Assembly: GCA_017856375.1 (NCBI GenBank)
Contig: JAFMFC010000006.1
Coordinates: forward strand, 1-46,137
Length of the DNA stretch: 46,137 bases
Direction: 5' to 3'
DNA from: Ilumatobacteraceae bacterium
Lineage (GTDB): Bacteria > Actinomycetota > Acidimicrobiia > Acidimicrobiales > Ilumatobacteraceae
The notes under the pieces were generated by a model. The model saw nothing but the letters and a program-made list of their open reading frames with translations, was not told the origin of the DNA and searched no databases. This document shows, in pieces, positions 1 to 46,137 of this stretch (position 1 is its first letter; the number at the start of each line of letters is the position of its first letter). The position numbers and the translations under genes are program-made.

Positions 1-53
1 AGCAGGGGACTCATAATCCCTTGGTCGTAGGTTCGATCCCTACCTGGCCCACC
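1..53 (+). tRNA. tRNA with CAU anticodon (3' part; probably tRNA-Ile2 or elongator tRNA-Met)
   Basis: The window opens inside a tRNA. A five-pair anticodon stem (GGGGA/TCCCT) closes the loop CTCATAA, giving anticodon CAT. It is followed by variable loop TGGTC, a T-arm GTAGG/CCTAC around TTCGATC, and acceptor strand CTGGCCC with discriminator A at position 51. The next bases are CCG, so the CCA tail is not encoded in full. The anticodon stem-loop and variable region resemble tRNA-Ile2, where the C is modified to lysidine, more than typical elongator tRNA-Met. The missing 5' half prevents a firm choice. Confidence 0.85.
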
Positions 54-117
54 GCACGACTCGCCAATCAACTATTTGTCTCGATCATCAAAATCGATGC
101 GCCAATAGCCTGACGGC

Positions 118-1932
118 GTGACTGGTCACGTGTCGATCCACTCGCCAATCACCGGAACAATTGCCCACATCTTGGTGACTGGCGGAAGCTTGGTCGCTGA
201 AAACGAAACGCTCCTCATCATCGAGTCGATGAAGATGGAGCACCCTGTGCGCATTCATGTCGATGGGATGGTGGAGCGGGTTTTTGTCGAAGAAGGTCAA
301 ACCGTGGCAGAGGGCGTCGAGCTCGTACGTGTGACGCCGATGCGAATAGAAGAGTCGGCGCAGGTGCGGTCGTTCGAAGAGGGAGCGCTGGAGGATCGTG
401 AAGATCTGGCGCGCTACCTGGAGCGCCGAAAACTCACGAATGATGATGTGAGGCCAAATGCGGTGGCAAAGCGTCACGACAGGGGCAGGCGAACAGCCCG
501 CGAGAATGTCGCCGATTTGGTCGACGAGGGTTCTTTCGTCGAGTTCGGTGCGTTCGCTGTCGCTGCTCAACGCGGGCGAAAGAGTGAACAAGAGCTAATC
601 GAGTCGACGCCCGCTGACGGTCTCATCTGTGGCTTGGCCACCATCGGAAACGGCACGATTCAGATCGCAGTGTTGGCGTACGACTACACGGTGCTGGCCG
701 GCACGCAGGGATTCATCAACCACCGCAAGTTGGATCGTCTTATCGAAGTGGTGCGCCGCAATCGTCTCCCGGTAGTGCTGTTTGCCGAGGGGGGTGGTGG
801 GCGTCCTGGAGACGTCGATGCGCCGGGTGTTGCTGGTCTCGATGTGCCGTCGTTCGGTGCATTCGCCGGATTGTCCGGCGAAGTGCCGCTCGTAGGTATC
901 GCCGCGGGCTATTGCTTCGCAGGCAATGCCGCTTTGCTCGGCTGCTGCGACATCATCATCGCCACTCGCGATGCCAACATCGGCATGGCTGGCCCCGCGA
1001 TGATCGAAGGCGGGGGCATGGGCAAAGTGGCCCCTACGGAAATTGGGCCGGCAGAAATTCATGCACGAGCAGGCTCCGTTGACGTACTGGTTGCCGACGA
1101 AGGCGAAGCCGTCGCGGTTGCTCTGCGTTATCTCCGGATTGTGGGCTCAGCGGGGCGCGAATTGTCGGAATCAGAGGTTCGACGCAACGACGCGATTCTG
1201 CTGCGGAATGTGGTTCCGGCAAATCGTATGGAGGTTTATGACGTCCGTCGAGCAATTGAGCTCATGACAGATGTCGAGTCGTCAATCGAGTTGCGGCCGC
1301 AGTTCGGTGTTGGCATCGTTACGGTGCTCTGCGCGATCAACGGACGTCAGGTGGGGATCATTGCCAATAATCCGGCACATCTCGGTGGAGCAATCGATCG
1401 GGATGCTGCCGACAAGATGGCGCGATTCATTCAACTCTGTGACGCACATCGACTGCCGATCGTCTCGCTCTGCGATACCCCCGGGTTCATGGTGGGCGCA
1501 CAGGCAGAAGAGCAGGCGCAAGTGCGACACTTCAGCCGACTCTTCGTCGTAGCCGCCAGTTCAACGGTGCCGTGGGTGACGATCGTGTTGCGCAAGGGTT
1601 ATGGCCTTGGCGCGCAGGCAATGGCGGGCGGCGGGTTTCATGCCAAGGACTTCATAGCTGCGTGGCCCACGGGAGAGTTCGGTGGAATGGGGATCGAGGG
1701 TGCGGTTCGTCTCGGCTTTCGCCACGAACTCGCTGCGAGCGATAATCCCGTCGAGTTGGAGAAGCGACTGATCGCGGCGGCGTACGAACGGGGAAGCGCG
1801 CTCAGTATGGCCAGTCATGTCGAGATCGACGACGTCATCGACCCACGCGACACGCCAGACATGATCGCTCGTGTGCTGGATGGTTGTGCGAACCGACCGC
1901 GACTCGGTAGAACGATGATCGATCCATGGTGA
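118..1932 (+). CDS. Biotin carrier / acyl-CoA carboxylase carboxyltransferase fusion
   Basis: The protein is predicted to hold both the biotin carrier and the carboxyltransferase of a biotin-dependent acyl-CoA carboxylase. Residues about 1-73 form a biotinyl/lipoyl domain with the motif ESMKMEHP; Lys39 is the expected biotinylation site. Residues about 75-604 are a crotonase-fold carboxyltransferase of the propionyl/methylcrotonyl-CoA carboxylase beta type, with AFAGLSGEVPLVGIAAGY in the N half and CDTPGFMVG in the C half. Length is 604 aa against about 510-540 for a usual beta subunit, the excess being the carrier. The start is GTG at 118, since the in-frame ATG at 97 is stopped by TAG three codons later. 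No biotin carboxylase lies in the window, so that partner must be encoded elsewhere. The acyl-CoA substrate cannot be told. The add gene overlaps its end by 7 nt. Confidence 0.9.
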   Translation: MTGHVSIHSPITGTIAHILVTGGSLVAENETLLIIESMKMEHPVRIHVDGMVERVFVEEGQTVAEGVELVRVTPMRIEESAQVRSFEEGALEDREDLARYLERRKLTNDDVRPNAVAKRHDRGRRTARENVADLVDEGSFVEFGAFAVAAQRGRKSEQELIESTPADGLICGLATIGNGTIQIAVLAYDYTVLAGTQGFINHRKLDRLIEVVRRNRLPVVLFAEGGGGRPGDVDAPGVAGLDVPSFGAFAGLSGEVPLVGIAAGYCFAGNAALLGCCDIIIATRDANIGMAGPAMIEGGGMGKVAPTEIGPAEIHARAGSVDVLVADEGEAVAVALRYLRIVGSAGRELSESEVRRNDAILLRNVVPANRMEVYDVRRAIELMTDVESSIELRPQFGVGIVTVLCAINGRQVGIIANNPAHLGGAIDRDAADKMARFIQLCDAHRLPIVSLCDTPGFMVGAQAEEQAQVRHFSRLFVVAASSTVPWVTIVLRKGYGLGAQAMAGGGFHAKDFIAAWPTGEFGGMGIEGAVRLGFRHELAASDNPVELEKRLIAAAYERGSALSMASHVEIDDVIDPRDTPDMIARVLDGCANRPRLGRTMIDPW

Positions 1933-2990
1933 CTGCCAACGCACTGAACGAGGAGTCCCTGCGTCGATTGCCGAAGGTGGCGCTGCACGATCACCTCGAC
2001 GGCTCATTGCGTGTGAGGACGGTGGTGGAGCTTGCGGCAGAAGTCGGATATGCAGGACTGCCCACGACGAATATCGAAGAGTTGACGGAGTGGTTTCACC
2101 AAGACAAGCCGACCAACTCGCTCGAGACGTACCTGCAGGCATTTGGCCACACCATCGCGGTGTTGCAGGAACCCGATGCGCTCCGTCGGGCGATCTTCGA
2201 GAGCGTTGAGGATCTCAAGAATGACGGCGTGGTGTACGGAGAAGTGCGGTTCGCTCCGGAACTGCTGGTGCGTGGGGCGATGGATCTTGTCAAGGTGTTC
2301 GATGTGGCGCAGGCAGCATTCGCTGACGCCTCTGCCGAATTCGGCATCACGGTCAACATGATCGTTTGTGCGTTGCGCAACCACGACAATTCGCTTCTTG
2401 TGGCGCAGGAAGTGGTGAAGCGCAAGGGTGGCAACATTGTGGGGTTCGATCTAGCGGGACCGGAGAGGGGATGGCCGGCCTCGCTGCATCGCGAGGCGTT
2501 GGCGCTTCTTCGAGACGCGCGCGTGCCGTACACCCTTCACGCCGGCGAAGGCGACGGCGTTTCTTCCATCGAGGATGCGATCGCCTGTGGTGCCTCGCGA
2601 ATTGGACACGGCGTGCGAATCGCCGACGACATTTCGGTGGACGGCGTGATGTACACGCTGGGGCCACGTGCCGAAGCGGTCCGCGCCACGGGCATCCTCT
2701 TGGAGGTCTGTCCGACGTCGAATCTGAACACGCAGATGTATCCCGATCTCTCTAGCCACCCCGTTGACATTTTGTTCAGGGCCGGCTTTGCCGTGTCGAT
2801 CAACACCGACAATCGGCTCATGAGTAGAACCTCGATCACGGCGGAATGGAGCCGACTGGCAGAGACGTTCGGTTGGGGGTCCAACGAATTCCTGGCCACC
2901 ACCGTGGCAGGTCTGCGGGCAGCGTTCTGCGACGAGGTTGAGCGAGATCGACTCCTCGCCGAGGTGGTGGTGCCCGGCTTTCGGGGCTGA
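1926..2990 (+). CDS. add: Adenosine deaminase
   Basis: This cytoplasmic zinc enzyme deaminates adenosine or deoxyadenosine to inosine in purine salvage. The family's landmarks are in order: LHDHLDGSLR (His21, His23), HAGEG with His205 and the proton donor Glu208, RIGHG with His228, CPTSN, and NTDNRLMS with metal ligand Asp295, the form common in actinobacteria. At 354 aa it is of normal length. Its ATG lies inside the end of the carboxylase gene (ATGGTGA), suggesting translational coupling. The nucleoside importer begins 75 nt downstream, so imported adenosine could be deaminated directly. Confidence in the family is high; adenosine as substrate is by homology. Confidence 0.94.
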   Translation: MVTANALNEESLRRLPKVALHDHLDGSLRVRTVVELAAEVGYAGLPTTNIEELTEWFHQDKPTNSLETYLQAFGHTIAVLQEPDALRRAIFESVEDLKNDGVVYGEVRFAPELLVRGAMDLVKVFDVAQAAFADASAEFGITVNMIVCALRNHDNSLLVAQEVVKRKGGNIVGFDLAGPERGWPASLHREALALLRDARVPYTLHAGEGDGVSSIEDAIACGASRIGHGVRIADDISVDGVMYTLGPRAEAVRATGILLEVCPTSNLNTQMYPDLSSHPVDILFRAGFAVSINTDNRLMSRTSITAEWSRLAETFGWGSNEFLATTVAGLRAAFCDEVERDRLLAEVVVPGFRG

Positions 2991-3065
2991 CTTTGCCCTG
3001 CACTATGCTCTTCGCAACTACAAGCACATGCGTCGTGCACGGCGCATGAGAGGGAGAAACACACA

Positions 3066-4124
3066 ATGAGGAAGCGGACTTTCAAGGGTCTCGCAATCGG
3101 CCTCGTTGCAGTGGTCGGACTTGCCGCATGCGGCGGTTCCGATGACACCGCAACCGAGGACACCGAGGCAGTAACTGAAGAGACCACTGCCGAGCCGACC
3201 GGCTTGGCTTGCCAGGTCACCGACGTCGGTGGCGTGGATGACAAGGGCTTCAACCAGGCTGCCTACGAGGGTCTGTTGCAGGCCCAGTCGGAGCTCGGCG
3301 TAGCCGTCGAGTACCTCGAGTCGCAGGGCGACGCGGATTATGACCCGAACCTTCAGTCGTTCATCGACAAGGGTTGCGACGTCATCATCACCGTCGGCTT
3401 CTTGCTCGCGGATGCCACCAAGAAGTACGCAGAAGCGAACCCGGACGTGGCCTTCGCCATCGTCGACTCGGGTACCTCTGCAGCCAACGTTCAGGGTTTG
3501 ACCTTCGCCGCCAATGAGGGCGCGTTCCTCACGGGCTACATGTCGGCTGCAATGTCGGAGTCTGGCGTGGTCGGCACCTACGGCGGTATCAACATTCCGC
3601 CGGTAACGGTCTGGATGCAGGGCTTCGCACTCGGCGTCAAGTACTACAACGAGCAGAAGGGCGCTGACGTCAAGGTTCTCGGTTGGGACATTGACAAGCA
3701 GGACGGCACCTTCGCCGGCAACTTCGAAAGCTTGGACGACGGTCGCAACATTGCCAAGACCATGTACGACGAGGGTGCAGACGTCATCTTCACCGTCGCC
3801 GGCCCAGTGGGTCTCGGCTCTGCGGCATTCGCTCAGGAGACCGATGGCAAGCTGCGCATCATCGGCGTGGACAAGGACATGTCGATCTCCGATGCGGAGA
3901 ATGCAAACGTGTACCTCGGTTCCGCTCTGAAGGGCGTGACAGCAGCAGTGTTCCAGGCCGTGCAGGATGCCCTCGCGGGCACCGGCGGTGGCACTGACTA
4001 CGTCGGTACGTTGGCCAATGGCGGTGCCGGCTACGTGGTTTCGCAGGAAATTCCTGCCGAACTGCAGGCCGAGTTGGACGAGATCCAGCAGGGAATCATC
4101 GACGGCACTATCGCCACGATGTAA
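3066..4124 (+). CDS. BMP-family nucleoside-binding lipoprotein of an ABC importer (system 1)
   Basis: This is a substrate-binding lipoprotein of the BMP/PnrA (Med) family, which binds purine nucleosides outside the membrane for import. A signal peptide ends in lipobox GLAAC with lipidated Cys22, followed by an acidic Thr/Glu-rich linker to about residue 46. The mature domain starts TDVGGVDDKGFNQ, the typical BMP opening, and contains GVDKDMS near residue 265. It is 352 aa. GAGGGAGA eight nt before ATG 3066 is a good ribosome binding site. A strong terminator follows the stop, and the ATPase and two permeases come next. This layout should give more binding protein than membrane parts. Nucleoside specificity is inferred from the family and from the adjacent adenosine deaminase. 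Confidence 0.9.
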   Translation: MRKRTFKGLAIGLVAVVGLAACGGSDDTATEDTEAVTEETTAEPTGLACQVTDVGGVDDKGFNQAAYEGLLQAQSELGVAVEYLESQGDADYDPNLQSFIDKGCDVIITVGFLLADATKKYAEANPDVAFAIVDSGTSAANVQGLTFAANEGAFLTGYMSAAMSESGVVGTYGGINIPPVTVWMQGFALGVKYYNEQKGADVKVLGWDIDKQDGTFAGNFESLDDGRNIAKTMYDEGADVIFTVAGPVGLGSAAFAQETDGKLRIIGVDKDMSISDAENANVYLGSALKGVTAAVFQAVQDALAGTGGGTDYVGTLANGGAGYVVSQEIPAELQAELDEIQQGIIDGTIATM

Positions 4125-4149
4125 TTCCCGCGCCACAGGCGTGAGGTTC

Positions 4150-4185
4150 GAGGGGGTCGCGCAAGCGGCCCCCTCGTTCCGTTTT
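4150..4185 (+). terminator. Intrinsic terminator/attenuator after binding-protein gene 1
   Basis: An 11-bp stem (GAGGGGGTCGC with GCGGCCCCCTC, one T-G pair) closed by a GCAA tetraloop spans 4150-4175 and is followed by GTTCCGTTTT. It lies 26 nt after the lipoprotein stop and 59 nt before the ATPase start. Partial read-through would lower ATPase and permease expression relative to the binding protein. Confidence 0.75.
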
Positions 4186-4234
4186 CCGGAAAGTTCACCG
4201 TTGGGTAATGTCTCACGGATGGGGGAGTACCGCA

Positions 4235-5755
4235 GTGCGGCTTGATCTCGTCGACATCACCAAGTCTTTCCCCGGGGTTCTTGCGAACGACCGTGTCAGT
4301 CTGAATGTTTCCAGCGGCGAGGTGCTCGCGCTGATCGGTGAAAACGGTGCCGGTAAGTCCACTTTGATGAACGTTTTGTACGGGATGTATCGCCCCGACT
4401 CAGGCGAGATCCGCATCGATGGCCAACCCACCACGTTCCAGTCTGCGGCCGATGCAATCGCTGCAGGGATCGGCATGGTGCATCAGCACTTCATGCTGGT
4501 TCCTGTGTTTTCAGTTGCGGAAAATGTGGTACTGGGTGTGGAGCCGACGGGTGCGCTAGGCAGCCTGGACATTGCCAAGGCCCGGCAAATGGTCAAGGAG
4601 GTATCCGACAAGTACCACTTGGACCTGGACCCGGATGCGCTCATCGAGAACCTGCCGGTGGGTATCCAGCAGCGCGTGGAGATTGTCAAAGTGCTGTTGC
4701 GCGACGCCAAAGTCGTGGTGTTCGATGAACCCACCGCTGTGCTCACTCCAAGTGAGATTCTCGAGTTCTTCGAAATTGTGAAGTCGCTCGTAGACGCAGG
4801 AAAGGGCGTGGTGTTCATCACCCACAAATTGAAAGAGGCGCTTCACATTGCCGATCGCATCGCAGTGTTGCGCCGAGGGACAGTGGTGGGAGAGACGACG
4901 CCCACACAAGCCGACGAAAACAAGATCGCCGAAATGATGGTGGGGCGTCCCGTGCAGCTGGTGGTGAGTAAGAACTCCGCTCAGCCGGGTGAGGAAGTGT
5001 TGTCGGTGAGTGATCTCACCGTGCTTGACCCGGATGGAAGAACGGTCGTGGACGACATCTCGTTCGCCGTTCGGCGCGGTGAGATTGTCGGTATCGCTGG
5101 CGTGCAGGGCAATGGCCAGACCGAGTTGGTGGAAACGTTGACTGGTCTGCGCGCCGCAAACAACGGCAGCGTTCGACTTGGTGGCGACGACATTACTGTC
5201 GCGTCTCCGAGACTCCGCCATGAGATGGGGATGGCCCACATTCCGGAAGACCGCCAGCGCCAAGGCCTGGTCGTTGGCATGTCGATTGCTCAGAACCTGG
5301 TGCTCACTCGCTATCACAGCCCAGAGTTCTCGAATGGCGTATCCATGGATTGGGGCAAAGTGCACGATGTCTCTGAGGAGTTAGTGAAGAACTACGACGT
5401 GCGCACCAACGACGTCGACAATTTGGCCAGCACGCTTTCTGGTGGTAACCAGCAAAAAGTCATCGTGGCGCGTGAATTGAGTCGTGACTTGCGCTTGGCT
5501 GTGGCTTCACAGCCCACGCGCGGAGTGGACGTTGGTTCGATCGAATACATCCACTCCCAGATCGTGAAGGAACGCGATGCAGGAACCGCCGTGTTGATCG
5601 TCAGCACCGAACTCGACGAGGTGATGGCGTTGTCGGATCGCATTCTCGTGATGTATCGCGGCAAGATCGTCGCCGAGGTGGATCCGAAGAAGACGTCGGC
5701 CATGGACATCGGCCTGTACATGGCCGGTTCCAAACCGCAGGGAGTCGCCTCCTGA
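4235..5755 (+). CDS. ABC transporter ATPase with two ABC domains (nucleoside importer, system 1)
   Basis: This cytoplasmic ATPase of the RbsA/MglA type drives the importer made with the neighbouring lipoprotein and permeases. The first ABC domain has Walker A GENGAGKST, a degenerate signature LPVGIQQRVEI and Walker B VVVFDEPT. The second has the degenerate Walker A GVQGNGQTEL usual in this subfamily, and signature LSGGNQQKV. I chose GTG 4235 because GGGGGAG sits eight nt upstream and the protein then begins at the first beta strand (RLDLVDITKSFPG), giving 506 aa. An ATG at 4208 would add nine residues and overlap that binding site. The stop overlaps the permease ATG by one base (TGATG). Confidence 0.9.
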   Translation: MRLDLVDITKSFPGVLANDRVSLNVSSGEVLALIGENGAGKSTLMNVLYGMYRPDSGEIRIDGQPTTFQSAADAIAAGIGMVHQHFMLVPVFSVAENVVLGVEPTGALGSLDIAKARQMVKEVSDKYHLDLDPDALIENLPVGIQQRVEIVKVLLRDAKVVVFDEPTAVLTPSEILEFFEIVKSLVDAGKGVVFITHKLKEALHIADRIAVLRRGTVVGETTPTQADENKIAEMMVGRPVQLVVSKNSAQPGEEVLSVSDLTVLDPDGRTVVDDISFAVRRGEIVGIAGVQGNGQTELVETLTGLRAANNGSVRLGGDDITVASPRLRHEMGMAHIPEDRQRQGLVVGMSIAQNLVLTRYHSPEFSNGVSMDWGKVHDVSEELVKNYDVRTNDVDNLASTLSGGNQQKVIVARELSRDLRLAVASQPTRGVDVGSIEYIHSQIVKERDAGTAVLIVSTELDEVMALSDRILVMYRGKIVAEVDPKKTSAMDIGLYMAGSKPQGVAS

Positions 5756-6909
5756 TGCCACGCTGGTTCGACGCACTCGGGTCACGGCTCAATCGCATGA
5801 GCTCGCTCGTGATCACCCTGCTCGCGGTCGTGTCGGCACTCGTCGTCGGCGCGGTAATCATCATCCTTTCGGACGTCGAACGCTTGGGCAACGGCGAAAT
5901 CGGTGCGGCGTTTTCCGAGCTGGCCACCGCCTATTCGGCTTTGGTGAGGGGGTCGGTGGGCTCGCTCCGCGCACTCTCTGAGACTGTCAACAACTCGACA
6001 CCGTTCATCATCGCGGGCGTGTCGGTGGCGCTGGCTTTCAAGACTGGGCTCTTCAACATTGGTGCAACGGGACAGATGTTGGCTGGTGGTTTGGCGACGA
6101 CCTGGGTCGGTTTCGTCATGGACGGGCCGGCAATCGTGCAGATTCCGCTCGCCTTGCTAGCGGGTTTGGTGGGTGGCGCGTTGTTCGGGGCGATTCCTGG
6201 CGTGCTGAAAGCGCGCACTGGTGCACACGAGGTGATCACGACGATCATGCTCAACTACATCGCCAGTTTCACCATTCTCTGGGCGCTTGACACTCAGCTC
6301 TTTCAACGTCCCGACCGCAGTGACCCCATTTCCAAGTTCGTTTCCGACGAGGCGATGTTGCCAAAGGTCTTTGGTTTCATCGGTTTGGGCGAGAAGTTTC
6401 CTGCTCACTCGGGCATCATCGTTGCTCTGCTCGTGGTGGCGGCGTATTGGTGGTTCCTTGAGCGCAGCAAGATGGGTTTTGAATTCCAAGCGTTCGGGCA
6501 GAATGCCGATGCGGCGGAATACGCAGGTATGCGTGCCAAGCGACTCACCGTGGTGGGGATGGTGGTGGCAGGTGGCATCGCTGGTGTGGCCGGGGGAATC
6601 GAAATTCTCGGTCGGTACGGATACGCCACCCAGACGTTTGCCGGCACCATCGGATTCGATGCGATTGCCGTTGCCTTGTTGGGACGGTCCACGCCACTCG
6701 GCACGATGTTTTCCGCCATTCTCTTCGGCGCATTGCAATCTGGAGGCCGTGAAATGCAGGTGGAGACGGACATCAATATCGATCTCATCGTGGTCTTGCG
6801 GGCACTGATCGTGATGTTCATTGCGGCTCCGCTCCTCGTCAAGGCGATCTGGCGTGTGAAGTCCGCGCAGGTGTCGACTGGTCAAACCTTCAAGGGGTGG
6901 GGTTCATGA
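5755..6909 (+). CDS. ABC transporter permease (nucleoside importer, system 1, first permease)
   Basis: This is an inner-membrane permease of the branched-chain amino acid/ribose type (BPD_transp_2), 384 aa with many hydrophobic segments. Family signs include FKTGLFNIGATGQM and the coupling-helix stretch ARTGAHEVITTIMLNY, both typical of BMP-linked nucleoside permeases. Translation is coupled to the ATPase by a one-base overlap and to the second permease by ATGA. It should form a heterodimeric channel with the product of the next gene. The transported nucleoside is not shown by the sequence. Confidence 0.88.
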   Translation: MPRWFDALGSRLNRMSSLVITLLAVVSALVVGAVIIILSDVERLGNGEIGAAFSELATAYSALVRGSVGSLRALSETVNNSTPFIIAGVSVALAFKTGLFNIGATGQMLAGGLATTWVGFVMDGPAIVQIPLALLAGLVGGALFGAIPGVLKARTGAHEVITTIMLNYIASFTILWALDTQLFQRPDRSDPISKFVSDEAMLPKVFGFIGLGEKFPAHSGIIVALLVVAAYWWFLERSKMGFEFQAFGQNADAAEYAGMRAKRLTVVGMVVAGGIAGVAGGIEILGRYGYATQTFAGTIGFDAIAVALLGRSTPLGTMFSAILFGALQSGGREMQVETDINIDLIVVLRALIVMFIAAPLLVKAIWRVKSAQVSTGQTFKGWGS

Positions 6910-8132
6910 GCGCCACGGTGATGCTCTCCGCGGAACAGCGCAAGCAGTCGCGTAACACCGGCGTCACGTTGATCATCCTTGGCGTGATCTCTGCGGTGTT
7001 CTTTACCCAGGATGGTGGTTCGGCCGGCTTCGGGCTCACGGAAGGTTTCACCCTCAATTTGTCGTCGCAGCGCTTCGCCCAGGTGCTCGCCGTGGCATTG
7101 GTCGGCGCTGGCGCGTTCCAGCTTTACCGCGGCTTTGGTCGGTTGATGAACGTGTTTCTCGCCACGGGAACGGCGCTGTTCGTTATTTCGTTCTTGGCGT
7201 GGTCGGCCAGTGGCGAATCGTTCAACTTCACGGGCATGTTGCAAGACACCGTTGCCCGAAGTGTTCCGATCACTCTTGGAGCCGTTGCAGGCATTTTGTG
7301 CGAACGCAGTGGTGTGATCAACATCGCGATCGAAGGGCAATTGTTGTTCGCAGCGTTTACGGGCTCCATTGTCGGATCGATTCTCAACCCATGGTTTGGC
7401 ATTGTGGGTGCCGTGGCCAGTGGAGTGGCTCTCGGTGGTCTACTCGGTGTACTGGCGATCAAGTATCAGGTAGATCAAGTCATCGTCGGATTTGCGATCA
7501 ACTTCCTCTCACTTGGCGTGACGAGCTTCGTTGGTCAACGAGTGCTGGTCACCAAGCCCGAATACAACTATTTGACGCCATTCCGGCCAATTGACGTGCC
7601 GTTGTTGTCCGACATCCCGGTGATCGGACCGTCGATGTTCGAGCAGAATCTGTTCGTCTACTTTTCCTACGTAGTGGTGGCAGCCACCACCTGGTGGATG
7701 TATCGAACGCGTTGGGGTCTGCGCACTCGGGCGATCGGTGAATACCCAAAGGCGGCAGGTTCGCTTGGTGTTGATGTACTCAAGCTGCGGTACCGCAACC
7801 TCCTGATCGGCGGGGCAGTGGCAGGCCTCGGCGGTGCTTGGTGGCCAGTGGGTGCAGTTGGTCGCTTCGATGAAAACATCACCGGCGGTAGGGGTTTCAT
7901 CGCCTTGGCTGCCGTCATCTTTGGCCGTTGGCACCCCGTGGGAGCTTTCATCGCGGCACTGGTGTTCACGCTTGCCGAGGCCGTCCGCCTGAAGTTGGGC
8001 AACCTCGACACGGGAATTCCCTCCGAATTCCTGTTGTCCGCCCCGTATTTCGTCACCCTGGTGGTGGTGGCGGGTTTCGTCGGCCGCAGCCGCGCTCCGA
8101 AGTCGGTGGGCCAGCCCTACACCGAGCAGTAG
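6906..8132 (+). CDS. ABC transporter permease (nucleoside importer, system 1, second permease)
   Basis: The second membrane subunit of importer 1 carries the family stretch LCERSGVINIAIEGQLL followed by several transmembrane helices; an extra hydrophobic N-terminal part precedes it. I start at ATG 6906, whose ATGA overlaps the previous stop and which has AAGGGGTGGGG just upstream. That gives 408 aa. The in-frame GTG at 6897 would add three residues and fall inside that purine-rich stretch. It is the last gene of the importer operon; no clear terminator was seen before the Rieske promoter region. Confidence 0.87.
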   Translation: MSATVMLSAEQRKQSRNTGVTLIILGVISAVFFTQDGGSAGFGLTEGFTLNLSSQRFAQVLAVALVGAGAFQLYRGFGRLMNVFLATGTALFVISFLAWSASGESFNFTGMLQDTVARSVPITLGAVAGILCERSGVINIAIEGQLLFAAFTGSIVGSILNPWFGIVGAVASGVALGGLLGVLAIKYQVDQVIVGFAINFLSLGVTSFVGQRVLVTKPEYNYLTPFRPIDVPLLSDIPVIGPSMFEQNLFVYFSYVVVAATTWWMYRTRWGLRTRAIGEYPKAAGSLGVDVLKLRYRNLLIGGAVAGLGGAWWPVGAVGRFDENITGGRGFIALAAVIFGRWHPVGAFIAALVFTLAEAVRLKLGNLDTGIPSEFLLSAPYFVTLVVVAGFVGRSRAPKSVGQPYTEQ

Positions 8133-8177
8133 TTCTCCGCTGAGTTGAGCGACTTGCCCTCAACTGGTCTACACTGA

Positions 8178-8197
8178 TTAATAAGCATGCTTATTAA
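8178..8197 (+). promoter_or_regulatory. Perfect 20-bp palindromic operator upstream of the Rieske operon
   Basis: TTAATAAGCATGCTTATTAA is a perfect palindrome 55 nt before the oxygenase start. A weak promoter candidate, TTGCCC at 8154-8159 with ATTAAT at 8177-8182 (17-nt spacing), would place the palindrome over the -10 and start site, as expected for repression. A partial copy of the half-site (ATAAAGGCATG) lies just downstream. Its core TAAG-N4-CTTA recurs in the marR/xdh promoter at 14987, so the MarR regulator encoded at 15027 is the best candidate ligand. Confidence 0.7.
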
Positions 8198-8251
8198 CTC
8201 ATAAAGGCATGTTTTTGGTACGAGGGTCATGAACGAGGGGACAGTTCGAAC

Positions 8252-9244
8252 ATGTTGGTGAGTGAGATACCTGCACTTCGGAACTACTTCTATCCCGTCT
8301 GCTATTCGTCAGATCTCAGCAAAGAGCCGAAGCATGTCCGCCTGTTCGGGGAGGACTTTGTCGTCTATCGCGACTCCCAGGGAACCGCACATGGCTTAAG
8401 CGACCGATGCCCTCATCGCGGAGGGCGGCTTTCTCAAGGTTGGGTAGTGAACGACTGTCTGGCGTGTCCCTATCACGGGTGGGAATATGCGAGTGACGGC
8501 AAATGCACGTTCATCCCCTCGCAAGAGGCGGGAATCCCCATTCCCACTCGAGCCAAGGTCGGGGCATTCCCGGTCGAGGAGCGTCATGGTCTGGTGTGGA
8601 TGTGTGTAGGAGATGAACCACGTGAGATGCCGTACTTCACCGAATTGGAGGATGAGGGCTACACGTTGATCCATGAAATGATGGACGTTTGGCAAGCCTC
8701 TGCACCGCGCATCGTCGACAACGCGCTCGATGTGAGCCATGTGGCATGGGTGCATCGCAACTCAATCGGATCCAACGCCAACAACAAGTTGGAAATGGGC
8801 GAGGTGTCCCGTGATGGACTCAACTTAAAGTTTTCTGTCACGCTCGTCGCGCAGGTGAACGAGGCTATGAAGAACATCAATGGCGTCACGGGGGAGACCA
8901 CCCGTCGTACTACCCATGCCGAATTGGTGCAGCCGTTGATCTTCCGTGGACGCTTGGTCTACGAAGAAAACGGGCTTGTGCATGTGCTGTACAAGACGTG
9001 TACGCCGATTGACAATGAGAACACCCTGTTCTGCCAATTCATTGCCCGTAACGACAATCCTGCTCCGGAGCGATGGGAGTCGATCACCGCGGTGGACAGG
9101 TTGGTGCAGTCGGAGGATCGCGCCCTGGTTGAACACATCGAACCCGATTTCCCGCTGGAGATCACCGACGAGGTGCACACCAAGTACGACAAGATGACAG
9201 TCGAGTATCGGCGAGTTCTCGCTGAGCTCGCTGGGGCGCGGTGA
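8252..9244 (+). CDS. Rieske non-haem iron oxygenase (VanA/NdmA-like)
   Basis: This is the oxygenase component of a Rieske-type mono- or dioxygenase. The N-terminal Rieske domain has CPHRGG (Cys53, His55) and CPYHGW (Cys72, His75). The catalytic domain carries Asn157, Asp160, His163 and His168, the bridging acid and two iron ligands. At 330 aa it fits the vanillate O-demethylase/N-demethylase group. The C-terminal part (DEVHTKYDKMTVEYRR) and CTPIDNENTLFCQF resemble NdmA-type methylxanthine N-demethylases as I recall them. No reductase gene is adjacent, so electrons must come from a partner elsewhere. It heads an operon with the LLM enzyme (4-nt gap) and the amidohydrolase, under the palindrome at 8178. 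Oxygenase class is firm; demethylation of a purine is inference. Confidence 0.88.
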   Translation: MLVSEIPALRNYFYPVCYSSDLSKEPKHVRLFGEDFVVYRDSQGTAHGLSDRCPHRGGRLSQGWVVNDCLACPYHGWEYASDGKCTFIPSQEAGIPIPTRAKVGAFPVEERHGLVWMCVGDEPREMPYFTELEDEGYTLIHEMMDVWQASAPRIVDNALDVSHVAWVHRNSIGSNANNKLEMGEVSRDGLNLKFSVTLVAQVNEAMKNINGVTGETTRRTTHAELVQPLIFRGRLVYEENGLVHVLYKTCTPIDNENTLFCQFIARNDNPAPERWESITAVDRLVQSEDRALVEHIEPDFPLEITDEVHTKYDKMTVEYRRVLAELAGAR

Positions 9245-9248
9245 CCTC

Positions 9249-10199
9249 ATGAAGATCGCGATTCAAACTCCACCGGAGCACTGCACGATGCAAGCGCTCG
9301 AAGAAGTCTGGCAAACGGCCGACGAGGCCGGTTTTGCTGCGGCGTTCACTTTCGACCATCTGGTACCGCTCAACGCAGGAGCCCGACCAAACATGCCGAT
9401 CGGTGTGCCCGATGGTCCGCAGCTTGAGGGGTGGGCGACACTCTGTGCGCTTGCCGCTCGTACCAAGCGCATGCAGGTGGGGACACTCGTTTCGGGAATC
9501 ACCTACCGCCCGCCGATTGTGCTCGCCAAGATGGCCGTCACGCTTGATCACATCACGCGCGGCCGAGCGATCCTTGGTGTTGGTGCAGCATGGCACGAGG
9601 TTGAGCACAAGATGTACGGCATCGAGTACCCGGCGGTCGGCGAGCGCATGACCAGGCTGGACGAATCGCTGCAGATGTTCCGCCGCCTCTTCACCGAGAA
9701 GGAAGTGACGTTCAAGGGCAAGCACTTTGAGTTGAATTCCGCAGTGTTCGACCCCAAGCCGGTTCGCGCGACTGGAATTCCCCTGCTGGTGGGCGGCAGC
9801 GGCGATCGACTGAAGAACATCGTCGCGCGCAACGCCGACATGTTCAATTCATTTGCGGCACCGTGGGAGTGGGAGGCAGTCAATCAAGATCTGGATGCCC
9901 GCCTTGCCCGAAACGGTCGCAAGCCAAGTGATCTCATGCGCACCGCCTTCATCTTCTCGGATCTCTCCGGGGACGAATCCAAGGAGCGCAACCTTCTTGA
10001 AACGTTCCAGAAGAATCGCGGTGGCACCGAAGAAGAGGTGCGTCGTCGTATTGTGATTGGTGACCCCGACAACATGATCAGCGTGCTGAAGGGCTACGAG
10101 GAGGCGGGAATCGAGATGGCAATCATCAACTTGCGCCCTCCATTTAGCGCCGAAGAGGTGGCACGATTCGCCAAGGAAGTTCTTGTCGCCTTCAACTGA
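9249..10199 (+). CDS. LLM-class flavin/F420-dependent oxidoreductase
   Basis: This is a luciferase-like TIM-barrel oxidoreductase, 316 aa, probably using coenzyme F420 as many actinobacterial members do. It opens MKIAIQTPPE and continues with EAGFAAAFTFDHL, then the family stretches RTKRMQVGTLVSG, GRAILGVGAAWH and GIPLLVGGSG. It starts four nt after the Rieske gene and ends inside the amidohydrolase gene, so all three are probably co-transcribed. Its exact reaction is not predictable from sequence; reduction or oxidation of a ring intermediate would suit the operon. It carries no reductase-like iron-sulfur motif, so it is not an obvious electron partner for the Rieske enzyme. Confidence 0.85.
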   Translation: MKIAIQTPPEHCTMQALEEVWQTADEAGFAAAFTFDHLVPLNAGARPNMPIGVPDGPQLEGWATLCALAARTKRMQVGTLVSGITYRPPIVLAKMAVTLDHITRGRAILGVGAAWHEVEHKMYGIEYPAVGERMTRLDESLQMFRRLFTEKEVTFKGKHFELNSAVFDPKPVRATGIPLLVGGSGDRLKNIVARNADMFNSFAAPWEWEAVNQDLDARLARNGRKPSDLMRTAFIFSDLSGDESKERNLLETFQKNRGGTEEEVRRRIVIGDPDNMISVLKGYEEAGIEMAIINLRPPFSAEEVARFAKEVLVAFN

Positions 10200-11538
10200 T
10201 TCGCGATTGGCAGCGGACCTGCTGATTCGCGGCGGATATGTCGTCACGGTCGATCAGGGAGATCGCTCCTTCTTTGGCGATGTAGCGATCGCTAATTCGA
10301 CAATCGTCGCGGTAGGAGCAAACCTCAACGTCGAGGCAAAAGAAACGATTGATGCGCGCGGTTGTGCCGTGATGCCGGGGTTCGTCAATTGTCACATGCA
10401 CGAGACACTCGATCGCGGGGTGTTCGAGGACTTGCCGTTCACCACATGGCTGAACGACTTCGCATTGCCCAAGGACACCGCTCACTTGCCTGAGCACATT
10501 CGCGCCTCTGCGTTGCTCAACCAAGCGGAGATGATTCTCAACGGCACCACGACATTCATCGATATCTTTCGCTTTCCCGACGAAGCGGCGGCGGTGGCTG
10601 AGATCTCGGGCTTGCGCGCAATTTTCAGTCCTCAATTGATCGATGATCCTGTTGGTCCCGGTGAGTCGTTCGAGTCGTCGCTTGCCTTCATCGAGCGATG
10701 GAAGGATCGGGTACCCGATCGGATTCAGGCCTGGTTCGGCCCTCACGCGATGTATTCCTGCACAGAGCCCACGTTGCGCAAAGTGGGAAAGGTGGCGCGG
10801 GAACTTGGCGTGGGCATTCACATTCACCTTGCTGAGACGCCTTTCGAGGTGCAGTGGGTGGCAGAGCGCTCTGGGGGGAAAACCCCTGCTGAGCATCTTG
10901 ACAACTTGATCGGTCTCGACTCGGACGTGCTCGCAGCGCATTGCATTGAAATGACCGCGAGTGACATGGATCTCTTGGCACGCACTGGCGTTGGTGCCGC
11001 ACATTGCCCCACGTCGAATGCGAAGTTGGGCAACGGAATTGCCAAGGTGGTCGAGATGCAGTCGCGTGGGGTGAAGGTGGGGCTGGGAACCGACTCCAAC
11101 ATGACGAACAACAACCTCGACATGTTCGAAGAGTTGCGGATGGCAAGCCTCGTGCAGAAACAACAACTTCGGGACCCCGCAGTCATGTCGAGTGCGCAGT
11201 CGCTCAGGCTTGCCACCCAAGGTTCCGCCGACGCTCTTGGTTTAGGTCACCTGGTGGGAAGTATCGAGGTGGGCAAACGTGCGGATGTGATCGTCGTCGA
11301 TCTGTCGGCCCCACACACTCGGCCGATCGTCGATTTTGGTCGCACCAACATCGTCGAACAACTGGTGTGGTCGGCGAATGGAGCCGACGTCCGTGACACC
11401 ATCGTCGACGGCAAGGTATTGATGCGAGACCGTCAAATCAAAACTTTGCGAATCAACGATCTGGCGGGCCAAGTGGATGGTCCTCTTGTCGACTTGCTGA
11501 AGCGAGCCAATGTGCTCGAGAAGCGTTTCGCCGACTAG
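10183..11538 (+). CDS. Metal-dependent amidohydrolase / deaminase (TRZ/ATZ, cytosine-guanine deaminase-like)
   Basis: This amidohydrolase-superfamily enzyme likely hydrolyses or deaminates a nitrogen heterocycle. Metal ligands are visible: NCHMH (His71, His73), IHLAET, LAAHC and GLGTDS, with HCPTSNAKLG and NNLDMFEE typical of the TRZ/ATZ group that includes guanine, S-adenosylhomocysteine and triazine deaminases. The likely start is TTG 10183, with AAGGAAG just upstream and a 17-nt overlap with the LLM gene; TTG 10207 is the alternative and removes eight residues. The 451-aa length is normal. Its last four bases are shared with the stop of the opposing molybdoenzyme gene. Beside a xanthine-dehydrogenase type enzyme, a purine-related substrate is plausible but unproven. 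Confidence 0.85.
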   Translation: MSPSTDSRLAADLLIRGGYVVTVDQGDRSFFGDVAIANSTIVAVGANLNVEAKETIDARGCAVMPGFVNCHMHETLDRGVFEDLPFTTWLNDFALPKDTAHLPEHIRASALLNQAEMILNGTTTFIDIFRFPDEAAAVAEISGLRAIFSPQLIDDPVGPGESFESSLAFIERWKDRVPDRIQAWFGPHAMYSCTEPTLRKVGKVARELGVGIHIHLAETPFEVQWVAERSGGKTPAEHLDNLIGLDSDVLAAHCIEMTASDMDLLARTGVGAAHCPTSNAKLGNGIAKVVEMQSRGVKVGLGTDSNMTNNNLDMFEELRMASLVQKQQLRDPAVMSSAQSLRLATQGSADALGLGHLVGSIEVGKRADVIVVDLSAPHTRPIVDFGRTNIVEQLVWSANGADVRDTIVDGKVLMRDRQIKTLRINDLAGQVDGPLVDLLKRANVLEKRFAD

Positions 11539-13682
11539 TTCGCGAGTGCGATGTCGCTCGGGCGTACGGGCACTCGAGTAATTGGTTTTCCTGTCGCTTG
11601 GCGAATGGCGTTGGCGATTGCCGCCGTGCTGGACACTGCTGAGGGCTCGCCGACACCTTTAATGCCGAGCGGGTTCCGCGGGTCTGGTTGTTCCAGCACG
11701 TCGATCACCACGAGCGGCATGTCGGCTGCAGTTGGCACCAGATAGTCGGTGAGGGAGTTGTTAGCGGCGAGCCCCGAGGGTGTGTCGAGATGTTCATTGA
11801 TGGCAAAACCAACTCCCTGCGCAATTCCGCCGAGAATTTGGCCGCGAATTTCCGTGGCATTGATCACCCGTCCCACGTCCTGAGCGGTGGAGATAGCCGC
11901 AACACGAATGAGCCCGAGCTCGGTGTCCACCTCGACGCGGGCGCGGTGGGCAACGAACATGTACGACACATGGATGTCGCCTGTGCCGTTCGTGGGATCG
12001 CCGCGATATGTGGCTGGTGCGCGGTATTCGAATTCGGCAGATTCCGGCTCGTCACCAGATGATGTCTGAGACTTGAGTTTCTGTGCAGCTCCCAGCACGG
12101 CGGATCCTGACATCCAACTTTGGCGACTTGCCGAAGAGGATCCCGAATACTGCATCCATGTGCTCGGAACGGCGAAGCGCACTTCGCATTCGGGGAACTC
12201 GGTCCGCACGATGCGATCGAGGACGCCTTGAATCCCTTGTCCACACTCGGACGCCGATGACTCCACGATGATCGTGTTCCCCTCGCGGGTGAGTTTTGCC
12301 CAGGATGTCTCGGGCACTCCTTCTCCATAAAGGTGGTTCTTGACACCGAGAGCAAAGCCCTCTCCACGCGAAACCGCAGAGCCCATCAGCGTGCGCCCGG
12401 TTCCTCCGGGCAAGTCGAGATCGAGGGTCGCCGGCGAGGAAGGTAACTCGAGGGCCATGCATCGATCGATCAATTCACGAAGGTCTGTTTGATCTTCGAA
12501 TCGTTGTCCGGACGTGGGGAATGGATCGCCTTCAACCAGTACGTTGCGTCGACGTATCTCGACAGGGTCGATACCCAATTTTGAGGCCAGCAAATCGATT
12601 GTTGACTCGATGCCGAAGCATGCCTGCACTGCGCCAAAACCGCGCATTGCGCCGCTCACGGGATTGTTCGTGCGCACGGCCCTTCCATGTACCCGCACGC
12701 GTGGTATTCGGTACGGTCCGGCGGAGAAATAGCACGCGCTACCCAACACGGGGCCCGAGGTACTGGCATATGGCCCGCCATCCAGATCGATCGATACTTC
12801 GAGGGAGACGAATGTGCCGTCGCTCTTGGCGCCAAGTCGGTAACGCATGAATGCCGGATGTCGCTTGGGATGGGCGAGGAATGATTCGGAGCGGCGATAC
12901 GTCGTCTTCACTGGTTTGCCGAGCGCAAGAGCGGCAATGGCGAGATGCGCCTGCAAGGTGATGTCTTCTCGTCCTCCGAATGCCCCACCAATTCCCGAGT
13001 TGATGAGGTGCACCTTTTCTGGCGGAAGGTTGAGCACCGCACAGAGCTGTTGTTGGTCGGTGTGCAGGTCCTGCGTGGCCAAAATCAACGTCACACCACC
13101 GTCCGCGCTGGGGTAGGCCACGGCGCTTTCAGGGGCGAGGAAGAGTTGATCTTGTCGTCCCGTCTCCCAGGTGCCGGTAACGACGACTTCACCGACCGCA
13201 TCATCGCCTCGCTCGATCAGCAGTTCTCGAATCAAGGTGCCTTGGGGATGGATTGGATCCTTGGTCAGGGCATCTTCGATCGTGGTGACTGGTTCGAGAG
13301 GTTGCCAGCTCACGTCAATTGCCTCGAGTGCCTGCCAGGCACGTTCCTGACTGTCAGCAACCACGAACGCCACTGGTTCGCCTTCGTGACGAGCAACATC
13401 GAGAACGAAAACGGGTTGATCATGGGTGATGTGACCGAGCAAGCGACCCTCGGGCACGTCTTCGTGGGTGAACACCCGGTGCACCCCCGACATTGCCAAT
13501 GCTTTCGACGTATCGATAGCCACGAGTCGAGCATGCGCATGAGGGCTCCGCTTGGTGGCCCCGAACAACATGCCGGGAATCCGTACGTCATTGCTGTATT
13601 CGAATTCGCCGGCGATCTTGGGCGGTACGTCTGGACGAATGACAGTGCCGAAGCGAGTGGAAGAGGGCGAGTGAGTCGTCAC
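11535..13682 (-). CDS. Xanthine dehydrogenase-family molybdopterin subunit
   Basis: This is the catalytic large subunit of a xanthine dehydrogenase/hydroxylase family enzyme, cytoplasmic, which hydroxylates N-heterocycles or aldehydes. Visible are GIGGAFGGRED, GAMRGFGAVQACFGIE, ECGQGIQGVLDR and GIKGVGEPSA near the C terminus, whose Glu is the catalytic base. The AYRCSFR motif of CO dehydrogenase is absent. I start at GTG 13682, which overlaps the small-subunit stop as GTGA and gives 715 aa. The open frame extends 345 nt further upstream, but that part is the iron-sulfur subunit read out of frame. It forms an operon with the FAD and iron-sulfur subunits and has mog nearby for cofactor insertion. 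Purine as substrate is inferred from neighbours. Confidence 0.9.
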   Translation of the reverse strand: MTTHSPSSTRFGTVIRPDVPPKIAGEFEYSNDVRIPGMLFGATKRSPHAHARLVAIDTSKALAMSGVHRVFTHEDVPEGRLLGHITHDQPVFVLDVARHEGEPVAFVVADSQERAWQALEAIDVSWQPLEPVTTIEDALTKDPIHPQGTLIRELLIERGDDAVGEVVVTGTWETGRQDQLFLAPESAVAYPSADGGVTLILATQDLHTDQQQLCAVLNLPPEKVHLINSGIGGAFGGREDITLQAHLAIAALALGKPVKTTYRRSESFLAHPKRHPAFMRYRLGAKSDGTFVSLEVSIDLDGGPYASTSGPVLGSACYFSAGPYRIPRVRVHGRAVRTNNPVSGAMRGFGAVQACFGIESTIDLLASKLGIDPVEIRRRNVLVEGDPFPTSGQRFEDQTDLRELIDRCMALELPSSPATLDLDLPGGTGRTLMGSAVSRGEGFALGVKNHLYGEGVPETSWAKLTREGNTIIVESSASECGQGIQGVLDRIVRTEFPECEVRFAVPSTWMQYSGSSSASRQSWMSGSAVLGAAQKLKSQTSSGDEPESAEFEYRAPATYRGDPTNGTGDIHVSYMFVAHRARVEVDTELGLIRVAAISTAQDVGRVINATEIRGQILGGIAQGVGFAINEHLDTPSGLAANNSLTDYLVPTAADMPLVVIDVLEQPDPRNPLGIKGVGEPSAVSSTAAIANAIRQATGKPITRVPVRPSDIALAN

Positions 13683-14140
13683 TGGTTGGCTTCTCGTCGA
13701 CGCTGGCTTACTTCCAACACTGCCTCGATAATTCCGTGGTAGCCGGTGCAGCGGCAGATGTTGCCGGCCAAACGTTCGCGCACGGTGTCGTAGGTCAGTG
13801 ACTCTGCCGATGCGAGCGCTGCCTCCGCTGCAACGACGAATCCTGGGGTGCAGAAGCCGCATTGCACCGCGCCGTGCCGGGCAAATGCATCGGCGAGGTC
13901 CTGATTCAGCAGCGACGCCACGGTTTCTACGTTTGCGTCCTCGCAAATCGTCGCCGGGACGAGGCATGAGTTCTGCACTACGCCATCGATTCGAACGAGA
14001 CAGGAACCACATTCCCCCTGTTCGCACGCACCTTGTGCTTTGGTGTGTCCGGCATCACGGAGGGCACGAAGAAGGCTGGTGCTTGAAGCTGCCTCAAGTT
14101 CCACGGGACTACCGTCGAGCCTGAGTCGCACCGAGCTCAC
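13679..14140 (-). CDS. Xanthine dehydrogenase-family [2Fe-2S] subunit
   Basis: The small subunit carries two [2Fe-2S] clusters passing electrons from molybdenum to FAD. The plant-type motif CEQGECGSC followed by a fourth Cys in NSCLVPA binds one cluster; CGFCTPG and CRCTG bind the other. I start at GTG 14140: it overlaps the FAD-subunit stop as GTGA and has AGGAA about five nt upstream, giving 153 aa. A GTG at 14155 would add five residues. The same GTGA junction links this gene to the large subunit. Confidence 0.92.
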   Translation of the reverse strand: MSSVRLRLDGSPVELEAASSTSLLRALRDAGHTKAQGACEQGECGSCLVRIDGVVQNSCLVPATICEDANVETVASLLNQDLADAFARHGAVQCGFCTPGFVVAAEAALASAESLTYDTVRERLAGNICRCTGYHGIIEAVLEVSQRRREANQ

Positions 14141-14949
14141 TGAGTTTCCTGCCACAACAAACGGTGAACACGTTCAGCCAGGACTCCGAGAGCATGGCGT
14201 CGATACTCGGCAGAGGCACGGTGATCGGAAATCGGTGACGACGCTTCGACTACGAGGCGAGAAAATTCGGCAGCCGCGTTTTGTCGAAGGAGAGCTTCTT
14301 CGGCGGAGTGAATCAACAAAGGTGTTGGGGCCACCGAACCTGCGGCAACTCGCGCAATGCCGCGTTCTCGATCGAGCCGTGCACAGATGGAGCAGATGCT
14401 GATCACCATGGCGTTGCGTGTTCCCACCTTGGCAAAGTGTTGCGCACCTTGGAAGTCCCTTATGGTGATGGCAGAGAGAAGTTCATCGGGTTCGCGACTC
14501 GTTCGTTTTGGTCCAACAAGGAATTGTGTGAGCGGTACCGAGCGAGTTCCCCGCAGACTCACGAGTTCAACCTCGGCGTCATAGGTGAGGAGGGGGAGAA
14601 TGGAATCACCAGCGGGTGATGCCGTGGCGACATTTCCACCGATCGTTGCCACATTTCGAATCTGCCTACTCCCCACGGTGCTTGCCGCCCGAGCAAGCGC
14701 TGGTGCAAGGTGCACCAAGGATGTTTCGATCTTGGCAAACGTCACACCGGCGCCGATACGAATCCCATCATGGGATTGTTCAATGACGCGGAGACTCTCC
14801 ACGTTGCGGAGATTCAGCCATGAGTCGACCCAATCGCGCCCCTCGTTAACTGGGACCATCACGTCGGTCCCGCCGTTGATCACCCGGGCGCCATTGGATA
14901 GGGCCTTCAATGCGTCTTCTACTGTGGTGGGTGAGGACGTCGTGCCCAT
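14137..14949 (-). CDS. Xanthine dehydrogenase-family FAD-binding subunit
   Basis: The middle subunit binds FAD and hands electrons to NAD or another acceptor. INGGTDVMVPV near the N terminus and IRNVATIGGNVATASPAGD are the two FAD-binding motifs of the CoxM/XdhB family. ATG 14949 gives 270 aa, close to the family norm, and starts just ahead of the first FAD motif. The open frame continues upstream to 15051 but that part runs through the promoter and into the divergent marR gene. It is the first gene of the minus-strand operon FAD, iron-sulfur, molybdenum subunit, and should be controlled from the TAAG-N4-CTTA site at 14987. Confidence 0.9.
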   Translation of the reverse strand: MGTTSSPTTVEDALKALSNGARVINGGTDVMVPVNEGRDWVDSWLNLRNVESLRVIEQSHDGIRIGAGVTFAKIETSLVHLAPALARAASTVGSRQIRNVATIGGNVATASPAGDSILPLLTYDAEVELVSLRGTRSVPLTQFLVGPKRTSREPDELLSAITIRDFQGAQHFAKVGTRNAMVISICSICARLDRERGIARVAAGSVAPTPLLIHSAEEALLRQNAAAEFSRLVVEASSPISDHRASAEYRRHALGVLAERVHRLLWQETQ

Positions 14950-14986
14950 GCAACGAACAGTGTGGCAGATAAGCCGTATCAGATAG

Positions 14987-14998
14987 TAAGTACACTTA
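14987..14998 (+). promoter_or_regulatory. TAAG-N4-CTTA operator between xdh operon and marR
   Basis: TAAGTACACTTA lies in the 77-nt gap between the divergent FAD-subunit and marR genes. Its outer halves TAAG and CTTA are perfect complements around TACA. The same spaced core is the centre of the 20-bp palindrome at 8178. One site here could serve both directions: autorepression of marR and control of the molybdoenzyme. Promoter hexamers could not be assigned with confidence. Confidence 0.55.
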
Positions 14999-15026
14999 GA
15001 AATAGTGCAAAAGGCGGGATACGAAA

Positions 15027-15539
15027 GTGATGATGGCCAAGGCAACTCCAAGAACGTCTGAACGGGCGTCTCGAGCCCAGTTTCCCGAAACTTCTGCGTG
15101 GAATCGAACGGGTTTCTTGCTGTGGCACGCCATGTTGGAGTGGCGCCGCAAAGTGACTGACGCTCTCGAGGAGGTTGGTCTGACTTATGTTCAGTTCAGC
15201 CTCCTAGCGAGTGCCTCCTATCTCAACCATCGCGGACCATCGCCCTCTCAGGCCGAATTGGCCGAGCACACAGGAATGGACGTAATGATGACGTCCCAAG
15301 TGGTGCGCACGCTGGAACGTGAACGCCTAGTGAAACGCATCGCCGACAAGAACGATGCACGGGTAAAGAGGATTGTCCCTACCAGCAAAGGTGAAAGCAC
15401 CGTGTCGGCTGCGATCGAACTTGTCAACAACATGAATGATGAGGTGTTTGGACTCATCGAAGACGTCGATCAATTCAGGGAAGCGTTGCGTCTCGTGGCC
15501 GATCGCGACATCGACGGCCGCCGGGTCAGAAACCGATGA
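15027..15539 (+). CDS. MarR-family transcriptional regulator
   Basis: This is a winged-helix regulator of 170 aa, expected to act as a DNA-bound dimer released by a small ligand, often an aromatic or heterocyclic compound. The recognition region SQAELAEHTGMDVMMTSQVVRTLERERL is typical (read as helix-turn-helix), followed by the wing around DARVKRIVPTSKG. GTG 15027 or the ATGs at 15030 and 15033 could be the start. The gene is divergent from the xdh operon and overlaps the nucleoside hydrolase by ATGA, so regulator and hydrolase are co-transcribed. Likely targets are the palindromes at 14987 and 8178, making it the switch for the Rieske and molybdoenzyme operons. The ligand is unknown; a purine derivative is a guess from context. 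Confidence 0.88.
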   Translation: MMMAKATPRTSERASRAQFPETSAWNRTGFLLWHAMLEWRRKVTDALEEVGLTYVQFSLLASASYLNHRGPSPSQAELAEHTGMDVMMTSQVVRTLERERLVKRIADKNDARVKRIVPTSKGESTVSAAIELVNNMNDEVFGLIEDVDQFREALRLVADRDIDGRRVRNR

Positions 15540-16519
15540 GTCAAGTGAAGATGGTCATCGACACCGATGGTGGTGTTGATGATGCAGTGGCAATCCTCTG
15601 GGCGGCAACTCGTCCGAACATTGAGTTGCTCGCCATCACTGTGGTGCACGGCAATGTGGAATCTCAGGTTGCCGCGGAAAATGTCTGCCGAGTGCTCGAT
15701 CTCGCCGGCCGTAACGATGTTCCCGTTTATCTGGGCGAGGCATCGCCGCTTCCTGGAGCCCCGTTTCTGCGCCCAGCGGATTTCGTGCACGGGGCAGACG
15801 GCCTCGGCAATACCAACCGCCCGAAGGCGAATCAATCTCCTCGTGATGGCGATGGCGTAGGGGCGTTGATCGAGGTGGTGAAGAGAAACGCTGGTGAAAT
15901 CTCTCTGGTGACGGTGGGGCCATTGACGAATGTGGCGCGGGCAATCCGGCGGGACGAGTCTTTTGCCTCGCTCGTGAAGGAACTGGTGGTGATGGGTGGC
16001 GCGGTCACCGTCCCGGGGAATGCGTTACCAGCCGCGGAGGCAAACATCGCGCACGATCCCGAAGCTGCGCGAATCGTCGTTGCGGCGCCGTGGGTGCTTC
16101 CGCCCTTGTTGGTCGGGCTCGACATCACGCACCGTGCCACGTTCACCGAATCGATGTTGCGCGAGATCGAGTCTTCAGCGAACCCGTATTCACGTTTCCT
16201 TGCGGCACCGTTGCGCTTTTATCAAGACGCTGGAGGCACGTTCTGTGAGGTGGAGGGCGACTTTCCTTGTCACGACTTGTTGGCAACGATGGCCGCGGTG
16301 CTGCCAGTAGTGCGTGGAGAGCGGCTTCCACTCGGTGTGCAAACCGGCGAAGGTCCTGCGCTTGGTGCAACTGTTGCCGACTTGCGTCAGCCCTACTTTG
16401 CTCGGCGGGGCGGTGGGTCCATCCAAGGCGATGACATGCCGTTCCACGACTGGCGTATTGGGCTCGATGTGGACATCGAGATGTTTCGTCGAGAGATCCG
16501 GGGCTTGTTCGGAATTTGA
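15536..16519 (+). CDS. Inosine/uridine-preferring nucleoside hydrolase family
   Basis: The enzyme is predicted to cleave the N-glycosidic bond of nucleosides to base plus ribose. The N-terminal calcium-binding cluster reads VIDTDGGVDDA (Asp9, Asp11, Asp15, Asp16), a variant of the usual DTDPGIDDA. VTVGPLTNVA and MGGAVTVPGN follow, then AEANIAHDPEAA, where EAN replaces the common EFN. HDLLA near residue 245 supplies the last metal ligand. Length is 327 aa. It is coupled to marR by ATGA. In this setting it would turn imported inosine or xanthosine into the free base that the molybdoenzyme could oxidise. Nucleoside preference is not determined. Confidence 0.9.
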   Translation: MSQVKMVIDTDGGVDDAVAILWAATRPNIELLAITVVHGNVESQVAAENVCRVLDLAGRNDVPVYLGEASPLPGAPFLRPADFVHGADGLGNTNRPKANQSPRDGDGVGALIEVVKRNAGEISLVTVGPLTNVARAIRRDESFASLVKELVVMGGAVTVPGNALPAAEANIAHDPEAARIVVAAPWVLPPLLVGLDITHRATFTESMLREIESSANPYSRFLAAPLRFYQDAGGTFCEVEGDFPCHDLLATMAAVLPVVRGERLPLGVQTGEGPALGATVADLRQPYFARRGGGSIQGDDMPFHDWRIGLDVDIEMFRREIRGLFGI

Positions 16520-16536
16520 CGGTGATCCGTCAAATT
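16513..16536. terminator. Bidirectional hairpin between nucleoside hydrolase and mog
   Basis: AATTTGACGG and CCGTCAAATT form a perfect 10-bp stem around a TGAT loop. It overlaps the hydrolase stop codon and sits seven nt beyond the mog stop on the other strand. The A/T-rich stem ends give short U tracts in both directions. It separates two converging operons, which fits a shared terminator, though the U tracts are short. Confidence 0.55.
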
Positions 16537-16543
16537 GTGGTTG

Positions 16544-17083
16544 TTACTGCGACTTGGGTCGAAAGCCGCTCATGCCCTCGCGAAGCTCGATCCACGGTCC
16601 ACCAATCAGTTCAATGCAGTAGGGCGTTGCCGGAAGCACGGCATCCAGACAGTCAGCTATTGCCGATGGTTTGCCGGGGAGATTGATGATCAGGCTGGAT
16701 CCCCGAATACCGGCGGTTTGGCGGGAGAGGATCGCGGTGGGAACGACGCGCAGGCTCACCTCACGCATAAGTTCGCCGTAGCCAGGCATCATTTTCTCAC
16801 ACACGTCATGCGTTGCTTCAGGTGTTACATCGCGCGGGGCCGGGCCGGTGCCGCCTGTGGTGACGATCAGTGAACATCCTTCATTGTCAGCCAAATCGAT
16901 CAACGTGGCCGCAATAGTCGAGCGCTCATCGGGGATCACTCGGGCCACGGGGGTCCAAGTTGAAGCGATGTGGCGCTCCAGATACTCGAGGATTGCTGGC
17001 CCTCCCTTGTCTTCGTACTCGCCGCGCGACGCCCGGTCCGAGACGGTGACGATTCCGACCTTCGCGATGCTTTCGTTCACCAT
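16544..17083 (-). CDS. mog: Molybdopterin adenylyltransferase MogA
   Basis: MogA adenylates molybdopterin before molybdate insertion, a late step of molybdenum cofactor synthesis. GIVTVSDRASRGEYEDKGGP at the N terminus, TGGTGPAPRDVTPEAT at about 76-91, and PTAILSRQ and NLPGKPSAI towards the C terminus match E. coli MogA closely. At 179 aa it is slightly shorter than the E. coli protein. It is the last gene of the cysD-cysN-cysC-sulfotransferase operon and overlaps the sulfotransferase by 7 nt, an unusual location. Two molybdoenzymes in this window, the xanthine-dehydrogenase type at 11.5-14.9 kb and the SoeA-like protein at 37 kb, would need its product. Confidence 0.92.
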   Translation of the reverse strand: MVNESIAKVGIVTVSDRASRGEYEDKGGPAILEYLERHIASTWTPVARVIPDERSTIAATLIDLADNEGCSLIVTTGGTGPAPRDVTPEATHDVCEKMMPGYGELMREVSLRVVPTAILSRQTAGIRGSSLIINLPGKPSAIADCLDAVLPATPYCIELIGGPWIELREGMSGFRPKSQ

Positions 17084-18039
17084 TGCAGAAGTTTCCTGTC
17101 GTAATTCTTGCCCTTAAATCGAAGTCGGAAGCCGATTGACTTCAAAATCTGAATGAGTCCGTAACGAAATCCCACTCGCGAAAAAGCCGACGTGGAAACG
17201 GTTGAAAGCCGTTCGGTCGTTTCTCGCAAATTGTTCAGAAGGCTTTGTTGGAGTTGGTCAAGAACGAGCGGAGTGGTCGACTCGGGGAAAGTCTTCTTCT
17301 CGAATCCATACCACTCGAAATCCCGCGCGTAGACCTCGGTTACGAGTCGGGCAGTTTCGGTGTCATACACCTGGTGAGGTTTGATTCCGATTCCACTGTT
17401 GAGCCGAGCAAGGGAAACGTTGGTGCCACCGCGCTTGTTCAACACGTCGGCGAGTTGCTGCAGCTCACCAGGAACATCCACCCGGGCGAGGTGGTGATAC
17501 TCGACTTGATCGGAATAGAGGGTGTTGTACTGCGGGCGGAAGTGGTCATCTTGAATGAAGGTCTCAAGATCTGCGTGCAATTCCTTGGCGAAGTGCTTGA
17601 ACGACGCAGTTACATCAACGCGACCATCTACGAGCACATCGGGGCAACGATCAAAAATTTCCTGCGGGGTGCCCGGCGCCCGGAGGAGCACCCGATTTTC
17701 CCACGATGAATATGCGCGTGCCAACGGGTCGCGCAATGCGCCTACCCTCAGCCATTCATCCGAGTTGAGGATTTCCCATCTCTTCTTGGGCTTCAAATCG
17801 AAGAAGCGGGTGAGCCCATGAACGAGGTAACTGTGGATGGTCTGCTCCTGGGAGATGTTCGGCGAGATCACGATTCGCTTTGCATCGTCGTTGTAGCAGC
17901 CCTCGATCTGAGACATCAGCAACTTGAGTGTGCTGCAAGCAACCTTGGTCGTTGGCACGTAGAGAACCTTGATTCGCGGAGCAACCAATGCATAGCCGAG
18001 CATTTCGGGAAGACTTGGCTGCTGCGGTGAAACAGTCAT
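17077..18039 (-). CDS. Sulfotransferase (Sulfotransfer_2-like, PAPS-dependent)
   Basis: This protein probably transfers sulfate from PAPS to a carbohydrate or other acceptor. PTTKVACSTLK at residues 29-39 is the 5'-phosphosulfate loop of the Sulfotransfer_2/HNK-1 group, and VGALRDPLARAYSSW is the 3'-phosphate binding segment. ATG 18039 overlaps the cysC stop as ATGA and gives 320 aa; the frame is open 15 codons further up but only inside cysC. No signal peptide or membrane segment is evident, so it probably acts in the cytoplasm. Direct coupling to cysC argues that PAPS made by this operon is used for sulfation and not only for assimilation. The acceptor is unknown. Confidence 0.82.
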   Translation of the reverse strand: MTVSPQQPSLPEMLGYALVAPRIKVLYVPTTKVACSTLKLLMSQIEGCYNDDAKRIVISPNISQEQTIHSYLVHGLTRFFDLKPKKRWEILNSDEWLRVGALRDPLARAYSSWENRVLLRAPGTPQEIFDRCPDVLVDGRVDVTASFKHFAKELHADLETFIQDDHFRPQYNTLYSDQVEYHHLARVDVPGELQQLADVLNKRGGTNVSLARLNSGIGIKPHQVYDTETARLVTEVYARDFEWYGFEKKTFPESTTPLVLDQLQQSLLNNLRETTERLSTVSTSAFSRVGFRYGLIQILKSIGFRLRFKGKNYDRKLLQW

Positions 18040-18632
18040 CGCACAGATGCCTTGCGGACTGCCTCGAACAAGGCCTCGACACACTGATCCACGCTTTCGC
18101 CGTGCGCTCCGAGCACGAAATCGGGTGAACTGGGTGCTTCGTATGGCGCGTCAACGCCGGAAAGTCCCGTCATCTCGCCATCGCGAACCTTGCGGTAGAG
18201 ACCCTTTGGATCGCGGTTCGCACATTCATCGATCGGGGTCGCCATGTGCACTTCGATGAATCTCAAACCAGTGCGCTCGTGCACGGCTCGTACTGCATCC
18301 CGACCCTCTTTGAAGGGGCTGATGATCGGCACGATCGTCACCACCCCGGTGTCGGCAAGGAGCGCAGCCACTTGACCAACGCGGCGTACATTTTCGCGAC
18401 GGTCATCATCTGAGAATCCGAGGTCTGCATTGAGCCCATGACGCAGGTTGTCGGCATCGAGAACTACCGCAAGCGTTCCCGCTTGGACGAGTTGACGTGC
18501 GAGTTCATGCGCCACGGTCGACTTTCCCGATCCTGAAAATCCGGTGATCCAAATGCTCATGCCCCGCAGACCGAACTTCTTCCAGCGATCATCGCGCGAC
18601 ACCGTCGGTTCGTGCCAGTGGGGCGCGTTCAT
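18036..18632 (-). CDS. cysC: Adenylylsulfate (APS) kinase
   Basis: CysC phosphorylates APS to PAPS. The P-loop GFSGSGKST spans residues 31-39, then LDADNLRHGLNADLGFS, ENVRRVGQVAAL, and the C-terminal DPKGLYRKVRDGEM and FTGL-like MTGLSGVDAPYE that shape the APS site. Length is 198 aa, standard for a free-standing kinase. Its ATG overlaps the cysN stop as ATGA, and its own stop overlaps the sulfotransferase start. It is not fused to CysN, unlike many bacterial systems. Confidence 0.95.
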   Translation of the reverse strand: MNAPHWHEPTVSRDDRWKKFGLRGMSIWITGFSGSGKSTVAHELARQLVQAGTLAVVLDADNLRHGLNADLGFSDDDRRENVRRVGQVAALLADTGVVTIVPIISPFKEGRDAVRAVHERTGLRFIEVHMATPIDECANRDPKGLYRKVRDGEMTGLSGVDAPYEAPSSPDFVLGAHGESVDQCVEALFEAVRKASVR

Positions 18633-19885
18633 GTGCGAGGCGAGAGCAGCATTCCCGCTGCTGCCGTCTGGCCGGTGGCCTCATCGACGAGGATGAAACA
18701 TCCGGTCACTCGGTTCTGGTGGTAATCGTCAAAAAACAATGGGGTAGTGGTATGCAGTGTGACGCGGCCGATTTCGTTCATCGCCAAACCATTGACGTTT
18801 GTTTCACGATGCAGATTCGAAATGTTGAGGCGATACATCACTTGATTCACCTTGGCTCGGGCAAGGCGCGTGGTGTGCTTGATCGAGTAGATCTTGCCGG
18901 GCTGGAGTGGGGCGGCATCGTCCATCCAACACAGCATCGCTTCAAGTTCCTGCGATGCTCTTGGTCGGTTGTTTGGGCGGCAAATCATGTCACCACGGGT
19001 GATCGAGAGATCGTCGGCCAACAACAGCGTCACTGCTTCGCCCGGCTCCGCCGACTCGCGTGGGCCAAGTGGCGAGTCGATTCCGGTGATCGTCGTGGTG
19101 AGCCCCGATGGCAACACCATCACGTCGTCGCCCACGCGCAGCACACCGCCAGCTACTCGGCCGGCATATCCGCGGTAGTCCGGGTACTCGGCTCGCTGAG
19201 GGCGAATCACGTACTGCACGGGAAAGCGCACGTCGATCCGATTTAAGTCACTCGCCGTATAGACGTTCTCGAGATGGTGAAGCAGCGTCGGCCCCTCGAA
19301 CCAGTCCATGTTGTTCGAGCGTGCCACGACGTTGTCGCCAGCCAGAGCGCTGATCGGCAGAAAAGTCACATCCTGCAGTTCCAGACGCGAGGCGAATTCT
19401 TCGAACTCGGTGCGGATTTCGTCGAATCGCCGCTGGTCGTAGCCCACAAGGTCCATTTTGTTCACGCAGATCACGAGATGCGGCACGCCGAGCAGTGATA
19501 CAAGCAGGCTATGACGACGAGTCTGTTCGACCACGCCGGTACGAGCATCGACGAGCACGATCGCCAAGTCAACGTTCGAAGCACCGGTGATCATGTTTCG
19601 GGTGTACTGAATGTGTCCGGGGCAGTCGGCAATGATGAAAGACCGCTTCGGGGTGGCGAAATAGCGATACGCGACGTCGATAGTGATCCCTTGTTCACGC
19701 TCAGCTCGTAGGCCGTCGGTGAGCAGCGACAGGTCTACGTAGTCGTCACCTCGACGCTTGCTGACGGCTTCAATGTGCTCGAGTTGGTCCTCGAAGATGC
19801 TTTTCGAGTCATAAAGCAGCCGGCCGATGAGCGTCGACTTTCCGTCATCTACTGAACCAACGGTGGCAAAGCGCAGCCGCTTCAT
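18629..19885 (-). CDS. cysN: Sulfate adenylyltransferase GTPase subunit
   Basis: CysN is the GTPase that, with CysD, adenylates sulfate to APS. P-loop GSVDDGKS is at residues 10-17, REQGITIDVAYRYF marks switch I, DCPGHIQYTRNM switch II (DCPG where translation factors have DTPG), and NKMDL the base-recognition motif. C-terminal elongation-factor-like beta barrels follow. The 418-aa length matches a CysN without a fused kinase. It overlaps cysD by one base (TGATG) and cysC by four. In the reverse direction the same chemistry could release sulfate from APS, but nothing here suggests that use. Confidence 0.95.
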   Translation of the reverse strand: MKRLRFATVGSVDDGKSTLIGRLLYDSKSIFEDQLEHIEAVSKRRGDDYVDLSLLTDGLRAEREQGITIDVAYRYFATPKRSFIIADCPGHIQYTRNMITGASNVDLAIVLVDARTGVVEQTRRHSLLVSLLGVPHLVICVNKMDLVGYDQRRFDEIRTEFEEFASRLELQDVTFLPISALAGDNVVARSNNMDWFEGPTLLHHLENVYTASDLNRIDVRFPVQYVIRPQRAEYPDYRGYAGRVAGGVLRVGDDVMVLPSGLTTTITGIDSPLGPRESAEPGEAVTLLLADDLSITRGDMICRPNNRPRASQELEAMLCWMDDAAPLQPGKIYSIKHTTRLARAKVNQVMYRLNISNLHRETNVNGLAMNEIGRVTLHTTTPLFFDDYHQNRVTGCFILVDEATGQTAAAGMLLSPRT

Positions 19886-20781
19886 CAGAAGTAGCCCGTT
19901 CGCTTGCGGTCTTCCATGCCGGCTTCCGACATGCGGTCATCGGCCCTCGTTGCGCCGCGTTCGGTGACGCGAGAGACGGCAGTCTCGGCCAAGATGTCGG
20001 CGACCGTCGAGGCGCTCGACTCGATGGCGGCGGTGCAGGTGGCGTCGCCCACGGTGCGGAAGCGCACCATCATTTCTTGCACCGGTGCGCCATCGTCGGC
20101 CCGCAGGAACTCGGTGATCGCCATCCACATGTTGTCGCGCTTGAACACGGGTCGCTTGTGCGCGTAGTAGATGGTGGGCAGGTCGATCTTGAACTCGGCG
20201 ATGAACGTCCAAATGTCGAGTTCCGTCCAGTTGGACAACGGGAACACTCGGAAGTGTTCGTCGGGTTTGTGGCGACCGTTGTAGATGCCCCACAACTCGG
20301 GGCGTTGGTTCTTTGGGTCCCATTGGCCAAATGAGTCCCGGTGCGAATAGACACGCTCCTTGGCGCGAGCCCGTTCCTCATCCCGGCGAGCACCACCGAA
20401 GACGGCATCGAAGCGATGCTCGGCAATTGAATCCAGCAGGGTCACGGTCTGCAAGGTGTTGCGGGAGGCGCGGGGGCCGGTGGCATCGGCCACCTTTCCC
20501 GCATCGATGGAGGCCTGCACCGACCCCACGATCAGTTGCACCCCCATTTCGGCGACACACCGGTCGCGAAACTCAATCACCTCGGGGAAATTGTGTCCGG
20601 TGTCAATGTGCATCACCGGAAAGGGAATGCGGGCAGGGGCGAAGGCCCGGGCAGCCAGATGGAGCATGACTACAGAGTCCTTGCCACCTGAGAACAACAG
20701 GACCGGGCGCTCGAACTCGGCGGCGACCTCCCGAATGATGGTGACCGACTCGTCGATCAGTTCGCCGAGCGCCGATTTCAT
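19885..20781 (-). CDS. cysD: Sulfate adenylyltransferase small subunit
   Basis: CysD is the PP-loop ATP pyrophosphatase that forms APS from ATP and sulfate. The PP-loop SGGKDS lies at residues 31-36; HIDTGHNFPEVIEFRD, GARRDEERARAKER and FPLSNWTELDIW are family hallmarks. It is 298 aa. It is the first gene of a five-gene minus-strand operon and is divergent from the second BMP importer, with a 151-nt gap holding both promoters. Confidence 0.95.
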   Translation of the reverse strand: MKSALGELIDESVTIIREVAAEFERPVLLFSGGKDSVVMLHLAARAFAPARIPFPVMHIDTGHNFPEVIEFRDRCVAEMGVQLIVGSVQASIDAGKVADATGPRASRNTLQTVTLLDSIAEHRFDAVFGGARRDEERARAKERVYSHRDSFGQWDPKNQRPELWGIYNGRHKPDEHFRVFPLSNWTELDIWTFIAEFKIDLPTIYYAHKRPVFKRDNMWMAITEFLRADDGAPVQEMMVRFRTVGDATCTAAIESSASTVADILAETAVSRVTERGATRADDRMSEAGMEDRKRTGYF

Positions 20782-20932
20782 GCTTTGAGATTACTTGAGT
20801 GCTGGTTGATGAACTTGTTGTTAATCCAGTGTGATCACGGCATTTGGCGCTTTTTCAGCGTGTTATTCTCACGAGTGCCGACCGGCAAATTCATTAAACG
20901 GGCTATGCGTAGGCATAGGGGGAGAGCAATAC
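20782..20932. promoter_or_regulatory. Divergent promoter region between cysD and BMP importer 2
   Basis: This gap must contain the promoters of the sulfate-activation operon and of the second importer. It includes the small palindrome GTGATCAC at 20831-20838, a possible -10 TATTCT at 20864-20869 for the plus strand without a convincing -35, and a strong ribosome binding site GGGGGAGAG before ATG 20933. The open frame of the lipoprotein runs back to 20831, but the lipoprotein signal only begins at 20933. No long hairpin or recognised riboswitch was seen. Confidence 0.4.
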
Positions 20933-22069
20933 ATGAGGAGAAGGCACATCAAGGGCATCGCCCTTGCAGCTGCCGCGGCGTTCGCGCTGGCGGCCTGTGG
21001 CGGTTCTGACACCGCATCTGAAGACACAATGGCAACCGAAGAGACCACCGCGGTCGAAGAGGGCGCCGACTACAGCAACCTGAAGGTTGCCGTGGTGTAC
21101 ATCGGCGTTCCCGGTGACGAAGGCTGGACGTACCAACACGAGCAGGGCATCCTCCAAATGGAGAGCGAGCTCGGCATCGAAGTGACACGTCTGGAGAACA
21201 TTCCGGAAGGCGCCGAGGCGACCGCAACCTTCGATCAGTTGGCCCGCGATGGCTACAACCTGATCATCGGTACGTCGTTCGGTTACATGGACCCGATGCT
21301 CGAGACGGCCGGCAAGTACCCGGACGCCTGCTTCCAGCACGCGAGCGGTTACAAGACTGCTGAAAACATGGGCAACTTCTTCGGCGCAATGGAAGAGGCT
21401 CGCTACCTGAGCGGCATCGCCGCTGCCAAGGCTTCGCCCACGGGCAAGCTTGGTTACGTAGCTGCCTTCCCAATTCCGGAAGTCATTCGCGGCATCAACG
21501 CCTTCACGCTCGGCGCACGTTCGGTGAACCCGGACGCCACCGTGCAGGTTGCATGGACCTCGACCTGGTACGACCCGGCGAAGGAAAAGGAAGCTGCTGA
21601 GTCGCTGCTTGCCGCGGGAGCTGACGTTCTCGCCCAGCACCAAGACTCCACCGCAACGGGTGAAGCCGCCAAGGAAGCCGGTGCCAAGTGGGTTGGTTAC
21701 AACTCCGACACCATGGCCGCCGAATTCGAAGGCACGTGGCTCACTGGTCCAGTTTGGAACTGGGGTCCGCACTATGTCGAGATGGCCAAGGCCGTCGCTG
21801 GCGGCACCTGCCTCACCGAGCCGTACTACGGCACGATGGCAGATGGCATGATCACCCTCGGCGTCTTTGGTTCCGATGTGGATCAGGAGACCCAGGATCT
21901 GATCGCTGAGAAGGCCGCCGCCATCATCGATGGCTCGCTCGTGCCCTTCACCGGTCCGATCAAGGACAACGCCGGCACCGAGCGAATCGCAGCGGGCGTT
22001 TCCGCCACTCTGGGAGAACTCCTCGGTCAGGACTACTTTGTAGAGGGTGTCATCGGCAAGACGAGTTAA
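20933..22069 (+). CDS. BMP-family purine-binding lipoprotein of an ABC importer (system 2)
   Basis: This is a second BMP-family binding lipoprotein, distinct from the one at 3066. ATG 20933 gives a clear signal peptide with lipobox ALAAC and lipidated Cys22, an acidic linker, then KVAVVYIGVPGDEGWTYQHE. Members with this GWTY.H opening are often described as purine-binding. It is 378 aa; upstream codons in frame lack signal-like sequence and sit behind the ribosome binding site. It ends in tandem stops TAA TAA, directly followed in the same frame by the ATPase frame, with a terminator hairpin 31 nt later. Ligand purine bases or nucleosides are inferred from family and from the nearby xanthine-dehydrogenase type genes. 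Confidence 0.9.
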   Translation: MRRRHIKGIALAAAAAFALAACGGSDTASEDTMATEETTAVEEGADYSNLKVAVVYIGVPGDEGWTYQHEQGILQMESELGIEVTRLENIPEGAEATATFDQLARDGYNLIIGTSFGYMDPMLETAGKYPDACFQHASGYKTAENMGNFFGAMEEARYLSGIAAAKASPTGKLGYVAAFPIPEVIRGINAFTLGARSVNPDATVQVAWTSTWYDPAKEKEAAESLLAAGADVLAQHQDSTATGEAAKEAGAKWVGYNSDTMAAEFEGTWLTGPVWNWGPHYVEMAKAVAGGTCLTEPYYGTMADGMITLGVFGSDVDQETQDLIAEKAAAIIDGSLVPFTGPIKDNAGTERIAAGVSATLGELLGQDYFVEGVIGKTS

Positions 22070-22072
22070 TAA

Positions 22073-23614
22073 GTGAACGCCTCACCTGAGGCAGTGAAAG
22101 GGTCGCACCGTTCAGGCGGTGCGACCCTTTTCGCACTCTCGGCACGAAGCGTGACGAAGCGCTTTCCTGGCGTGCTCGCTAACGACGACGTCGACTTTGA
22201 TCTCGCTGCGGGCGAAGTGCACACGTTGCTCGGAGAGAACGGTGCCGGAAAGAGCACGCTCGCTTCGGTCCTTTGTGGCTTGTATCGGCCCGATCAGGGA
22301 GCGGTACTGCGAAATGGAACTCAGGTGCGACTTTCAAGTCCGCGCCACGGTCTTCAGCACGGCATTGCAATGGTGCATCAGCACTTTCGATTGGTCGATC
22401 GCTTCAGTGTTGCCGAGAACGTGGTGCTCGGTGACAAGCGTCTGTCGTTCTTCATCGACCAGGACTCGATCAACGATCGAGTGTCACGGATCGCCGAAGA
22501 ATTCGGTTTGCCGATCGATCCGCTGGCAGTAGTCGGTGAACTTTCTGCAGGTCAGCGTCAACGTGTCGAGATCATCAAGGCGCTCTACCAGGGCGCCGAG
22601 ATTCTGTTACTCGATGAGCCAACTGCGCTGCTTGCGCCGCCCGAGGTGGAGAAGCTGTTCGAGACCGTTCGAACGATGGCCAAGGCTGGCAAGTCGGTGG
22701 TATTCGTGAGTCACAAGCTTGGTGAGGTGGTGGACATCTCGGATCGCATCACGGTGATGCGCGATGGCAAGGTGACGGGCTCGGTCGGCCGTGGTGAAGC
22801 CGACACCCGCAAGTTGGCCGAGTTGATGGTCGGGCGCGAGATCGATCTGTCGCCACGCAAGGCAAAGGCTCCAGCCGGTGGCACCATGCTGAAGCTGCAC
22901 AACGTGAGCCTTCATCGAGACGGTGTGGCGGTGGTGGACAACGTGTCGCTCGAGGTTCGAGCGGGGGAGATTGTTGGCGTCGCGGGTGTGTCCGGAAACG
23001 GACAACGTGACTTGGCGGAGCTCGTTGCTGGATTGCAGTCGCCAACGGGCGGCGTGATCACCGTTGACGGCAGGGAAATGAATGGCGCAGGCACGCGCGA
23101 GATGAGAGCAAACGGTCTCGCATATGTGCCTGAAGATCGATTGGGAACTGGGTTGTCGCCGTCATTGTCGATCATCGACAACATGGTGCTGACGCGACCC
23201 CGTGGACTGTTAGTGGATCGTAAGGCTGCTGGAGCGGAGGCAGAGCGGTACATCACAGAGTTGGAGATCAAAACCCCGAGCCCCCACACCGCAACACGCA
23301 AGTTGTCGGGTGGAAACTCGCAGAAGGTGTTGTTGGCTCGCGAGATCTTCGCCCAGTCAGACACGACGAAGGTGCTCGTCGTCTGCTCGCCGACAAGAGG
23401 GCTGGATGTGGGTGCCGTGGAAACCGTGCACAAGGTGTTGGACGAAGCGCGCACCAAGGGCAAAGCGGTGCTTTTGATCAGTGAGGACTTGGACGAAGTC
23501 TTGACCCTCGCAGACAAGATTCTCGTGTTGTATCGCGGGGCAGTGGTGCACAGTGCCGACAGCAACGCTCTCGACATTGAGAAGGTGGGCTTGGCAATGG
23601 CGGGTATTTCGTGA
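22073..23614 (+). CDS. ABC transporter ATPase with two ABC domains (purine importer, system 2)
   Basis: This double-ABC ATPase energises importer 2. Domain one has Walker A GENGAGKST, a weak signature ELSAGQRQRVEI and Walker B LLLDEPTA; domain two has GVSGNGQRDL and LSGGNSQKV. The start is uncertain. GTG 22073 comes directly after the lipoprotein's two stop codons and in the same frame, so no start can lie earlier. GTG 22094 is an alternative. Both precede the terminator hairpin at 22100-22127, and a start after it (GTG 22151) would delete the first beta strand. Translation therefore appears to cross the hairpin. From 22073 the length is 513 aa. The end overlaps the first permease as GTGA. 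Confidence 0.88.
   Translation: MNASPEAVKGSHRSGGATLFALSARSVTKRFPGVLANDDVDFDLAAGEVHTLLGENGAGKSTLASVLCGLYRPDQGAVLRNGTQVRLSSPRHGLQHGIAMVHQHFRLVDRFSVAENVVLGDKRLSFFIDQDSINDRVSRIAEEFGLPIDPLAVVGELSAGQRQRVEIIKALYQGAEILLLDEPTALLAPPEVEKLFETVRTMAKAGKSVVFVSHKLGEVVDISDRITVMRDGKVTGSVGRGEADTRKLAELMVGREIDLSPRKAKAPAGGTMLKLHNVSLHRDGVAVVDNVSLEVRAGEIVGVAGVSGNGQRDLAELVAGLQSPTGGVITVDGREMNGAGTREMRANGLAYVPEDRLGTGLSPSLSIIDNMVLTRPRGLLVDRKAAGAEAERYITELEIKTPSPHTATRKLSGGNSQKVLLAREIFAQSDTTKVLVVCSPTRGLDVGAVETVHKVLDEARTKGKAVLLISEDLDEVLTLADKILVLYRGAVVHSADSNALDIEKVGLAMAGIS
22100..22132 (+). terminator. Intrinsic terminator/attenuator after binding-protein gene 2
   Basis: GGGTCGCACCG and CGGTGCGACCC form a perfect 11-bp stem around TTCAGG, followed by TTTTC. 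It lies 31 nt after the lipoprotein stop, matching the position of the hairpin in importer 1, but here it falls inside the apparent 5' coding part of the ATPase gene. Ribosomes starting at GTG 22073 or 22094 would disrupt the stem, which could link ATPase expression to translation. Confidence 0.75.
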
Positions 23615-24723
23615 TCGTCGGTGGCTATCGCATCGAGCTTGAACCGCGGCTCAAGTCACCGCGTTGGCTCGTGTATGTGGTGCCGGTCGTCTCACTGTTG
23701 TTCGCCTTCGTCGTGGCTGGCATCTTCTTGCTTGGTACCGGTCATAACCCCTTCACGACGTACGGGAAGTTGATTGACAAGGGATACACCTCTTATTACG
23801 GCATCACTGACACGCTCGGGTTGGCCACCCCGCTCATCTGCACCGGTCTCGCCGCAGCTTTCGCATTCCGGATGAACCTGTTCAACATCGGCGAAGAGGG
23901 CCAGATGTATCTCGGCATGATCGGGGCCGCATGGGCCGGCATCGTGCTGGCCGACAATCTCCCCGGTGTGGCAGCAGTGCCGGTGGTCATGTTGTCAGGT
24001 GCAGCCTTCGGCGCATTGTGGGTATTAGTTCCCGCTGTTTTGCGTGCACGTCTCGGCACGAGCGAGATTGTGAGCACGTTGTTGCTCAACTATGTAGCGC
24101 TCAATCTGGTCAACTTCTTGATCTTTGGTTCTCGGACGTTGTGGCGTGATCCGTCACCGTTCCCCGATGGCCAGTTGGTCGCCGATAGCGCCCGCCTCGA
24201 TCGTTTCGGCACTACCAACGTCTATCCAACGTTGCTGATTGCGGCCATCCTTGCTGTCTTTCTCTGGCTGTTCATGCGATTTTCGAACTACGGCTATGAG
24301 ACGTCCGTGTTTGCAGATTCGCCCAATACGGCTCGCTATGCCGGAATGAGCGCATCACGCCTGACCGTCTCGGTGTTGTTGTCCTCAGGTGCGCTGGCTG
24401 GTCTTGCGGGTTCGATGTACGTAGTGGGCCCAGCTGGCAAGGTCGACCCGGGGTTGCTTCAGGTTGGTCTTGGATATGCCGGCATCGTGGTGGCCGCCCT
24501 CGCGCGATACAACTTCGTCGCCGTCATCCTCACGGCGGTGTTGTTTGCTGGACTCCGAGTCGGCGGTGCGGCACTGCAGATTTCGAGTGATCCGGTGCCG
24601 ATCGCAATTGCCACGGTGATCCAGGGTGCTGTGTTGTTGTTTGCTCTTGGCGGCGAGATGTTCCGCAAGAACCGGTTGAGAGTCCGGCGCATCGCTGGAT
24701 CGCCCGTTCGAGGCGCGGCATGA
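23611..24723 (+). CDS. ABC transporter permease (purine importer, system 2, first permease)
   Basis: The permease is of the BPD_transp_2 type, 370 aa, with many hydrophobic helices. FRMNLFNIGEEGQMYLG and RARLGTSEIVSTLLLNYVA correspond closely to FKTGLFNIGATGQM and the coupling segment of the permease at 5755, so the two systems are paralogous. Its GTG overlaps the ATPase stop (GTGA), and its own stop overlaps the next permease (ATGA). Confidence 0.88.
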   Translation: MIVGGYRIELEPRLKSPRWLVYVVPVVSLLFAFVVAGIFLLGTGHNPFTTYGKLIDKGYTSYYGITDTLGLATPLICTGLAAAFAFRMNLFNIGEEGQMYLGMIGAAWAGIVLADNLPGVAAVPVVMLSGAAFGALWVLVPAVLRARLGTSEIVSTLLLNYVALNLVNFLIFGSRTLWRDPSPFPDGQLVADSARLDRFGTTNVYPTLLIAAILAVFLWLFMRFSNYGYETSVFADSPNTARYAGMSASRLTVSVLLSSGALAGLAGSMYVVGPAGKVDPGLLQVGLGYAGIVVAALARYNFVAVILTAVLFAGLRVGGAALQISSDPVPIAIATVIQGAVLLFALGGEMFRKNRLRVRRIAGSPVRGAA

Positions 24724-25658
24724 ACTCGAACATCTGGTTGATCACTTTTGCTGATGCCATCAGCATTGCCACCCCGCTCATCTTGGCGTCGTTGGGTGCA
24801 ATGCTCACCGAGCGCTCCGGTGTGATCAATCTTGGCGTCGAGGGCTACTTGTTGATGGGTGCCGTCACTGCGTTCCAACTTGGCATGGGATTCGGCAATG
24901 TCTGGTTGTCGGTATTCGCGCCGATCCTGGTTGGTGTGGTGATGGCGCTCGTGCATGGAGCACTTGTCATTTCGCTGCGAGCCAACCAAATTGTCTCGGG
25001 TTTGGCGATGGTGATATTCGGGACAGGTCTCTCTCAATTTCTTGGCAAGTCTGTTGAAGGGGAGCGCCGACCTGTTTCCATCGAACCAATCGACTTTGGT
25101 CGCCTATCGGACATCCCATTCATCGGTCCGGTCATCTTTGGACACGATCCGCTGACCTATTTCACATGGGCACTCACGATCGTGGCTTCGCTCTATCTCA
25201 ACCGCACACGCCCTGGCCTCGTGCTGCGCGCGACGGGTGATGCCCCGGCGACGGTGGATGCGCAAGGTGTCTCGGTTACCGCCGTTCGATACATCCATAC
25301 GGTGGTTGGGGGTGCGTTGATGGCGTTTGCGGGGAGCTGGTTCATGCTGGCCCGCGGAACCGCGTGGAGTCAGGAGTCCACCACCAACGGCATCGGCTGG
25401 ATCGCACTCGCACTCGTCGTGTTCGCTGCATGGCGGCCGCTACGCGCAATCCTCGGTGCCGTGCTCTTCGGTTTCACCCTGCAGGTTCCGTTCACCCTGC
25501 AGGCTCAGCAGATCAATGTGGTGGCGCCAGAGATGGTGAAGATGTTGCCGTACTTGGCGACGTTGTTTGTGTTGGTGGCGCTCTCGACGCCACGTGCTCG
25601 CCGACTCTTGGGTGCACCGAAGATGCTTGGCATTCCGTTCGTGCGTGACGAGCGCTGA
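24720..25658 (+). CDS. ABC transporter permease (purine importer, system 2, second permease)
   Basis: The second membrane subunit of importer 2 has the stretch LTERSGVINLGVEGYLLMG, the counterpart of the one in the permease at 6906. It is 312 aa, the usual compact size, without the N-terminal hydrophobic extension seen in system 1. It should pair with the preceding permease. The phosphatase-like gene begins 14 nt after its stop, so that gene probably belongs to the same transcript. Confidence 0.88.
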   Translation: MNSNIWLITFADAISIATPLILASLGAMLTERSGVINLGVEGYLLMGAVTAFQLGMGFGNVWLSVFAPILVGVVMALVHGALVISLRANQIVSGLAMVIFGTGLSQFLGKSVEGERRPVSIEPIDFGRLSDIPFIGPVIFGHDPLTYFTWALTIVASLYLNRTRPGLVLRATGDAPATVDAQGVSVTAVRYIHTVVGGALMAFAGSWFMLARGTAWSQESTTNGIGWIALALVVFAAWRPLRAILGAVLFGFTLQVPFTLQAQQINVVAPEMVKMLPYLATLFVLVALSTPRARRLLGAPKMLGIPFVRDER

Positions 25659-25672
25659 GCTCGGGTTTTCGA

Positions 25673-26449
25673 ATGGCGCGACTGTCATCGGGAAGTGGCG
25701 ACGACTCGATTCTCGAGGTATTGCACGAGGTGGCAGACGCTGTCCGTGTGGTGCTTGATCAAAACACCGACTGGGGGCTTTCGGGAAAGCGCAAGTCGCA
25801 GTATCAAGTGGATCTCGCTTGTGATGAGGCTGCGCTCGCCATCTTGCATGGAGCGGGCTGCCAAGTGCTTTCCGAGGAGAGCGGCGTGACTGGCGGCGAC
25901 GGTAATGATTCGTTGTTTGTGGTGATGGACCCCTTGGACGGTTCGACGAATGCCAGCCGCGGTGTGAAGTGGTTTGCTACTGCTCTTGCCGTGCTCGACC
26001 AAGATGGATTGCGAGCATCTCTAGTGGCGAATCAGGCTTCGTCTACAGACCGTTGGACGGCAACTCGCGGTGGTGGTGCATTCAAGAACGGCTCTGGTAT
26101 CCAGCCCACAAGTTGCACCGAGCTCGGTAAGGCAATTGTCGGTGTGTCGGGCATCGTCAAGGTAAAGCCGGGCTGGGCCCAGTTCCGTGCACTTGGCGCA
26201 GCGGCTCTCGATCTGTGTCTCGTGGCCGAGGGCGTGACGGATGGCTGGATCGACTTCAACAGCCACGGCGGTTGGGACTACATGGCGAGCCTGTTGGTGT
26301 GTCGCGAAGCCGGTGTTGCAGTTGGCGAATTCAATGATCGTGAACTAGTGGTGCGAGATCACGCCGAGCGACGAACCATGGTGGCTGCGGCAACCGAGGA
26401 ACTCCTTGCCAACTTGCTTGATATTCGCACCCGTCACGCCCAGGTGTGA
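25673..26449 (+). CDS. Inositol monophosphatase-family phosphatase
   Basis: This is a metal-dependent phosphatase of the IMPase/FBPase/CysQ superfamily, 258 aa. The metal-binding signature MDPLDGSTN lies around residue 84, with SEESG before it as the acidic ligand, and WDYMASLLVCREAG near the C terminus gives the second Asp. The substrate may be inositol phosphate, a sugar phosphate, a nucleotide, or PAP (the by-product of PAPS-using sulfotransferases, as with CysQ). A PAP phosphatase role would connect with the sulfotransferase operon 5 kb away, but this is only a hypothesis. It overlaps the HutD-like gene by GTGA. Confidence 0.82.
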   Translation: MARLSSGSGDDSILEVLHEVADAVRVVLDQNTDWGLSGKRKSQYQVDLACDEAALAILHGAGCQVLSEESGVTGGDGNDSLFVVMDPLDGSTNASRGVKWFATALAVLDQDGLRASLVANQASSTDRWTATRGGGAFKNGSGIQPTSCTELGKAIVGVSGIVKVKPGWAQFRALGAAALDLCLVAEGVTDGWIDFNSHGGWDYMASLLVCREAGVAVGEFNDRELVVRDHAERRTMVAAATEELLANLLDIRTRHAQV

Positions 26450-26973
26450 TCACGCTTCGACGAGCGCACGAACACACGGCGATGCCGTGGGCCAATGGTC
26501 GGGGAGTGAGTTTCGAGGTGGCGCGTTTCAACCTCGATTCAGGTGAATGGCTGTGGCGTGTGGCAATTGCGCCCATTGTGGAAGATGGACCGTTCTCTGT
26601 ACTGAATGGAGTTCATCGTGAGTTGACGTTGCTCGAGGGAGAAGGACTCGTCTTAACCATCGACGGCAACATGGTGCAGTGCCGAAGGGGGCAAGTGGTC
26701 GATTTTTCTGGTGACGCCCACACCCACGCAGCCCTCACGCATGGACCAGTGGTGGATCTGAATGTGATGTCGCGAGCCGGATTTGAGCGAACCATGAAGG
26801 TGCTAACGGGACCATCGAACATCAAAGATTTTGATTGCCTCGTCGCTCTTGAGAATTCAGAGGTTCAATTCGAAGGTCAACACGCGACGCTCTCCCCTCG
26901 GGATGCCCTCGTGGGAGACACAGCGGTGGAGCTGTGCAGTGGCAGTGTCGCGGTGGTGAGCCCTAAGCGCTGA
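26446..26973 (+). CDS. HutD/Ves-family cupin-like protein
   Basis: This 175-aa protein matches the HutD/Ves family: MPWANGRGVSFEVA, WLWRVAIAPIVEDGPFS and GVHRELTLLEGEGLVLTI follow the conserved PWxNGxG, WRxSxAxV and GPFS order of that family. HutD is found with histidine-utilisation genes and is thought to have a regulatory or small-molecule binding role; its biochemical function is unsettled. No other hut gene is visible here. The GTG start overlaps the phosphatase stop (GTGA), so it is the last gene of the importer 2 transcript, and its 3' end overlaps the converging SCO6745-like gene by 11 nt. Confidence 0.75.
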   Translation: MITLRRAHEHTAMPWANGRGVSFEVARFNLDSGEWLWRVAIAPIVEDGPFSVLNGVHRELTLLEGEGLVLTIDGNMVQCRRGQVVDFSGDAHTHAALTHGPVVDLNVMSRAGFERTMKVLTGPSNIKDFDCLVALENSEVQFEGQHATLSPRDALVGDTAVELCSGSVAVVSPKR

Positions 26974-27697
26974 GTGCTTGCTTGATCGCCTGCGCACCGG
27001 CCAACAAATCTCTCCGCTCGCCGTCATCTAACACCGCAAATGCCGGTGCCACAATCCGATCAGTCAGCTTTTCCGCCTCGACCAATCGTTGACGTGCATC
27101 GTCGTCAATGTGAGGCGCATCCTCGGCGGTCCATCCGAACATCGCTACATCATTTGGGCGCTTGATGAAATGCGCTTGCTTGCCGGTGAGACCCATTGCG
27201 CGAACGGCCACGAGGTGGGCACTGCCGCGAAACTCGCGCAACACGGAGGTCAACTGCATTGCTCGGCCAAGAGTGTCCGAAACGAGTGGCTCGCTCTTGA
27301 ACGCGGCATACAGCGCGAGCGCCTCGGGGTTGGCAGCATCGTTCACTTTGTTGGCCGCCGCGACGAACGCATCCAGACCGGCCACGCCGGCGAGCTTTTC
27401 TCGTCCTGTCACGGCACTGCACTCCAGATGAGCGCGTCCCGCGACAATCGGGTCGATCACCTGACGAGACGAATCCCAGGCTCGTTTGATTACGTCGGGA
27501 TTGAAATAGCCGAATGCAGCAGCAACAACCGAAGAATCACAGTTGCCAAGCAAGCCACCGCGGCCAATGAAGTAGAACTGCGGGCCTTTGAGTCCGAGTT
27601 CCGTACCTCGTGCCATGGTGGTGGGGGTGAAGTAATAGGCCCACCCACTGTCGTTGATGAGGGGGCAAACCTGGGAGATGAGTTCGTCGTTGGTCAC
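26963..27697 (-). CDS. SCO6745-like protein of unknown function
   Basis: This 244-aa soluble, mainly helical protein resembles the actinobacterial SCO6745 family as I recall it, with GLKGPQFYFIGRGGLLG, VVAAAFGYFNP and SAHLVAVRAMGLTG as recognisable segments. No catalytic motif or cofactor site is evident and no signal peptide or membrane helix is seen. It converges on the HutD-like gene. The next minus-strand gene, a VIT-family transporter, ends 26 nt upstream of its start, so they may share a transcript. No function is claimed. Confidence 0.65.
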   Translation of the reverse strand: MTNDELISQVCPLINDSGWAYYFTPTTMARGTELGLKGPQFYFIGRGGLLGNCDSSVVAAAFGYFNPDVIKRAWDSSRQVIDPIVAGRAHLECSAVTGREKLAGVAGLDAFVAAANKVNDAANPEALALYAAFKSEPLVSDTLGRAMQLTSVLREFRGSAHLVAVRAMGLTGKQAHFIKRPNDVAMFGWTAEDAPHIDDDARQRLVEAEKLTDRIVAPAFAVLDDGERRDLLAGAQAIKQALSA

Positions 27698-27723
27698 GAC
27701 GGCGACACTACTCGCGCTCTTGG

Positions 27724-28419
27724 TCAGCCGATTGTGGTGCCGAAGAGCCAGCCCACGGTCATGGTGAAGGCGAATGCGATTGCGCCACCCACTACGACGC
27801 GGAGAATTGCGCGCTTGGCTTTCGCGCCCCCGAAACGAGCGCCGAAGAATCCGAGCCCAACCAGTGCGGCAAAGACCACCACGAGCGTGGCGATGATTCG
27901 TGACGACTCGGGGAACACGAGGACGGATAGCAATGGCACGGCGGCGCCGATTGCGAACGCGAAGGTTGAAGAAACGGCAGCAGGAATCGGGCTGGCCAGG
28001 TTGCCCATCGTGATGCCGAGCTCTTCGGCAAGGTGCACCTTGAGTGCGTCCTTTTCGGTGAGCTCGGTCGCTACTTGCGTGGCGAGACCGTTCGATAAAC
28101 CTTTGTGTTCGAAGATCGCCACGAGTTCCTTGAACTCATGTTCGGGCTCGTTCTCCAGTTCCCATGTTTCCTTGCGGATGTCGGCCATTTCAGAGTCACG
28201 TTGCGAACTCACAGAGACGTATTCACCAAGGCCCATCGATGCAGCACCCGCCACCAGCCCAGCAATGCCTGCCGTGAGGATCGAGTTTCGTGATGCCTCT
28301 GCAGCGGCGACACCGAGGATCAGTGCCGCAGTGGAGATGATGCCGTCATTCGCGCCCAGCACCATGGCTCGCAGAACATTTGCGCGATGACTGGCGTGAC
28401 CTTCGTCATGTGTACTCAT
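27724..28419 (-). CDS. VIT1/CCC1-family iron/manganese transporter-like protein
   Basis: This membrane protein of the VIT family probably exports Fe(II) or Mn(II). The N terminus has VLGANDGIISTAALILGVAAA, a hallmark first helix, then AGAASMGLGEYVSVSSQRDSE. A charged central cytoplasmic domain rich in Glu (metal-binding in plant VIT1) separates it from three C-terminal helices ending GWLFG. ATG 28419 gives 231 aa; the frame stays open to 28728 but that is antisense to the next gene. It is divergent from the haem-binding protein with a 46-nt gap. Confidence 0.85.
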   Translation of the reverse strand: MSTHDEGHASHRANVLRAMVLGANDGIISTAALILGVAAAEASRNSILTAGIAGLVAGAASMGLGEYVSVSSQRDSEMADIRKETWELENEPEHEFKELVAIFEHKGLSNGLATQVATELTEKDALKVHLAEELGITMGNLASPIPAAVSSTFAFAIGAAVPLLSVLVFPESSRIIATLVVVFAALVGLGFFGARFGGAKAKRAILRVVVGGAIAFAFTMTVGWLFGTTIG

Positions 28420-28465
28420 TACACCATGCTCGCACAGTTGTGACGCTGTGACATAGGTTGGTGAG

Positions 28466-29167
28466 ATGAAGTATGTCCGTGGTTTGGTGAACCTAACGCG
28501 TCGAATGCCGATGGTGACATGGTTGGTGGGATCGGCGACCGCAATCTGGGTGTTGTTCTGTGTGCTTGTCGGCATGCCGCCGGTGGTGATCGTTCTGCTA
28601 CCGCTCGTTGTCGGAGGTGCGGCTTGGATGATCAATCGTCTCGTCAATCGGGCGGAGACGTCGGGCAAGAGACAAGGAGTCGTGCTTGCGAGTTCGACTG
28701 CGGCTGTGGTGATCGTTTTTGGTCTCATTCAGCTCATTCCGTACGGGAAGGACCACTCCAACCCACCAGTACTGGCAGAACCGGAATGGTCGAGCCCCGA
28801 GACGCGTGACTTGATGGTGCGTGCCTGTTATGGATGCCACTCCAATGAGGTTGAGTACCCCTCATACGCCAAGGTCGCGCCGATCTCTTGGATGGTCCAG
28901 TCACACATAGATGAAGGGCGTGGCCAGGTGAACTACTCGGAATTCGGCGTCTCGCGTGGGAACTATCGCGAGACGATTGAAGTTATCCAGGATGGCAGCA
29001 TGCCGCCGTTCTATTACACGATGTTTGGACGCCACCCCGAGGCAAAGTTGACCAAGACAGAGAAGGCCACGCTGATTGCTGGGCTTGCCGCAACCCCCGG
29101 TCTCGGAGACAACGAACATCGCGGCGACAAAGGCGCAAAGTCCAACGACGAGGGCGATGACGATTGA
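28466..29167 (+). CDS. Membrane-anchored haem-binding-domain protein (CxxCH)
   Basis: This 233-aa protein has three predicted N-terminal hydrophobic segments (about residues 18-37, 39-56 and 71-90) followed by an outward-facing domain with the cytochrome c motif CYGCHSNE near residue 117. The segment VEYPSYAKVAPISWMVQSHI and the later GSMPPFYYTM match the haem_bd (DUF) family, in which the distal Met is an axial ligand candidate (in MPPF). A charged Lys/Asp tail ends the protein. It is probably a periplasm-side mono-haem electron carrier or sensor. Divergent from the iron-type transporter, but no functional link is shown. Confidence 0.82.
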   Translation: MKYVRGLVNLTRRMPMVTWLVGSATAIWVLFCVLVGMPPVVIVLLPLVVGGAAWMINRLVNRAETSGKRQGVVLASSTAAVVIVFGLIQLIPYGKDHSNPPVLAEPEWSSPETRDLMVRACYGCHSNEVEYPSYAKVAPISWMVQSHIDEGRGQVNYSEFGVSRGNYRETIEVIQDGSMPPFYYTMFGRHPEAKLTKTEKATLIAGLAATPGLGDNEHRGDKGAKSNDEGDDD

Positions 29168-29188
29168 TTTTGCGATCGGACGTCGGTC

Positions 29189-29216
29189 TTGTTGCCTGCC
29201 GAGGAGTAGGTAGGCT
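29189..29216 (+). promoter_or_regulatory. Candidate sigma70-like promoter for tRNA-Val
   Basis: TTGTTG (29189-29194) and TAGGCT (29211-29216) are spaced by 16 nt, and the tRNA begins 12 nt after the -10 element. The arrangement is what a stand-alone tRNA gene would need; hexamer matches are moderate. Confidence 0.4.
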
Positions 29217-29227
29217 CATTCGCCCTC

Positions 29228-29304
29228 GGGCGCTTAGCTCAGTTGGTTAGAGCATCTCCCTTACAAGGAGAGGGTCGGGGGTTCGAGTCCCTCAGCGCCC
29301 ACCA
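29228..29304 (+). tRNA. tRNA-Val (anticodon UAC)
   Basis: A complete cloverleaf is visible: acceptor GGGCGCT pairs with AGCGCCC, D-arm GCTC/GAGC around AGTTGGTTA, anticodon stem CTCCC/GGAGA-type helix enclosing CTTACAA (anticodon TAC), and T-arm GGGGG/tTCCC-type helix around TTCGAGT. The CCA end is encoded (29302-29304). It decodes GUA and other valine codons. It lies between the haem-binding gene and a converging flavin oxidase gene that ends ten nt downstream. Confidence 0.96.
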
Positions 29305-29313
29305 AACTCGATT

Positions 29314-30690
29314 TCACGCAAGCCGATCGAAGATGGCATTGATTCGACGTGCGGGCTTTTGGGTGCGGCGTTCGATTCGATCGGCAAGCTCGGGAAGTCG
29401 GGATAGAGCGTTCACCCCGAGCCAACGGAACGGTTCAGGCTCCCACTTGGGCGAGTGGTGGTTCACCCAGGGGAGTGATGTGATGTCATCGTCCGAACTC
29501 GTGATCAGCGCTGCTGCCGAGCGCCCCGCAAGATGCGAAGCTGCGACACCGTCTCCCGAATAGCCGCCCAGTGTGACCAATTGGCGTTGATGATCGATGG
29601 TGACCGATGGATGCCAATCACGTGGCACCGCTAGTGCTCCACCCCAACAGTGGGTGATTCGTGCGGGACGCGTGGCGGGGAACATCTCGTGCATCGTGTT
29701 GATGATCTGTCGGTGGACACGTGGTGAGACATCGAGATTGGAGGAGATCCGACTTCCGAACGGATAACCGATTCCGCGACCGCCGAAGGCAATCCGATTA
29801 TCAGCAGTTCGCTGCGCATACGTGACCATGTTCCGCCCGTCGGCAACAGTGACTCGACTCTCCCAACGGATTTCTGACCACACGTCTTCGCTGAGTGGTT
29901 CGGTGGCAACCATGTACGACCACAGGGGAAGCACAGCGCGGTGATCTTGTTTGAGCTGAGGTGTAAATCCCTCTGTCGCTCGTACCACCCAATCGGCAGC
30001 AACTCGTCGACCGCCCACCAAGGTGATCGATCCAGGTTCGATGGTGGTGACACGGGCATTACTCACGATCTTGACTCCGAGACTCGTCGCAATCTGAACG
30101 AGTCCATTCACCAACTTGATGGGGTGGAGCGCTGCGCAGTGTGGTGAGAAGAGGCCACCCCGAGAGTGGTGGATGTTGACGAGATCGGTTGTTTTGGCTG
30201 CAGAAAGATACGCAACTTCCTCAAATCCGTATCGGTGAAACATCGCCACCTGGTCGTGCAGCCGATTTTCATGTGCCGGATTAGTGGCAACGGTGAGTGT
30301 TCCCCCCAACGCCCAGTCGCAATCAATGCGATGTCGGGTAATGAACTCGCCGATGTCGGCGACTGTGTTGTTCATCGCCGCCTGCATGCGACGTGCTTGG
30401 TCGACACCATGCAGTTGTGCGAGATGGTCGAGATCGACGGGGAAGAGTGCGCTGCACCAGCCACCGTTTCTGCCACTTGCTCCAAATCCGGGCTCGTTCG
30501 CGTCCAGAACCATCACCGAGCGGGCAGGATCCGCGAGTTTCAAGTGAATAGACGTCCAAAGACCGGAGTAACCGCCGCCGACGACTACGACTTCGGTCGA
30601 AAACCGCTGATCGTCGTCATCGAACCGCTGCCGCTCCAGTGCCCACAGAGAGGATGGCCAGTCGTCTGTAGAGCGCTCGGAAGTCATCAT
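29314..30690 (-). CDS. DAO-family FAD-dependent oxidoreductase (PuuB/glycine oxidase-like)
   Basis: This flavoenzyme of the D-amino acid oxidase fold probably oxidises an amine or amino acid derivative. The dinucleotide-binding motif VVVVGGGYSGLWTSIHL lies near residue 32, then EPGFGASGRNGGWC, typical of gamma-glutamylputrescine oxidase-like proteins, and late TLGGYSGDGVAASHLAG, which closes the FAD site. ATG 30690 or 30687 gives about 458 aa, the usual length; the frame is open to 30852 but that overlaps the PPOX gene. The substrate is not predictable. It follows the PPOX-class gene by about 10 nt and may be co-transcribed with it. Confidence 0.85.
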   Translation of the reverse strand: MMTSERSTDDWPSSLWALERQRFDDDDQRFSTEVVVVGGGYSGLWTSIHLKLADPARSVMVLDANEPGFGASGRNGGWCSALFPVDLDHLAQLHGVDQARRMQAAMNNTVADIGEFITRHRIDCDWALGGTLTVATNPAHENRLHDQVAMFHRYGFEEVAYLSAAKTTDLVNIHHSRGGLFSPHCAALHPIKLVNGLVQIATSLGVKIVSNARVTTIEPGSITLVGGRRVAADWVVRATEGFTPQLKQDHRAVLPLWSYMVATEPLSEDVWSEIRWESRVTVADGRNMVTYAQRTADNRIAFGGRGIGYPFGSRISSNLDVSPRVHRQIINTMHEMFPATRPARITHCWGGALAVPRDWHPSVTIDHQRQLVTLGGYSGDGVAASHLAGRSAAALITSSDDDITSLPWVNHHSPKWEPEPFRWLGVNALSRLPELADRIERRTQKPARRINAIFDRLA

Positions 30691-30700
30691 TTTTTCTTGC

Positions 30701-31096
30701 TCAGATAGTGAGGATGATCGCGAAATCGCGAGATGATTCTCCACGTCCGCGAATGCGATTCCATAGTGCAGGAAGAGTCCACGTGAGCGAAATCGCGTAG
30801 TAGGCGAGGTGGTATTTCTTGCGGATCGCTCGATCCACACGTTTTGCCTCATCTCCCGTCACCAGGCGTGCAGTCGCCTCGGTGGTGGCAGCGCCCGACA
30901 GCACTTTGCCTTTCACGTCGCAAGGGGTGAGTGTGACTCGCGGGTTGTTGCGGATGCGTTTCACCTTGCCGGCCGATTCCTCGGTGATCACACCCAATTC
31001 GTTGCCAACGACAGAAACCCACACTGCTGTGGCAACGGGTTCGCCGTTCTTTCGGTAGGTCACGAGGGATAGATACTTTTCGTCGGCGAGCGTCAT
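30701..31096 (-). CDS. PPOX-class (F420/flavin-binding split-barrel) protein
   Basis: This 131-aa split beta-barrel protein belongs to the pyridoxamine 5'-phosphate oxidase-like class that in actinobacteria often binds F420. LADEKYLSLVTYRKNGEPVA is a typical start, with TAVWVSV, GKVKRIRNNPRVTLTPCD and GAATTEATARLV following. ATG 31096 has GGAG at a good distance upstream and removes 21 codons that the open frame would allow. It precedes the flavin oxidase gene on the same strand. Cofactor identity is from family knowledge; substrate unknown. Confidence 0.8.
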   Translation of the reverse strand: MTLADEKYLSLVTYRKNGEPVATAVWVSVVGNELGVITEESAGKVKRIRNNPRVTLTPCDVKGKVLSGAATTEATARLVTGDEAKRVDRAIRKKYHLAYYAISLTWTLPALWNRIRGRGESSRDFAIILTI

Positions 31097-31131
31097 GGCG
31101 ACTCCTTTGGTGAGGATGCTAGTGAACGTCG

Positions 31132-31971
31132 TTGTTGAGTAAGTTGGTCGCAATGCCACCTCTTGGAGTTGCGATAGCCGCTGGACTTACATCCGGTGTT
31201 GGCACCCTTGGTGGACTTGGTGGAGCGATCATGCTCGTTCCATTTTTGGTGCTCACGGGAATGCCGGTGAGCCAAGCGGCACCCCTTGGTCTGGTGTCGG
31301 TGGTTGCGGCCTCGTCGGCGGCTGCGCGCAGACAAATGACTGAACACACCACGAATCATCGTCTTGGGGTTGTCACGGAAACTGCATCGACAGCCGGTGC
31401 CGTTGCAGGGGCTTTTGCTGCAGGACTGATCTCCGATGTGGCGCTCACCTACATGCTTGCTGCAGTCGCAGTCTTTGCTGCGCTTGCCGGAGGTAAGCGC
31501 AAGGGCATGAGGTGGAAGCCTGATCCCTCCGTCTCGAAGGACGAGGTTGGCGAGTGGGTGGGATCCTTGAACGGCGCCTATTCACTCAACGGTGATGTGA
31601 TCCCGTACTTCCCGAAGCGAGTTGGGGCTGGGTTGGTGGCCATGGGCATCTCGGGAGTCGTGACAGGTATTTCGGGGGTAGGTGGGGGGTTCATCAAAAC
31701 TCCGGCCAAGAGCGAGTTGATGCATGTTCCAGTGAAGGTCTCCTCGAGCACTACGACGTTCTCCATTGGCATCACTGCGGCAGCGGCGTTGTTGGTGAAG
31801 GCGATGCACGGCGATGTCGATGTCGAACTGGCCGCGATGGTCATCCTGGGCTCCCTCGTTGGAGGGGTGGTCGGTTCGCGGGTGCAGTCAAGGCTTTCGC
31901 CGCCAACCGTCCGTAGGTTTCTCTCTGTGCTGCTTCTCGTCGTTGCTGCGATCCTCGTGGCCCGCGCATGA
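31132..31971 (+). CDS. TSUP-family (TauE/SafE) sulfite/organosulfonate exporter-like protein
   Basis: This inner-membrane protein of the TSUP family likely exports sulfite or a sulfur anion. The two family half-repeats are visible: GVGTLGGLGGAIMLVPFLVLTGMP followed by QAAPLGLVSVVAASS in the first, and TGISGVGGGFIKTPAKSELMHVPVKVS-like sequence with SSTTTFSIGITAAAALL in the second. About eight helices are expected in 279 aa. The start may be TTG 31132 or 31135, or ATG 31153; all keep the first helix, and none has a strong ribosome binding site. DUF1634 follows with an ATGA overlap, a pairing common for TSUP genes. Its place beside sulfite-producing enzymes suggests sulfite or thiosulfate as cargo. 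Confidence 0.85.
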   Translation: MLSKLVAMPPLGVAIAAGLTSGVGTLGGLGGAIMLVPFLVLTGMPVSQAAPLGLVSVVAASSAAARRQMTEHTTNHRLGVVTETASTAGAVAGAFAAGLISDVALTYMLAAVAVFAALAGGKRKGMRWKPDPSVSKDEVGEWVGSLNGAYSLNGDVIPYFPKRVGAGLVAMGISGVVTGISGVGGGFIKTPAKSELMHVPVKVSSSTTTFSIGITAAAALLVKAMHGDVDVELAAMVILGSLVGGVVGSRVQSRLSPPTVRRFLSVLLLVVAAILVARA

Positions 31972-32264
31972 GTCAGCGGGTTGACCCCACGCAGGCGGCA
32001 GCTGAGGAAAAGGCCGGGCAGGTGGTCTGGCGCGCGTTGCTGCTCGGCGCGGGTCTTGCCTTGATCGGAGTCCTGCTGCCATCCCGGTTCGGCAGACCAT
32101 TAGAGATTGCCGCCATCGCCATCGTCACCGCCATTCCACTCCTGCGGGTTGTCTGGTTGATCAGGCGTTGGACGAATCTCCGAGATTTGAAATACGTGCG
32201 TTGGGCGGTACTGCTGCTGTTGCTCGTTGCCGTCGGCCCCGCGCTTGCATTTCTCGGCAACTAG
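31968..32264 (+). CDS. DUF1634-family membrane protein
   Basis: This 98-aa protein has three hydrophobic segments and fits DUF1634, a small membrane family that usually follows TSUP exporters. It is coupled to the TSUP gene by ATGA and may be an accessory subunit. Its stop region overlaps the converging gntR gene by four bases. The family has no assigned function. Confidence 0.75.
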   Translation: MSQRVDPTQAAAEEKAGQVVWRALLLGAGLALIGVLLPSRFGRPLEIAAIAIVTAIPLLRVVWLIRRWTNLRDLKYVRWAVLLLLLVAVGPALAFLGN

Positions 32265-33019
32265 CGAGACGTGAAATCTGACGCGGTAGATCCACCGCCC
32301 CAGGTGGTCACGAAGGTGTAGGCATCACCTCGCACGATGGTCTCACGCCATTCGAGCGGGCCGTCTTGGTGTTCGGTGTAACGCTCGAGAAAGAACACCG
32401 CTTGTTTCGCATCGATGCCGAGTAGCTGTCGAGTCTCCGTGCTCGGGAGTTGCGGGTGAATTCGCTCCCAGCCACTCGTCGGTTGAATGCCCACCAATCT
32501 TGCCAGTTCGGCGTAAACGGCAGTATGGCGGAAGTCCACTTCGAACAAAGGCTTCACCAAGTTGGCTGGCATCCAAATGTCATCAACTGCAAATGGTGTG
32601 CCATCTACCAAGCGCAGTCGACGCAGGTGGAAGAACTGTTGCTTTCCGTCCGTTTGCAGGTGTTCGGCAACCGCGACGTTCTGCACACGGTCGAGAGCGA
32701 GCACCTCACTGTCTTGGCGGTATCCCTGATCCTCAATCGAGCGAAAGAGGCTGTACAACGACCCGATTCGTTGCTCAAGTGCGATTGGCTCGACGAAACT
32801 GCCTCGTCCTCGTTGGCGTTGTAAAACTCCCGAATCGCGCAGCTCCCTCAGAGCCTCGCGAACCGTGTGTCGACTAACTCGGTAGTGCGAGACGAGTTCC
32901 CGGTCGGATGGGAAACCGGAAAGGAACTCGCCCGCGTCGAGGCGCCGTCGAACGTCGTCGCGAACCTGCTCCCACAGTGGCGACGATGCGTCGCGACGAA
33001 CCTTGAATTTGGCCGCCAC
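32261..33019 (-). CDS. GntR-family regulator with UTRA domain (HutC subfamily)
   Basis: The N-terminal winged helix (PSDRELVSHYRVSRHTVREAL, then GVLQRQRGRGSFV) is joined to a UTRA ligand-binding domain from about residue 85, including HLRRLRLVDGTPFAVDDIW and VFFLERYTE. Length is 252 aa. The start is GTG 33019, with a weak GGGAC upstream, 23 nt after the YeeE-like gene, so it is probably the third gene of that minus-strand operon and could control it and the divergent persulfide dioxygenase operon through the inverted repeats at 34046-34084. UTRA ligands are small metabolites; a sulfur compound would be new and is only inferred. A sulfur-responsive Cys pair typical of BigR or CsoR is not seen. 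Confidence 0.87.
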   Translation of the reverse strand: MAAKFKVRRDASSPLWEQVRDDVRRRLDAGEFLSGFPSDRELVSHYRVSRHTVREALRELRDSGVLQRQRGRGSFVEPIALEQRIGSLYSLFRSIEDQGYRQDSEVLALDRVQNVAVAEHLQTDGKQQFFHLRRLRLVDGTPFAVDDIWMPANLVKPLFEVDFRHTAVYAELARLVGIQPTSGWERIHPQLPSTETRQLLGIDAKQAVFFLERYTEHQDGPLEWRETIVRGDAYTFVTTWGGGSTASDFTSR

Positions 33020-33042
33020 TCAGTCGTCCCGAACTTGTTGCG

Positions 33043-33522
33043 TCAGTTGCCGACGCCAACCGTGGTGCGGTGTTCGCCGTCTCCTTGGGTGACGGCGCCT
33101 CCCGCTGCTCGGCTTGTCTGGGCATCACGAAGCCCCAGGCCGACGAACAAACCGGCGATGGTGACCGCAGCGAGTCCTGCGCCAGAGGCGAGCATCACAA
33201 GAGCGGGTGCCGGGCACGTACCGGAGACAGCCCAACCAATGCCAAAGATGGCGCCACCCACGACATGGTGCTTCTGCACCTTCGATCGGGAGAGCGACAG
33301 TGTTCCGGCCAAGACCGTCTTCACCTTGGCTCGTTCGAAGATGGCGAGCAATGGAAGGGAGGTGCCGATCGCCAAACCCATCAACCCGAACACGTCGAAT
33401 TCCTCGAGTGACAGCATGTTGTGGATGGTGGTGTACTCGTGCAAGTTCGCTGCGCCGAGCACGAATCCGAAGCCTGCTCCAAAGAGGAGCCCGATGATGT
33501 TGAATTTTGTCGAGCTTTTCAC
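33043..33522 (-). CDS. YeeE/YedE-like sulfur transporter half (DUF6691-type)
   Basis: This 159-aa membrane protein has about four helices and the signature GIGWAVSGTCPAPALVMLASG near residue 100, with the Cys that marks YeeE/YedE thiosulfate/sulfur transporters. The protein resembles the C-terminal half of YeeE, and the gene upstream encodes the other half, so together they make one transporter, as in PmpA/PmpB pairs. GTG 33522 has AGGAGG four nt upstream. The loop carries charged residues FERAKVK towards the cytoplasm. Substrate is thiosulfate or another sulfur species by family; sulfide or sulfite are alternatives. Confidence 0.82.
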   Translation of the reverse strand: MKSSTKFNIIGLLFGAGFGFVLGAANLHEYTTIHNMLSLEEFDVFGLMGLAIGTSLPLLAIFERAKVKTVLAGTLSLSRSKVQKHHVVGGAIFGIGWAVSGTCPAPALVMLASGAGLAAVTIAGLFVGLGLRDAQTSRAAGGAVTQGDGEHRTTVGVGN

Positions 33523-33531
33523 GGTTCCTCC

Positions 33532-34014
33532 TCAGACCACTTGATTGATGATGAACGTGGTGGCTACGGCTGATGCCATAAAGGTCATCATGGCGGCCCA
33601 ACTGGCGGGAGATCGTTGCGCGGTTCCGCAGATTCCGTGTCCAGAGGTGCATCCTCCAGACATACGTGCGCCGTATCCCATCACCACTGCGCCAACGAAG
33701 ATGACCAGTGCAGCGACGGGGAGCGACAGCCCGAAGTTGCCTTCGCCCGATTGAGTGAGGATGTCGTAACCGCTTCTTGGATCGAACCCAGTTTCCTTCA
33801 AGGAGACTGCGATAAAACCACCGAGCGCAATCCCGACGAAGTACCACACGCGCCACACCACGGCACCAGGAACTCGTCGAACCGCTTTCGATGTCTCTGC
33901 GTAGGCACCGGTGGCCCCAAGAGGCTGGTTGGTGAAGAGGAAGAATCCCACCACCAAGAGTCCAAGTAGCGGCCCCGCAATGAACCACGGGAGACGGTCA
34001 GGTAACAGATCCAT
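33532..34014 (-). CDS. YeeE/YedE-like sulfur transporter half (N-terminal type)
   Basis: This partner half, 160 aa, has the signature GYGARMSGGCTSGHGICG near residue 125 with two conserved Cys, plus about four hydrophobic segments. I chose ATG 34014, which has GGGGGT just upstream and begins MDLLPDRLPWFIAGPLLG; the frame is open to 34083 but without a ribosome binding site. It is the first gene of the operon with the second half and gntR, and is divergent from the persulfide dioxygenase gene, an arrangement seen in other bacteria where PmpAB-like genes sit with a beta-lactamase-fold hydrolase. Confidence 0.84.
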   Translation of the reverse strand: MDLLPDRLPWFIAGPLLGLLVVGFFLFTNQPLGATGAYAETSKAVRRVPGAVVWRVWYFVGIALGGFIAVSLKETGFDPRSGYDILTQSGEGNFGLSLPVAALVIFVGAVVMGYGARMSGGCTSGHGICGTAQRSPASWAAMMTFMASAVATTFIINQVV

Positions 34015-34045
34015 GAGAACCCCCAATTCGCTCGCCACCTGGCGA

Positions 34046-34084
34046 TACCGAAACGGTAACACAGGCCAGAAATGTCCGTACATT
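34046..34084. promoter_or_regulatory. Two inverted repeats in the divergent promoter of the sulfur locus
   Basis: TACCG-AAA-CGGTA (34046-34058) and AATGT-CCGT-ACATT (34071-34084) are both inverted repeats with perfect five-base arms. They lie 14 nt apart in the 104-nt gap between the first YeeE-like gene and the persulfide dioxygenase. Such sites fit a dimeric regulator such as the GntR protein encoded at 32261. Short repeats like these can occur by chance. A good ribosome binding site AAAGGAG precedes ATG 34119. Confidence 0.45.
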
Positions 34085-34118
34085 TTGTTATCTTTGGCTC
34101 AACCCGAAAGGAGCCTCG

Positions 34119-35519
34119 ATGTTTTTCAGGCAGTACTACCTCGCGTGTTTGTCTCATGCCTCGTATCTGATTGGCGACACCAAGACCGGTCGGGCAGTGG
34201 TGGTCGATCCACAGCGCGACATCTCGCAGTACTTGGAGGATGCGAAGGAGAACGGTCTCACTATCGAGCGTGTCATCGAAACTCACTTTCACGCCGACTT
34301 TCTTTCAGGTCACCTCGAGTTACAGAAGGCGACTGGCGCAGCCATTTCGTACGGCACGGTCGGTGCCGAGCGGGCCGAGTTTCCTGTCACGGCGATGAAG
34401 GATGGCGAGCGACTTTCGCTCGGAGAAGTGACTCTTGAAGTGATGGACACGCCCGGGCACACTCCCGAGTCGATCAGCATCATCGTGTACGACAAGAACG
34501 ACGTGCCCTACGGCGTGTTGACCGGCGACACGCTCTTCATCGGTGATGTTGGTCGTCCCGACCTGCTGTCGTCGTTCGGCGCAACCGCCGAGGACCTTGG
34601 TCGGCAGCTGTATCACTCGTTGCATGATCGGTTGCTGAAGCTGCCGGACGAAACGAAGGTGTATCCGGCGCACGGCGCAGGTTCATCCTGTGGAAAGAAT
34701 CTTTCGAGTGAGACGGTCTGCACCATCGGCAAGCAGAAGCGCACGAACTACGCACTGGCGCCGATGACCGAGGAAGAATTCGTGAAAGTCGTCACCGAGG
34801 GACAGAACGCCGCTCCGCTGTACTTTCCATTTGCCGCAGTCACTAACCGCAAGATGCGGGAAGTGTTCGATGAGGCAGGTGAGATTCGCTCGATGTCGAT
34901 CGACGAAGTGCTGCAGGCCCAGAAAGACGGTGCAGTGGTGGTCGACACTCGTGAGCCGATGGACTACGCCACTGGTCATTTGCTTGGTTCGATCAACGTG
35001 GGTTTGTCCGGTCGATTCGCCGAATACACGGGTGAAGTGATCACATCGACCACACCGCTTGTGTTGTTGTGCCCCGAGGGCACGGAAGCCGAAGCTCGGG
35101 TTCGATTGGCCCGCATTGGATTCGACAAGGTCATCGGCGCATTGCGCACCCCAGAGAAGGTGTTCATTGAGCGACCAGAGCTCGTGGGTAAGGCATCGCG
35201 CCTCACCGTGGAGCAGCTGAAGATCAGTCGGAATGAAGTGAAGGGTCTGCAGGTGGTGGATGTTCGAGGTCCAGGTGAAGTCGCGAACGGCATGGTGCCC
35301 GGCGCAAAGCACGTGCAATTGCCTTCCCTCATTAACGATTACACGACGTTGGATCCGCAGGCGCCGACGGTGGTGTATTGCGCAGGTGGTTACCGCTCGA
35401 GCATCGCAGCGAGTTTCCTGAGGCAACGTGGATTCGTCGATGTGTCAGACTTGCTCGGTGGTTTTGGTGCTTGGTCGCAAGCGGGGGAAGAAGTCGCAGT
35501 AGTGACTTCTGCTCACTGA
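34119..35519 (+). CDS. Persulfide dioxygenase-like metallo-hydrolase with two rhodanese domains
   Basis: The N-terminal metallo-beta-lactamase fold (1 to about 240) resembles ETHE1-type persulfide dioxygenases that turn glutathione or low-molecular-weight persulfide into sulfite. It has THFHADFLSGH (His56, His58, Asp60), His114 in DTPGHTPES, LTGDTLFIGDVGRPDL with Asp137, and YPAHGAGSSCG (His185). Iron ligands by analogy are His56, His114 and Asp137. Rhodanese domain one follows from about 255 with Cys318 in LLCPEG, and rhodanese two from about 365 with active loop CAGGYRS (Cys421). Both have a loop Cys. The 466-aa layout parallels CstB and PRF fusions, which pass sulfane sulfur between domains. 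It heads the operon with the SoeA-like enzyme 14 nt or less apart from each next gene. Confidence 0.87.
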   Translation: MFFRQYYLACLSHASYLIGDTKTGRAVVVDPQRDISQYLEDAKENGLTIERVIETHFHADFLSGHLELQKATGAAISYGTVGAERAEFPVTAMKDGERLSLGEVTLEVMDTPGHTPESISIIVYDKNDVPYGVLTGDTLFIGDVGRPDLLSSFGATAEDLGRQLYHSLHDRLLKLPDETKVYPAHGAGSSCGKNLSSETVCTIGKQKRTNYALAPMTEEEFVKVVTEGQNAAPLYFPFAAVTNRKMREVFDEAGEIRSMSIDEVLQAQKDGAVVVDTREPMDYATGHLLGSINVGLSGRFAEYTGEVITSTTPLVLLCPEGTEAEARVRLARIGFDKVIGALRTPEKVFIERPELVGKASRLTVEQLKISRNEVKGLQVVDVRGPGEVANGMVPGAKHVQLPSLINDYTTLDPQAPTVVYCAGGYRSSIAASFLRQRGFVDVSDLLGGFGAWSQAGEEVAVVTSAH

Positions 35520-35532
35520 GAAGCGACAAATC

Positions 35533-37059
35533 ATGACTCGTTACGCCTTCTTGATCGACCAAGACACCTGCATCGGGTGTCATGCCTGCACCGTCGCCTG
35601 CAAATCGGAGCACGATGTTCCACTGGGCGTGAATCGCACGTGGGTGAAATACATCGAGAAGGGGGAGTTTCCCGATTCTCGACGTTTCTATTCGGTCAAT
35701 CGCTGCAATCACTGCGAAGACGCGCCCTGTGTTTCCATCTGTCCGACGACCGCGCTGTATCACCGCGAAGACGGCATCGTCGATTTCAACGACTCCAACT
35801 GCATCGGCTGCAAGTCGTGCATGAATGCATGCCCATACGACGCCCTCTACATCAACCCGGAGACACAGACGGCGCACAAGTGCAATTTCTGTTCACATCG
35901 TGTCGAGCTCTCGTTGGAGCCAAGTTGCGTGGTGGTGTGCCCGACTCAATCGATCATCGCGGGCGACATAGAGGACCCGAACTCAAAGATCTCCCAGATG
36001 CTCGGTCGATATGACACCAAGGTGCGTGCGCCAGAGCAGGGCACCAAGCCACACGTGTTCTACAAAGGTGCCGACGAGGCAGCGCTCGATCCATTGCGCA
36101 CGAAGATCCTCGAAGACGGAATGATCTGGGCGGAGACCACGGAACATCATCCGACGATTCCCGTCTCCAACCCATCGATCGATTCCAATGTGGTGGCGCG
36201 CACTGCGTATACGACGAATCACCCGATGGCATGGAAAGGCAAAGTGTCGTCATACCTCGTCACCAAAGCAATCGCAGGTGGTGCGTTGTTGGTGGCCGGA
36301 TTGCTCGCGTTGCTTGGCCATGCTGATGAGCAGGCATTCATCGGCGTCTATGCACCCACCGTTGCGCTGGTGTTCGCGGCGATCACCGGTGTGATCCTGA
36401 TCTGGGACCTCAAGCAACCCCTCCGCTTCTTCTACATCTTCACGCGACCGCAATGGGGCTCGTGGCTGGTGAAGGGTTCGTTCATCTTGCTTGCCTTCGG
36501 AGGCGTCGGCTCGATGTGGTGGCTCGGTGGTGTGCTGGCAAACGAATCGCTGATCACCGCAATGGCCGTTCCTGCGATGGTGCTCGGTGCGGCAACTGCT
36601 GGGTACACCGCCTGGTTGTTCGCTCAGTGCGAAGGTCGTGATTTGTGGCAAACGCCGTTGCTCCTGCCCGTCCTTGTTTCGCAGGCTGTTGCTGCCGGCG
36701 CGGCAGCACTGATCATTCCCATTTCGTTCTTCAGCGTGCCCGACTCTGCAGTGAACGCGTTGTTGTGGACGCTGTTCGGCGGCATCGTCGCTGAACTGGT
36801 TTTCGTCATCATCGAAGTCACGTCGCACGGATCAGTGTCGGTGGAAATGGCAACTGCAGCCATGGTGAGCGGTAAGTACCGCGGACGCTTCTGGTTCGGT
36901 CTTGTTGGCGGCATGGTGGTCGCAGGCGGTCTCGCTCTGGTGGCCGCCCTTACTGGTGAGACTTCGATTGCAGTTGCAGCGAGTGTCCTCGCAGTAGCGG
37001 GTATCGCTGCCTACAAGGATGCGTTCGTCAGGGCTGGCCAGTCGGTGCCGTTGAGCTGA
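35533..37059 (+). CDS. Fused four-cluster ferredoxin / NrfD-like membrane subunit (SoeB-SoeC-like)
   Basis: This is a fusion of the electron-transfer and membrane subunits of a molybdopterin oxidoreductase of the CISM type. Residues 1 to about 150 contain 16 Cys in four groups (13,16,19,23; 58,61,66,70; 90,93,96,100; 117,120,132,136), enough for four [4Fe-4S] clusters. Residues about 155-235 form a linker with QGTKPHVFYKGADEAA, a stretch usual at the end of stand-alone ferredoxin subunits. From about 236 come NHPMAWKGKVSSYLVTKAIAGG and about eight to nine hydrophobic helices of an NrfD/DmsC-like quinone-interacting anchor. No Tat or Sec signal is present, so the ferredoxin part faces the cytoplasm, as in SoeABC. 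Length 508 aa. The gene precedes the catalytic subunit by 10 nt. Confidence 0.88.
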   Translation: MTRYAFLIDQDTCIGCHACTVACKSEHDVPLGVNRTWVKYIEKGEFPDSRRFYSVNRCNHCEDAPCVSICPTTALYHREDGIVDFNDSNCIGCKSCMNACPYDALYINPETQTAHKCNFCSHRVELSLEPSCVVVCPTQSIIAGDIEDPNSKISQMLGRYDTKVRAPEQGTKPHVFYKGADEAALDPLRTKILEDGMIWAETTEHHPTIPVSNPSIDSNVVARTAYTTNHPMAWKGKVSSYLVTKAIAGGALLVAGLLALLGHADEQAFIGVYAPTVALVFAAITGVILIWDLKQPLRFFYIFTRPQWGSWLVKGSFILLAFGGVGSMWWLGGVLANESLITAMAVPAMVLGAATAGYTAWLFAQCEGRDLWQTPLLLPVLVSQAVAAGAAALIIPISFFSVPDSAVNALLWTLFGGIVAELVFVIIEVTSHGSVSVEMATAAMVSGKYRGRFWFGLVGGMVVAGGLALVAALTGETSIAVAASVLAVAGIAAYKDAFVRAGQSVPLS

Positions 37060-37069
37060 GGGGAAGCAG

Positions 37070-39985
37070 ATGTCACTTCGCGAAGAGATCACCGCAGCGG
37101 GAATGGGGGAGCTGTCGAAGCTCCTACCCGGGTCGTCGCTCACCAACTACCCACCGGTTGAGAAATGGCAGGACTGGGTGGAGCTCGATTCGAAGGACTG
37201 GGCACACGGGAAGAAGACCAAGCGCCGCTTCAGCCTGATTCCCACCACCTGCTTCAACTGTGAGGCGTGTTGTGGCCTGCTCGCCTATGTCGACAAGGAA
37301 ACGGGTGAGATCCAGAAATTCGAAGGCAACCCGCACCACCCAGCCAGTCGCGGTCGCAACTGCGCCAAGGGTCCGGCAACGATCAACCAGGTTCACGATG
37401 CCGATCGCATTCTGTTCCCGCTCAAGCGCGCTGGTAAGCGTGGTGAAGGCAAGTGGGAGCGCATCGAGTGGTCGCAGGCGCTCGAAGAAATCGGTTCACG
37501 TATTGGCAAGGCTTTCAAAGAAGGTCGCCACAAGGAAGTGATGTACCACGTGGGTCGTCCCGGTGACGACAGCTACATGGAGCGCGTCTTGCATGCATGG
37601 GGGTTGGACGGGCACAACAGTCACACCAACATCTGTTCATCGGGTGCGCGCGTTGGATACGCGGCATGGATGGGCTTCGACCGCCCCTCTGGCGATCACG
37701 CGAATGCCAAGGTGATCTTCCTCATCTCGTCACATCTCGAAGCTGGCCACTACTTCAACCCTCACGCACAGCGAATCATCGAAGGCAAGATGCGTGGCGC
37801 AAAGGTGATCTGTGTTGACCCGCGTCTTTCGAACACGGCTTCGATGAGCGATTACTGGTTGCCGGTGTGGCCGGGCACCGAAGCGTTCCTCTGCCTCGCC
37901 ATTGCACGACTGCTTCTGCAAAACGGAACTTGGGATCGCGAATTCGTCAGGCGCTGGGTGAACTGGGACGTGTTCTTGCGAGAAACACGCCCAGACCTCG
38001 AGTGCACGTTCGAGAACGTCGACAAGGCGCTGATCGATCTGTATGCGGAGTACACGCCCGAGAAGGCGGAGCACATCTGTGGCATCGATGCCCGCAAGGT
38101 TCGTGAGATCGCCGAACACATTGGTCGCGCGGTTCCCGGTCGACTCTCCACGCACAACTGGCGTGCATCTGCGGCCGGCAACGAGGGCGGTTGGCAGACG
38201 TCACGCACCTTGTTCTTCCTCAATGTGCTCACCGGTTCGGTAGGCACCGAGGGTGGCACCAGCCCGAACGGTTGGAACAAGTTCATCCCCGTTCCACCGA
38301 AGAATCCGCATCCCCACGGCGATTGGAACGAATTGACGTGGCCGAAGGAATACCCGCTCACGCACCATGAACTTTCGATTCTGTTGCCACATTTCCTGAA
38401 AGAGGGAAGGGGCAAACTCGATACCTACTTCACACGTGTGTACAACCCGATCTGGACGAATCCGGACGGTTTCACCTGGCTCGAAGCATTGACGAATGAG
38501 GACTTGGTGGGGTGCCACGTTGCTCTCACGCCGATCTGGAGTGAGACAGCATGGTTCGCCGACTACGTGTTGCCGATGGGTGTCGCTTCCGAGCGTCACG
38601 ACGTGGCGTCGTACGAAACACACATGGGGCGATGGATCGGCTTCCGTCAGCCGGTGATGAAGGTCTACGCGGAGCAGCAGGGAAAGACGATCAACCGCAC
38701 GTACGAGGCCAACCCTGGCGAAGTGTGGGAAGAACACGAGTTCTGGATCGACCTGTCGTGGAAGATCGATCCCGACGGTTCGCTCGGTATCCGGGAACAC
38801 TTCGAGTCGATTGCCAAGCCCGGAACTCCGTTGTCGATCGATGAGTACTACTCGCACCTGTTCGAGAACTCGATCCCTGGTTTGCCGGATGCGGCCAAGG
38901 CAGAAGGTTTGACCCCACTGCAGTACATGCGCAAACACGGCGCTTTTGCGATCCCGGGCAACCAGGAGAAAGTGCACGAACGAGTGGTCACCCCATCGGA
39001 GCTCGAGGCAGCCAAGGCAGTTCGTGACGCAGAGGGCGTCTATCGAGTGCCGGGTACAGCGGGAATGCACGACACCATCGACGATGTGCACGGCCACATG
39101 CCGTTTATCGGTGATGGTTCGCTCGGTGTGGACATTGAAGGAGAAATTCGTTTCGGTTTCCCCACGCCGTCGCGAAAGTTGGAGTTGTTCTCGCCGACGA
39201 TGCGCGACTGGGGTTGGCCCGAGTACTCGCTGCCGACGTGGATTCCTTCCCACGTGCACTGGGAGAAACTCGACTTCGAACGAGGTGAGCGAATTCTTCT
39301 TCCGACGTTCCGCTTGCCAACGCTGATCCACACTCGATCTGCGCAGTCGAAGTGGCTGGCCGAACTCAGTCACGCTCATCCGTTGTGGATGCACCCAAGC
39401 GATGCGGAGAAGTTGGGCATCGAACCCAATGGCTTGGTGCGTGTCACCACCCAGACGGGTTACTTCGTCATTCGCGCGTGGCGCACGGAAGGAATTCGCC
39501 CCGGTGTGGTTGCGGCTTCACATCACATGGGTAGGTGGCGCCTGGATGAGCAGACCGGTACGCCCGGTTGGACCGCTGGTGTCGCAGCTCTCTCCGGCCC
39601 CGGTGTCGGTTATGGCGCGGGCGATGCGTCGAGCGACGGTCAGTGGCATCTCAATCAGATCCATGGTGTGCAGACATTCGAATCGGGGGATCCCGACTCG
39701 CAGCGCGTCTGGTGGTCGGATGCAGGTGTGCACCAAAACCTCACGTTCCCGGTTCAGCCTGACCCGATCTCGGGAATGCATTGCTGGCTGCAGCACGTGA
39801 CGGTGTCAGCCGCACAGCCGGGTGATCGCTACGGAGACATCGCTGTCGATACCGGCAAGTCGATGCAGGTGTTCCACGAGTGGCTAGCCAAGACACGCCC
39901 GGCTCCGGGGCCAGGCGGCCTGCGACGTCCGTTGCACTTCGCTCGTCCGGTCAAGCCGCTCGCCACTGCCTACAAGATGCCGTGA
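37070..39985 (+). CDS. Molybdopterin oxidoreductase catalytic subunit (SoeA-like sulfite dehydrogenase candidate)
   Basis: This is a DMSO-reductase-family catalytic subunit, 971 aa. The [4Fe-4S] motif reads CFNCEACCG (Cys61, Cys64, Cys68) with Cys98 in RGRNCAKGP; Cys189 in SHTNICSSGAR is a candidate molybdenum ligand. Segments VDPRLSNTASMSDYWLPVWPGTE and GRMRLDEQ-like MGRWRLDEQTGTP belong to the two guanine-dinucleotide cofactor regions. There is no Tat signal at the N terminus, so it is cytoplasmic, matching SoeA and unlike most polysulfide, tetrathionate and thiosulfate reductases. GGGGAAG precedes ATG 37070. With an upstream sulfite-forming enzyme, oxidation of sulfite to sulfate with electrons to quinone is the best fit. 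Reduction of a sulfur compound cannot be excluded from sequence alone. Confidence 0.88.
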   Translation: MSLREEITAAGMGELSKLLPGSSLTNYPPVEKWQDWVELDSKDWAHGKKTKRRFSLIPTTCFNCEACCGLLAYVDKETGEIQKFEGNPHHPASRGRNCAKGPATINQVHDADRILFPLKRAGKRGEGKWERIEWSQALEEIGSRIGKAFKEGRHKEVMYHVGRPGDDSYMERVLHAWGLDGHNSHTNICSSGARVGYAAWMGFDRPSGDHANAKVIFLISSHLEAGHYFNPHAQRIIEGKMRGAKVICVDPRLSNTASMSDYWLPVWPGTEAFLCLAIARLLLQNGTWDREFVRRWVNWDVFLRETRPDLECTFENVDKALIDLYAEYTPEKAEHICGIDARKVREIAEHIGRAVPGRLSTHNWRASAAGNEGGWQTSRTLFFLNVLTGSVGTEGGTSPNGWNKFIPVPPKNPHPHGDWNELTWPKEYPLTHHELSILLPHFLKEGRGKLDTYFTRVYNPIWTNPDGFTWLEALTNEDLVGCHVALTPIWSETAWFADYVLPMGVASERHDVASYETHMGRWIGFRQPVMKVYAEQQGKTINRTYEANPGEVWEEHEFWIDLSWKIDPDGSLGIREHFESIAKPGTPLSIDEYYSHLFENSIPGLPDAAKAEGLTPLQYMRKHGAFAIPGNQEKVHERVVTPSELEAAKAVRDAEGVYRVPGTAGMHDTIDDVHGHMPFIGDGSLGVDIEGEIRFGFPTPSRKLELFSPTMRDWGWPEYSLPTWIPSHVHWEKLDFERGERILLPTFRLPTLIHTRSAQSKWLAELSHAHPLWMHPSDAEKLGIEPNGLVRVTTQTGYFVIRAWRTEGIRPGVVAASHHMGRWRLDEQTGTPGWTAGVAALSGPGVGYGAGDASSDGQWHLNQIHGVQTFESGDPDSQRVWWSDAGVHQNLTFPVQPDPISGMHCWLQHVTVSAAQPGDRYGDIAVDTGKSMQVFHEWLAKTRPAPGPGGLRRPLHFARPVKPLATAYKMP

Positions 39986-41046
39986 CTCGCGATCTCGCCG
40001 AACGGGCGACCAATCGTGCCGCATTCGCAGGAATGGCGGGCGCGCTGCTGCTCAGTGAGCCGGGTGCGGCACTCGGTGACGCACTTCGAAAACTTCCGCA
40101 CTTGGCCAGCGTGGTGGAGTCGATCTCGTCGATCGAATACGAGCGCGTATTTCTCCGCGGTGCGCCACCCTACGAAAGCATCTTTCGCTCGGACTCGGGT
40201 CAGCGCGGTGGGTCGGTGTCGGCAAGAGTGGTCGACTCCTATGCGGAGATCGGTTTCACCGAACATGAAATCGGTGGGTGGCGTGTCGCAGGGCCCGATC
40301 ATTTGGGACTTGAGTTGCGCGCTCACGCCCATTTGGTGGCTCTTGAGGCCGCAGCGTGGCGCGACGAGCGGCCGGACGAGGGCGCCCGAATGGTGGAGTC
40401 GCAGCGACGATTCTTTGCCGACCATTTGGCGTGGTGGGCCGAGATCGCACTTGAAGCGTTGCGAGAGGCAGCTGGGGATGGCGCGTATGCCGATCTCATC
40501 GAGGAAATCAAGGCATTTGTCGCAGAGGAGATCGACCTGTTGCGACCTGCACCGTTGCTCGAAGGAGAGATAGTTCAACCGACTCCTCATCCGGGACCTC
40601 TGGGCCCATCTCGTTTGGCGCGTCACATGCTTGCTCCGTCTCGCAGTGGCGTGTGGCTTTCGTCGAACAGAATTGCCGAGTCGGCCCACACCCTCGGGTT
40701 TCCATGGCGACCGATGGACGGACGCAACAACCTCACGCCACTGGTGGCAGCAGCGAATGATGCCGGTGAACTCGATGTGCTGGTGGCACCGTGGCTCGAT
40801 CTCGCTCAAGCCGAATTGAAGAGGCATCGCGAACGGGCCCAGGAACAACCTGGTGCCGAGCGTGTATGGAGACACATGGCCTCACTTGCGGAAGCGACGA
40901 TGGGAATCCTGTCGACGCTGAGCTCATCGTTGAATCTAGATACCGATGCAGAGATCATCGTTCGTGTTTCTGGTTCCGACCGACTGGACATGGTGCGCCG
41001 CCTCGACCAAACGGGGCTCAACATCGAGATCATCGAGGAGTTGTAG
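39982..41046 (+). CDS. TorD/DmsD-like molybdoenzyme chaperone
   Basis: This helical protein, 354 aa, fits the TorD-like chaperone family that assists cofactor loading of DMSO-reductase-family enzymes. The N-terminal half has RVFLRGAPPYESIFRSD and the later AEIALEALREAAGD, consistent with the PxxxPYES-like family signature, and the second half adds about 150 residues ending in VSGSDRLDMVRRLDQTG. It is longer than classical TorD (about 200 aa). GTG 39982 overlaps the catalytic subunit stop as GTGA, so I do not use the longer open frame that begins at 39880 inside the previous gene. The position argues for service to the SoeA-like enzyme. Confidence 0.75.
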   Translation: MTRDLAERATNRAAFAGMAGALLLSEPGAALGDALRKLPHLASVVESISSIEYERVFLRGAPPYESIFRSDSGQRGGSVSARVVDSYAEIGFTEHEIGGWRVAGPDHLGLELRAHAHLVALEAAAWRDERPDEGARMVESQRRFFADHLAWWAEIALEALREAAGDGAYADLIEEIKAFVAEEIDLLRPAPLLEGEIVQPTPHPGPLGPSRLARHMLAPSRSGVWLSSNRIAESAHTLGFPWRPMDGRNNLTPLVAAANDAGELDVLVAPWLDLAQAELKRHRERAQEQPGAERVWRHMASLAEATMGILSTLSSSLNLDTDAEIIVRVSGSDRLDMVRRLDQTGLNIEIIEEL

Positions 41047-41087
41047 CCCGACGCCCACTCGCGGGCAGACCTCAATAGGGTTGGGGC

Positions 41088-42473
41088 ATGGCGAAACCCC
41101 CTCTTCGCTTATTCCTCAGCGTTGCCCTGGCGATCACGGCAATTTTCGCTGTCTCCCCAGCGCAAGCAGATGCCCCTTGGCTAAAGGTACGCAACAAAGA
41201 GGCGCATGGCGGCGCCATCATGCAGACGGCGGTGCCTGGTGCTGTGGTGGCGTACCAGGTGCAGGCGCGCAAGTTTTCGATCTGGTACGTCGCTGGCCCC
41301 AAGAACGGTCGGATTGCGATCTACCTCAACGGGGCAAAACATCGGGTGGTGGATCAGTGGGCTCCCTCGAGGGAATCCCGCGCGATCGTGTTGAAGGGGT
41401 CCCGACCCGTGAACTCGGTGATGGTGGTGTCACTCGGCACCAAGCGTCCGAAGTCGAAGGGCACCCTTGTGAACGTCGATGCCATTTCACCACGAGCAGA
41501 TCGCTGCTCAAAAGGTTGTCTGCGTACTCCAGAGCCATCATTGATGCTGACGTCGCTTTCCGAACTTGCAGCAGACCCTGTTTGGTTTCCCGCAGCGGTA
41601 CCAACCCCTGATCAAGCGGTGTTTAATGTCGCGATTGGCAGTTACGTTCGCGGGCAAGACGTGTTGCCGCTGGATGCAAACGGACCGGTCATTCGTGAGG
41701 CGATGTGTGCTCAAGCCCGACGGGTGCCACAAGGTGTAATGATTCTTTCGTTCGGCAAACAGGTCGAGGGTGGATCGAGTGGCTTTGGCATCGCGCTGAC
41801 TGATGCCGACATTGCGAATACCACTGCGACGGTGGCTTCGGGTCTCGCTGACTGTGCTTCAGGTCCGTGGGAGGTGGCGATCGGCACCAGTAACTCAGGT
41901 GGTGCCACGCCCTTCAACGGTTACGACGGCGGCGTTCGTTGGGCGCAGATCGTCGAGCAAGCCCGCGCGATTTCTGATCCTCGGGTGATCATTTCCGGCG
42001 CCAACGACCTCGAGCCCAGTTGGGGGCCAGTCGACCAGGCAAAGGCATGGGTGAGCGGATTCATTGCGACTTCTGGTCGTCGCTTGTGGAATTTCGGATC
42101 GGCCGACGGATGCCCCCAGAGCATCGGTTCAGTTCGCTGCAACAACGGGTGGACCATCGATGACGTGTTGTGGGTGTCGTCCACGGCATCGGCGAACATC
42201 GTGGTGGTGCCTCAGATCCACACTCGCAGTGGCTCTCAGGCAAGACAATGGGCGGTGATTGCTGCGCGTGGTTTGGAGTTGGGGAGCCCCTTGCGCATTG
42301 CTGGTGTGGGTGCGCAGCCCTCAGCGTGTCTACAGGTGCGTGGTGGTTGTCCCACCACGGGAAATGATGCCTGGACTGCATGGTCGCAGTTGCGCCTGGC
42401 GCTCGACTCGATTCCAGCGACAGCGGGAACGGCGATCGGCCCGCCACGTGACATTCGTTGGAGCTGGCGCTAA
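41088..42473 (+). CDS. Secreted protein of unknown function (461 aa)
   Basis: A Sec signal peptide (KPPLRLFLSVALAITAIFA, cleavage after SPAQA) leads a mature protein of about 430 aa. Residues about 40-120 look like a beta-rich domain (VVAYQVQARKFSIWYVAGP, RIAIYLNGAKHRVV). A second region carries VIISGANDLEPSWGP and LWNFGSADGCPQS, segments I have seen in actinobacterial proteins of unknown role. A Cys pair (RCSKGC) and further Cys in the C half suggest disulfides. It may be a cell-surface or secreted sugar-related protein, but no catalytic motif was found. It starts 41 nt after the chaperone gene and is probably a separate unit. Its stop overlaps the small converging gene by four bases. Confidence 0.7.
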   Translation: MAKPPLRLFLSVALAITAIFAVSPAQADAPWLKVRNKEAHGGAIMQTAVPGAVVAYQVQARKFSIWYVAGPKNGRIAIYLNGAKHRVVDQWAPSRESRAIVLKGSRPVNSVMVVSLGTKRPKSKGTLVNVDAISPRADRCSKGCLRTPEPSLMLTSLSELAADPVWFPAAVPTPDQAVFNVAIGSYVRGQDVLPLDANGPVIREAMCAQARRVPQGVMILSFGKQVEGGSSGFGIALTDADIANTTATVASGLADCASGPWEVAIGTSNSGGATPFNGYDGGVRWAQIVEQARAISDPRVIISGANDLEPSWGPVDQAKAWVSGFIATSGRRLWNFGSADGCPQSIGSVRCNNGWTIDDVLWVSSTASANIVVVPQIHTRSGSQARQWAVIAARGLELGSPLRIAGVGAQPSACLQVRGGCPTTGNDAWTAWSQLRLALDSIPATAGTAIGPPRDIRWSWR

Positions 42474-42751
42474 CGATTTTGACGGCGACGACCGAGCATC
42501 GCGCCACCGATCACGACGATCAGCACTGCACCGATGATCAGTGGTCCAAATCCAATGCCCGTGGTAGCCAGATTCTTCACGTTGTCCGGAACATCCTCGG
42601 GGTAGAGGTGGTAGAAGTCGTCTGGAATCGTGTCCTCGGTTGTGTCTACCAACAAATGGAGGATCCGAAGAATTGCGGTATGCACGAGATCACCGTAGGT
42701 AACACCCTCATTTGTTCCTACAAGTGAATGTCCCGATGTGCGATGGCGCAT
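42470..42751 (-). CDS. Small membrane protein of unknown function
   Basis: A 93-aa frame on the minus strand, starting at ATG 42751, has a hydrophilic N part with TIPDDFYHLYPEDVPDNVKN, then a clear C-terminal transmembrane helix (GFGPLIIGAVLIVVIGGAML) and a short Arg-rich tail. The tail being positive predicts a cytoplasmic C terminus and an outside N part. The frame remains open to 43153 but there runs antisense to the next gene. It converges with the 461-aa gene and diverges from the HExxH gene. It may be real because helix and topology are coherent, but no family was recognised. Confidence 0.45.
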   Translation of the reverse strand: MRHRTSGHSLVGTNEGVTYGDLVHTAILRILHLLVDTTEDTIPDDFYHLYPEDVPDNVKNLATTGIGFGPLIIGAVLIVVIGGAMLGRRRQNR

Positions 42752-42785
42752 GGAATGGGTGAATGCTGAAGGGAGAGTGGTGACC

Positions 42786-43856
42786 ATGCGTCGCCTCGCG
42801 TTGCTTGCCGCTGCCTTCGTGCTTCTCATCGGTGCGACGCCTGCGCCGAAGGCGGCAGCAACACCGGAGGTGATGGGCAAGTACGTGAAGGTGTGGCCAC
42901 TCATCGGGTACACGCCGGGCCCGATTTCCAAGTTCTTGACAGACGCTGAACAGCAGGTCATCGCCCAGGTGGAGCGGCACTTTCGAACGATGAAAGAAGC
43001 CGAAATCACGGGTGATGCTCCAGCTAGGTGGCACCTTGAGCCCGGCATTTCGAAATCTGAGAGTTTTCGTCTGCAGAACCGAGTACTCACCGTTCTTCGT
43101 CGTTGGCTCGAGGGGGTGGACGGATTCACCGAGGACAAGTCCATCGACATCATCGTCGGTCGTACCCAGGCCTACATCCAGGCCGAAGTGGCCAAACTCG
43201 GGTGCCGGCCAGACCTCTCTCCATACGGGGGCCAGATCCTGATGGGTGCGTTGCTCTGCAATCGGCGAGTCATCGTGTCAAACCTCACTGGCTATTTGTT
43301 CCTTACACGGTTGGGTCAGCTGGTGACTCCTGCGATGGAGCAGCGTCCAGAACCGGGTCTGCAGCAGTCGAGTTTTCGATTTGCCGTGCGTAACGCATCT
43401 GCCCTCACACACGAATGGTTGCACTATTTCCGCGCAGCGGCACTGGAGTGGCGCGTCGCACCCGACGAACCGTTGTGGTTCTCGGAGGGTTTCGCGGAGT
43501 TCTGGTCCGGAATGGCGATGGTGCGAGAGTTTCCGTATAACAATGCCCTGACGCGATTCCACGTAGTGAGGAACCGCGACTTCTTCGACTGGGCGAGGAA
43601 GTGTCCGGGTCCACTGTCCCGTTATCGGGTGAATCGGGAGATGAGTTGTGAGTACCACCTGGGGGCCCTCGCAATGCAGCTGTTGACTGCCCGGTATGGG
43701 GGCCTAGATGTGATCGTCGAAGGATTTGCGAAAACCAAAGGGTCGATCACCTTTGCGCAGTGGTTCGAGGAGTCGTTCGGCACCAAGTTTGAGGACTTCG
43801 AACGAGAAGCCGATTCCTACATCAACATCATTCGTACAGCAGAGCTGACGAAATAG
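42786..43856 (+). CDS. Secreted zinc-metalloprotease-like protein (HExxH)
   Basis: The signal peptide (MRRLALLAAAFVLLIGATPA, cleavage about residue 25) is followed by a mature domain with THEWLHYF at residues 208-215; His209 and His213 are zinc ligands and Glu210 the base. WFSEGFAEFW at 231-240 supplies the third ligand (Glu234 or Glu238), the gluzincin/peptidase-MA pattern. The protein is 356 aa. ATG 42786 was chosen because the signal peptide begins there; the frame upstream to 42738 is hydrophilic. Several Cys (140, 158 and later) could form disulfides. The substrate is unknown, and it may be an inactive or accessory homologue, although the motif is complete. Confidence 0.75.
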   Translation: MRRLALLAAAFVLLIGATPAPKAAATPEVMGKYVKVWPLIGYTPGPISKFLTDAEQQVIAQVERHFRTMKEAEITGDAPARWHLEPGISKSESFRLQNRVLTVLRRWLEGVDGFTEDKSIDIIVGRTQAYIQAEVAKLGCRPDLSPYGGQILMGALLCNRRVIVSNLTGYLFLTRLGQLVTPAMEQRPEPGLQQSSFRFAVRNASALTHEWLHYFRAAALEWRVAPDEPLWFSEGFAEFWSGMAMVREFPYNNALTRFHVVRNRDFFDWARKCPGPLSRYRVNREMSCEYHLGALAMQLLTARYGGLDVIVEGFAKTKGSITFAQWFEESFGTKFEDFEREADSYINIIRTAELTK

Positions 43857-43858
43857 CG

Positions 43859-44767
43859 CTACTGGTGGACAACGACGGTCTCGGGCTGGCGGTCGAACAG
43901 CGCGAGGAGCACCAGGGCCAGGACGACGAAGATGGCGCCAACCACGCGGGCAATGGTCAGATCTTCACCGAGGAACAGCGCTCCCGCGGCGATCGCCATC
44001 ACCGGTTCCGAAGTGGCAGCCACGGAGGACTTGGTCGGTCCGATTCGGTTCAACCCAGCGAAGAACAACGTCACGCCACCAATGGTGGAGACGGTTCCCA
44101 TCAACGTGACCCATGTCCATCCAAGAAGTGAATCGGGGAAGGCCACATCTACTCGCGAAGATCCGACGAGCCAGTACAACCAGAAGGAGACCGCTCCGCC
44201 CGTTATCACGAGGGTGGTTCCAGTCATCACATCGGTGCGTGTCAACGCTCGTGAGCTTCCAAGCGCGTAACCCGTGTACAGGATCGCTGAGCCAAGGCAC
44301 AGGAGCACGCTCGTCGTTTGGCCTGAACCAACTTCGCCGGCCGTGATCGCTACGCCAATGAGTGTGAGCACAAGTGTGGCCATCACCTGTGGCGTGGGAC
44401 GGTGGTGGAAGAGGATCCAACTAAATGCGACAACGAAGAGCGGATAGCAGTTGAACAGCACGATCGCCAGGCTGCTGTCGATGTCTTCGAGTGCCGAGAA
44501 GTAAAAGAGCGCACCGAGGAAGTAACCGACGCCTCCGTATGCAAGAAGGAGGGCCGCAGTTTTGCGATCGGGCCACGGTCGCTCTCGCATGAATACGATG
44601 CGTGCAGCGAGTGCGATCACGGCAGCAATCGTGAACCGGGAGATCAATGTTCCGACGACTGTCGAGCCCTCATCGCCGGCAAATTGCGAGAACGTCGGTG
44701 CGAGGCCGAAGAACAGGCTCGACAGGACGATGAAACCGATTCCCGCGATGGAGGATCTGTTGGTCAC
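43859..44767 (-). CDS. EamA/DMT-family transporter
   Basis: This protein has ten hydrophobic segments arranged as two EamA repeats and is 302 aa, the usual DMT length. The first repeat begins GIGFIVLSSLFFGLAPTFSQF and the second GSGQTTSVLLCLGSAILYTGYAL. The stretch FFAGLNRIGPTKSSVAATSEPV near the C end is a common EamA signature. GTG 44767 gives the correct N-terminal helix; the frame is open to 45073 but that part is antisense to the next gene. It probably exports a metabolite or amino acid, substrate unknown. It converges with the HExxH gene and diverges from the Lcl-like gene. Confidence 0.88.
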   Translation of the reverse strand: MTNRSSIAGIGFIVLSSLFFGLAPTFSQFAGDEGSTVVGTLISRFTIAAVIALAARIVFMRERPWPDRKTAALLLAYGGVGYFLGALFYFSALEDIDSSLAIVLFNCYPLFVVAFSWILFHHRPTPQVMATLVLTLIGVAITAGEVGSGQTTSVLLCLGSAILYTGYALGSSRALTRTDVMTGTTLVITGGAVSFWLYWLVGSSRVDVAFPDSLLGWTWVTLMGTVSTIGGVTLFFAGLNRIGPTKSSVAATSEPVMAIAAGALFLGEDLTIARVVGAIFVVLALVLLALFDRQPETVVVHQ

Positions 44768-44790
44768 TTGAAGACAGTAGTTCTCGTACC

Positions 44791-44802
44791 CCGTAACTAC
44801 GG
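44791..44802. promoter_or_regulatory. Inverted repeat between EamA and Lcl-like genes
   Basis: CCGTA-AC-TACGG is a perfect five-base-arm inverted repeat in the 43-nt divergent gap. It could be an operator or chance. No regulator gene lies nearby. Confidence 0.25.
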
Positions 44803-44810
44803 TTGATGGC

Positions 44811-46137
44811 GTGATGCTGCGTCGGCTATTCGCGCTTCTCCTTGGTGGAGCCCTCATATTTCCGCTCGCGAACTTGTCGCCCGTGTCGGCCTCCAAGTTG
44901 ATCGTTCTCGACTGTCGTGAGGGTGGACCATGCAAGGTGGGCGACAGAGGTCCGGGTGGAGGGGTGGTGGTGCACGATGCAGGGGTCACCACGTGGTGGG
45001 GAAGATACTTGGAGGCCCGAGTCGTTCCCGGTGCTGTTGGCGTCCCGTGGGCGCCGAACGAAGCAACGGCCACTCAAGCGGTGTTTCTGCCGGGAGAGCT
45101 GTCGCAGCTGCGACAGAGGATCAGAGCAAAGGGCGTGGGGTTCGGTCGGCTGAACACCACGGCAATCGTGGGCACCTACGGCGAAGGGAACTACGCAGCG
45201 TCGGTTGCCGCGCGATTCAGGGGTGGTGGGCAGTCGGACTGGTTCTTGCCTTCGAAGGATGAACTGGATCTGATCTATCGGCATCTTCACGTGGGGCGAA
45301 CGCCACTTGCTCGACTGAATGTCGCCGTGTGGACATCCACCGAGGCAAGTGACTCCTTTGCGTGGTACCAGTTGTTCCAGGATGGCACCCAGTTCACTGA
45401 CGCCAACGGCATCATCCCCGGATTGAAAATGAACAAAGCCGACACGCAGTCGCGGGCCCATGTCGGATCCAGCTTCGTGCCAACACCTTTCCAGATCTAC
45501 GCACTGCGAGCCTTTGCCAATGGTTCAATGCCAACGCCCCCAGATGATTTCTCGAATGGGTCGCTCTGTGCGGTGGGTGGGCTATGTCGAGTGGGAGATG
45601 TAGGGCCCGGTGGAGGCATCGTGTTTTACGACGCAGGATCACGTCAACCGTGGGGGCGGTTCATGGAAGTGGCGCCAGCTTCCTGTGAAAGCTCTGGACT
45701 GGCATTCCGTCCGTCTGCTCAGCGCAGCGTGATTTACCCATTCACCGCGGGTCAGCCCACTCCGAAGGTTCGGCGATTACTTGCCAAAGGCGTGGGCATG
45801 GGGGCTGTGAACACCGCATTGATCGTGCAGCGCTTCAAACAGCGAGTGATGTATGCGGCGCGATTCGCCGATGAGTCAACCTGCAATGGGTTGACGGATT
45901 GGTTCTTGCCATCGAAAGACGAGTTGGACCTGGTCTACAACGTGGTTCGGGCGCGTGATGTTCCTCTCGGCGACTTTGACAAGGGGTACTACTGGACTTC
46001 GACTGACTACAACAATGTCACGGCGTGGACGCAGTACTTCACCGATGGCCAGCAGTTCGATCGTGTGCAGACGCTTTTTGCCAACAAACAGCCGCCTAAT
46101 CGGCCGTTTCGTGTGCGCATGATTCGCGCCTTTGGCT
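44811..46137 (+). CDS. Secreted protein with two tandem Lcl/DUF1566-like domains (partial, runs off window)
   Basis: An open frame of 442 codons without stop continues past the end of the window. It starts at GTG 44811 (or ATG 44814) with a signal peptide (RRLFALLLGGALIFPLA) and then two copies of a domain about 190 residues long. Each copy opens VGDxGPGGGxV, has WFLPSKDELDL in its middle, then an aromatic WTST segment, and ends near a basic RAF. This is the DUF1566/Lcl_C order, known from legionella collagen-like proteins and related surface adhesins. A Cys pair (LDCREGGPCK) precedes the first copy and LCAVGGLC precedes the second. It is probably exported or surface bound; carbohydrate binding is a guess. 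Its true C terminus is unknown. Confidence 0.75.
   Translation, partial: MMLRRLFALLLGGALIFPLANLSPVSASKLIVLDCREGGPCKVGDRGPGGGVVVHDAGVTTWWGRYLEARVVPGAVGVPWAPNEATATQAVFLPGELSQLRQRIRAKGVGFGRLNTTAIVGTYGEGNYAASVAARFRGGGQSDWFLPSKDELDLIYRHLHVGRTPLARLNVAVWTSTEASDSFAWYQLFQDGTQFTDANGIIPGLKMNKADTQSRAHVGSSFVPTPFQIYALRAFANGSMPTPPDDFSNGSLCAVGGLCRVGDVGPGGGIVFYDAGSRQPWGRFMEVAPASCESSGLAFRPSAQRSVIYPFTAGQPTPKVRRLLAKGVGMGAVNTALIVQRFKQRVMYAARFADESTCNGLTDWFLPSKDELDLVYNVVRARDVPLGDFDKGYYWTSTDYNNVTAWTQYFTDGQQFDRVQTLFANKQPPNRPFRVRMIRAFG
44937..46136 (+). repeat. Internal tandem duplication of the Lcl/DUF1566-like domain (copy 1 44937-45515; copy 2 45591-46136)
   Basis: The copies are in the same frame and clearly diverged. 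Shared anchors are VGD-GPGGG, NTA-IV, WFLPSKDELDL-Y and the final RAF, so the duplication is old, not a recent copy. The 75-nt link between them encodes a Pro/Gly/Cys-rich linker. Confidence 0.7.

Follow-up and report, generated by a model that had tools for sequence, protein, structure and literature searches.

Type SoeABC enzymes are built from three separate subunits with the gene order A-B-C, and green sulfur bacteria have a complex, "PSRLC3", with a fused PsrBC. SoeABC is the sulfite:quinone oxidoreductase of Allochromatium vinosum and Aquifex aeolicus (PMC8076601, PMC10100899, PMC6335251); it is called "universally present" in purple and green sulfur bacteria (PMC8232776, citing Dahl 2013), and SoeC is listed for Proteobacteria, Clostridia and Aquificae (PMC8076601). 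Persulfide dioxygenases have been described next to transporters: the yeeE-yedE-pdo2 operons of Acinetobacter and Serratia combine a YeeE pair with the dioxygenase, and the bigR operons of Xylella and Agrobacterium combine it with a TauE-type exporter (PMC7315123, PMC5823870). In the CsoR-PDO-rhodanese-TauE circuit of Streptomyces coelicolor, which has a CsoR-like regulator, sulfite is thought to be exported (PMC7533328).

Here we analysed a stretch of 46,137 nucleotides (the window) from an Ilumatobacteraceae bacterium (contig JAFMFC010000006.1), in which nine genes bring such parts together (Table 1). We propose, with a probability of roughly 0.7, that this locus serves the inducible oxidation of sulfane sulfur and ends in a respiratory sulfite dehydrogenase. 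As far as SoeABC is characterised in the sources above, the window enzyme resembles it in its molybdopterin subunit (a single [4Fe-4S] motif, a cysteine as candidate ligand), in its four-cluster subunit, in its NrfD anchor and in its predicted cytoplasmic side, but its B and C parts form one protein and the gene order is BC-A. Separate subunits and the A-B-C order are traits of type SoeABC enzymes that we do not treat as defining. With the S. coelicolor circuit, as outlined in PMC7533328, the locus shares actinobacterial persulfide oxidation with sulfite as the likely product.

Table 1. Features of the sulfur locus, in window coordinates.
Feature	Position	Strand	Evidence
TSUP / TauE-SafE family permease	31132..31971	+	PF01925, 125.7 bits
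Small 98-aa membrane-type protein coupled to TSUP	31968..32264	+	DUF1634 weakly, 14.8 bits vs cut-off 27.5
GntR-UTRA transcription regulator	32261..33019	-	PF07702, PF00392; no Cys
YeeE/YedE half-transporter, DUF6691 type	33043..33522	-	PF20398 37.2 bits, PF04143 27.7 bits, both above cut-off
YeeE/YedE half-transporter	33532..34083	-	PF04143 (Sulf_transp) 48.8 bits; start probably near 34014
Predicted GntR operator AAATGTCCGTACATTT, divergent promoter	34070..34085	.	Locus comparison
Persulfide dioxygenase-rhodanese-rhodanese fusion, CstB-like architecture	34119..35519	+	Metallo-beta-lactamase and two rhodanese stretches
Fused four-[4Fe-4S] ferredoxin and NrfD anchor, one frame (SoeB-SoeC-like)	35533..37059	+	Pfam/NCBIfam
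Molybdopterin-type catalytic subunit (SoeA-like), 971 aa	37070..39985	+	Fe4S4, molybdopterin and dinucleotide-binding domains
TorD/NarJ-type chaperone	39982..41046 (open frame from 39880)	+	PF02613, 46.6 bits

Each of the nine genes is a long open frame at the place given by the initial annotation (31132-41046), and Pfam and NCBIfam scores bear out eight of its nine names. In the YeeE/YedE pair the DUF6691-type member scored above the Sulf_transp and DUF6691 cut-offs and the other matched Sulf_transp, beside a gntR gene recognised by both of its domains, and domain matches were obtained for all four products of the divergent operon, namely the dioxygenase fusion, the fused ferredoxin/NrfD protein, the molybdopterin enzyme and the TorD-like chaperone. 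In the "TSUP-DUF1634" pair the first name stands; the second falls under its cut-off and is a guess. For the chaperone, the GTG at 39982, giving a 4-base overlap with the end of the 971-aa gene, is a more probable start than 39880. The start of the longer YeeE gene was placed downstream of its first codon because the conserved operator occupies that region.

All nine genes are kept in order and orientation in L021, the G030 contig from the same family, and in L063, from Ilumatobacteraceae HM.50, so that the unit is not a chance assembly. Since the enzyme of L021 is nearly identical to that of L063, the two count as little more than one case. The 98-aa protein stays beside TSUP in both (45%), and chaperone orthologues lie 3' of the enzyme gene in L021, L022, L023 and L063. 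The enzyme was found in 2 of 23 genomes of the genus, own genome included, which makes the locus accessory; the recurrence in relatives on which the initial annotation had hung its reading is thus complete in two loci but scarce within the genus.

The dioxygenase fusion matched 3tp9 (E 4.5e-87, query 1-456) and 3r2u (E 8.6e-59, query 1-448), which we take to be CstB, over their full length, its MBL dioxygenase and two rhodanese domains being collinear with the CstB type throughout. It carries the motif THFHADF from residue 55 as well as Cys191, Cys318 and Cys421. Cys318 lies in the CPEGTE motif of the inner rhodanese domain, at a place where 3r2u and 3tp9 have no aligned cysteine, and thereby distinguishes the window protein from CstB. 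The cst operon of Staphylococcus aureus also has a TauE-type permease nearby, but in the window GntR replaces CstR and a predicted sulfite dehydrogenase gene follows. The two half-size Sulf_transp/DUF6691 proteins contain cysteines and form a putative sulfur-compound transporter pair, and TSUP is a candidate exporter of sulfite (or sulfonate, thiosulfate).

The catalytic subunit reached none of the curated NCBIfam cut-offs considered: PhsA gave the best score (196 of 694 bits), followed by ArrA (124 of 1600) and TtrA (91 of 1750). Its closest solved sequences and folds are ArrA and PsrA. C61, C64, C68 and C98, assigned to the cluster, and C189, by its position a candidate Mo ligand, are invariant in 26 aligned rows. 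The nearest solved and best-scoring relatives are all reductases, which argues against a sulfite dehydrogenase and would suit a quinol-driven reductase of thiosulfate, polysulfide or tetrathionate, the dioxygenase disposing of its products. We nevertheless regard such a reductase as very improbable. The PhsA and TtrA rows compared carry Tat-like N-termini, as do the DmsA, FdnG and Azoarcus rows, whereas inspection of the window subunit by eye revealed no Tat signal: the single RR pair in its first 60 residues (52-53) adjoins the cluster motif and no signal-type stretch follows. Persulfide dioxygenases, in addition, require O2. In two trees the lineage rows formed one clade separate from PhsA, TtrA, DmsA and Azoarcus rows, whose branches are saturated; ArrA, PsrA and SoeA are absent from both trees, the first of which was built without the Sulfurovum protein and the incomplete loci L064-L068 and L070, and the second without FdnG and 19 further relatives but with 19 Bacteroidota-phylum rows added. 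Grouping with tetrathionate reductases, named in the initial annotation as an adverse sign, was not seen in these trees, and the ArrA and TtrA scores lie far under their curated cut-offs. Arsenate, tetrathionate and thiosulfate reductase were dropped as identities on the curated scores, the missing Tat signal and the charges of the anchor.

These charges were counted on the fused subunit, in which the 16 cluster cysteines are invariant over 26 rows. The model of its anchor has 8 long helices with the fold of PsrC and ActC; its Fe-S part is of low confidence. By a projected count, lysines and arginines on the N-terminal versus the other side of the helices stood at 13:0 for the window protein; summed across 26 aligned, related rows they stood at 360:21, and 26/26 were skewed in this way. 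This is the cytoplasm-facing pattern, and the catalytic subunit is probably cytoplasmic. A cruder count gave the reverse pattern for TtrC (6:12, 9 helices predicted), Azoarcus NrfD (2:10) and DmsC (4:8), the catalytic partners of which start with Tat-like signals. The unfused Sulfurovum anchor was 14:5 on the N-terminal side by the crude count (9 helices predicted), which shows that the pattern also occurs outside the fused lineage. The crude helix predictor found 7 and not 8 helices in 10/26 rows, with 24/26 rows skewed; the projected count supersedes it for the window lineage, and the comparison proteins have the crude count only. We conclude that the enzyme is probably a cytoplasmic sulfite:quinone dehydrogenase resembling SoeABC in its working. 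Because the window and 20 Actinomycetota loci alike have B and C fused, with the gene order BC-A, we file it as working like SoeABC and not as a proven member. Annotation seeking separate soeB and soeC genes may, if this is right, overlook the fused enzyme.

The enzyme lineage is common and not confined to the window organism. One culturable carrier is the laboratory strain Rhodococcus jostii RHA1 (L074, on pRHL3). Enzyme and fused partner occur in 40 of 396 evenly drawn Actinomycetota genomes, which would give about one actinobacterial species in ten a cytoplasmic sulfite dehydrogenase, a kind of enzyme that the NrfD-anchor survey did not list for Actinomycetota in its SoeC entries (PMC8076601). 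An actinobacterial peculiarity was ruled out, as the lineage was found in several phyla, including some outside those listed for SoeC in that survey, and on haloarchaeal plasmids. It is carried by 46/95 genomes with the green-sulfur FMO marker; at the 10 FMO-positive loci in the tree, a sequence that matches fused BC without a break adjoins an enzyme 55-57% identical to that of the window. The fused enzyme has possibly been described before, in green sulfur bacteria. The 5.7-kb stretches at the FMO-positive loci held no PDO, YeeE or GntR match, and TSUP-like matches in some. Since the lineage was not found in 49/95 FMO-positive genomes, it may not be the enzyme meant by the statement in PMC8232776. 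The enzyme was present in 1/11 FMO-positive genomes with AprA vs 45/84 without (Fisher p 0.008, kinship ignored; three rows of just 173-180 bits left out), which we counted in favour because AprA is the other cytoplasmic sulfite route; 39/95 had neither, which we counted against. Plasmid searches with the C-terminal half of the enzyme (best 60 of 194 matches) and with E. coli DmsC (best 60 of 129) revealed no recognisable SoeA: the matches listed comprised only members of this lineage, Sulfurovum (32-38%) and an Azoarcus protein with a Tat-like signal. H44, H46, H94, H100 and H114 were rejected as SoeA candidates, since their annotation shows no such ferredoxin and anchor genes next to them, and a PF14589 family search gave no match, nor did its controls.

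The neighbourhood of the enzyme bears on its substrate. Dioxygenase-rhodanese matches (at least 100 bits to three probes, within 9 kb) were found at 18/60 similarity-found and 9/20 Actinomycetota loci, compared to 0/20 control molybdoenzyme loci; counting dioxygenase, SQR-like, DsrE or taurine genes, the figures were 28/60, 14/20 and 0/20. None of the counted sulfur genes was present at 32/60 and 6/20 loci, many contigs being short. The 20 Actinomycetota loci were chosen by contig room from the 40 positives, and the 20 controls from other molybdoenzyme matches with room around them, neither being a random draw; the 60-locus tally leaves out contigs L110, L111 and L115 (identical to L021, L022 and L024), which an earlier tally had included. 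Three genomes of the window's own family (G034, G192, G103) have the gene run sulP-pdo-sqr-BC-A-gntR. The SQR probe is below its cut-off. In a marine Acidimicrobiia branch the enzyme adjoins what are probably a taurine-type ABC transporter, a class III aminotransferase and a phosphotransacetylase, named from best matches under curated cut-offs. Xsc exceeded its curated cut-off in 9/9 taurine-type marine Acidimicrobiia genomes tested and in 0/9 other distinct genomes (L027 left out; G061 repeats G030), and L142 has a further Xsc-like neighbour. The product of this taurine context is sulfite, not sulfane sulfur, which is again at odds with a reductase. Sulfite as the substrate, already put forward in the initial annotation, is thus supported by two different sulfite-making contexts and by the cytoplasmic topology. 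The case for this substrate combines two incomplete contexts, since taurine neighbours are missing from the window and the dioxygenase from the taurine loci. No SQR match was found in the own genome, which fits import over sulfide oxidation; as this genome is 86.9% complete, the absence of SQR or Xsc from it carries little weight.

Under the proposed scheme, the YeeE pair would import sulfur in reduced form, thiosulfate or another carrier of sulfane sulfur being most likely. Judging from their families, the rhodanese domains of the fusion would pass sulfane sulfur to a small thiol, a step that would itself release one sulfite if thiosulfate is the source, and the dioxygenase domain would use O2 to convert the persulfide to sulfite. 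The molybdoenzyme, matured with the presumed aid of the chaperone, would oxidise sulfite to sulfate in the cytoplasm, as topology and many-genome context suggest, and five [4Fe-4S] clusters would carry its electrons to quinone, which would take them up at the fused NrfD anchor. TSUP may dispose of surplus sulfite or product. If so, many heterotrophs could feed their respiratory chain with sulfite derived from taurine, sulfide and thiosulfate. The same genes could serve detoxification instead of energy gain, clearing excess persulfide and sulfite from the cell's own organosulfur compounds, with electron transfer to quinone as a by-product and TSUP as the main exit. This is a serious contender, although we hold it to be somewhat less probable than not: the host genome is small and the locus accessory, and the Streptomyces circuit (PMC7533328) and the bigR and FisR operons (PMC5823870, PMC7315123) are presented in those papers as homeostasis or detoxification systems, but a membrane molybdoenzyme with its chaperone would be costly if TSUP alone could export sulfite, and SQR-like, PDO and enzyme genes form a single run in relatives.

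The control of the proposed oxidation unit sets it apart from described operons. The parts are of known kinds, and we found no description in the literature of their combination under such a regulator; what appears to be new here is the GntR-UTRA regulator together with a shared predicted operator. The cst and bigR operons have the thiol-switch regulators CstR and BigR, the latter also serving the yeeE-yedE-pdo2 operons, whereas the window regulator is a GntR-UTRA protein without cysteine; no sulfite dehydrogenase figures in the accounts of the bigR-type operons cited (PMC7315123, PMC5823870). We tentatively suggest that such a GntR-UTRA protein with no shared cysteine, acting through AAATGTCCGTACATTT, represents a new class of control over an Actinomycetota persulfide-to-sulfate regulon. 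It would respond to the binding of a sulfur metabolite (sulfite, thiosulfate or an organosulfur compound) instead of the thiol redox state, and would link a persulfide dioxygenase directly with a respiratory sulfite dehydrogenase of fused subunits. The usual ligands of GntR-UTRA regulators are small organic molecules. Together with the missing cysteine and the resemblance of the sister branch to a taurine system, this would favour an organosulfur compound, either a sulfonate or a thiol acid, as inducer and true substrate, inorganic sulfane sulfur being a mere intermediate. We consider that unlikely, as no sulfonate gene was recognised among the scanned genes of the window locus and the YeeE pair and PDO fusion make up an inorganic sulfane-sulfur set.

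A search of the window for the operator at 3 mismatches gave a count no better than chance, and none was found upstream of TSUP there; the weight of the prediction comes from locus comparison, not from that count. AAATGTCCGTACATTT is identical in the window, L021 and L063, and in the latter two a copy also lies 5' of the TSUP orthologue. Its core was present at no more than 1 mismatch at 12/17 GntR loci vs 2/63 other enzyme loci and 0/20 control loci, the 63 being those off our GntR list, among which L037 and L067 match GntR weakly. The window, L021, L063, L024, L041 and L061 served to read the core and are not independent tests; 7 of the remaining 11 GntR loci carry it within the same limit. 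Such comparison supports control of the unit by the GntR-UTRA protein through this site, which would offer a direct handle on the inducer, and the copy in the divergent promoter is the only exact one in the own genome.

The locus carries the gene set described in the initial annotation: TSUP, a YeeE pair with gntR, and a divergent operon encoding the dioxygenase-rhodanese-rhodanese fusion (pdo), the fused four-cluster ferredoxin/NrfD protein (BC), the molybdoenzyme (A) and a chaperone were all recovered by gene reading and family profiles. The window is one complete contig (C58) of a 1.67-Mb assembly that is 86.9% complete, with a G+C content of 0.57-0.61 throughout. Elsewhere on the contig, the run containing an APS kinase reads as sulfate activation, probably for sulfation, about 10 kb from the putative sulfate-producing locus. 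Genes resembling ABC sugar/nucleoside transporters, read by eye from the gene table, flank the molybdenum hydroxylase subunit on both sides.

Features of the contig, with the basis of each assignment
Feature	Position	Strand	Basis
TSUP and 98-aa partner	start of 31132-41046 locus	+	gene reading, family profiles
gntR and two YeeE half-transporters	convergent to TSUP pair	-	gene reading, family profiles
pdo fusion, BC fusion, 971-aa molybdoenzyme, TorD-type chaperone	divergent from gntR/YeeE; pdo 34119-35519, BC 35533-37059, A 37070-39985	+	gene reading, family profiles
Predicted operator AAATGTCCGTACATTT	34070-34085, in divergent promoter		
APS kinase, sulfotransferase and MoCF_biosynth (MogA-type) gene, in one run with genes read by eye as cysN-/cysD-like	16544-20781		profile scan
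FAD subunit of molybdenum hydroxylase, CO-dehydrogenase type	14137-15051		profile scan

Cytoplasmic, SoeA-like oxidation of sulfite with electrons passed to quinone, as initially proposed, is supported at the sequence level by the charges of the membrane anchor, by the lack of a visible Tat signal and by two sulfite-making gene contexts. Sixteen cysteines of the four-cluster part of BC and C61, C64, C68, C98 and C189 of the catalytic subunit are invariant in 26 rows. The model of the catalytic subunit (mean pLDDT 80.0) has ArrA and PsrA as nearest folds; the AlphaFold model of the anchor shows eight long helices with good scores, the Fe-S part of BC being poorly scored, and Foldseek grouped the anchor with PsrC and ActC. 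In each of two trees, the 54 lineage rows formed a single clade well separated from the PhsA, TtrA, DmsA and Azoarcus reference rows, which sit on saturated branches; the grouping with tetrathionate reductases that had been raised against the proposal was not found there. Inspection by eye, rather than by a predictor, revealed no Tat signal at the N-terminus of the window molybdoenzyme, and a Tat-like start was seen in the same way in PhsA, TtrA, DmsA, FdnG and the Azoarcus comparison proteins. Being continuous with the first helix of the anchor, the Fe-S part can be assigned to one side of the membrane from the anchor charges. Lysines and arginines are distributed 13:0 between the N-terminal side and the other side in the window anchor, and 360:21 when summed over 26 anchor rows which, being related, display one inherited pattern observed repeatedly. 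By a cruder count, TtrC (6:12), an Azoarcus NrfD (2:10) and DmsC (4:8) exhibited the opposite skew, while an unfused Sulfurovum anchor (14:5) shared that of the window lineage. This pattern agrees with the inverted, cytoplasm-facing arrangement which an NrfD review expects of SoeC, unlike other NrfD proteins (PMC8076601). On a Sulfurovum mangrovi plasmid (L077, 7800-11300), an unfused relative of the enzyme has separate ferredoxin and NrfD genes; its coding is spread across two frames, by a real break or a sequencing error, and it is absent from the gene table.

The neighbour survey suggested at the outset showed that sulfur genes recur beside the enzyme. Genes within 9 kb were scored against fixed limits in three sets: 60 similarity-found loci, 20 loci from 40 positives of an even draw of Actinomycetota, and 20 controls, in which a different molybdoenzyme of a same-order relative stands at the centre. 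Judged by similarity to probe proteins, two of which, from RHA1, are annotated just as MBL-fold proteins while that for SQR is below the curated cut-off, dioxygenase-rhodanese-like genes were found in 18/60 similarity-found and 9/20 even-draw loci, SQR-like genes in 6/60 and 6/20, SulP in 8/60 and 12/20, and DsrE in 2/60 and 5/20, and none of the four in the 20 controls. Three genomes of the window's own family (G034, G192 and G103) have a single run sulP-pdo-sqr-BC-A-gntR, and RHA1 has dsrE-tusA-BC-A with dioxygenase-like genes close by. The run is read in one direction at L112, L126 and L128; a copy of the operator precedes sulP in all three and pdo in L112 and L126. An Mrp/NBP35-type ATPase gene lies near the enzyme in 18/60 loci (L037, L044, L047, L074 and 14 more), mostly directly behind it; these loci gave no TorD-type match above the limits, and the ATPase is perhaps a replacement maturation factor.

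A different context was seen in ten loci of a marine Acidimicrobiia branch, where best matches, scoring below curated cut-offs, named a phosphotransacetylase (9 loci), a class III aminotransferase (7), a taurine-type ABC ATPase and permease (4) and a TetR regulator (10). At L025-L033 and L035, taurine-type uptake/degradation genes lie upstream of the enzyme, and Xsc is found elsewhere in the genome at about 1000 bits. Xsc, which releases sulfite from sulfoacetaldehyde, exceeded its curated cut-off in 9/9 tested genomes of this branch and in 0/9 other distinct genomes searched, the window genome included; in another actinobacterial genome (L142) an Xsc-like gene (48%) adjoins the enzyme. Since the taurine/Xsc and persulfide dioxygenase contexts share sulfite, two unlike pathways appear to converge on the enzyme.

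In the proposed pathway, sulfane sulfur would be imported, as annotation suggests, then transferred and dioxygenated to sulfite, as expected from the protein families; topology and context argue that sulfite would be converted to sulfate at the inner membrane face, with electrons going to quinone, and TSUP is annotated as a putative relief valve. The dioxygenase fusion aligns over its full length with the solved dioxygenase-rhodanese proteins 3tp9 and 3r2u, the latter being staphylococcal CstB. It has a THFHADF motif, Cys191 and, in a rhodanese loop reading CAGGYR, Cys421; it differs by Cys318 in the inner rhodanese domain, where both lack a cysteine. Similarity searches gave no SQR match in the window genome, whose missing 13% calls for caution, in G030 and G072, with the same locus type, or in G020, where the order is BC-A-TorD-PDO. 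This fits a division in which the window type imports sulfane sulfur and the sulP-sqr type oxidises sulfide.

The cluster is kept as a unit at L021 and L063. An orthologue of at least 64% identity occurs in 7/61 relatives (the G026 copy split across two contigs), but in only 2/23 genomes of the window's own genus, its own included, so the locus is accessory. The even draw found the enzyme in 40/396 genomes (E <= 1e-200), and among named genomes 52 loci were detected, spread over Actinomycetota, Chloroflexota, Planctomycetota, Bacteroidota and Myxococcota, with an Acidobacteria label on two of them. The Acidobacteria label of the L022 contig (REEB477) is probably wrong, as this contig agrees in length and match with contig C21 of G020, a genome assigned to the window's own genus. 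Rhodococcus jostii RHA1, Thermomicrobium roseum and haloarchaea carry the enzyme on plasmids. Within the phylum that includes G460 (a genome labelled Bacteroidetes, which holds L045), 66/395 genomes matched at E <= 1e-50, three weakly. The FMO protein marks green sulfur bacteria, and 46/95 FMO-positive genomes of this phylum carry the fused enzyme, 11 AprA, one both and 39 neither. In raw counts, uncorrected for kinship and completeness, the enzyme was present in 1/11 genomes with AprA versus 45/84 without, a rarity expected if both serve sulfite oxidation.

A fused PsrBC complex of green sulfur bacteria has reportedly been described. As a review also calls SoeABC universal in these bacteria (PMC8232776), the fused enzyme may already be known there under a different name. 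Other papers describe yeeE-pdo and PDO-TauE modules (PMC7315123, PMC5823870, PMC7533328, PMC9918477) and extend SoeABC, by the same type of argument, to signal-less complexes of Sulfobacillus (PMC4378227). The claim that this exact assembly is undescribed in Actinobacteria stands within the accessible open-licence literature, including work on SoeABC and on taurine or sulfite in other systems (PMC10100899, PMC6303296, PMC12345210, PMC6335251, PMC12625764, PMC11279179, PMC11883979); in that literature, the abstract openings of the two papers naming both GntR and persulfide dioxygenase describe no such regulator. The separate modules and SoeABC being known, the new part is the gene combination together with the predicted GntR operator.

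This operator has one exact copy in the window's genome and is identical in L021 and L063, two loci with the same nine genes, which both have a second, near copy upstream of TSUP. Its 12-base core, scanned on both strands with at most one mismatch, occurred in 12/17 GntR loci, 2/63 others and 0/20 controls, and in 7/11 GntR loci independent of the motif derivation. By our own reading, 20/21 sites have a gene start (pdo, sulP, tauE-like or BC) no more than about 150 bases away, the exception being L041:5622. A thiol switch of the BigR/CstR type is unlikely, because the window regulator contains no cysteine and the 17 regulators contain 0 to 4.
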